From: Cytophagales bacterium
Lineage (GTDB): Bacteria; Bacteroidota; Bacteroidia; Cytophagales; UBA9547
Assembly (NCBI GenBank): GCA_013297755.1
Contig: JAAFIH010000037.1
Span: 1-35,454, forward strand
Length of the DNA stretch: 35,454 bases
Reading direction: 5' to 3'
Below, piece by piece: positions 1-35,454 of this stretch (the stretch's first letter is position 1; each line of letters starts with the position of its first letter). The notes under the pieces are model-generated. The model worked only from the letters and a program-made list of their open reading frames with translations, did no database searches and was not told where the DNA came from. The translations under genes and the position numbers were made by a program.

Positions 1-55
1 TAGATGTGATTTGAAGACATATATAATACGTATTTACGGAACGCAAATAAAAACA

Positions 56-91
56 AAAAAACCGACTATACAAAGCATATAATCGGTTTTT
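56..91 (-). terminator. Hairpin terminator downstream of the 75-aa secreted peptide gene
   Basis: A 9-bp stem (AAAAACCGA with TCGGTTTTT) continues after one mismatch as TATA/TATA around a 7-nt loop. On the minus strand it ends in a T-run, so it fits an intrinsic terminator about 30 nt past the stop codon of the minus-strand gene starting at 348. A second, outer 9-bp inverted repeat (TTTACGGAA at 33-41, TTCCGTAAA at 101-109) encloses it, giving a nested palindrome. Confidence 0.65.
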
Positions 92-120
92 AGCATAAAT
101 TCCGTAAAATATTTTCGGGG

Positions 121-348
121 TTAGGGGTTAATATTCCCGTTTCCAGCAGATCTATAGTTAGACTCGTGATAAATCGTATCGCCAGATAAAAAATTAGGAA
201 GATTTACAAGTTGCTCTAAAGTACCTGAAAATACATTACCTGATAAGGAAGAATTTAAGTAACTGCGGTCAACTAATCTCCAAACTTTATTAGCCATTGT
301 GCTATGTGCTATGGCTAAAGAAACGAAAATGTAAAGGGCTGTTTTCAT
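121..348 (-). CDS. Small secreted protein of unknown function (75 aa)
   Basis: I do not recognise this family. The 75-residue product begins with a Lys followed by a hydrophobic stretch ending near the sequence STMA-NKV, which looks like a cleavable Sec signal peptide of about 19 residues. That would leave a mature peptide of about 56 residues, rich in Ser, Asn and Gly and without cysteine. Support for a real gene comes from the signal peptide, a hairpin terminator just downstream, and a 12-bp element 37 nt upstream of the ATG that recurs at almost the same distance from the lipoprotein gene at 1649. A role as an exported peptide or small envelope protein is only inference. It could still be a chance reading frame in AT-rich DNA. 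Confidence 0.5.
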   Translation of the reverse strand: MKTALYIFVSLAIAHSTMANKVWRLVDRSYLNSSLSGNVFSGTLEQLVNLPNFLSGDTIYHESNYRSAGNGNINP

Positions 349-385
349 GGTTTTTAATTTTAAGCGTTTATTTAATAATTAATTT

Positions 386-397
386 ATTTAGTTTAAG
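386..397 (-). promoter_or_regulatory. 12-bp upstream element shared with the lipoprotein gene
   Basis: The minus-strand sequence CTTAAACTAAAT lies 37 nt upstream of the ATG of the 75-aa gene. The identical 12-mer lies 38 nt upstream of the lipoprotein start at 1649. The nearly equal spacing suggests a promoter part or regulator site rather than coincidence, although both regions are AT-rich. Confidence 0.35.
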
Positions 398-611
398 ATT
401 CATTTTTGTTATTGTTTATCCAGTTTTCACAGGACTCTTTAGTAGTAGACCCAAATACTTTTCTGTAAATTTGTATATACATATTATAGTTTTGCTTAAC
501 ATCAGTTATTAAGAAAAGTGATTTAATACCTAATTTAATATTTTATGGTACTTCAAATTAGATTGTCATTAAAATAACGGCTTTGATCTATAATAGAGAG
601 CGTATAAAACA

Positions 612-1649
612 TCAATTTTGTCTAGTTCCTGTCCATGATCCTGAGCAACTAAATCCATTACCACTTAAACTTGGTTGAACTACGCTCCAATTACCTTCTA
701 TTGATATTACATTACGATCATAAAAAAAACCTGCAATATTTGGATCACCTTTTGTTGTTACATTTACAGGATCACCGTTTGTTATTTTAAAAGACGTAAA
801 TTTATCTTGTACTTGACCTATGAAATTAAGTTCTTTTGAAGTAAGATCAAACTGATATTCAATTTTTAAATCAATTGTTGTAGTTCCATTTATTGCATTA
901 CTTCCAAAATATTGAACTTTTCCAAAATCCCCTGAATAAATTTTTGTGTTATCGATTTTATATGGATATAAATTAATTATCATGTTAAACGTTCCAGATG
1001 GACTGCCTGTAGAAGAGGGGTTGCAGCTACCTTTGTAGTTTCCATTAAAAATTAATGTTTGGGAAAAAGAAGACTCTTTAATAATTTCTGCTTCTAGTTG
1101 AATCCCAGGTATTCTAAGTGAATTAACGTAATACTCATTATTACTTTTATAAAATTCAAGAGTTGAATTTTCTCCTCCAATTTTTTTTTGACTTTCCATT
1201 CTACAAAAAATAAGGTCAGTGTTATTTATTGATTCACCATAACTATCCAAAAATTGACCATTTGAATTTGGTGGAACAAGTGTATCATAAAATCCATTGA
1301 CAAAAAGAACACAAAAAACCTTTTTAGGGTCGCTATTAAAAAAATCTATCCTTAAAGAACCAGATGCTTCAGTTTTATTAGCAAATAGTGATTGATAACT
1401 TGGGTTGTTTAAATTTTTAATATTTTCGTTTGATATTTTACCAGCAATTACTCCTTTATACAATCCAAAATTTGATGAATCATATTTGGCTAGTGCTTCT
1501 GGCTTTGTAGGTAATGAACCAAAAGGAGGTTTTGAATTAGAAGATTCAGGATTATTTGAAGGAACTGGTTCATCTTTTTTACAAGAACTTATTAATGAAA
1601 TCCCTGATACTACAGCAAAGACAAGGATAATAGAAATGGACTTTTTCAT
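612..1649 (-). CDS. Putative lipoprotein of unknown function (345 aa)
   Basis: The product starts with Lys-Lys-Ser and a hydrophobic stretch, then the lipobox LISSC at residues 18-22, followed by Lys-Lys-Asp-Glu. This indicates signal peptidase II cleavage and lipidation at Cys22. An acidic residue soon after the Cys does not match the simple Bacteroidota surface-export signal well, so inner or outer membrane placement is open. A Pro/Ser/Asn-rich linker (about residues 28-45) precedes a mostly beta-strand body with alternating hydrophobic residues, ending in a Gly/Ser/Trp-rich tail. I do not recognise the family. It is a stand-alone gene; its upstream region shares a 12-bp element with the neighbouring 75-aa gene, suggesting joint control. 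Confidence 0.8.
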   Translation of the reverse strand: MKKSISIILVFAVVSGISLISSCKKDEPVPSNNPESSNSKPPFGSLPTKPEALAKYDSSNFGLYKGVIAGKISNENIKNLNNPSYQSLFANKTEASGSLRIDFFNSDPKKVFCVLFVNGFYDTLVPPNSNGQFLDSYGESINNTDLIFCRMESQKKIGGENSTLEFYKSNNEYYVNSLRIPGIQLEAEIIKESSFSQTLIFNGNYKGSCNPSSTGSPSGTFNMIINLYPYKIDNTKIYSGDFGKVQYFGSNAINGTTTIDLKIEYQFDLTSKELNFIGQVQDKFTSFKITNGDPVNVTTKGDPNIAGFFYDRNVISIEGNWSVVQPSLSGNGFSCSGSWTGTRQN

Positions 1650-1687
1650 GATATTTTGAATTTATATATTGGTTGTTTAAAATATTA

Positions 1688-1699
1688 ATTTAGTTTAAG
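1688..1699 (-). promoter_or_regulatory. 12-bp upstream element of the lipoprotein gene
   Basis: Second copy of CTTAAACTAAAT (minus strand), 38 nt upstream of the lipoprotein ATG; see the copy at 386-397. On the minus strand it is followed by TAATATTT, which partly resembles the TAnnTTTG promoter element. Confidence 0.35.
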
Positions 1700-1915
1700 T
1701 TAATCTTTAATTTTTGGAGATAGGCAACACCTAATTCTTAGGTTCAAATAAAACCGTTAATTTATTTTTTATGATAGTCTAAGTGCCACAGACCATGTAT
1801 TGGATTAATACTAACTTTTTCATAATGATTGAATTTTTCTGAATTGAATAACTAGTTTTGTAAAATTACCTTTTAAAATATGTTGCAAATTACAGAACTG
1901 AAATCCATTCAAAAA

Positions 1916-1933
1916 ATCCCCTACTTGGGGGAT
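1916..1933. other. G/C-rich palindrome ATCCCC-N6-GGGGAT
   Basis: ATCCCC, a 6-nt spacer (TACTTG) and GGGGAT form a dyad that could be a DNA-binding site or a short RNA hairpin. There is no gene ending nearby on either strand, so it is not an obvious terminator. It lies about 90 bp upstream of the promoter of the small-gene pair at 2067-2688. Confidence 0.4.
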
Positions 1934-2018
1934 ATTTCAAAAAAAAAGGCATTTTTTTTGTTAAAAAAATAAAATATAATTACACATAAATCACATTAAA
2001 GAAATTTATCAAGAAAAA

Positions 2019-2049
2019 TTGTTTCTTAACAAAACAATTTATATTTTTG
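2019..2049 (+). promoter_or_regulatory. Bacteroidota-type promoter for the small gene pair
   Basis: TTG at 2019-2021 and TATTTTTG at 2042-2049 are separated by 20 bp. The second element matches the phylum's TAnnTTTG consensus exactly and the spacing is typical. Transcription would begin near 2056, about 10 nt before the ATG at 2067. Confidence 0.6.
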
Positions 2050-2066
2050 AAATTATTAACGCTTAG

Positions 2067-2237
2067 ATGAACGAAAGCCAAACACTTAAAGATTTAAAAA
2101 TATTGTATCAGAATAAATTGTTTCACCTTGAACTTTCCATAAAATATTTAGGAATAACTCAATCTGAAATTGATAAAATTTTAGACCAATTAAACGAACT
2201 AAAATCAGAAATTGAACAAATTGAAAATCAAAAATGA
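2067..2237 (+). CDS. Small coiled-coil protein (56 aa), first gene of a two-gene unit
   Basis: An ATG at 2067 opens a 56-codon frame ending with TGA at 2235-2237. The product begins MNESQTLKDLKILYQ and from about residue 30 shows regular hydrophobic spacing with Glu/Lys/Gln-rich stretches ending IEQIENQK, as in a short coiled coil or helical hairpin. No family is recognised. It sits 10 nt after the predicted transcription start of a well-formed promoter, which is the main reason to accept it despite its size, and it precedes the 139-aa gene by 31 nt. A partner or antitoxin-like role for the next gene is only speculation. Confidence 0.55.
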   Translation: MNESQTLKDLKILYQNKLFHLELSIKYLGITQSEIDKILDQLNELKSEIEQIENQK

Positions 2238-2268
2238 TAGTATTTACACTTTATTAGCTTTAAAAATA

Positions 2269-2688
2269 ATGACAATCTTACAAAATATTAAAAAAATAAT
2301 AACACAGATAAATAAAGCTTATTCCCAGCTAGATGCTCAAAAAGCCACAGAATATACTCAACAACTGGCAGATTGGTTACCAAAACTAACTAATCAAGCC
2401 GATAAAGAGCTGGTTCTTAGTTGGTTGAACGAAAAAAATGAACAACAATATAATTTGATAAAAACTGCATTACAGGTTTATAAAAGCCGTATGCAACATA
2501 CTAAAATTTATATTTTTAACCAAGAATATGATCTTAGTCAGTGGTGTACGATTACGCAATATGCCAAAATCATGAACATAAAAAGTACGCAAGTGATAAC
2601 CAACCAAATAAAAAGAGGCAAAATTGCACCACAAAATTTACTTATCGTGCCTGAATTAGATTTGAAACTAATACGTTTACCAAAATAA
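2269..2688 (+). CDS. Helical protein with possible C-terminal HTH domain (139 aa)
   Basis: The reading frame could be extended upstream to a TTG at 2212, but that would overlap the preceding small gene by 26 nt. The ATG at 2269 (MTILQNIKKI) is the better start. The N-terminal ~75 residues are Lys/Gln/Glu-rich and probably helical. The C-terminal ~45 residues contain a pattern resembling an excisionase/MerR-like helix-turn-helix: QYAKIMNIKSTQVITNQI, then KRGKIAP, then hydrophobic strands ending in LPK. That pattern is usual for proteins that bind DNA or reference a sequence-specific partner. No named family is recognised. It forms a unit with the 56-aa gene and ends at a strong palindrome shared with the convergent regulator gene. 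Confidence 0.65.
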   Translation: MTILQNIKKIITQINKAYSQLDAQKATEYTQQLADWLPKLTNQADKELVLSWLNEKNEQQYNLIKTALQVYKSRMQHTKIYIFNQEYDLSQWCTITQYAKIMNIKSTQVITNQIKRGKIAPQNLLIVPELDLKLIRLPK

Positions 2689-2690
2689 AA

Positions 2691-2730
2691 TTTAACTTTT
2701 GGTGGGTAAAAAAAACCTCCAAAAGTTAAA
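2691..2730. terminator. Hairpin between convergent genes
   Basis: A 12-bp perfect stem (TTTAACTTTTGG with CCAAAAGTTAAA) has an inner GG/CC extension around an A-rich loop. It lies 2 nt after the stop of the small plus-strand gene and 17 nt past the stop of the convergent response-regulator gene, so it probably ends transcription from both sides. Confidence 0.65.
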
Positions 2731-2747
2731 AAATTAAAAATAAAAAA

Positions 2748-3368
2748 CTATTTAATCCATCCCAAAGTCTTTGCTTTCTCAATCATTTCTATCACAGAAT
2801 GGGTATTGGTTTTTTTGAGCATATTTTTTTTATGTGTCTGAATAGTAGATGAACTTTTTTGAGTGATTTGAGCAATTTCTGTTACATTTTTGCCAAATTT
2901 CAAAAAATTGAGCACTTCAATTTCCTTGTTGGTTAGTTTGCAATCCGAAATTTTTATGGTTTCTAAATAAGATTTAAAAATAGGTTTATTGCTTACATAA
3001 ATTTCTTTTAATTGGCTCACAAGCAAATGTATAGCTATGTTTTTGGGAAAATAACCTAAAGCACCATTTCTTTGAGCTATTTTGAGATACGTTTCATCAT
3101 AAAACATCGAAATAATGACAACTTTTAGCTCTGGATATATTTTTTTTAAGACATTCAAAAAATGCAATCCATTGCCATCGGGCAAAGCCACATCGAGTAA
3201 TAAAATATCAAATTCGGTTTCTTGTATCAATTCGAGACCATCTTTTATATTTTGAGCTGTGCCACATACTTCAAACTCTTTTGTTTCGGTGAGCATGGCT
3301 TTCAATCCTTGTGCAAAAAGCAGGTGATCCTCGATGATTACAATACGAATTGGTGATATTAGTTTCAT
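2748..3368 (-). CDS. LuxR/NarL-type response regulator (206 aa)
   Basis: A cytoplasmic DNA-binding regulator of a two-component system. The receiver domain (about residues 7-125) shows the acidic pair Glu13-Asp14, the phospho-acceptor Asp59 in LLLDVALPDG, and the conserved Lys in FPKN. The C-terminal GerE-type helix-turn-helix (about 140-206) shows LTNKEIEVLNFL, a recognition segment TIQTHKKNMLKKT and the typical end. Length is normal for the NarL/FixJ group. Its ATG lies 1 nt downstream of the stop of the sensor kinase gene, so the two are translationally coupled and almost certainly a cognate pair. The target genes are not evident; self-regulation of the operon or control of the barrel gene upstream are reasonable guesses. 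Confidence 0.95.
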   Translation of the reverse strand: MKLISPIRIVIIEDHLLFAQGLKAMLTETKEFEVCGTAQNIKDGLELIQETEFDILLLDVALPDGNGLHFLNVLKKIYPELKVVIISMFYDETYLKIAQRNGALGYFPKNIAIHLLVSQLKEIYVSNKPIFKSYLETIKISDCKLTNKEIEVLNFLKFGKNVTEIAQITQKSSSTIQTHKKNMLKKTNTHSVIEMIEKAKTLGWIK

Positions 3369-3369
3369 T

Positions 3370-5223
3370 TTAAAGTAGATTAGTGTTCGGAATCAGAATT
3401 TCGATTTTGGTTCCTTTGGGTTTTAGTTGCTCAATTTTTAAGGTTCCATGCAAAAAATCAATTCGGTTTTGTATGTTTTTTAATCCTATACCTTTGGTAT
3501 TTGAATTGACCGAAAACCCTTTGCCATTATCAAACACATATATATATAATTGATTGTCAATTACTTCAAAAGTTATTTCGCAGATGCTAGCTTTTGCATG
3601 TTTTACACAGTTATACATTATTTCTGTCATAATTCGATACAAGTGTAGTGATTTTTCGTCCGAAAGTGTTGTTAAATTCTTAAACTGTATATAGATTTTT
3701 AGGCCATAATCGGTTGTAATTCTACCCACAAAACTTTGTAATGCTAGTTTTAATCCTAAATTAGAAACTATGCTTGGATGCAGTTCGTGCGATATATCAC
3801 GTATTTTGTTGATACTAGCATCAATTTGATTGACTGCAAAACCAATATCAATTTTTTTTGGACTTGTAAGTGCAAATTTTGCTAAGGCCAGTGTCGGTCC
3901 CAAATCATCGTGCAAATCGTTTGCAATTTTATTTCTTTCACGTTCTTGGATCGAAATTTCAGCATTGATCAACTCTGTTTGAAATTGGTTTCGCTCTTGC
4001 AGATACTGCTCGCGTTCTATCACAAATCTATACAACTGATAGGCTATGGCCAAGCCCAACGATAAAACTTCTGCAAAAGCCATACATACGATAAGATGCT
4101 CGGTCAGAAAATTGATAGGAAACACAAAAATCTCTCTCAAAACTGCCATAGATACACTTCCTACTGTCAATAAATACACAAAACCAAGATAAAACACCTC
4201 TTTTCTTGGTTTTTTAAATAAACCCAAAGCCACAGTTAGTCCCATATAAATAATGATAACGAGTAATAAAGGATAAAATAATTCCCAAAAAAAATGATTG
4301 TATTTTATCGTATCTTTATTGTACAAAACATATATGTTTAAGCCCATCAGAAAAAAAGAAATAAAGTAAGTTATTTTCAATAAATAATATTTTTTGAAAA
4401 CTTCATTTAAAAATTGAGTAATAAAAAGCATAAAAAATATAATATAGAAAATTGAAAAAATAATGCCACTTACAAAGTGAAAACTAGGCGAATTACTCCA
4501 AAATAATTGATAACCAATCCCATAATTTGATATTAACCACCCAATAATAGCTAGCACATACAGCATATAATATAAATACATGATTTGTTTTTGAAAACAA
4601 AAAAGGACAAACCCAAAAAGTGCCATAAAAGCCAAAACACCAATTCCTACTGCTATTAATACTACAAATAAGTTTTCACTTTTATAAAAATTAGGCACAG
4701 AATATAAGTAAATTGGCAAGGATATTGACTCGTTTATTTGCCTAATTCTTACATAAAGTTCTGTAACTGCATTTTTATTGGCTTGAAATACAAAATCAAA
4801 ATTTCGACTGGGTAGATTTCTTATTTCAAATGGATATAAATCGCCAGTTTTTCCAATGACAATTATTTTTTTTTCATTTTTTTCAAATTTATATACATCT
4901 ATTGAGTCTAAATGCACATTTGCAAATTCAAAAATATAATCTTGATTTACATTTGCTTTGTTATAAATTACAATTTTGAGCCACCAAGTATGGTTGGTAT
5001 TAAATCCTAAATGATTTTCAAATTCCGAAAAATGAAAAAAATTGGAGTGTTTCAAAACTGAATCTATGGTATAATTATTATTAAAATCCTCTAAAACAGT
5101 GTATTTGTTTTTTAAAAATAAGTTTAAATCAGCGTTATTTTTATCTACGTCAATAATAAATTGATGATTAGCCAAAATTGGATTGCAAAAAAATAAAAAA
5201 AGTAAGTAATATAATACTTTCAT
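3370..5223 (-). CDS. 7TMR-DISM sensor histidine kinase, HisKA_3 type (617 aa)
   Basis: A membrane sensor kinase. A signal peptide (first ~18 residues) is followed by a periplasmic beta-rich domain of the 7TMR-DISM extracellular type (about 25-180, with WWLKIVIYNKA), then seven hydrophobic segments (about 185-400), a short coiled coil (about 403-430), the dimerisation/phosphorylation helix with His438 in NDLHDDLG, and a GHKL ATPase (about 520-615) with the N box EIMYNCVKHA and G boxes DNGKGF and GIGLKNI. Phosphoryl transfer would be to the LuxR-type regulator encoded 1 nt downstream. It starts 3 nt after the stop of the Omp85-type barrel gene, which suggests the sensed signal concerns the outer membrane or the barrel's substrate. 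The ligand cannot be read from the sequence. Confidence 0.95.
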   Translation of the reverse strand: MKVLYYLLFLFFCNPILANHQFIIDVDKNNADLNLFLKNKYTVLEDFNNNYTIDSVLKHSNFFHFSEFENHLGFNTNHTWWLKIVIYNKANVNQDYIFEFANVHLDSIDVYKFEKNEKKIIVIGKTGDLYPFEIRNLPSRNFDFVFQANKNAVTELYVRIRQINESISLPIYLYSVPNFYKSENLFVVLIAVGIGVLAFMALFGFVLFCFQKQIMYLYYMLYVLAIIGWLISNYGIGYQLFWSNSPSFHFVSGIIFSIFYIIFFMLFITQFLNEVFKKYYLLKITYFISFFLMGLNIYVLYNKDTIKYNHFFWELFYPLLLVIIIYMGLTVALGLFKKPRKEVFYLGFVYLLTVGSVSMAVLREIFVFPINFLTEHLIVCMAFAEVLSLGLAIAYQLYRFVIEREQYLQERNQFQTELINAEISIQERERNKIANDLHDDLGPTLALAKFALTSPKKIDIGFAVNQIDASINKIRDISHELHPSIVSNLGLKLALQSFVGRITTDYGLKIYIQFKNLTTLSDEKSLHLYRIMTEIMYNCVKHAKASICEITFEVIDNQLYIYVFDNGKGFSVNSNTKGIGLKNIQNRIDFLHGTLKIEQLKPKGTKIEILIPNTNLL

Positions 5224-5226
5224 AGC

Positions 5227-6330
5227 TTAAAATGCTTCGCCAAGATTAAGATAAAAACCATCAGTATTATTACCAAAACCTTGATCGGCACGAATATTAA
5301 CCCTGTCTGCTCGGTGGATGACAAAGCGTAAACCTACACCAGCCGTCCATCGAATTTGCGAAATCATAAATTGCGATAGCGAAGGCGAAACTTGCCCAGC
5401 CGCAGCAAATATAGCACCTCTAAAACGCTTATATATTGGAAAACGAAGCTCCGTTTGCAATGCCACATAATGATTGGCACGGTATCTGCCCCAATAATAT
5501 CCACGTAGCATTTGGTCGCCACCCAAAGGCGGTTGGTGTCTATAAGGTGCATCGCCAAAAGTAAATTGCGTAATGGCTTGAAAAGCCAGAATGTGTGGTT
5601 TCTTTTTCGATAAATTGTAATAATACCTAAAATCAGTTCTGAAACGCCAAAATTCTGCTCTACCACCAAGTCCTTTGTTAAAATAGGTAAGTGATACATC
5701 GCCAAACCAACCCTTGTGAGCATCCATCACATAATCTCGGCTATCCCACATCCACAATGGGCCAGTGCCAGTAATAAAAGACCCTTGAGAGCCCAGTGGC
5801 GGATTTTGTTGAAAAATACCCATCCCCTGTGGCCTCACATCCCATTGAGAAACTGCTTCGGCAATCCAGCCCCAATAACCTAAATTGTTGATTTTAAAAC
5901 CAGTTTTGTTCAAAAATCGCAGCCACTTGAAACTTACTAATTGCTTTGTGCTTTCAGGCGTATTGTTTCCTAATCCAAAATAAAACTCTGGAAAATAAAA
6001 ATAGGCCAATTCGCCTTCGGTTCGCCATTTGTTTTGATTGCCAAAAATGGTATAAGGTATATTCGACATCAACTGTTTGTTGAGTGTATAAATAAAAAAG
6101 GGTTGAATATTAGATTTGGTAGTACGTGCAGAATCAGAGTCAGGAAGACGAAATACCATAGCAGCAGCAGCTCCCAGACCAAGCCTTGTTTCAGGCGAAT
6201 AATAAATCACAGGAAGGGGTGTAATAGAAAAATTTTTGGTTGCTTGAGCAAAAATATTGAAAGTGAAAAAAATAAAAATCAGTAGTATTTTATATATCAA
6301 TGACTGCAAATTAGTATTGCAACAATACAA
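5227..6330 (-). CDS. Omp85/BamA-type outer-membrane beta-barrel without POTRA domains
   Basis: A surface-antigen (D15/Omp85) barrel. After a signal peptide ending FNIFAQA, the remainder (about 330 residues) is a series of amphipathic strands rich in Tyr, Phe and Gly. It contains the Omp85 lid-loop signature GGDQMLRGYYWGRYR (with the conserved Arg-Gly-Tyr) and ends GFYLNLGEAF with the terminal Phe typical of outer-membrane proteins. There is no space for POTRA repeats, so it resembles the short barrel-only family members rather than BamA itself. No ATG is available: the frame opens with TTG at 6328-6330, and a TTG at 6298-6300 would give a cleaner signal peptide (IYKILLIFIFF). First gene of the tight operon with the sensor kinase and regulator. 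Substrate unknown; secretion of a partner or insertion of lipid/protein are the family's known roles. Confidence 0.88.
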   Translation of the reverse strand: MYCCNTNLQSLIYKILLIFIFFTFNIFAQATKNFSITPLPVIYYSPETRLGLGAAAAMVFRLPDSDSARTTKSNIQPFFIYTLNKQLMSNIPYTIFGNQNKWRTEGELAYFYFPEFYFGLGNNTPESTKQLVSFKWLRFLNKTGFKINNLGYWGWIAEAVSQWDVRPQGMGIFQQNPPLGSQGSFITGTGPLWMWDSRDYVMDAHKGWFGDVSLTYFNKGLGGRAEFWRFRTDFRYYYNLSKKKPHILAFQAITQFTFGDAPYRHQPPLGGDQMLRGYYWGRYRANHYVALQTELRFPIYKRFRGAIFAAAGQVSPSLSQFMISQIRWTAGVGLRFVIHRADRVNIRADQGFGNNTDGFYLNLGEAF

Positions 6331-6452
6331 AAAGTCTTATTAAAATAAAATCTATTTTTAAGATTATGTCATAAATAAAAAAAGTGCCTTTATATTCTAT
6401 TAATTAGTTTGTAGAAGATTTAGGAGAGATAACAAATAATTTACAACCATAT

Positions 6453-6479
6453 AAAACTTGGTTTGCCAAGTTTTTTTTT
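6453..6479 (+). terminator. Orphan terminator-like hairpin
   Basis: AAAACTTGG, loop TTTG, CCAAGTTTT and then an unbroken run of nine Ts (6471-6479): a textbook intrinsic terminator on the plus strand. No plus-strand gene lies between it and the start of the divergent barrel gene at 6330, so the transcript it would end is not identified. A small RNA from about 6340-6450 is possible but no clear promoter is seen. Confidence 0.55.
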
Positions 6480-6544
6480 CATTTTAATTATTTAAAACCA
6501 ACAAGAAAGCAAATAAGAGAGCTTGAAAAAAAATCAATTCATAT

Positions 6545-6605
6545 AAAGCCTTCCATCTTGAATTCTATGGTAATTTTATAGAAATTGATTTGGTTGTGGG
6601 ATTTT
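6545..6605 (+). repeat. Diverged copy of a ~60-bp dispersed repeat core
   Basis: This segment aligns with 6793-6853 (inside the intact mobile element). Shared blocks include AAAGCC, the TTGAATTCTATGG/TTGGATTCTGTGG pair, AGAAATTG and TTGG..GTGGG. The copy lacks the terminal inverted repeats seen around the other one, so it is either a relic or the core exists independently. Confidence 0.5.
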
Positions 6606-6699
6606 TGAAAATCTATTTGAGGAAATTAAGGTACTATCCTAAGAACAAAAAAATTTGAAGTCGTAAATAAAATTTTTATATACAATTGAGTAATGTCAT

Positions 6700-6909
6700 A
6701 TAAATGAACAGGGCAAACGCATTTAAAAATATTTTAATTTATAATAATAGAATATTACTTTAAAAATATTATCTCAAGAAATATTAGTATCAAAAGCCCC
6801 TCCCTTTTGGATTCTGTGGCATCGTAACAGAAATTGGGTTGGGGTGGGGCTTAAAAAAAGAGTTTTTCATTTTAAAATAATCTTAAATGCGTTTGCCCTG
6901 ATAAATGAA
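6700..6909. mobile_element. Intact MITE-like element with TIRs and 9-bp target duplication
   Basis: The element proper is 6709-6900 (192 bp). Its ends are perfect 18-bp inverted repeats, CAGGGCAAACGCATTTAA (6709-6726) and its complement (6883-6900), extending imperfectly to 29 bp (27 of 29 match). It is flanked by an exact 9-bp direct repeat, ATAAATGAA, at 6700-6708 and 6901-6909, the signature of transposition. There is no coding capacity. The interior carries a C-rich/G-rich dyad (AAGCCCC ... GGGGCTT, about 6795-6852) that would fold into a long hairpin. It must have been moved in trans by a transposase recognising these ends; none is encoded in this window. The 9-bp duplication is compatible with several IS families, so the parent IS cannot be named. 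Confidence 0.88.
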
Positions 6910-7021
6910 TAATAACTCCACTTGTTATTAGAAAATAAACTTCAAAAAATAATTTTGAAAGTTATCTCAATTAAATTCCAAATTATATATAGTTTTACCT
7001 AATATTATGTATATAATTTCT

Positions 7022-10000
7022 ATGAAAAAAAATAAAGCACTCATTTTGATATTTTCTTTGGTATTTGGAATTTGTTTTTCACAAGATATTATAGAAGTAA
7101 AATATAGACATTTGAATAGCACTTTAAATGCGTATATCAGAGGAAACAATATTATTATACACGCACCTAACTCTAATAAATTTCTAAATTTAACATGCTC
7201 CACGAATTTAGATTTAGGAACTATTACTGTTCCAGGTATTGGAGAAATGCCTAATCCAAGTATATTTATTGATTATTCTACTGTTGATTCTATTGCATTA
7301 TGTAAATTTGATGAAAACAGTTTCAATTATGTTTTTATAAAAAACTACAAGCTAACAATTCTAACTGAATCTGGAGAATCTTTTGGGATAGAAAAACCAA
7401 TCGTAGATTTTAAATATTTAGCGATTGGTAATATAGAATTATTAAATTCTTCAACAAATTTACCTTACCCAGATTTTAATTTTAAACATTACACGCTAGG
7501 AAATGAAATACATTTAATGGTTAGTGACACTATCAATATTACAAATGTTGCATTGAAATTGAATATATATACAAAAAATATAGCTTCAATAGCAGGTAAC
7601 AATATTTTTGTAAACACTGTAACTAGCTCTAATGAAATAATTGTAACCGAAAAATTAAATTTGAATGATTTACAAAATATTTCTGTAACAGGAATTGATA
7701 AAAAAGTTCGTGTTTTTAAAGTAAAAACCACTACCTTACATTTAAAAAAGAGTCCTAATGCCATAATAGAAAGTTTATCTCTATCAAAAACAATTTCTAT
7801 GTCTGAATACAATAACTTTTATGGCAGGATAATAGATAAAAATATTTATATTGATGCAACTACTGCACTAGGAACTACCGATTTAAGTATTAATGTTCAA
7901 TCAAGTTATTTAAGTGAAGTTTTAATAAACAATCAATATATTAAAAATCAAAACACGCCCTTAGAGATATCCAATTTTTCTTTTACAGGTTCTTCTTTTC
8001 CATTAAAGGTTACAGCACAAGATGGAACTATTGAAAATTATATGGTTTATATCAATATAGTTACTCCAAAAGATCAACCTAAAAGTAGCAAAATTGACAT
8101 CAATAATATCATAGTTGCAAGAAACTACAGTTTTTACCAAAAGCAAGATAACTTTGTTTCATATTTATCATTTTTTAAAGACACCATTTTTTTAGTTATC
8201 AAAAATTTTGAACATGATGAATTTAATACACCTATTAGAACTATCAAGTTATCAGACCTTAAAAATGTCTTTATTGCTGTAAATGACGATAGAAATTTAA
8301 ATTCTAGGGATTTTTATCAAATATTGTCGAGTGTAAATGGAGTATCACTAGATTTAACCACAAGAGTAGACTTAACTAGCAATCCTATTTTGACTGTTAG
8401 GTCTGAAGATGGTTCTAACCAAAAAAATTATGTTTTAAAGCCAATTTTACAAAATCAAGAATTTGATATTAAACCTGAAATTTATGGGATGAATGTTGGA
8501 AAATTTAAAGGAGTTATTCAAGGGAATAAAATTGAGATTCATCTACCATCAAATATGCCTTTAGATAATCTAAATGGGACATTATATATCAGCAATTCAA
8601 TTTTGGTTTATCTAAATGGAATTTTGACTGCACCAAAACAGTATGATGAACAAAACTTTCGAGAATTTCAATCAAATTTTTCAAGTCAAAGAGAACTAAT
8701 TTTATGGAATTTATTAGGTAAAGAGTTCAAGTATCAAATAAATATTATAAACGATTTACCCATAGAAAACCCTCAAGTACAACTTGATTCAACAACTTTG
8801 TTAAAAGAATTTTATATACCAGAATATAGAGGCATTCCTATTGTATATAACTCAAGCTATGAAGGTATTGTTACTTTACCTTTTAATACAGGGAATAAAT
8901 TTATAGGATTTTTTGGTTATCAAAATAACATTAATTTGATAAGTGTTTCTGGTATTCCATATTCCCTTTATAGTGAAAATAATTATACTCAAAATATAAC
9001 TACCACTGGAACTTATCTTGTGAGATATTATGCAGATGCAGGCAATTTCAAGGATTTTAAAATCAGTGTAGTAAAACAACAGCCGCTTAAAAACAATAAA
9101 ATGCTTGATTTTGAGGCCAAAAATATAATTGACAAAACAATTTCAGGTAATAATATACATATACTTTTTGATAGAACTACAAAGCTAGATAATGTAAATT
9201 TATATCTAATTTTATCTAAAGCAAATTATGTAAATAATTATTTTTATTCTGATGATTTGCCATTGAATGTATCAATTAATGGGGTTTTGTTTTTATCAAA
9301 ACTGGATATACATTATTCTAGAGGTCTTACAAATTATTTTTATAGGTCTTTAAATTTAAGTTCCCCTTTGAACATTCAAGTTCAAGCACAAGATTTATCA
9401 GTAGCAACTTATAAAGTTTCTGGTCAAGTAGCAGGTCCTACTTCATATAAATCAAACGAATTAAAATCTATTACTTTTAAACCATATTCCTTTTATAGCT
9501 TAAATGGAATTTCAAGAAATACTACGATTGTAGGAAATAACATTTATGTAAATATTTTAAAAACTGATAACTACTCTAAACTCTTAAAATTAGAAGTTAG
9601 ATCAGGTGTAGGAGCTTCAGCTTTTGTTGATAAATTCCCTATAATTTGCTATCAAAATAATGAAGTTTTTAATTTCTATGATAATTACTTTTACGATTTT
9701 TCAAAACCAGTAAATTTAGATATTTTTGCTGAGAATGGAGATAAAATATCTTATACAATTTATGTTAATTATGTAGATAAACTAGATCCTATTTATCTAA
9801 ATTCTAATGAAATTGAAAGTGTAGAGCCAAAAGATGTTGTACTATATCCTAATCCAGCTAATGGTGATTTTTTTAATATCAGTTTAGAAGGAAATGGAAC
9901 TTTAAAATCTATTTTGCTATTTGATTTATTGGGAAATGTCGTAAAAAATATAAATTCAAATGAAGAGATAGTAGAAATAAATACTTCAAATATGAATAAA

Positions 10001-10069
10001 GGAATCTATTTTGTAAAAATTAGTACTGAAAAATCAGTATTTACTAAGAAACTTATCATCGAAAAATAG
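7022..10069 (+). CDS. Large secreted repeat protein with type IX sorting domain (1,015 aa)
   Basis: The start at 7022 (MKKNKALILIFSLVFGICFSQ) gives a clean signal peptide with cleavage after FSQ; an in-frame ATG 15 nt upstream would only add five residues. The mature protein is almost entirely beta-strand. It appears to contain about seven or eight diverged modules of roughly 100-130 residues, each with a 'GNxI.I' strand near its start and, in several, a 'DG...Y.V.I' strand at its end (for example AQDGTIENYMVYI and SEDGSNQKNYVLK). This resembles cadherin-like/Ig-like surface modules. The last ~75 residues (VVLYPNPANGDFF to KKLIIEK) match the type IX secretion C-terminal sorting domain, so it should cross the outer membrane and be anchored or released. 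An adhesin or matrix role is inference; no catalytic motif is seen. Confidence 0.88.
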   Translation: MKKNKALILIFSLVFGICFSQDIIEVKYRHLNSTLNAYIRGNNIIIHAPNSNKFLNLTCSTNLDLGTITVPGIGEMPNPSIFIDYSTVDSIALCKFDENSFNYVFIKNYKLTILTESGESFGIEKPIVDFKYLAIGNIELLNSSTNLPYPDFNFKHYTLGNEIHLMVSDTINITNVALKLNIYTKNIASIAGNNIFVNTVTSSNEIIVTEKLNLNDLQNISVTGIDKKVRVFKVKTTTLHLKKSPNAIIESLSLSKTISMSEYNNFYGRIIDKNIYIDATTALGTTDLSINVQSSYLSEVLINNQYIKNQNTPLEISNFSFTGSSFPLKVTAQDGTIENYMVYINIVTPKDQPKSSKIDINNIIVARNYSFYQKQDNFVSYLSFFKDTIFLVIKNFEHDEFNTPIRTIKLSDLKNVFIAVNDDRNLNSRDFYQILSSVNGVSLDLTTRVDLTSNPILTVRSEDGSNQKNYVLKPILQNQEFDIKPEIYGMNVGKFKGVIQGNKIEIHLPSNMPLDNLNGTLYISNSILVYLNGILTAPKQYDEQNFREFQSNFSSQRELILWNLLGKEFKYQINIINDLPIENPQVQLDSTTLLKEFYIPEYRGIPIVYNSSYEGIVTLPFNTGNKFIGFFGYQNNINLISVSGIPYSLYSENNYTQNITTTGTYLVRYYADAGNFKDFKISVVKQQPLKNNKMLDFEAKNIIDKTISGNNIHILFDRTTKLDNVNLYLILSKANYVNNYFYSDDLPLNVSINGVLFLSKLDIHYSRGLTNYFYRSLNLSSPLNIQVQAQDLSVATYKVSGQVAGPTSYKSNELKSITFKPYSFYSLNGISRNTTIVGNNIYVNILKTDNYSKLLKLEVRSGVGASAFVDKFPIICYQNNEVFNFYDNYFYDFSKPVNLDIFAENGDKISYTIYVNYVDKLDPIYLNSNEIESVEPKDVVLYPNPANGDFFNISLEGNGTLKSILLFDLLGNVVKNINSNEEIVEINTSNMNKGIYFVKISTEKSVFTKKLIIEK

Positions 10070-10364
10070 ACTTCATAACTTACAATTTAAGTCAAAGTTA
10101 TCTCTAAATTATTTTTTTATTCAAAAAAAAGCATTGAAAAAAAGAGTTTTTTGAAGTTCAATTATTATTTTTATAAGTAAATATTAAAGTAAAAATGCTG
10201 CTAAATATATAAATGTTTAGATATTTTCTATTTATTTAAAATGGATAAAATTGAAAAAAAAAAATCATAAATGCTTTTAAACTAACTAATTTTAAAACAA
10301 ATAACATACAACTATAAATTTTCAATTTTTAATTATCTTTTAATATTTTATTTCCAAAAAAAAA

Positions 10365-10692
10365 CAAGGTTAAGGCATTTAAGTTTTTTTTAAAAACACA
10401 TGTTTATCTAAGACTCAATCAAATTTTACAACCGCACATTTCTGGCTCAAAAATTTCGTTTTGCCATGATACCACAAAATCCAAAATGAATGAGTTTTTG
10501 CTATTAAATTTTATATCAAACCGAAAAATTAAAATTACATTCCTATAATTTTTCTCCCACTTAGGTAGAAATTAAAAGAGGAGTTAAAATAAAATTGTAA
10601 TATTTGTTTTTCGGTTCAATATAATAAAAATCTATTTTTATGGGTAAGATTTTAATGTTTTAAATTCTAATATTTTCAAAAGCGTTTGCCTG
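10365..10692. mobile_element. Decayed, inverted relative of the MITE-like element
   Basis: The left end (10365-10395, starting CAAGGTTAAGGCATTTAAG) matches 25 of 31 bases of the right end of the 6709-6900 element read in reverse. The right end (AATATTTTCAAAAGCGTTTGCCTG, ending 10692) matches about 22 of 25 with one missing C. In between, 10454-10488 repeats the core (ATGATACCACAAAATCCAAAA against ACGATGCCACAGAATCCAAAA), also in reverse orientation. It is 328 bp instead of 192; the excess is explained by the palindromic segment at 10513-10622. No target duplication is left. All three shared blocks occur in the right order, which makes chance similarity unlikely. Confidence 0.7.
10513..10622. 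repeat. ~110-bp palindrome-bounded insertion nested in the decayed element
   Basis: Inverted ends of 27 bp (10513-10539 and 10596-10622) share AACCGAAAAA, ATTACA and ATAT, with roughly 21-22 of 27 positions complementary. The segment interrupts the decayed element after its core and has almost exactly the length needed to explain the size difference. It has no coding capacity. Confidence 0.5.
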
Positions 10693-10762
10693 CCCAAAAA
10701 TATATTTTTATTAAATTGAATAAAGATTTATACACAACTACAAAAAATTAATATTTTGATTT

Positions 10763-10770
10763 TACTTTTG
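10763..10770 (+). promoter_or_regulatory. Likely -7 element of murA
   Basis: TACTTTTG is an exact match to the Bacteroidota TAnnTTTG element and lies 25 nt upstream of the murA ATG. A TTTG/TTG box at the usual distance upstream is not clear. Confidence 0.45.
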
Positions 10771-10795
10771 ACAAAAATTAAATCAATTCACATCA

Positions 10796-12100
10796 ATGGC
10801 ATCGTTTGAAGTAAAAGGGGGATTTTCATTAAATGGCGAAATAACGCCACAAGGAGCAAAAAATGAAGCATTAGAGGTGCTTTGTGCTCCTTTATTGACT
10901 GCAGAACCTGTAATTATTCGCAATATTCCTCAAATAAGAGATGTTCTCAAATTGATAGAATTGCTGCAAGATTTGGGCGTAAAAGTAGATAAACTTAATG
11001 ATAACGACTACAAATTTGAAGCCAAAAATGTAAAACTAGACTTCCTAGAAAGCGAAGAGTTTAAGCAAAAAGGAGGCGCCTTGCGTGGTTCTGTGATGAT
11101 AATGGGGCCTCTATTAGGACGTTTTGGAAAAGCCAAAATGCCCAAACCTGGTGGCGATAAAATTGGCCGCAGACGCATGGATACCCATTTTATAGGGTTT
11201 GAAAAACTGGGAGCAAAATTTAATTATGATACTTCAAATAGTTTTTTTGAAATTGATGCATCCAAACTAAAAGGATGCTACATGTTGCTAGACGAAGCCT
11301 CTGTTACTGGCACTGCCAATATTGTACTAGCAGCTGTTTTGGCCGAAGGCAAAACAACCATCTACAATGCAGCCTGCGAACCTTATTTGCAACAATTATG
11401 CAATATGCTCAATAGAATGGGAGCTAAAATAAGTGGTATTGGTTCAAATTTGATAACTATAGAAGGGGTAAAAGAACTCCATGGTACAGAGCATTCCATT
11501 TTGCCAGATATGATCGAAATTGGTAGTTTTATAGGTATGGCTGCCATGACCAAATCTGAAATTACAATCAAAAATGCTCGTGTAGATATGCTAGGACAAA
11601 TTCCTGATGTTTTTAGAAAATTGGGTATAAAATTACAAATCTTAGGAGACGATATTTATATTCCAAAACAAGAACAATACCAACTCGAAACTTTTATAGA
11701 TGGCTCCTCGCTTACTATTGCAGATGCTCCTTGGCCTGGATTTACCCCAGATTTGATTAGTATTGTGCTGGTTACGGCCATTCAAGCCAAAGGTACAGTA
11801 TTAATACATCAAAAAATGTTTGAAAGTAGACTCTTTTTTGTAGACAAACTTATTGAAATGGGTGCCCAAATCATACTTTGCGACCCACATAGAGCCACCG
11901 TTATTGGAATGAATAGAGCTAACAATTTAAGAGGAATTACCATGACATCGCCAGATATAAGGGCAGGTGTAGCACTATTAATTGCCGCCATGTCGGCCGA
12001 TGGCACTAGCATAATCCACAATATAGAGCAGATTGATAGAGGTTATCAATTTATAGATACAAGATTGAATAATTTGGGAGCTAAAATAAGAAGACTGTAA
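10796..12100 (+). CDS. murA: UDP-N-acetylglucosamine 1-carboxyvinyltransferase (MurA)
   Basis: Catalyses the first committed cytoplasmic step of peptidoglycan synthesis, transfer of enolpyruvate from PEP to UDP-GlcNAc. The 434-residue length is normal. Conserved features: Lys22-Asn23 in GAKNEALEVL, the mobile loop at 115-128, an Asp in FTPDL corresponding to the catalytic Asp305 of E. coli, and Arg in SPDIRAG corresponding to Arg397. The loop reads PKPGGDKIGRRR, so the catalytic-loop Cys115 of E. coli is Asp121 here. Natural Cys-to-Asp enzymes (Mycobacterium, Chlamydia) are active but not alkylated by fosfomycin, so intrinsic insensitivity is predicted. I believe this loop is common in Bacteroidota. 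The gene is monocistronic, followed by a tRNA on the other strand. Confidence 0.97.
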   Translation: MASFEVKGGFSLNGEITPQGAKNEALEVLCAPLLTAEPVIIRNIPQIRDVLKLIELLQDLGVKVDKLNDNDYKFEAKNVKLDFLESEEFKQKGGALRGSVMIMGPLLGRFGKAKMPKPGGDKIGRRRMDTHFIGFEKLGAKFNYDTSNSFFEIDASKLKGCYMLLDEASVTGTANIVLAAVLAEGKTTIYNAACEPYLQQLCNMLNRMGAKISGIGSNLITIEGVKELHGTEHSILPDMIEIGSFIGMAAMTKSEITIKNARVDMLGQIPDVFRKLGIKLQILGDDIYIPKQEQYQLETFIDGSSLTIADAPWPGFTPDLISIVLVTAIQAKGTVLIHQKMFESRLFFVDKLIEMGAQIILCDPHRATVIGMNRANNLRGITMTSPDIRAGVALLIAAMSADGTSIIHNIEQIDRGYQFIDTRLNNLGAKIRRL

Positions 12101-12114
12101 AAAAATGCAAAAAG

Positions 12115-12188
12115 TAGCGGGGAGCAGGATCGAACTGCCGACCTTAGGGTTATGAATCCTACGCTCTAACCATCTGAGCTACCCCGCC
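12115..12188 (-). tRNA. tRNA with CAU anticodon, probably elongator Met
   Basis: The minus strand folds into a 74-nt cloverleaf: acceptor GGCGGGG/CCCCGCT (last pair G-U), D stem GCTC/GAGC, anticodon loop TTCATAA, T arm GGCAG-TTCGATC-CTGCT, discriminator A. CCA is not encoded. Anticodon CAU could also be lysidine-modified Ile2 or the initiator. The initiator's mismatched first pair and GGG/CCC anticodon stem are absent, so elongator Met is favoured over Ile2 without certainty. The anticodon stem TAGGA/CCCTA has an A-C mismatch at its base next to the loop (31-39). Confidence 0.93.
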
Positions 12189-12205
12189 ATTTGTCAAATG
12201 GAGTG

Positions 12206-12213
12206 CAAAGATA
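12206..12213 (-). promoter_or_regulatory. Likely -7 element of the tRNA promoter
   Basis: The minus strand reads TATCTTTG, an exact TAnnTTTG match, 17 nt upstream of the first tRNA base. A T-rich tract lies where the upstream box would be, without a clear TTG. Confidence 0.6.
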
Positions 12214-12258
12214 GGAAAAAAAATAAAAAAACTATATTTTTATAAAAAATAATTAAAA

Positions 12259-14958
12259 ATGATAAAAATAGGAATTTTCTTTGGCGGGCAAAGCCGAGAA
12301 CGTGAAATTTCGTTTGCTGGCGGTCGTACCATTTACGATAACCTCAATAAAGATTTTTTTGAGCCAATTCCAATTTTTGTAGACAGTTTAGGTAATTTTA
12401 TACATTTGGATTGGCAATATGTATACAAAGGAACCATTCGTGATTTTTATCCACCCACAGAATTTTACCCTGAATCCGAAAAAAATTACCAATTATATAT
12501 CGAAAGTTTAGGAAATCTTACTACATCAGAAATAGATAAAATAATTTCTAAAGTTGGTACTAGAATCTTTCCACATCAATTTGAAAAAATGATTGATGTG
12601 GCTTTTTTGGTTTTACATGGCCCATCTGGCGAAGATGGTAGTATTCAAGGACTTTTAGAATGGTACAATATTCCTTACACAGGCTCTGGTATATTACCAT
12701 CGGCCATTGGCATTGATAAAATAATTCAAAAAAAAATCATGCAAAATGCAGGATTTTTGGTGCCACAATATCAAATATTACAACAAAATGAAATCAAAAC
12801 AGAAATTTTAAAAGATAATGCTAAAGAATTATTTTTAAAATTAAAAACAACATTAGGTTTACCTTTAGTAATAAAATCGCCAAATCAAGGCTCTTCTATT
12901 GGTGTTTCAATAGTAGAAAAAGATAATTTAATTGATTTTTTAGATGCCATAGACAAAAGTTTTTTTATCGTTAAAATCAAAAAACAAGATTGGATTTCAA
13001 AAACAGATATTGAAAAAAATATTTTTGGACGTGAACTTACTGATATAAGATCAGGAATTGGCCTACCAGTGATTATAAATAATGAAATAGTTTATGCACC
13101 ATCATATTTAATTTCAAAAATAGACTACCATTTTAGTAATAATAATGAGATAATTGAAATAAAAAGTATCCATAGCGAATCATATATATTGATAGAAAAA
13201 TTTGTGAAAGGTAGAGAATTTTCAACTATTGTCATTCAAACAGAAAACGATGAAATCATAGCTCTACCGCCCACAGAAATCATCAAAAAACAAGATTTAT
13301 TTGATTATCGCTCAAAATACTTGCCAGGAATAAGTCGAAAAATAACACCAATAGATTTGCCATTTTCTGAGATTGAAAAAATTGCTAAGGAAACCGAAAA
13401 ACTATTTAAAACCCTCCAATGCAATGTATACGCACGTATAGATGGATTTTATACAGATAATAGAGAAATATTACTAAACGACCCAAATACAACCTCTGGT
13501 ATGATGCCAAGTTCGTTCTTTTTTCATCAAGCTGCTGAAGTAGGTTTGCATCCATCTCAATTTTTAACTTACATTATTTTTCAATCTTTGGTTGAAAGAG
13601 AAAAATCCTGTAAAAATCCTCTCAAAGCAACTCAAATTAAAGAAAAACTAAGTCATTTAATGACCCAAAATATTACTTTAAAATCCGAAAAAATACCCGT
13701 AGCAGTTGTTATGGGTGGATATTCTACCGAACGACACATATCAGTAGAAAGTGGTAGAAACGTGTTTGAGAAATTATTTTCTTCTTCAAAATATTTGCCA
13801 ATACCTTACTTCCTTACAGGCAACAACGATTCGTATGATATTTATCAAATACCTGTAAATATTATGCTCAAAGACAATGCAGATGATATAAAAGATAAAG
13901 TTATAAACCCAAAAGAGAGCCATCAATTTATAAAGAATTTAAGAGAAAAAACAAGAAATATTTTAAATAAATATGCAGATAATATTACTTTTGAATCAAA
14001 AAAATCTAGTATTGAAGAAATATCAAAAATAGTAAAAAGAGTGTTTATTGCACTTCATGGTCGCCCAGGCGAGGATGGTAGTTTGCAAAAAAAATTAGAA
14101 TTACACAACCTTCCCTACAATGGCTCTGGTGTAGAAAGCTCTGCAACAACAATAAACAAATATGAAACAAACGAAATATTACTAAAAAACGGATTTTTAG
14201 TTGCTAAGCATTTACTCATAAATGAATTAGATTGGAATGAAAATAGTAATAATTTAATCAAAGAAATAGAAACAAAATTAAAATATCCTTTCATTGCCAA
14301 GCCACACGATGACGGATGTAGCTCGGCCGTAAAAAAAATAAAAAACCAAGAACAATTATGTGCTTATGCCAACATGATGTTTAGAAAAAACAAAGAATTT
14401 CTGACCAATGAATCAAGCATACTCCAACTAAAACCAACAGAGGAATTTCCACAAAAAACAAGTTTTTTGGTCGAAGAATTGATATTACCAAATGGAGCAG
14501 CTCATTTTCTAGAAATTACAGGTGGTATGCTAACTCGTTTGGATGAAAATGAAAAATTAATATACCAAACATTTGAACCCTCAGAAACATTAGCAAGTGG
14601 AGAAGTACTGACTTTAGAAGAAAAGTTTTTGGCCGGAGAAGGACAAAATATAACTCCTGCAAGATTCTCTAAAGATAAAAACAAGCAAATTGAAATTTCA
14701 AATAAAGTAAGAAAAAACCTAGAAAATGTAGCAAAAAAACTTCAAGTAGTAGGATATTGTAGAATAGATGCTTTTGTAAGAATTTTTGAAAACGATGATG
14801 TCGAAACTATCATCATAGAAATAAACTCATTACCAGGTATGACCCCAGCCACTTGTATATTTCATCAATGTGCTATAAATGGATTGAAACCATATCATTT
14901 TATAGACCAAATTTTAGAATTTGGAGTAAAAAACATATCAACCAACATAAAAACCTAA
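12259..14958 (+). CDS. Tandem D-alanine-D-alanine ligase fusion (two ATP-grasp halves, 899 aa)
   Basis: Two complete Ddl-type units lie in one frame (about 1-445 and 478-899, joined by a Lys-rich helical linker); usual Ddl is 300-370 residues. Half 1: GGQSREREIS with Glu14 (E. coli DdlB E15), HGPSGEDGS, Lys206, Ser212 in GSSIG (S150), omega-loop Lys353-Tyr354 (Y216), ARID with Arg393/Asp395, and DPNTTSGM where Asp408 replaces the usual Glu Mg ligand. It also has a ~70-residue insertion around 240-305. Half 2: GGYSTERHIS with Glu491, HGRPGEDGS, Lys681, GCSSA with Cys687 at the S150 position, EEKF with Phe790 at the Y216 position, CRID, and canonical Glu854/Asn856. Both halves therefore look able to bind ATP-Mg, but the D-Ala-binding triad differs. 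The activity should be D-Ala-D-Ala or a related dipeptide or depsipeptide for the cell wall. It is the first gene of a four-gene operon. Confidence 0.93.
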   Translation: MIKIGIFFGGQSREREISFAGGRTIYDNLNKDFFEPIPIFVDSLGNFIHLDWQYVYKGTIRDFYPPTEFYPESEKNYQLYIESLGNLTTSEIDKIISKVGTRIFPHQFEKMIDVAFLVLHGPSGEDGSIQGLLEWYNIPYTGSGILPSAIGIDKIIQKKIMQNAGFLVPQYQILQQNEIKTEILKDNAKELFLKLKTTLGLPLVIKSPNQGSSIGVSIVEKDNLIDFLDAIDKSFFIVKIKKQDWISKTDIEKNIFGRELTDIRSGIGLPVIINNEIVYAPSYLISKIDYHFSNNNEIIEIKSIHSESYILIEKFVKGREFSTIVIQTENDEIIALPPTEIIKKQDLFDYRSKYLPGISRKITPIDLPFSEIEKIAKETEKLFKTLQCNVYARIDGFYTDNREILLNDPNTTSGMMPSSFFFHQAAEVGLHPSQFLTYIIFQSLVEREKSCKNPLKATQIKEKLSHLMTQNITLKSEKIPVAVVMGGYSTERHISVESGRNVFEKLFSSSKYLPIPYFLTGNNDSYDIYQIPVNIMLKDNADDIKDKVINPKESHQFIKNLREKTRNILNKYADNITFESKKSSIEEISKIVKRVFIALHGRPGEDGSLQKKLELHNLPYNGSGVESSATTINKYETNEILLKNGFLVAKHLLINELDWNENSNNLIKEIETKLKYPFIAKPHDDGCSSAVKKIKNQEQLCAYANMMFRKNKEFLTNESSILQLKPTEEFPQKTSFLVEELILPNGAAHFLEITGGMLTRLDENEKLIYQTFEPSETLASGEVLTLEEKFLAGEGQNITPARFSKDKNKQIEISNKVRKNLENVAKKLQVVGYCRIDAFVRIFENDDVETIIIEINSLPGMTPATCIFHQCAINGLKPYHFIDQILEFGVKNISTNIKT

Positions 14959-14959
14959 T

Positions 14960-15625
14960 ATGAGCGTTGAAGTTACTAAATCTATGCTTTTAGAATTAAA
15001 CTTTAGAGCCATTGATGAAGAAATTTATTTACACGAAGATAAAAAAATAATAATAATTATTACTAAAAATTACAATATAAATATTGCAAACAATTATGAA
15101 AACTTTAGGGTTATAAAATTAGATAATGAAATATTCAAAAATAAGGAAGAAATCATTTTCTCAAGATTAAACTCTATACTAGGTAATAATACAACAATAT
15201 TTGCAAGAAAAACAAAAGTAAAAAGAATAGAAAAAATGGAAGCCCAATTATTTTTAAATCAAAATCATCAACTGGGCTATTCAAACGAATATTATAAATT
15301 AGGTTTATATCATCAAAACGATTTGGTGGCTGTAGCTCTTTTTAGCAAATCTTATTTATTAAAAAATGAAAAACCACCTGTAAGATCATATATTCTTGTA
15401 AGATATGCTTCAAAATTGAATACAAATATTGTAGGTGGAATTTCAAAATTATTACAACATTTTATTCAGTTAAAAGAAGCAAAGCATATAATGACCTATA
15501 CCGAAAAAAATTGGGGATTATCCAACTCTTATGCTAAACTAGGATTTATTAAAGTTGAAAATTATATAGATAAACACAATAAAAATCATTCTCAAAACGA
15601 AAAATGGATTTTAAAAATAGTATGA
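14960..15625 (+). CDS. GNAT/Mom-like protein related to a domain of phage endonucleases
   Basis: The C-terminal ~130 residues resemble the acetyltransferase-fold (Mom-like) domain that follows nuclease domains in many phage endonucleases. Seen signals are EIIFSRLNSILG, then IFARKTKV, then FLNQNHQLG, KLGLYHQNDLVAVALF, a Tyr/Arg-rich strand RSYILVRYASKLNTNIVGG, and YTEKNWGLSNSYAKLGF. In the phage relatives these correspond to the SR...LLG, IYARKC, FL.NH.QG and Y.KLGF blocks. The preceding nuclease domain is reduced to ~50 residues (ending FRVIKLDNEIF), so it is probably inactive. The ATG follows the ligase stop by 1 nt, so it is translationally coupled. Whether it still modifies DNA, or acts on another substrate, cannot be told. 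Confidence 0.65.
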   Translation: MSVEVTKSMLLELNFRAIDEEIYLHEDKKIIIIITKNYNINIANNYENFRVIKLDNEIFKNKEEIIFSRLNSILGNNTTIFARKTKVKRIEKMEAQLFLNQNHQLGYSNEYYKLGLYHQNDLVAVALFSKSYLLKNEKPPVRSYILVRYASKLNTNIVGGISKLLQHFIQLKEAKHIMTYTEKNWGLSNSYAKLGFIKVENYIDKHNKNHSQNEKWILKIV

Positions 15626-15638
15626 ATTGTAAATAAAA

Positions 15639-16403
15639 ATGACAAAAAAAAATAATTTATATATTATTCTTTTTGGATTTTTTCTCACTAATGCACTTTT
15701 AGCAGAACTCATTGGTGTTAAAATATTTTCATTAGAATCAATTTTGGGCTTGCAACCATTATCGCTTTCTATTTTTGGGATTGATAATTTGTCTTTAAAT
15801 TTATCAGCAGGAGTCATTCTTTGGCCAATCGTTTTTATTGTTTCTGATATAATAAACGAATATTTTGGTCCAAAAACTGTAATGAAAATAAGTTATATCA
15901 CTGCTAGCTTAATATGTTTTGCATTTTTGGTGGTATATACAGCTACCAAATTGCCACCAGCCGATTTTTGGATTAAATTAAACCAAAAAGATAACATTGG
16001 CAACGATTTTAATATTAATTATGCCTACTCCTTACTATTTGGTCAGGGTCTTGGTATAATTATTGGCTCTTTGATAGCATTTTTGGTTGGCCAACTGATA
16101 GATGCAGTTGTTTTTCAAAAAATAAAAAAACTTACTAAAAATAAATTTATTTGGCTGAGAGCCACAGGTTCTACCATAGTTTCGCAGTTGATAGATAGTT
16201 TTGTGGTACTAACTATAGCTTTTTATGTCTTTGGTAATTGGAGTTTTCATTTAGTTTTAGCAGTAGGAATAATCAACTTTATCTATAAAATAACCATTTC
16301 TTTGGTGATGATACCAGTTTTGTATGGATTGCATTTTATTATAGATTCTTACATTAGCAATGAAACTACTCATCCAACAAATAAGCTCTCAGATAATGAA
16401 TAA
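15639..16403 (+). CDS. Queuosine precursor transporter, YhhQ family
   Basis: An inner-membrane protein of the VUT/DUF165 (YhhQ) family, which imports 7-cyano- or 7-aminomethyl-7-deazaguanine for queuosine in tRNA anticodons. About six hydrophobic segments are visible, with family motifs LTNALLAELIGVKIF, VIFIVSDIINEYFGPK-like (IVFIVSDIINEYFG) and ATGSTIVSQLIDSFVV. Length (254 aa) is slightly above the usual 220-240. It starts 13 nt after the Mom-like gene and overlaps the next gene by 8 nt, so it belongs to the ligase operon. The family assignment is strong; the precise substrate is inferred. Confidence 0.9.
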   Translation: MTKKNNLYIILFGFFLTNALLAELIGVKIFSLESILGLQPLSLSIFGIDNLSLNLSAGVILWPIVFIVSDIINEYFGPKTVMKISYITASLICFAFLVVYTATKLPPADFWIKLNQKDNIGNDFNINYAYSLLFGQGLGIIIGSLIAFLVGQLIDAVVFQKIKKLTKNKFIWLRATGSTIVSQLIDSFVVLTIAFYVFGNWSFHLVLAVGIINFIYKITISLVMIPVLYGLHFIIDSYISNETTHPTNKLSDNE

Positions 16404-17331
16404 AAGTAAGATATATGGATTTTTAACATTAATGCGACCTGCAAATATCCTAACAGCTTGGTCTAATGTGGTTGTAGGTGCAAGTATTGCGTATGGATTA
16501 TCTCAGAATATAATTTTACCTATATTTGAATGGGTTGAAATTCTAAATTTAAAATTACTTTTTCTCATACTTTCAACAAGTGGTTTATATGGTGGAGGAA
16601 TAGTTCTAAATGATTTTTTTGATGCTGCATTGGATAAAATTGAACGTCCAGAAAGACCCATCCCAAAAGGAATCGTAACTAAAAGCGAAAGTCTATATTT
16701 AGGATTATTTTTATACTCCTTAGGTGCTATTTTTGCATTTTTAGTAAATTATACATCTGGATTTATATCAATTTTTATTATTTTTCTTACTATCATATAT
16801 AATAAATTTTCAAAACATCATGCAATTTTGGGACCAATTAATATGGGGATGTGTAGAGCTTTTAACTGGTTGCTTGGCATGTCTGTTATTGAAACTTTTT
16901 ATCCAACATTTATTCTATGGGCTTGTATTCCACTCATATATATAGCTGGTATAACTTATATAAGTAGAGCAGAAGTTCATTTTGATAAAGGCAATAATTT
17001 AATTGTAGGGCTTGGTTTATACCTATTTATAATTTTGGCTATTGCACTTGCTGCACTAAGTAAAAATGCAAAAATGGGAATTATTATTTTTTTTATGCTT
17101 ATTCCTTTTATAGTATTTTATTTTAATATGGTTTTGAAGCCTGTTTTATTAGCAATAAATGGAAATGGAAAGCCAGAATTAATCAGAAAATCGGTCAAAT
17201 CAGCAGTAATTGGTGTAATATTGGTAGATGCCTCTGTAATTGTTATTTATCAAGGATTTATATTTGGTTTTATAATTTTATTGCTTATTCCTATATCAAA
17301 ATATATTTCTCAAAAATTTGCGGTTACCTAA
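16396..17331 (+). CDS. UbiA-family prenyltransferase, EboC-like
   Basis: An integral membrane prenyltransferase. From the ATG at 16396 (MNKSKIYGFLTLMRPANILT; an upstream in-frame ATG at 16360 would only lengthen the overlap) it shows about eight to nine hydrophobic segments. The aspartate-rich motif NDFFDAALDKIERPERPIPKG carries the Mg-diphosphate ligands, and a second region covers IYISRAEVHFDKG. The sequences ERPERPIP and GMCRAFNWLLGMS are characteristic of the EboC branch, found in the ebo (eustigmatophyte/bacterial) operons. The start codon overlaps the yhhQ-type stop by 8 nt. No eboA, B, D, E or F is seen here, so it is an orphan in this window or the rest lies elsewhere. The lipid product is unknown. 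Confidence 0.85.
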   Translation: MNKSKIYGFLTLMRPANILTAWSNVVVGASIAYGLSQNIILPIFEWVEILNLKLLFLILSTSGLYGGGIVLNDFFDAALDKIERPERPIPKGIVTKSESLYLGLFLYSLGAIFAFLVNYTSGFISIFIIFLTIIYNKFSKHHAILGPINMGMCRAFNWLLGMSVIETFYPTFILWACIPLIYIAGITYISRAEVHFDKGNNLIVGLGLYLFIILAIALAALSKNAKMGIIIFFMLIPFIVFYFNMVLKPVLLAINGNGKPELIRKSVKSAVIGVILVDASVIVIYQGFIFGFIILLLIPISKYISQKFAVT

Positions 17332-17370
17332 TCTTATTTGTAAGTATATATGTATATACAAATTAATCTG

Positions 17371-17399
17371 AAAAAAAAATCCCACAAATGTTGTGGGAT
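17371..17399. terminator. Bidirectional-looking hairpin between convergent genes
   Basis: A 9-bp stem, ATCCCACAA / TTGTGGGAT (17379-17387, 17391-17399), closes a 3-nt loop and is preceded by nine As, which become a T-run on the minus strand. It lies ~47 nt past the EboC-like gene and ~170 nt past the convergent crtI-like gene; the minus direction has the better T-tract. Confidence 0.6.
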
Positions 17400-17568
17400 A
17401 TTTAATTGTTCATCATTACTACTCTACTAAAAGTTTCTTAAAATATTTTTTTATAGCAATAAATCAATATTTATTGCTGTATTAAATTTGATTTTGTGTC
17501 AATTATTTGAATAATATTACAATTATGCAAAAATTAATTGTATTAAAAAAATAATTTATAGATTATTT

Positions 17569-19050
17569 TTATTTTTTTTTAGCTTCCATATTTATAATTT
17601 CTTTTGCAGAAAGCTCACCTGATATAAAACTAGGTGGAACTCCAGGTCCAGGCACTGTAAGTTGACCAGTAAATACGAAATTTGATAGTTTTTTGTGAAT
17701 CATGGTCGGTTTTAGAGGTCCTGTTTGCAAAAGTGTATTTGCCAATCCATACGCATTTCCCTTATGAGCATGATAATCTGCTATAAAGTTTGAAGCCGCA
17801 AAATCTCTTCTATAAACGATATTATCTTTAAATTTTATACCAATTTTATTTTCGATTCTAGTAATAGTTTTATTAAAATATAATTCACTAATTTCTTTGT
17901 TTTCGATTAATCCAGGAGCAGTTGGGATTAAAATAAACATATTTTCCATACCTTGAGGAGCCACTGAAAAATCTGTCATTGATGGAACAGAAACATAAAA
18001 CAATGGATTTTGGGTCCAAGAAGGATTTTTATAAATCTCATCGGCATGTAAATTGAAGTCTGCATCAAAAAATAAATTGTGGTGAAGCAAGCCAGATACT
18101 TTTTTGTTTATACCTAAATAGTATAACAAACTAGATGGTGCCATTTTTCTATTTTCCCAGTACTTTGAATCGTATTGTTGAAATTCTTTAGGTAAAATCT
18201 TACTATCAATATGGTTGTAATCAGCAGACCCAACGACATAATCACTTGGAAATGATTTATCAATAGTTTCGACTGACATTACAGTATTATTACTAATCGA
18301 AACATTTATAACCTCTTGATTAGTATAGAATTTTACACCTAAATTTAAAGCAATAGTCTCCATAGCTTTGACTATTTCGTACATTCCTCCCATAGGATAC
18401 CAAGTTCCGAGTACAATATCAGCATAGTTCATTAAACTATACAATGCTGGCGTATGAGATGGTCGTTCGCCTAAAAAAAGTACAGGAAACTCTAATAATC
18501 TTACGATTCTAGAATCTTTAAAATATTTTTTTATATATGTAGACATATCTGTAAGCAAATGTAGCTTAAAAAGTGCTTTTATTACTGTGCTATCTACATA
18601 TTCTAAGAGCGATTTTCCTGGCAAATGCACAAATTTACCAATACCCACGTTATATTTATACTCTGCTTCTGCCAAAAAAGACTTTAATTTTTGGCTACTT
18701 CCTGGCTCAACAGATTCGAAAAGTAGATATAACTCTTCTAAACTGGCAGGGATGTCCCAGTGTTGTGTCTGATCCCAAACTACTTTGTAAGATGGGTCGA
18801 GCCTAGTTAATTGATAGAAGTCTGAAGATTTTTTTCCAAAAAAACCAAAAAACCTTTCAAATACATCTGGCATCCAATACCAACTTGGGCCCATATCAAA
18901 AGTAAAACCCTGAGCCTGAAATTGGCGAGCACGACCTCCAATAGAACTGTTTTTTTCTAAAATGGTAACATCAAAACCAGCTTTTGCCAAAAAACAAGCA
19001 CTCGATAAACCCGAAAAACCAGAGCCAATAATTATTACTTTTTTACTCAT
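17569..19050 (-). CDS. Phytoene desaturase family FAD-dependent oxidoreductase (CrtI-like)
   Basis: A carotenoid-type desaturase/isomerase. The N-terminal Rossmann motif IIGSGFSGLSSACFLAKAG with Glu at the end of the next strand (ILEKNSSIGGRARQF) binds FAD. DMGPSWYWMPDVFERFF matches the CrtI substrate-side signature. The C-terminal segment FVFTGQLTVPGPGVPPSFISG is the typical CrtI tail. Length (493 aa) is normal. Its likely role is desaturation of phytoene or a later C40 or C30 carotene for membrane pigment. No crtB or other carotenoid gene is adjacent, so the pathway step cannot be fixed from context. The gene is divergent from the DUF3109 gene. Confidence 0.93.
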   Translation of the reverse strand: MSKKVIIIGSGFSGLSSACFLAKAGFDVTILEKNSSIGGRARQFQAQGFTFDMGPSWYWMPDVFERFFGFFGKKSSDFYQLTRLDPSYKVVWDQTQHWDIPASLEELYLLFESVEPGSSQKLKSFLAEAEYKYNVGIGKFVHLPGKSLLEYVDSTVIKALFKLHLLTDMSTYIKKYFKDSRIVRLLEFPVLFLGERPSHTPALYSLMNYADIVLGTWYPMGGMYEIVKAMETIALNLGVKFYTNQEVINVSISNNTVMSVETIDKSFPSDYVVGSADYNHIDSKILPKEFQQYDSKYWENRKMAPSSLLYYLGINKKVSGLLHHNLFFDADFNLHADEIYKNPSWTQNPLFYVSVPSMTDFSVAPQGMENMFILIPTAPGLIENKEISELYFNKTITRIENKIGIKFKDNIVYRRDFAASNFIADYHAHKGNAYGLANTLLQTGPLKPTMIHKKLSNFVFTGQLTVPGPGVPPSFISGELSAKEIINMEAKKK

Positions 19051-19095
19051 ATTAAATTAATAGTGTTTTTATAACAAATTCATGTAAAAGATGTT

Positions 19096-19103
19096 TAAAT
19101 TTG
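19096..19103 (+). promoter_or_regulatory. Possible -7 element for the DUF3109-ksgA unit
   Basis: TAAATTTG matches TAnnTTTG exactly and lies 27 nt upstream of the ATG at 19131. No clear TTTG box is seen at the expected distance upstream, and the region is AT-rich. Confidence 0.35.
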
Positions 19104-19130
19104 AACAAAATTTGAAAAATTTTTATATAA

Positions 19131-19706
19131 ATGTTAGTCCACGAAAATACTATTATTTCTGATGATGTATTAGAAAAATATTTTGTTTGTAACCTTAAAT
19201 CATGCAAAGGTGCTTGCTGTGTAGAAGGAGATGCTGGAGCACCACTGACCAAAGATGAATTGTTGATTTTGGAAGATAATTACGAAAAAATAAAACCATA
19301 TCTTACCTCAAAATCAATAGAAGTAATCGAAAAAGATGGTATGTACGAAGTTGATGCAGAAGGTGAATTTGGCATTACAACCATTGAAGGCAAAGAATGT
19401 GTATTTGCCATTTATGACGAAAATAAGATACTTAAATGTGGTATTGAACAGGCTTATAATGACAATAAAATTACTTTTAAAAAACCTATTTCTTGCCATT
19501 TATACCCCATTAGGATAACCAAAAGTTTGTCATACGATTTAATAAATTACGAAAGATGGGATATTTGCTCTGATGCTTGTAGTTTTGGAGCAAATCTAAA
19601 AGTACCGCTTTATATGTTTTTAAAAGAACCATTGGTAAGAAAATATGGATTAACATGGTACAATGAATTAGAAATGATTATAAAACAAAAAAACAAAGAC
19701 ATTTGA
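19131..19706 (+). CDS. DUF3109 family cysteine-rich protein
   Basis: A 191-residue member of DUF3109. The cysteine pattern CNLKSCKGACCVEGDAG near residues 20-36, then single cysteines at VFA-region, KCGIEQ, SCHLYPIRI and ICSDAC, implies a bound metal or Fe-S cluster, as in YkgJ-like proteins. Function is not established for the family. The stop (TGA at 19704-19706) overlaps the TTG start of ksgA by 3 nt within TTGA, so the two genes are translationally coupled. In Bacteroidota a link with translation or rRNA maturation would fit the neighbour, but that is inference. Confidence 0.9.
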   Translation: MLVHENTIISDDVLEKYFVCNLKSCKGACCVEGDAGAPLTKDELLILEDNYEKIKPYLTSKSIEVIEKDGMYEVDAEGEFGITTIEGKECVFAIYDENKILKCGIEQAYNDNKITFKKPISCHLYPIRITKSLSYDLINYERWDICSDACSFGANLKVPLYMFLKEPLVRKYGLTWYNELEMIIKQKNKDI

Positions 19707-20518
19707 AAAAATCAAAATTTGTAAAAAATAAGGTATTTGATGGCAAAGTAACTCCCAAAAAGCACTTGGGACAACATTTTTTATTAGATTTGACCATAGC
19801 AGCAGATATTGTAGAGGCTGTTACTTTTCATAATCAATACACAAATCTAGTAGAAATAGGGCCTGGAACTGGTGTGCTGACTGATTTTATTATTAAAAAA
19901 AATATTATTGATTTCAAAACTGTTGAAATTGATACAGAATCGGTTATATTTTTAAAAAATAAATATACAAATCTTACTATCATTGAGGGAGATTTTCTTA
20001 CAATGGACTTAGAAAAAAACTTTGGTAATAAAATAGGTATCATAGGTAATTTTCCTTATAATATTTCGTCTCAAATTTTTTTTAAAGTTTTAGATTACAA
20101 AGATGTCGTGCAAGAAGTAGTATGTATGTTGCAAAAAGAAGTAGCAGTAAGATTGTGTTCTAAACCAGGGAATAAAGATTATGGTATTTTGAGTGTATTT
20201 TTGCAAGCATATTACCAAATGGAATATTTATTTACTGTCCAAGAACATGTATTTGATCCACCACCAAAAGTAAAATCAGGAGTGATCAGAATTACTAGAA
20301 ATGGTACAAAAGAGATTGGATGTGATGAAATTTTGTTTAGAAAAGTTGTAAAACAGGCATTTTCAATGCGTAGAAAAACATTAAGAAATTGTTTTAAACC
20401 CATGCAATTGAGTTCAGAATTTTTATCTGATACTTTTTTCAATAAAAGAGCAGAAGAACTAGGAGTAGAAGAGTATATTATTCTTACCAATAATATTGAA
20501 AAAGAAATAAGAAAGTAG
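19703..20518 (+). CDS. rsmA: 16S rRNA (A1518/A1519) dimethyltransferase RsmA/KsgA
   Basis: Transfers four methyl groups from SAM to two adjacent adenines in the 3'-terminal helix of 16S rRNA during small-subunit assembly. Motifs: KKHLGQHFL (N-terminal KsgA signature), SAM motif EIGPGTG, acidic EIDTESV, GDFL, the catalytic NFPYNIS, and the C-terminal FSMRRKTLRN. Length (271 aa) is normal. No ATG fits: the frame opens at TTG (19703-19705) overlapping the upstream stop, and the next Met lies far inside the methyltransferase domain. The TTG is therefore the best start and implies coupling to the DUF3109 gene. Confidence 0.97.
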   Translation: MKKSKFVKNKVFDGKVTPKKHLGQHFLLDLTIAADIVEAVTFHNQYTNLVEIGPGTGVLTDFIIKKNIIDFKTVEIDTESVIFLKNKYTNLTIIEGDFLTMDLEKNFGNKIGIIGNFPYNISSQIFFKVLDYKDVVQEVVCMLQKEVAVRLCSKPGNKDYGILSVFLQAYYQMEYLFTVQEHVFDPPPKVKSGVIRITRNGTKEIGCDEILFRKVVKQAFSMRRKTLRNCFKPMQLSSEFLSDTFFNKRAEELGVEEYIILTNNIEKEIRK

Positions 20519-20519
20519 C

Positions 20520-20547
20520 AATATTATTATTTATAAATAGTAATATT
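20520..20547 (+). terminator. AT-rich hairpin after rsmA
   Basis: AATATTA and TATTTA pair with their complements around a tight turn with one mismatch, giving a near-perfect 28-nt dyad immediately after the rsmA stop. It has no G/C pairs to speak of and no T-run, so termination is only a moderate inference. Confidence 0.35.
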
Positions 20548-20929
20548 AATAAAAATATCTTCTAAATAAATTCATAGTATTATTTAATGTTTAATTAAGA
20601 ATTGTATTATCTTTCTCCTTTAAAGAAAAACAAAGATAGAAGCAATAAAAAATGTTTGAGTAAACGATGTTGTATTATTATTTCTTTTTAAAAAACTTAT
20701 TTTTAATAGTATAACAAATTTTACTATTTTAAAGTCTAAAAAAACTAATTATTTTCCAAAAAACCTACCCCACCCCCACCCTACTACTTAACTCAATTTT
20801 ATGTTTTTGTCGTAAAAGATGGAGTCAAAGAAATGAAGGTATTATAAAATCACTTTTATTAAATCTTACTTTTTATTACCTACAAAAATCTGAATAATAA
20901 ATATAATCTTAGAGTTAATATAAAACCTA

Positions 20930-20946
20930 TTTAGAATAATTCTAAA
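20930..20946. promoter_or_regulatory. Fur-family-like operator upstream of the receptor gene
   Basis: TTTAGAATAATTCTAAA is a perfect 8-1-8 inverted repeat. Its 7-1-7 core, TTAGAAT-A-ATTCTAA, has the architecture of Fur/PerR/Zur boxes (Fur: TGATAAT-N-ATTATCA) and agrees at 5 of 7 positions per half-site. An ATTATCA half-site follows at 20948-20954. It sits 83 nt upstream of the ATG of a putative ferric-citrate receptor, where an iron-dependent repressor would be expected. Confidence 0.45.
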
Positions 20947-21029
20947 TATTATCATTAAAAATTTGGATTTTATAAATATTGCTTTTTTATTTGCATCTTA
21001 ATATTTATTTAGATTAATTAAAAATAAGA

Positions 21030-23231
21030 ATGAAAAAAACCTACCTTAAACTAATTATTATATCTCATTTGTTGGCTTCATCTATGGTATATTCACAAAC
21101 GATTGATTCTTCAAAAGTTGTCAATTTATCAGAAGTTGAAATTAAAAACCAACAAAAAGTAAACGACCCCAAACGTATGCCAGACATAAAAGACAATGTG
21201 ATATATGCTGGAAAAAAAAGCGAAATCATTGATTTGTCTACTTCAAATGCTGATTTGAGTACCAACAATACACGCCAAGTTTTTGGCAAAATACCAGGTG
21301 TGAGTGTATGGGAAAACGATGGATCAGGCATACAAGTTGGGATAGCTACCAGAGGTTTGAACCCCAATAGGTCTTGGGAATTTAATGTAAGGCAAAATGG
21401 ATACGATGTAAGCTCTGAAATATTTGGTTACCCAGAGGCATACTACAGTCCTCCAATGGAGGCTTTGTCTAAAATAGAACTTGTGCGTGGGGCAGCTTCG
21501 TTGCAATTTGGGCCTCAATTTGGCGGTTTGCTCAATTATGAAATTAAAAAAGGAAATCCAAATAAGCCCGTTTCTGTAGAAACTCAGCAAACGGTGGGTA
21601 GTTATGGTTTATTCAATTCGTACAATGCTGTTGGGGGTACATACAAAAAATTATCGTATTATAGTTTTTTTCATCATAGAACAGCCGATGGATGGCGCCA
21701 CAACAGTGGTTACAACACCTATACAGGCTATTTTTCGGCCAATTATCAACTCACTTCAAAAATTTATTTACAAGCCGAATACACCCACATGGACTATAAA
21801 AGCCAACAACCAGGTGGCCTCACAGATGCTCAATTCAAGGATAATAGCAGACAATCGTTGAGAGAGAGAAACTGGTTTGGCACACCCTGGCATGTGATGT
21901 CGCTACTTTTGAAATATGAAATATCATCAAAAGTAAGTTTACAACTTAAATCGTTTGCTACAATTGGCGAAAGAAATAGTGTTGGTTTTGTAGGAATTAT
22001 TACTACTAAAGACACCATAAATGCTACTACAAGAGATTATAATCCTCGACAAATAGATAGAGATTATTACAAAAATATAGGTTCTGAAGCTCGAATTGCG
22101 GCAAAATATAATTTATTTGGAAACGAAAATTGCTTGGCTGGTGGTCTTAGGATATACAACGGAAACACCAAAAGATACCAACAAGGCAAAGGATCGAGCG
22201 ATTCTAATTTTGATTTGTCGCTCACAAATCCTAACTATGGCAGAGCTTTGGAGTACAACACCGTTAATTTTGCGGCCTTTGCCGAAAATATTTTTAACAT
22301 TGGCAAAAGACTAAAAGTAGTGCCTGGAGTAAGGCTAGAATGGATAGAAAACACAAGCAAAGGATACTTTAATCTGACGACCAATGGTGGTATAAAACCT
22401 GATAAAAGAACAAGAACCATAGTTTTGTATGGACTTGGCACCGAATTTTTGGTAAGTCCTACAACCAATGTGTACGCCAATTACTCGGTTTCTTACCGTC
22501 CAGTTACGTTTTCGGAACTTACACCTCTGGCTACAACCGAAATTATAGACCAAAATTTGAAAGATGCCACTGGGTTCAATGCTGATTTGGGTTATCGTGG
22601 ATCTTTCAAAAATTTTATACAATTTGATGTTTCATTATTTTATCTTCATTATGGCAATAGAATTGGTAATATTAGCCAAAATGGAAATTTATTTAGAACA
22701 AATATAGGTACATCTGTAAGTCTTGGCTTAGAATCTTATATAGAAATTGATGTGATAAAAATGATTACAGATAAATCTAAATATGGATCTGTTGGCATTT
22801 TTGCGGCCAATTCATTGATAGATGCTAAATATGTATCTTGGAATAATCCAGCCATAGCCAACAATCCAAAAACATCTATTGAAGACAAAAGAGTAGAAAA
22901 TGCTCCACAATATATTCATAGATTTGGAGCAAATTATTACTACAAAGGCTTGTCGGCTTCTGTTCAATTAAGCAGCGTTGGCGATGTATTTACTGATGCT
23001 ATAAACACTGAAACTGCCAATGCCATTGGCACAATAGGCAAATTGAATGGGTACCAAGTATGGGATGTTTCAGCGAGTTACAGATTTTTTGAAAAATATA
23101 TTATCAAAGCAGGCCTAAACAACCTTACAGATGCCACTTATGCCACCAGACGAGCCACAGGTTACCCAGGCCCAGGTATATTACCAGCCAATGGTAGAAC
23201 TTTTTTCGTAAGTTTTGGAGCTAATTTTTAG
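21030..23231 (+). CDS. TonB-dependent receptor, FecA-like
   Basis: An outer-membrane receptor for an iron-chelate, driven by TonB. A signal peptide (cleavage near VYS-Q) is followed by a plug domain (about 60-190: VFGKIPGVSVWE, ATRGLNPNRSWEF, IELVRGAASLQFGPQFGG) and a 22-strand barrel with YANYSVSYRPVTFSEL and the end TYATRRATGYPGPGILPANGRTFFVSFGANF split over the last strands (terminal Phe). The last motif and the plug composition match receptors annotated for Fe(III)-dicitrate. The N-terminal carboxypeptidase-regulatory domain common in SusC-type proteins is absent, and there is no SusD partner. No anti-sigma or FecR genes are adjacent. Regulation by the upstream palindrome is a reasonable guess. 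The substrate is not proven. Confidence 0.93.
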   Translation: MKKTYLKLIIISHLLASSMVYSQTIDSSKVVNLSEVEIKNQQKVNDPKRMPDIKDNVIYAGKKSEIIDLSTSNADLSTNNTRQVFGKIPGVSVWENDGSGIQVGIATRGLNPNRSWEFNVRQNGYDVSSEIFGYPEAYYSPPMEALSKIELVRGAASLQFGPQFGGLLNYEIKKGNPNKPVSVETQQTVGSYGLFNSYNAVGGTYKKLSYYSFFHHRTADGWRHNSGYNTYTGYFSANYQLTSKIYLQAEYTHMDYKSQQPGGLTDAQFKDNSRQSLRERNWFGTPWHVMSLLLKYEISSKVSLQLKSFATIGERNSVGFVGIITTKDTINATTRDYNPRQIDRDYYKNIGSEARIAAKYNLFGNENCLAGGLRIYNGNTKRYQQGKGSSDSNFDLSLTNPNYGRALEYNTVNFAAFAENIFNIGKRLKVVPGVRLEWIENTSKGYFNLTTNGGIKPDKRTRTIVLYGLGTEFLVSPTTNVYANYSVSYRPVTFSELTPLATTEIIDQNLKDATGFNADLGYRGSFKNFIQFDVSLFYLHYGNRIGNISQNGNLFRTNIGTSVSLGLESYIEIDVIKMITDKSKYGSVGIFAANSLIDAKYVSWNNPAIANNPKTSIEDKRVENAPQYIHRFGANYYYKGLSASVQLSSVGDVFTDAINTETANAIGTIGKLNGYQVWDVSASYRFFEKYIIKAGLNNLTDATYATRRATGYPGPGILPANGRTFFVSFGANF

Positions 23232-23255
23232 TTATATTTTCACATTTTCAATCTC

Positions 23256-23298
23256 AAAAACATCTAAGATTTTTATAAATTTTGGATGTTTTTTTTTT
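23256..23298 (+). terminator. Intrinsic terminator after the receptor gene
   Basis: An imperfect stem built around AAAAACATC and GATGTTTTT (with inner AAGATTT/AAATTTT pairing) ends in a run of about ten Ts, 25 nt after the receptor stop codon. Confidence 0.7.
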
Positions 23299-23390
23299 GA
23301 AATATAATAAGTAAATTTTTAATAAAAAAAGGATAAATATATTTATTGTTTTATTTTTTATTACTATAATTGCAATAAAAAATAAAGAAA

Positions 23391-26300
23391 ATGAAAAAAA
23401 TTTTAACAACATTAGGGCTAATTACTTGTATTTCAAGCTATTGTGCAAACATACCAACGCTAGGAACGATAACTAATGATAAAATAAATATTGGGACAAA
23501 AGACAATTATATTATAGTTGGCAACATTACAGATGGTGATATAGGGATTATCCAAAATATAACTGTAACTGCAATTTCGAGTAATAATTCAATTTTGAGT
23601 GTTACAAGCGTTAATTATACACAAGGTCAGACTTTTGCTATTGTTAAAGTTAAAGAATTTGGAACAGCTGGATTTGCCACTATTGGTTTTACAGCCAAAG
23701 ATATAAATGGTTCTACCACCAAAAACTTTAATGTAAATGTGGGCGATTTTTACAAAAAAGGTAACATATCTAGTGTATACGATTTTCCTTTTTGGACTTG
23801 CAATATTCCTAGTCTAAATGAATTTTCGCAATTAGATTCTTTACTTCCTGCTTCAGAAAATACACTTTTGGATGGAGAAAATGGCGTTTATAAAAATTTA
23901 AGTCTTGCTAATGCTTTTACAATGCAATCCATGTATGGAGTTGGAATTATAAATAGGTTGAAAGGATATTTTACCCCAACAGCCACAGGATTTTATTTAT
24001 TTGAAGGTATAACTCAACAAGGAGTGCAATTTGATTTGTATAATTCTGATGAAATTTCTTCTAATAACATTTATAAAACATTTAAAAAAACTATAAATTT
24101 TGATAATACCCAAAATAAAATATCATTTTTGGTAACACTTACTGGGGGACAAACTTATGGCTATATGGCAGCAAATTATAATTTTGATGTTAGGTACTTT
24201 GCCATTAAATATGCTTATCTTGGCTCAATAGAACCTTCTGTTACATTTAGAAATGGAAACGGATTTTTTAATACCCCTACAGTTGTGGGTGCTACCATGC
24301 AACTCATGCAAAACAACCAAATTACACCTTACAACGATATTGATAGACCAACTATTGTAGGGATGCTGCAACAGGATAGAAAATCTAAAAACTCTGTCTC
24401 TTTGGTTTGGAATAAAGCCTTAGACCCCAATCCTGAAACAAATTCTGGTTTAGATGGATATAATATTTATGTAGATGGTGTAATGTTTAAACACCTTAAA
24501 AACCCAACAGATACAAGTTTTATACTCAAAAATTTAACTTCTAATACTGATTACTCGATTTTTATAACAGCTATTGATAAAAACGGAAACGAATCTTTGC
24601 CAAGTAATACAATTCAAACTAAAACTTATGATTTGGAAACTACTCCACCCAATCCCCCCACAATTCTTAATGTAGTAGAGCTTGGTGATATAAGCGTAAA
24701 AGTAAGTTGGTCGGGTGCATCAGATAATGCATCAGGTATTTATGGGTATCGTATTTTTGTAGATAATATACTGTATAATTCTGACACTCTTAATTCTAAT
24801 TCAATAGTTTTAAAATCTTACTATCCACAGACTACACATAGTTTCAAAGTACAAGCCATTGATGGAAATTTTAATGCCTCAGCATTTAGTGCAAGTACCA
24901 ATTTTACAACTAGTGCTTACAATCCATTGGCTACTTCGCCTGGAGTAAAAAAAATATCTGTGAATATTGAAAAAGAATTTATTGGTAAAATAGACGGTTT
25001 TGGTATCAACATGGGGGCTGACGACTACTCTCAAAGTAGGATTGATGAAGCCAAAAAACTTAATACTGGATTAGTAAGATGGGGTGGACTTGATAAGAAC
25101 TCTATTTCTTACAATTCAGCATCCAATGGCAGCAAGACTTATGCCAAATTTATCAATTTTGCAAACAAAGCAGATGCAGCAGCTAGTATATCAATAGGTA
25201 CAGACGCAACTCCTTTGATAGATTGGAGAGACGAATCAAATACAAATGTGATGTTTGGCAACACAAGTGTACAAATGAAAGTAATGGAACGCACGGCTCA
25301 ACAAATGATAGCTTATTTGTTTGCTCCAGATTCAATGGCTACAAAAAATGTGGCTGGAGCAGAATTTTTCCCATTCCATGCTGATGTGCAAAAAAGATTA
25401 AACGAAGGATTTAGACAATCTACATTTACTGGTTTTAATTCCGTTTTCAAGGGTTTAATTATTGAATTTGGTAGTGAACCCTGGGGAGGAACTACCAATG
25501 GAACAATATCTCTTGATTTTAATGCAGATGGCTTTGATGATTATATAGTTTATGGCCAATGGTGCAGAACACTAGCTAAAGCATTTAAAAACAGTCCTTA
25601 TTTTGATTCGACAAAAGTAAGATTGGCCTACTCGGGACGTGAGCCACAGCCTAGCAACAGTTTTAATTTAACTCAAAATTTACTTACAGGAAATGACGAT
25701 GATAAAGTAGATATGATAACATTAGGTGGATATTTAGAAGGAATACCAAATTATAGTAATACTATGTCTAAAGATGAAGCCGAAAAACAATATTATAAAA
25801 AAAGTGTTGAAAATGTTTTTAAAAACATTAAAGGAATGTATGAAACAATGGATTTAGATTTTTCTTTAAGAAAAAAACAACGACCTTTTTATTTTTATGA
25901 AACAGCTTTTACTTCAAACAACTACACTCAAAGATTTGGACAAGCAGTTGTTTTAACAGATTATTTACTTACATCTCACAAAGCTGGTGCTTATTATCCA
26001 TCAATTTTTTCACTTGATATTGCTAATCAATGGAGTATTTTGAATAATAATGTTCCAAATCCAATGTACCATTTTGCTCAAATTATAAATAACATAACCA
26101 AAGGTAATAGAGATATATTAAAAACAAATAATATTACTAACCAAAGATTAAGGAACAGTTTAGGAGAAATAATTTCGGCTTCAGGAGAGTTTTTAGAGCC
26201 AGTTTCTACAAATATATATCATAAAAATGGTGTTTATTCATTAATTTTAATTAACAGAGATTTTGATGATGACTATCAAATACAACTAAATTTCCCACTT

Positions 26301-29159
26301 GGTATGTTGCCAACAGCTTCTGTTTCTGGTAGATTTTTTACAATCACTACTTCTGGCAATTTTAGCTCTAATTTATCTACAATTTTGGGTACTTCAGCTA
26401 GTTTGTTTGACAAAATGTTGGTTAATGTACCAAAACATGGGATGGTAGTTTTTACTTTTTTGGGAGAAATACTCAAAGAAAATTACCAAAAACTTGGATA
26501 TACCTCATATAACAGCCCTACATTAATATCAACAAAACTTACAATACCAAGCAATCCAAATGGTAATGTATTGAGCCTCCAAAATGGTAGTATTTTCGTA
26601 AACACTACTATTAGTGGGGGTAGAAATAATATGACTACTGTAGGCTGGAATATCGTAAAATCAAGCAATAATATGATTTTTGATAGTTTTTATACTGATA
26701 ATTCTTTACAAATAACTGCTACAAGCTGTCTTAGCAATGGGATACTTACAATAACTAATTTTTCGTTAAACAATCCTAATTTGAAAAATACTAACATTAT
26801 TACAATTACTGGGCAAATAGTTTGTTTACCAAACCTCACACAAACAATTACTGGTATGTTTTCTAATCAATCAATAAATTTATCTTCAAATTCTTTAGTT
26901 TTTAATGTTTCAGCGAGTTCAGGATTAACAGTAACTTTGCAAAGTAATAATATTTCGATAGCAAACTTTGTTGGAAACACTTTAAATTTATTAAATACAG
27001 GTGTAGTTACAATATCAGCATCTCAGATTGGAAATAACAATTATTTACCAGCCAAAACTGTATTTACGATTTTAACCATTACAGGAGGCTCAAACCTCAC
27101 ACCCCAAACCATCAACATATCCCCTATCACAAACAAAACTACCAACGATTCACCTTTCAATATACAAGGTTCGGCAAGTTCTGGATTGGTGGTTTCTTAC
27201 CAAATATTGTCTGGCCCTGCTAGTGTTTCTGGAAATCAAATTACACTTAATGGCACTCCTGGTACTGTATCTGTAAGAGCAACCCAATCGGGAAATAGCA
27301 CTTACTCTCCTGCTTCAAGTGTAGATTTTTCGTTTAATGTTATTTCTCCTACTTTGCTAAATCAAACTATTTCTTACACATCTATCCCAAGCAAAACTAC
27401 CAACGATTTACCTTTCAACATACAAGGTTCTGCAAGTTCTGGGTTGGTGGTTTCTTACCAAATATTATCTGGCCCTGCTAATGTTTCTGGAAATCAAATT
27501 ACACTCAATGGCACTCCTGGTACTGTATCTGTAAGAGCAACCCAATTAGGAAACAGCATTTATGCTCCTGCTTCAAGTGTAGATTTTTCGTTTAATGTTA
27601 TTTCTCCTACTTTGCTAAATCAAACTATTTCTTTTCCTGATATTACTTCCAAATCTACTTCTGATGCTCCATTTATACTTAATGCTACTGCCTCATCTGG
27701 CTTAAATGTTGTTTTTACCCTTATTCAAGGCCCTGCAAATTTGTCTGGCAACACCATTACACTTAATGGAAATTCAGGTATTATCATTGTTAGGGCTACA
27801 CAATCTGGCAATAGCATTTACAACCCAGCTTCTGTTGTTGATAAATTTATTTTAGTAAACAATGCTAGTCTATTAAACCAAAATATTACTTTTCCTGCCA
27901 TACCTGATCAAATCAGTGGTAGTGGAAGCATCACTTTGGGTGCAACCGCAAGTTCAAATTTGCAAGTAGATTATGAAGTTGTTTCTGGTCCTGCAAGTAT
28001 TTTTGGAAATAATCTAATTCTTACTTCAGGCTTTGGTGATGTAACTATAAGAGCAAGTCAATCTGGCAACAGTTTCTATAACCCAGCTCAATACATCGAC
28101 CGTATTTTCAACGTATGTCAAAACATTGGTGCTAACACAGTAACAATCTCTAATACAGGCTCTTTATCGTTTTGCTTACCACAAAACATTACGCTTACTT
28201 CTTCTATCAACAACCCTACAATGAAGTGGAGCAATGGCTCTACTAACCCTAGTATTGTGGTTCAAAATTCGGGAACTTATACCCTAACTGTGGGTTCTGG
28301 ATTATGTAAAGTTGTGTCGAATAGCTTGCAAGCAACCGCAAAAAATCCTATCATCACTCCTATATGTATGGTAACAGTAGACGAATCTACAGGCAAAAAT
28401 AAAGTAATATTTGAAAAACCTTCAGGCTTCGTTACCTCTATCACAAGTTGGAAAATTTACCGAGAAAGTTCTGTGGCAAATCAATTTTTATTACAAAGCA
28501 ATCTTACTCTTTCAAATCTAAGCGAGTATGTAGATATGACTGCAAACCCTCAAAATCAAGCTTTTAGATACAAACTCGAAACACGAGATAATATATGTAA
28601 TACAGACAATCAAAGTGCTGCACATAAAACTATGCACCTTACAATCAACAAGGGACAAAACGCCTCTACTTGGAATTTGATTTGGACTCCTTACGAGGGC
28701 ATACCATTGGCAACACATAGAATATATAGAGGCACAACAGCTACTAATCTTACTTTTATTGCAGATGTGGCAGGTTCGCTTAGTTCGTACACTGATGCTG
28801 ATGCCCCAGCGGTAAACACCATTTATTACGTAATAGAACTAATAACAGGCCAAACATGCACCCCTACTGCACGTACAGAATCTTACACAACTATACGCTC
28901 TAATGTGGCCGAAGCATCTACTACATCAAGCAGTTCAAAACAAATTTTAAGTAATAAAGTAAACATTTATCCAAATCCAAACAATGGTACTTTTACTGTA
29001 GAAACCAGTGAATTGATGACAAAAGATAACATCAAAATATGTGATTTACTTGGCAAAATGCAACCTTTTGAATTAGTAAACAATGAAATAACCATCTCAA
29101 AATCAGGTCTATACTTTGTACATATTGGTAATAAAGTTACAAAAGTAGTAGTGGAGTGA
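23391..29159 (+). CDS. Giant secreted multidomain protein with glycosidase-like domain and type IX sorting domain (1,922 aa)
   Basis: Domain order: signal peptide (to about residue 19); beta-rich N-terminal region with a PA14-like segment (about 130-300); two fibronectin type III modules (about 320-415 and 420-510); a glycosidase-like (alpha/beta)8 domain (about 520-930) with IDGFGINMGADDY, Glu696 in EFGSEPWGG as candidate acid/base and Glu837 in FYFYETAF as candidate nucleophile, followed by a beta-sandwich; then Ig-like repeats (about 1150-1575, four of them 86-residue units); a Cys-containing linker; two further modules; and a type IX C-terminal sorting domain (about 1858-1922, VNIYPNPNNGTF). 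It resembles clan GH-A enzymes (GH39/51/30-like) without an exact family match. Probably cleaves an extracellular polysaccharide. It has its own upstream region after the receptor's terminator and a strong hairpin after the stop. Confidence 0.9.
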   Translation: MKKILTTLGLITCISSYCANIPTLGTITNDKINIGTKDNYIIVGNITDGDIGIIQNITVTAISSNNSILSVTSVNYTQGQTFAIVKVKEFGTAGFATIGFTAKDINGSTTKNFNVNVGDFYKKGNISSVYDFPFWTCNIPSLNEFSQLDSLLPASENTLLDGENGVYKNLSLANAFTMQSMYGVGIINRLKGYFTPTATGFYLFEGITQQGVQFDLYNSDEISSNNIYKTFKKTINFDNTQNKISFLVTLTGGQTYGYMAANYNFDVRYFAIKYAYLGSIEPSVTFRNGNGFFNTPTVVGATMQLMQNNQITPYNDIDRPTIVGMLQQDRKSKNSVSLVWNKALDPNPETNSGLDGYNIYVDGVMFKHLKNPTDTSFILKNLTSNTDYSIFITAIDKNGNESLPSNTIQTKTYDLETTPPNPPTILNVVELGDISVKVSWSGASDNASGIYGYRIFVDNILYNSDTLNSNSIVLKSYYPQTTHSFKVQAIDGNFNASAFSASTNFTTSAYNPLATSPGVKKISVNIEKEFIGKIDGFGINMGADDYSQSRIDEAKKLNTGLVRWGGLDKNSISYNSASNGSKTYAKFINFANKADAAASISIGTDATPLIDWRDESNTNVMFGNTSVQMKVMERTAQQMIAYLFAPDSMATKNVAGAEFFPFHADVQKRLNEGFRQSTFTGFNSVFKGLIIEFGSEPWGGTTNGTISLDFNADGFDDYIVYGQWCRTLAKAFKNSPYFDSTKVRLAYSGREPQPSNSFNLTQNLLTGNDDDKVDMITLGGYLEGIPNYSNTMSKDEAEKQYYKKSVENVFKNIKGMYETMDLDFSLRKKQRPFYFYETAFTSNNYTQRFGQAVVLTDYLLTSHKAGAYYPSIFSLDIANQWSILNNNVPNPMYHFAQIINNITKGNRDILKTNNITNQRLRNSLGEIISASGEFLEPVSTNIYHKNGVYSLILINRDFDDDYQIQLNFPLGMLPTASVSGRFFTITTSGNFSSNLSTILGTSASLFDKMLVNVPKHGMVVFTFLGEILKENYQKLGYTSYNSPTLISTKLTIPSNPNGNVLSLQNGSIFVNTTISGGRNNMTTVGWNIVKSSNNMIFDSFYTDNSLQITATSCLSNGILTITNFSLNNPNLKNTNIITITGQIVCLPNLTQTITGMFSNQSINLSSNSLVFNVSASSGLTVTLQSNNISIANFVGNTLNLLNTGVVTISASQIGNNNYLPAKTVFTILTITGGSNLTPQTINISPITNKTTNDSPFNIQGSASSGLVVSYQILSGPASVSGNQITLNGTPGTVSVRATQSGNSTYSPASSVDFSFNVISPTLLNQTISYTSIPSKTTNDLPFNIQGSASSGLVVSYQILSGPANVSGNQITLNGTPGTVSVRATQLGNSIYAPASSVDFSFNVISPTLLNQTISFPDITSKSTSDAPFILNATASSGLNVVFTLIQGPANLSGNTITLNGNSGIIIVRATQSGNSIYNPASVVDKFILVNNASLLNQNITFPAIPDQISGSGSITLGATASSNLQVDYEVVSGPASIFGNNLILTSGFGDVTIRASQSGNSFYNPAQYIDRIFNVCQNIGANTVTISNTGSLSFCLPQNITLTSSINNPTMKWSNGSTNPSIVVQNSGTYTLTVGSGLCKVVSNSLQATAKNPIITPICMVTVDESTGKNKVIFEKPSGFVTSITSWKIYRESSVANQFLLQSNLTLSNLSEYVDMTANPQNQAFRYKLETRDNICNTDNQSAAHKTMHLTINKGQNASTWNLIWTPYEGIPLATHRIYRGTTATNLTFIADVAGSLSSYTDADAPAVNTIYYVIELITGQTCTPTARTESYTTIRSNVAEASTTSSSSKQILSNKVNIYPNPNNGTFTVETSELMTKDNIKICDLLGKMQPFELVNNEITISKSGLYFVHIGNKVTKVVVE
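27105..28115 (+). repeat. Tandem in-gene repeats, 258-bp period
   Basis: Within the 1,922-residue gene, units begin at 27105, 27363, 27621 and 27879, exactly 258 bp (86 codons) apart; the fourth is shortened to ~79 codons. Units 1 and 2 are near-identical in DNA (long runs such as the QGSASSGLVVSYQIL and NGTPGTVSVRATQ coding segments), units 3 and 4 have diverged, and a still older unit precedes unit 1. Each ends in a TQSGN.Y.PAS motif. Recent duplication or gene conversion between units 1 and 2 is likely. Confidence 0.9.
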
Positions 29160-29167
29160 TGGTAAGG

Positions 29168-29204
29168 TATTACCCTTGATTTTTTTGATTAAGGGTAATA
29201 TTTT
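29168..29204 (+). terminator. Intrinsic terminator after the giant secreted protein gene
   Basis: TATTACCCTT pairs with AAGGGTAATA (10 bp) around a 13-nt T-rich loop and is followed by TTTT, 9 nt after the stop codon. Confidence 0.7.
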
Positions 29205-29239
29205 GAAATAAAAAAACGAATTCATTTCTAAATGTAAAC

Positions 29240-29989
29240 ATGAAACCAACTACTATTTTTTATTATTGTAAATTATCTACTGCCATAGAAAAGATATTAC
29301 CCAAAAAAGAGATAAGATTAAGCCCTTTATTAAACACAAACGACCCAAGAGAAAACCAAGACTTGATTTTTTGTCTTACTCAAAACGCTGAAACCAAAAA
29401 TGAATTAAAATACGATGAATTTATAAAAAAAGTAAATGGAAATTTACGAAACGAATGCAAAGTCATTTGTTTCTCTTTAAATTCTGGTAATTATACAGCT
29501 GGTAATAGTTATTCTACTATGTGGGCTCATTATGGGGATAATCATACAGGAATTTGTTTAGAATTAGATTATAAAAAATTTATAGAAGAAAATAAAAAAT
29601 ATATTGTTAAAAAATATTTCAGAAAAATCAAATATTTTGATTTTGAAAAAGATAAGAATGAACATCCCAGAATAGATATTTGCGACATAAATCCAAAAAA
29701 AATAGAAAATCATATAAGAAAAGTATGTTTGACAACACACCTTAAACATGTATTTTTTACTAAAAACAAAGAATGGAACTATGAAAACGAACTTAGGTTA
29801 ATTTATTTTAGTAAAAAACAAAAAGAAGAATTTTGTAAAATCAAAAAAAGTCTTGTTAAGATTCATCTTGGTATTAAGTTCAATGACATATACTTACCCG
29901 CTATAAGCAAGTTAATCAATTCAAATACTTTAATCAATAAAATGGTTTATAAAGATGTAAAGTTATGTTCGAGAGAAATAAAAATTTGA
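29240..29989 (+). CDS. DUF2971 family protein
   Basis: A 249-residue cytoplasmic protein with the marks of DUF2971: an N-terminal YYCKLSTAIEKIL segment, LSPLLNTNDPRE, the CFSLNSGNY region, MWAHYGDNHTGICLELD and NKEWNYENELRLIYF. Family function is not established; members are scattered among accessory and defence-type islands as well as lone genes. Lys content is high and there is no signal peptide or membrane segment. It lies 80 bp after the giant secreted protein gene, beyond that gene's terminator, so it is probably transcribed alone. No partner gene nearby hints at a system. Confidence 0.85.
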   Translation: MKPTTIFYYCKLSTAIEKILPKKEIRLSPLLNTNDPRENQDLIFCLTQNAETKNELKYDEFIKKVNGNLRNECKVICFSLNSGNYTAGNSYSTMWAHYGDNHTGICLELDYKKFIEENKKYIVKKYFRKIKYFDFEKDKNEHPRIDICDINPKKIENHIRKVCLTTHLKHVFFTKNKEWNYENELRLIYFSKKQKEEFCKIKKSLVKIHLGIKFNDIYLPAISKLINSNTLINKMVYKDVKLCSREIKI

Positions 29990-30205
29990 CATTTTATTAA
30001 TTTTTAAAAAAAATCAACTTTTTTTTATCACTCAAAAAATATTTTTTGATACCCCAACCTTCCCCTACTCCATTATTACTACTTCTATAAATAAATATTT
30101 TTTTACATTTCCTACTTTATCGTAGATGCGTAATTGGTAAGTTTATTTACTTGAATTTATTTAAAAAAGTAATAAATTATAAATATTTAATAGATAGATT
30201 ATGGT

Positions 30206-31288
30206 TTACAACCCAAATTGATGACTAAAAATTTGTTCTGATTGGTCTACCCAAGATTTAAAACTATTGAAATCATTTTTAGGATTTTCTATAAAATCTA
30301 TCAATAAGTCTAAATTAAAATTGTCGTTTTCTATCACAAGGCCAGTTTTTGAGGCATCATAGGCATTGCATTGTTGCTCAAAATGCCCGTCTGGTGGCAC
30401 AACTAAAGTTGGTTTGCCAAGGTACATGGCCTCGCAAACACTCTCAAAACCAGCTGTACTGGCATAACCCTTACATGTACGCATACTTTCTAAAAATCTT
30501 ACATCATTTATTTTATAACAAATCAAAGTTTTATTAATAACCTCACCATCATCTGTATTTTTGTTGTCTGAAAAAAAATGAATTACAATGTGGTTATTTT
30601 TTTCGTGCCATTTTTTTATCTCTTCAAAAAAACCTGCATTGACTACATAAACTAAAATATGACCTTTGTTTTCAGGTTTCAGTTGTTTGATTTCCTCTCT
30701 TATCAGTGGTGGTACAGTGAAAATAGCATCTTTTTCGCTATTTTCAAAAGGATAAAACGAAAGTGCTAGTTTTTTTTGAGCACTATGGTGAGTAATTTTT
30801 GTGTTAATCAAATACCAAAACTTGTCAGTTTTTTTTATGTTTTCTGGAAAAATAAAATGAGGATGTTCTAATAAATATTGATGTCCAATACAAATAAAAG
30901 GAATGGTATTGGCATACAAAAGTTGGTACATGCCTGCCAAAAAATCATAAAAATTAACGATTACATCTGGTTGCAATTTTTTAATGATTACATCCATTTG
31001 CTTTAGGTTTTTTAAGTAAGATTTACTATTTAATAAATTATTAATAATAGTTTTTTTTACTTTTATAGATTTGTTGTTTTTGTCGGTTTCAAAGTTTGGG
31101 CTGTCAAATAATATAACTTCACAGGCCATTTTTTCAACAAAAAAGGAAGGCAAATCTCTTCTTTTACTTTTGCCTACTAAAGCAGCACATACTTGGTGTC
31201 CGTATGCAGAAAGTAGGTTTTTGAGTGCAATGGCTTGCATGATGTGGCCTCGTCCTTCGCCCTGAACGATAAATAAATATTTTTTCAT
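30206..31288 (-). CDS. GT-B glycosyltransferase, MJ1255/VC2487-like
   Basis: A MurG-like two-domain glycosyltransferase of 360 residues. I start it at the ATG at 31286-31288 (MKKYLFIVQGEGRGH), not at the TTG two codons upstream. The N-terminal GEGRGHIMQAIALKNLL is the acceptor-side Gly-rich loop; the C-terminal half has the donor-binding segment KGYASTAGFESVCEAMYLGKPTLVVP and HFEQQCNA typical of GT28/GT1 nucleotide-sugar binding. Substrate and product are unknown; cell-envelope glycolipid or polysaccharide synthesis is likely for this family in Bacteroidota. It stands alone, in the same orientation as rpmE2 but separated from it by that gene's terminator. Confidence 0.85.
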   Translation of the reverse strand: MKKYLFIVQGEGRGHIMQAIALKNLLSAYGHQVCAALVGKSKRRDLPSFFVEKMACEVILFDSPNFETDKNNKSIKVKKTIINNLLNSKSYLKNLKQMDVIIKKLQPDVIVNFYDFLAGMYQLLYANTIPFICIGHQYLLEHPHFIFPENIKKTDKFWYLINTKITHHSAQKKLALSFYPFENSEKDAIFTVPPLIREEIKQLKPENKGHILVYVVNAGFFEEIKKWHEKNNHIVIHFFSDNKNTDDGEVINKTLICYKINDVRFLESMRTCKGYASTAGFESVCEAMYLGKPTLVVPPDGHFEQQCNAYDASKTGLVIENDNFNLDLLIDFIENPKNDFNSFKSWVDQSEQIFSHQFGL

Positions 31289-31355
31289 AATCAAATATAG
31301 TGTAATTTAAAATTACAAAAATTGATTATTACAAAATTTAATAATTAATTAATAC

Positions 31356-31384
31356 AAAAAAAGCCTTCAAATACATGAAGGCTT
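31356..31384 (-). terminator. Intrinsic terminator of rpmE2
   Basis: AAGCCTTCA / TGAAGGCTT (9 bp) around a 6-nt loop; on the minus strand it runs into seven Ts, 32 nt after the rpmE2 stop codon. Confidence 0.85.
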
Positions 31385-31416
31385 AAAATAAAATGTTTGA
31401 ATAATAACCTAAGAAA

Positions 31417-31662
31417 TTATTTTTTAATGTATTTTTTATTAAATTTATCAATACGACCTGCCGTATCAACGAACATTTTCTGACCTGTATAAAACGGATG
31501 TGAAGCCGAGCTTACCTCAACTTTGATGACTGGATATGTGTTGCCATCTTCCCATTTGATAGTTTCTTTTGATGTCATGGTAGACTTTGTAAGGTACTTT
31601 GTACCAGCTTGCATATCTTGAAACACTACTGTTTCGTATTTTGGATGAATTCCTTTTTTCAT
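31417..31662 (-). CDS. rpmE2: 50S ribosomal protein L31 type B
   Basis: An 81-residue ribosomal protein starting MKKGIHPKY, with [15 protein letters not shown], the family block [11 protein letters not shown] and the end [10 protein letters not shown]. The extra internal loop and the lack of the zinc-binding cysteines identify the type B (C-minus) paralogue, which replaces the zinc form under zinc shortage in bacteria having both; in many Bacteroidota it is the only form. It is monocistronic, with a well-formed promoter and terminator, and divergent from the phosphoribosyltransferase gene. Confidence 0.97.
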
Positions 31663-31704
31663 TAATTTATATGATTATAATTTTGGTCTGTGTCAAAACT
31701 GATG

Positions 31705-31735
31705 CAAATATGAAATTATATTTTTAAAATTCAAA
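31705..31735 (-). promoter_or_regulatory. rpmE2: Promoter of rpmE2
   Basis: On the minus strand TTTG (31732-31735) and CATATTTG (31705-31712) are separated by 19 bp, matching the Bacteroidota TTTG-N19-TAnnTTTG layout with one deviation. Transcription would start about 35 nt upstream of the ATG. Confidence 0.6.
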
Positions 31736-31771
31736 ATATTGTTTCAATTTAGTTTTTTATTTGAAGAAATT

Positions 31772-32281
31772 ATGAGTGTAGAACATTTGATTTTAACAGA
31801 TCAAGAAAGTAAAAAAAAAATCGAACGATTGGCTTTTGAAATTTTTGAAAACAACTACGAGGAGAAAGAAATAATATTGGCAGGCATTTATGATAAAGGC
31901 TATTTACTGGCAAAGTTGGTACAATATTACTTAATTAAATGTGATGAAGACATTAAAATTACGCTTGTAAAAGTAAGTCTTGATAAATTATCGCCTACAC
32001 AAAGTGCCATAGAATTGGATATTCCTTTTGAATATCTTACCAATAAATCAATTATTTTAATTGACGATGTACTCAATTCGGGCAGGACTTTGGCTTACAG
32101 TTTGAGGCCATTTTTGAAATCTGAAATTAAGAAAATATCCATTGCTGTTTTGGTAGATAGAGGTTACAAAAATTTTCCTGTGGCTGCCGATTATATAGGT
32201 TATGCTATGGCCACCACTATCAAAGAACATATTGATGTGAAATTTGAAAATGAAGATATTAAAGGCGTTTACTTAAAGTAA
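31772..32281 (+). CDS. PyrR-like phosphoribosyltransferase family protein
   Basis: A type I phosphoribosyltransferase of 169 residues from the ATG at 31772 (MSVEHLILTDQESKKKIERL); a frame extension to 31739 would add eleven hydrophobic residues and is less likely. The PRPP-binding loop reads SIILIDDVLNSGRTL, and the layout (helical N-terminus, GIYDKGYLLAKLV, VSLDKLSP, VLVDRGYKNFPVAADYIGY) matches the PyrR group. PyrR proteins act as uracil phosphoribosyltransferases and/or regulators of pyrimidine genes; no pyr genes or attenuator are seen here, so the nucleobase is unknown. Confidence 0.88.
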   Translation: MSVEHLILTDQESKKKIERLAFEIFENNYEEKEIILAGIYDKGYLLAKLVQYYLIKCDEDIKITLVKVSLDKLSPTQSAIELDIPFEYLTNKSIILIDDVLNSGRTLAYSLRPFLKSEIKKISIAVLVDRGYKNFPVAADYIGYAMATTIKEHIDVKFENEDIKGVYLK

Positions 32282-32377
32282 AACTTTATATCTATTGCAA
32301 AAAATATTTGAAATAAAAAGTTAAATTTCAAATACATTTTAGTAGTATTGCTATCCTAAAAAATTAATTTAAAAAAA

Positions 32378-32920
32378 ATGTTTAATCCTTGGCATGATGT
32401 AGAATTTGGAGACAAAGCTCCAGAGTTTGTACAAGCAATAATTGAAATACCTAAAGGTTCAAAATGCAAATATGAACTTGATAAAGATAGTGGTCTTTTG
32501 AAACTAGATAGAATATTATTTTCCTCAGTGCATTATCCAGCAAATTATGGTTTTATACCAAAAACTTACTGCGATGACAACGACCCTCTTGATATTTTGG
32601 TCATTTGCTCCGAAGATGTTGTACCCATGTGCTTGATAGAGGCCAAAGTCATTGGCGTAATGCAGATGATTGATGGCGATGAGCAAGATGATAAAATTAT
32701 TGCTGTGGCCAAAAATGATATGTCTGTCAATTATATCAATGATATTGAGCAGTTGCCCCCTCATACAATTATCGAAATGAGACGTTTTTTTGAAGATTAC
32801 AAAAAAGCCGAACACAAACACGTTGTTGTAGACAAGTTTTTAAACAAAGCTGCAGCCATGAAAATTATACAAGATTCTATCGAAATGTACAATGATACAT
32901 TCGTAAAAAATAAAAAATAA
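32378..32920 (+). CDS. ppa: Inorganic pyrophosphatase, family I
   Basis: Hydrolyses pyrophosphate to drive biosynthetic reactions in the cytoplasm. Signature residues are present: [26 protein letters not shown], the metal-binding [10 protein letters not shown], and [16 protein letters not shown] with the conserved acidic cluster and Lys. Length (180 aa) is usual for the bacterial hexameric enzyme. Monocistronic, followed by a terminator hairpin shared with convergent murF. TAGTATTG at 32343-32350 resembles a -7 element 28 nt upstream of the ATG. Confidence 0.97.
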
Positions 32921-32926
32921 ATGACT

Positions 32927-32963
32927 AAAATGCTCTAAATTAAGTTTGTTTTTAGAGCATTTA
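32927..32963. terminator. Terminator between ppa and murF
   Basis: AAATGCTCTAAA pairs with TTTAGAGCATTT (12 bp) across an 11-nt loop, with flanking A and T tracts on both sides; placed 7 nt after the ppa stop and 21 nt past the convergent murF stop, so probably bidirectional. Confidence 0.8.
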
Positions 32964-32983
32964 TTTTACAAATATTACTTTTT

Positions 32984-34255
32984 TTAAATTAAATCAACCA
33001 ACTTTTCCATTGTCATCCCTCTTGAGCCTTTGATTAAGATGGTGGCATTTCTGATTAAGCCAGGTTTGAAATCTTCTTTATTTTCATAAAATTGATAATT
33101 TACAAAATCTTTTTTTTGTTTATAAAACTCTTTTCCAAAGAAAAAAGCATTTTCGATCCCTAATTTTTTTACATGATGTATCATCGATAGGTGTTCGGCA
33201 TCTGAGTGAGAGCCAAGTTCGTACATATCGCCAAGCATTACAATTTTTGATATTGCATCTATTGTCGCAAAACTGTCCAATGATTTTGCCATTGAGCTTG
33301 GATTGGCATTGTAGCAATCTAAAATGATTTTATTACTATTTTTTTGTATAACTTGAGATCGATTATTGGATGGTTGATAGGATGATATGGCCTCTAGAGC
33401 ATCTTCAATAGGTACACCAAATTGTATACCAACAGTGAGGGCTGCATTGATATTATCTAAATTATAATCGCCAGTAAGATTTGTTTTAGTAATATTATTC
33501 TCATATATAAATTCTAAAAAAAGAGTACTTTTGTGTTTAATAACTGTGTATTTATTACCTATTTCATTGTAATATATTTTATCATCCAAACCTCTGGCCA
33601 TACGAACCAGCCAAGCATCTTGAGCATTTATATAGGCTGTTCCATTGTTTTTGAGCAACCAATAATATAATTCGCTATTGCCTAAGGCTACTCCTTCTAT
33701 GCTTCCATAACCTTCTAAATGATCGAGGCCAATATTGGTAATCAAGCCCAAGGTGGGTTGTGCGATAGTACATAATTGAGCAAGCTCGTCTACATGATTA
33801 GCTCCAAGTTCAATAATGGCAAATTCTATATCAGCAGTTATAGAAAGCAAAGTAAGCGGCACTCCAATATGATTATTTAAATTGCCTTTGGTGCAAAAAG
33901 TTTTGTATTTTTTTGATAATACACAATACATGAGTTCTTTAGTTGTGGTTTTACCATTGGAGCCAGTGATACCTAAAAAAGGGATTTTTAGATGGTTTCT
34001 ATGGTATTTTGCTAACTCTTGTAGTGTTTTTAACACATCAGAAACATGAATATAGTTTTCTGATATATTGTATTTTTCCTCGTCAATGATGGCGTAAGCA
34101 GCACCATTTTCTAAAGCATTTTTGGCATAAATATTACCATTAAAATTAGGCCCTTTGAGGGCAAAAAAGATATTTCCAGGTTGCACTGTTCGGGTGTCAG
34201 TCGAAATTCCTGTTGATTTTAAAAATAATTGATATAATTTTTCGATTGGTATCAT
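32984..34255 (-). CDS. murF: UDP-N-acetylmuramoyl-tripeptide:D-alanyl-D-alanine ligase (MurF)
   Basis: Adds the D-Ala-D-Ala dipeptide made by Ddl to UDP-MurNAc-tripeptide in the cytoplasm. The ATG at 34253-34255 ([11 protein letters not shown]) is chosen; extending to 34324 adds a spurious hydrophobic head and would run under dut. Three Mur-ligase domains are visible: an N-terminal domain with [18 protein letters not shown], the ATP-binding loop [13 protein letters not shown] and [11 protein letters not shown], then [12 protein letters not shown], and the C-terminal [10 protein letters not shown] and GDMYELG. 423 residues is normal. It is the downstream partner of the tandem ligase gene ~19 kb away. 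Confidence 0.96.
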
Positions 34256-34263
34256 TTTAGTTA

Positions 34264-34271
34264 TAATTTTG
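34264..34271 (+). promoter_or_regulatory. dut: Likely -7 element of dut
   Basis: TAATTTTG matches TAnnTTTG exactly, 30 nt upstream of the dut ATG and inside the 46-bp gap between divergent murF and dut. The upstream TTG box at 34246-34248 would give only a 15-bp spacer, shorter than usual. Confidence 0.45.
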
Positions 34272-34301
34272 AATGATAAAATTTGCTGTAAAAATAATAT
34301 A

Positions 34302-34736
34302 ATGAATGTAAAAGTAATCAACAAATCAAATTTTGAACTGCCCTCTTATCAAACACCACTTTCTGCTGGGCTTGATTTGCGTGCCAATATTACTGATGCC
34401 ATACAAATGAAAAGTCTTGAGAGAGTATTGGTTCCTACTGGTTTGTATATAGAATTGCCTGCTGGATTTGAAGCCCAAATCAGACCAAGAAGTGGCCTAG
34501 CGTTCAAAAATGGCATAACAGTACTCAACAGTCCTGGCACTATAGATGCAGATTATCGTGGCGAAATCAAAGTTCTGTTAGTCAATTTATCAACCGAAAT
34601 ATTTGAAATAAAATCTGGGGAGAGAATAGCTCAAATGGTAATTTCTAAACACGAAAATATTACTTGGCAGCTAACAGACGAACTTAGCTCAACAGAAAGA
34701 GGGCAAGGTGGCTATGGAAGTACTGGCACAAAATAA
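34302..34736 (+). CDS. dut: dUTP diphosphatase (dUTPase)
   Basis: Hydrolyses dUTP to dUMP, keeping uracil out of DNA and feeding thymidylate synthesis. The ATG at 34302 ([14 protein letters not shown]) is the family start; the frame extends upstream to 34269 without homology. All five trimeric dUTPase motifs are visible: [47 protein letters not shown] and the Gly-rich tail [13 protein letters not shown]. Length 144 aa is typical. Divergent from murF; the DUF1573 gene follows after 64 nt with its own promoter-like sequence. Confidence 0.97.
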
Positions 34737-34770
34737 TTTTGCTGAATAATACAACAATCCTGTAAATTTA
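34737..34770 (+). promoter_or_regulatory. Promoter-like sequence for the DUF1573 gene
   Basis: TTTTG (34737-34741), directly after the dut stop, and TAAATTTA (34763-34770, 7 of 8 to TAnnTTTG) are spaced by 21 bp, with the ATG 30 nt further on. Confidence 0.4.
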
Positions 34771-34800
34771 TCGTTAAAAAAATTAAATTAGTAACATAAA

Positions 34801-35178
34801 ATGATAAAAAAAACAATATTCTCCATAGCACTCTTCTATAATATATCGCTTTTTGCACAAGCTGATTTTAAATTTGAAAAAACTGAATATGATTTTGGTA
34901 CAGTAACCGAAAAAGACGATACACTTTGGTGTGAATTTAAGTTTAAAAATATAGGTAACGAACCATTGATTATTTCAGAAATCAAAACTGCCTGTGATTG
35001 TACCCTTGCCGACTGGGTAAAAAAACCCGTTTTACCAGGAAAAGAAGGTGTAATCAAAGCTGGTTATAAATACAAAGGAAAATCTGGTAACTACAACAAA
35101 TCTTTGACTATTCTTGCCAACACCCTACCTGCCATGAATCAACTTTTTATTAAAGGTGTAATATTATCAAAAAAATAA
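34801..35178 (+). CDS. DUF1573 family exported protein
   Basis: A signal peptide (cleavage near LFAQ-AD) precedes a ~105-residue Ig-like domain of DUF1573: FEKTEYDFGTVTE, then FKFKNIGNEPLIISEIKTACDCT, then PGKEGVIKAGY, then a strand near the end (NQLFIKGVI). The single domain and length of 125 aa are typical of Bacteroidota versions. Function is unknown; the fold is shared with periplasmic chaperone-like or MSP-type modules. Cys-Asp-Cys in TACDC is the family's conserved pair. Confidence 0.9.
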   Translation: MIKKTIFSIALFYNISLFAQADFKFEKTEYDFGTVTEKDDTLWCEFKFKNIGNEPLIISEIKTACDCTLADWVKKPVLPGKEGVIKAGYKYKGKSGNYNKSLTILANTLPAMNQLFIKGVILSKK

Positions 35179-35212
35179 GTATTTTTTTAAAAAAAACAGT
35201 AAAAATGATTAA

Positions 35213-35236
35213 GGAATTGAGGTTTTTAACAATTCC
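35213..35236 (+). terminator. Hairpin after the DUF1573 gene
   Basis: GGAATTG and CAATTCC (7 bp) enclose a 10-nt loop, 35 nt after the stop codon, with AATT-rich flanks but no T-run. A weak terminator candidate. Confidence 0.35.
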
Positions 35237-35349
35237 ATTAAAATAATATAACCATAGTGTTATTTAAAAAATATTCCTATCAAATTAATATTTAAAAATT
35301 ATTTATTATTAATTTAATTGGATTTAACAGGGAATTCTAATTTAAAAAG

Positions 35350-35380
35350 TTTGTTAAATTACAAATAATTAGTATATTTA
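35350..35380 (+). promoter_or_regulatory. Promoter of the gene running off the window
   Basis: TTTG (35350-35353) and TATATTTA (35373-35380, 7 of 8 to TAnnTTTG) with a 19-bp spacer, the canonical Bacteroidota arrangement. Transcription would start near 35387, about 19 nt before the ATG at 35406. Confidence 0.6.
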
Positions 35381-35393
35381 CAACAGGATTACA

Positions 35394-35423
35394 ATCCGAA
35401 AAAAAATGGATACTTTTTCGGAT
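35394..35423 (+). promoter_or_regulatory. Hairpin enclosing the start codon of the partial gene
   Basis: ATCCGAAAAA (35394-35403) and TTTTTCGGAT (35414-35423) form a perfect 10-bp stem whose 10-nt loop contains the ATG at 35406-35408. A competing stem, GGATT/AATCC, can form just upstream (35387-35398) using the same AATCC, so the two are mutually exclusive. Confidence 0.4.
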
Positions 35424-35454
35424 AAAAATCAAAAAATAGCATTATTTCTAGAAT
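35406..35454 (+). CDS. Start of an unidentified gene, cut by the window end
   Basis: An ATG at 35406 opens 16 codons (MDTFSDKNQKIALFLE) without a stop up to the last base. The product cannot be identified from so little. A well-formed promoter lies directly upstream and the first codons fit a cytoplasmic protein with an early helix. The start codon sits in the loop of a perfect 10-bp hairpin, which may affect translation. Confidence 0.45.
   Translation, partial: MDTFSDKNQKIALFLE

Follow-up and report, generated by a model that had tools for sequence, protein, structure and literature searches.

Gene content of the locus

The window, that is the whole stretch of 35,454 nucleotides analysed here, carries a gene encoding two ligases of the D-Ala-D-Ala ligase (Ddl) type head to tail in a single polypeptide. 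The N-terminal ligase is designated half A and the C-terminal one half B, and the sequence of E. coli DdlB is used as position reference for the active sites. The relevant features are collected in Table 1.

Table 1. Coordinates of the tandem ligase gene, its parts and the neighbouring cell-wall and tRNA genes in the window
Feature	Position	Strand	Remarks
murA	10796..12100	+	TIGR01072, 453 bits (cut-off 392.7); directly upstream, outside the fusion
tRNA-Met	12114..12188	-	Between murA and the ligase gene
Tandem Ddl-Ddl gene	12259..14958	+	ATG to stop (stop included), 899 aa; Pfam domains; kept in relatives
Half A, residues 1-450	12259..13608	+	Complete Ddl-type ligase; dipeptide-type site (Tyr354, Ser212; Asp408 for DdlB E270)
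Asp408 (half A), DdlB E270 position	13480..13482	+	
Linker helix between the halves, residues 454-477	13618..13689	+	DSSP of the AF2 model; poorly conserved
Half B, residues 478-899	13690..14955	+	Complete Ddl-type ligase; ATP/Mg residues intact; substrate pocket altered
Cys687 (half B), DdlB S150 position	14317..14319	+	
Phe790 (half B), DdlB Y216 position	14626..14628	+	Y216F mutant structure 1iow aligns here
Mur-ligase-family gene	32984..34324	-	

The ligase gene had originally been predicted to head an operon with no other cell-wall enzyme. This holds for the genes seen downstream, namely an ORF of 221 aa without family and the genes for a transporter (Vut_1) and for an EboC-like member of the UbiA proteins, but not for the upstream side, where murA is directly adjacent on the same strand. 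As the tRNA-Met gene lies between them in the opposite orientation, murA and the ligase gene are probably not co-transcribed. None of these four neighbours (murA, the 221-aa ORF, Vut_1 and EboC) was found beside the fused gene elsewhere at E 1e-6 in the available flanks of 175 loci, and at E 10 only chance-level matches occurred among those listed.

A different neighbour is frequent in relatives. A PASTA-type transmembrane homologue lies downstream on the same strand, at a median of 84 bases, in at least 66 of 80 loci from named genomes, a lower bound because the flanks are short at some loci. This homologue is the nearest downstream frame of at least 110 aa in 61 of those 66 loci. The PASTA name rests on PF03793 matches that directly follow the fused gene in four genomes (G007, G013, G015 and G018). 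In the window's genome, a three-repeat PASTA frame is located on another contig (G000:C36).

Domain organization and predicted structure

The frame contains no internal stop. Pfam detects Dala_Dala_lig_N twice and Dala_Dala_lig_C in four stretches of the 899-aa protein, both domains being present in each half. The whole protein scores 370.6 bits against TIGR01205, above the cut-off of 245.65, and NCBIfam calls it a plain D-alanine--D-alanine ligase, so that the second site remains hidden. The two halves are identical at 121 of 399 aligned residues and their alignment score is 46 SD above that of 300 shuffles. The initial view that the duplication is not recent agrees with these figures, whereas the accompanying statement that only the family motifs are shared does not. 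Mean conservation is similar in half A (0.69) and half B (0.70) and amounts to 0.41 over residues 448-477.

An AF2 model of the fusion was built from a 61-sequence alignment with the window's protein placed first. It displays a mean pLDDT of 87.6 and a pTM of 0.89, and the predicted arrangement of the two halves is confident as a whole. The covalent heterodimer suggested at the outset, in which the halves would pair through an interface like that of a Ddl dimer, is a hypothesis. The model was then realigned to 999 solved chains. Half A (residues 1 to about 450) and half B (about 474 to 899) each match solved Ddls separately and both therefore carry the whole Ddl fold. The Z scores range from 30.9 to 38.0 over the 50 rows listed, in which each entry is represented by its better half only. 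The best match of half A is 6u1d_B (Z 36.5). That of half B is 1ehi_A, the top row overall (Z 38.0), the next rows of this half reaching 35.7. 1ehi is the D-Ala:D-Lac ligase of Leuconostoc; its rank may reflect its length of 360 residues instead of specificity. The two complete ATP-grasp ligases proposed to share one unbroken frame are thus borne out by the Pfam domains and by the predicted structure, in which neither half lacks the ATP-grasp fold.

Distribution of the fusion

A search for other fused Ddl proteins, as suggested with the original prediction, was carried out in 98 genomes including the window's own, and a tally was established from the genome tables and best rows. The fusion is present in 55 genomes, three of which (G022, G038 and G067) were matched as two pieces of one frame. 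A truncated form consisting of half A and a remnant of half B is found in 19 genomes, separate A and B genes in 3 and half B only in 1. The remainder comprises 13 genomes with an ordinary single Ddl, 2 with incomplete copies (G003, at a contig edge, and G086, broken) and 5 without match. All of the best 80 loci in named genomes, out of 398 relatives' loci, are fused, which is expected since they were selected as top scorers. The fused relatives belong mostly to the Cytophagales (Hymenobacter, Pontibacter, Rufibacter, Marivirga and others), together with a few otherwise labelled MAGs. In a sample of 392 genomes from the phylum, the matches listed include full-length fusions of the same order in G000, G021, G038 and G053, and of the same class in one genome, G269, whose fused frame runs on into a transmembrane and PASTA-like part (labelled by eye). 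Two of the 392 genomes have no match at all. The tandem gene is typical of one Bacteroidota order, the Cytophagales as judged from most relatives. That an assembly or sequencing error joined two genes, the event by which the original prediction could have failed, is practically excluded: nothing was found in support of it, even though the window's assembly does consist of 70 contigs, and the same fusion is shared by 55 of 98 independent genomes, including single-contig assemblies (G013, G018, G053 and G081).

In the window's genome, an assembly of 4.24 Mb with an estimated completeness of 100%, the search for a separate single-domain Ddl was negative: PF01820 matches just the two halves, and the fusion is the only PF01820 protein of this genome. 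Exactly two PF01820 matches were likewise obtained in each of the 55 fused genomes. PF07478 also matches on three other contigs of the window's genome (C8, C17 and C67); these matches lack PF01820 and are regarded as ATP-grasp proteins of another kind. A search of 487 plasmid records gave no close relative of half B, the best identity being below 60%. Among the open-licence PMC matches listed, no paper on a tandem or fused Ddl was recognized by its title or the start of its abstract; in the portion of PMC4814524 that was returned, 'tandem' refers to tandem alanines.

The tandem protein is a variant of the known Ddl family. Both halves share their Pfam domains and fold with E. coli DdlA and DdlB (TIGR01205, PF01820 plus PF07478), and half A likewise has the dipeptide-type Ser and Tyr. 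A known Ddl fusion is MurC-Ddl of Chlamydia, which is covered by an NCBIfam model of its own (NF011171). Both are cases of a Ddl within a larger cell-wall fusion protein, but in MurC-Ddl it is joined to a Mur ligase and not to a second Ddl, and the tandem protein scores 192.5 bits against the cut-off of 1015 of that model. The VanA/VanB/VanC-type resistance ligases belong to a common superfamily, and their NCBIfam models match below cut-off. Among 25 of 33 families listed, all Van models are far below (VanA 160.5 bits versus 775, VanB 153.5 versus 750, VanG 254.3 versus 495). An identification as a Van-type resistance ligase was rejected because the cut-offs of these exception models are missed.

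Active sites of the two halves

The active sites were compared in 102 distinct fused proteins, of which named loci contributed 80 and other genomes 22, leaving out identical sequences and loci with fewer than 800 query residues in the best piece. Half A has Ser at S150, Tyr at Y216 and Asp at E270 in all 102 proteins. Half B has Cys at S150, Phe at Y216 and Thr at S281, together with Glu at E270 and Asn at N272, again in 102 out of 102. In a second alignment, Leu occupies both Y210 and Y212 of half B in 25 of 25 rows, while L282 and S150 are each replaced by Cys in 24 of the 25 rows; at S150 the deviating row is G097. By comparison, 25 of 25 ordinary Bacteroidota Ddls have Ser150, Tyr216, Glu270 and Ser281. 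The tandem protein hence differs from a single-domain Ddl in having two copies per chain, in the Asp for E270 of half A, and in the replacements at S150 (Cys), Y216 (Phe), Y210/Y212 (Leu) and S281 (Thr) of half B.

The residues E15, K97, K144, E180, E187, K215, R255, D257, E270 and N272 of DdlB serve in ATP/Mg binding and catalysis, E270 being a metal ligand. In the window's half A all of them are identical except E270, replaced by Asp, a substitution also present in 8 of 8 aligned truncated A proteins. The 24 rows of half A retain H63 in 22 cases, and K144 and S281 in 23 each. In half B, the residues E15, H63, E68, K97, K144, S151, E180, E187, K215, R255, D257, E270 and N272 are kept in 25 of 25 rows. 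The possibility that half B is an enzyme killed by residue loss is not supported, its ATP and metal residues being all kept.

The combination of Ser at S150 and Tyr at Y216, which marks the dipeptide (Tyr) type, is found in half A and not in half B. In its omega loop, half B has the mark of the Phe-type D-Ala-D-Lac ligases, a Phe corresponding to Y216, with which the DdlB Y216F mutant structure 1iow aligns. Two non-identical active sites had been anticipated, and they prove to be both fixed and different. According to PMC5996685, the choice between Phe and Tyr at the DdlB Y216 site decides between depsipeptide and dipeptide activity in lactic acid bacteria. LmDdl2 of Leuconostoc (1ehi) is a ligase of the Phe type, with which half B shares the Phe; half B differs from it by an identity of 22% in the structural alignment, by further pocket changes and by its fusion to a Tyr-type copy.

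Origin and selection

A maximum-likelihood tree was calculated from 84 proteins, namely 32 A and 25 B sequences, 25 ordinary Ddls of Bacteroidota and the two E. coli enzymes DdlA and DdlB. The A and B sequences form a joint clade apart from the ordinary Ddls (support 100/96), within which A (100/99) and B (100/100) are separate. The A halves of truncated proteins, of which 8 out of 19 were placed, form a single clade (100/100). The simplest explanation of the joint clade is a single duplication and fusion of an ancestral Ddl. With long stem branches (2.81 for B, 1.26 for A), this clade has to be taken with care and may reflect long-branch attraction. Most simply, these sequences would derive from one ancient ddl duplication and fusion, with half B later lost in one lineage.

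Conservation was assessed over 61 proteins thinned at 86% identity (sequences more than 86% identical were left out): 96 of 450 positions are invariant in half A and 91 of 413 in half B. For 115 close pairs, not independent of one another, median dN/dS values of 0.102 (A) and 0.073 (B) were obtained. These ratios show strong purifying selection on both halves, and the low value and tight constraint of half B indicate that it is not decaying.

Proposed roles of the two halves

In the reading that we favour, an internal ddl duplication would have been followed by divergence of the two copies while still fused. Half A would join two D-Ala, and half B, with its phosphate and metal machinery intact, would join D-Ala to a second or differently preferred partner, the altered preference being most simply one for a second substrate. 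The fusion would hold both activities near each other and at equal dose. The parts of this reading differ in strength. Half A is very probably the housekeeping D-Ala-D-Ala ligase. Half B is likely to be a still working ATP-grasp ligase. The chances that its pocket, with the changes described above at S150, Y210, Y212, Y216, S281 and, mostly, L282, confers a second or strongly altered specificity appear evenly balanced. The whole chain of an ancient duplication, a housekeeping half A and an active half B with altered preference is given slightly better than even chances.

Loss and separation of the halves

In all 19 truncated proteins, what is left of half B can be aligned to 87-121 residues of its N-domain, is followed by at most 33 residues, and lacks the HG..GEDG block and the ATP-grasp part. 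Each of these genomes has a single PF01820 match, so that half A alone seems to serve in 19 of 98 genomes and the ligase part of half B is not essential everywhere. An extra frame of 316 aa matching part of the query (E 6.5e-11) was observed in one truncated genome, G073. One truncated protein was modelled with its remnant (mean pLDDT 89.3, pTM 0.90), and the remnant folds confidently. Its dN/dS is 0.12-0.35 in 7 of 8 close truncated pairs, six of these seven coming from four loci, against 0.06-0.10 for half A; the eighth pair is saturated (remnant 0.41, A 0.44). In the pairs measured, the remnant thus evolves faster than half A, yet below neutrality. The usual Ddl dimer interface, described in PMC6899670, involves helices alpha3-alpha5 and alpha8. 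An assignment of the remnant N-domain as this canonical interface was rejected, since in our own mapping alpha3-alpha5 fall in the segment behind HG..GEDG, past the end of the remnants.

Separation is best documented in f21, a family of 21 small, reduced genomes. Six are fused (G059, G487-G491), and in 11 the two halves are encoded by separate genes that appear intact and lie at different places (G030, G045, G072, G477-G480, G482-G484 and G486), far apart on one contig in G045, G477, G482, G483 and G484. In G485, half A is intact and half B is in two frames, through either decay of the gene or an error of assembly. Only half B is present in G097, and G481 and G492 have neither half. Since 11 of the 21 genomes encode A and B separately, the linkage is not essential everywhere, and these natural splits suggest that it is dispensable. 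All 19 B proteins of the family have Phe at the Y216 position; the S150 position is Cys in 17 and Ser in 2 (G097 and G480).

G097 is a 0.7 Mb genome, 96% complete, in about 30 contigs. Its half B is the sole PF01820/PF07478 protein found there, and half A was not found by profile and homology searches of this approximately 96%-complete genome; given this completeness and the number of contigs, half A may have been missed. Five Mur_ligase_M and two transpeptidase matches are kept, so that half B presumably supplies the dipeptide. Half B may therefore suffice alone in this one reduced genome, which suggests that it can make the ordinary wall precursor, though with Ser and not Cys. In G480, half A has changes in the DPNTTSGM motif at residues that do not vary across the 102 fused proteins; it may still work, as the catalytic residues checked are kept. 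The two Ser cases may be one event. They fit a Cys tied to a job that needs half A alongside, two cases being few.

Alternative explanations

The loss of the ligase part of half B in 19 genomes, where its product must be dispensable, speaks against the reading that we favour. It may instead be proposed that half A alone makes D-Ala-D-Ala, half B mainly stabilizing or tuning it within a pseudo-heterodimer, binding ATP and perhaps D-Ala, and that the remnant of the truncated forms is a leftover of this role. The retention of the remnant in 19 of 19 truncated proteins, its confident fold in the one model and its dN/dS in 7 of 8 pairs are in line with this, as is the deviation of half B from the canonical Ser and Tyr. 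Against this stand the ATP and metal residues of half B, all kept, and its median dN/dS, lower than that of half A, which amount to more than a scaffold needs. Moreover, half B is retained as a separate gene at another place in 11 of the 21 f21 genomes, and in G097 while no half A was found. On balance, such a role is considered rather unlikely.

Less probable still is that each chain merely contains two redundant D-Ala-D-Ala ligases, the changes in half B being tolerated with no new product. The reciprocal losses, with A alone in 19 genomes and B alone in G097 alongside Mur ligases and transpeptidases, speak for this. Redundant copies should however drift, yet the Cys, Phe and Thr of half B are fixed in 102 of 102 proteins and this half is tightly constrained. 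In addition, the lone half B of G097 and that of G480 have Ser, as if the Cys form were unsuited to the ordinary job.

In a more specific version of the favoured reading, half B would be a ligase of the depsipeptide type, making D-Ala-D-Lac or another D-Ala-X, and permanently joined to a dipeptide ligase. By analogy, the Phe rule indicates a D-hydroxy acid as partner. The rule from lactic acid bacteria may not carry over to half B, in which the Phe sits among several other pocket changes. A VanX-like Peptidase_M15 was considered as a partner of half B and rejected: a Van-like scheme predicts it together with half B, but the trend is opposite, Peptidase_M15 being present in 19 of 19 truncated, 10 of 13 ordinary-single and 22 of 55 fused genomes (counts that ignore kinship, 2 of the 22 being weak fragments). 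The extra pocket changes, the dispensability of half B, the Ser in the lone half B of G097 and the distribution of Peptidase_M15 disfavour a simple Van-like scheme, and the depsipeptide version is regarded as improbable.

Biological significance

Ddl is a textbook enzyme. It is also a target of D-cycloserine, as stated in PMC5717164. In more than half of the genomes sampled from the order, no Ddl other than the tandem form was found. The site of half B is altered at the residue on which the choice between dipeptide and depsipeptide depends elsewhere, which provides a clear prediction on cell-wall chemistry in environmental bacteria. If the depsipeptide version is true, a single polypeptide would give much of a Gram-negative order two kinds of stem-peptide terminus, or else a second D-Ala-X product. 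The Cys/Phe pocket would then mark the second product and would have been partly abandoned, with Ser for Cys, where half B does the work of half A in reduced genomes. The fusion, the fission, the loss of either half and the Cys/Ser difference constitute natural experiments on a duplicated enzyme diverging while tied to its twin.

Genes surrounding the tandem ligase

The features annotated around the tandem Ddl-type ligase are listed in the table below. The 221-residue ORF that directly follows the ligase gene gave no Pfam or NCBIfam match at an E-value of 0.001, and inspection by eye allows only the guess that its product is acetyltransferase-like. The Por_Secre_tail sorting domain of the two large proteins is a mark of type IX secretion cargo.

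Features of the window outside the ligase gene
Feature	Window position	Strand	Remarks
Large protein	7007-10069		Por_Secre_tail sorting domain
221-aa ORF	14960-15625		Starts two bases past the ligase stop
Queuosine-precursor-type transporter	within 15639-19050		Downstream of ligase
EboC-like UbiA protein	within 15639-19050		Downstream of ligase
Bifunctional phytoene desaturase	within 15639-19050	minus	Downstream of ligase
Large protein	23391-29159		Por_Secre_tail sorting and fibronectin III domains

Variants of the fusion in related genomes

All 19 truncated proteins (loci L113-L115, L117-L121 and L166-L176) have lost the second ligase but retain its N-terminal domain, in degenerate form, at the C-terminal end of the first. 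Peptidase_M15, the family to which VanX belongs, is present in 19/19 of the genomes encoding these truncated forms versus 22/55 of those encoding the full-length fusion (98 genomes, counted irrespective of kinship). In two 0.7-Mb genomes, G097 (locus L197) and G480 (L196), the second ligase carries serine in place of cysteine at the position of S150 in E. coli DdlB, and the first ligase is either not found or displays motif changes.

A Cytophagales-type fusion with 60% identity is also encoded by a contig titled as a Bifidobacterium breve MAG (L036, CALPQG020000300.1), and the label or the binning of this MAG is therefore probably wrong. The fusion is extended in contig G269:C5 (L160), where two genes adjacent in most relatives are joined into a single frame of 1200 residues, the two ligases being followed by a transmembrane segment and by PASTA-like repeats assigned by eye. 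This architecture was observed in one genome, which belongs to another order, and may have been acquired by horizontal transfer.
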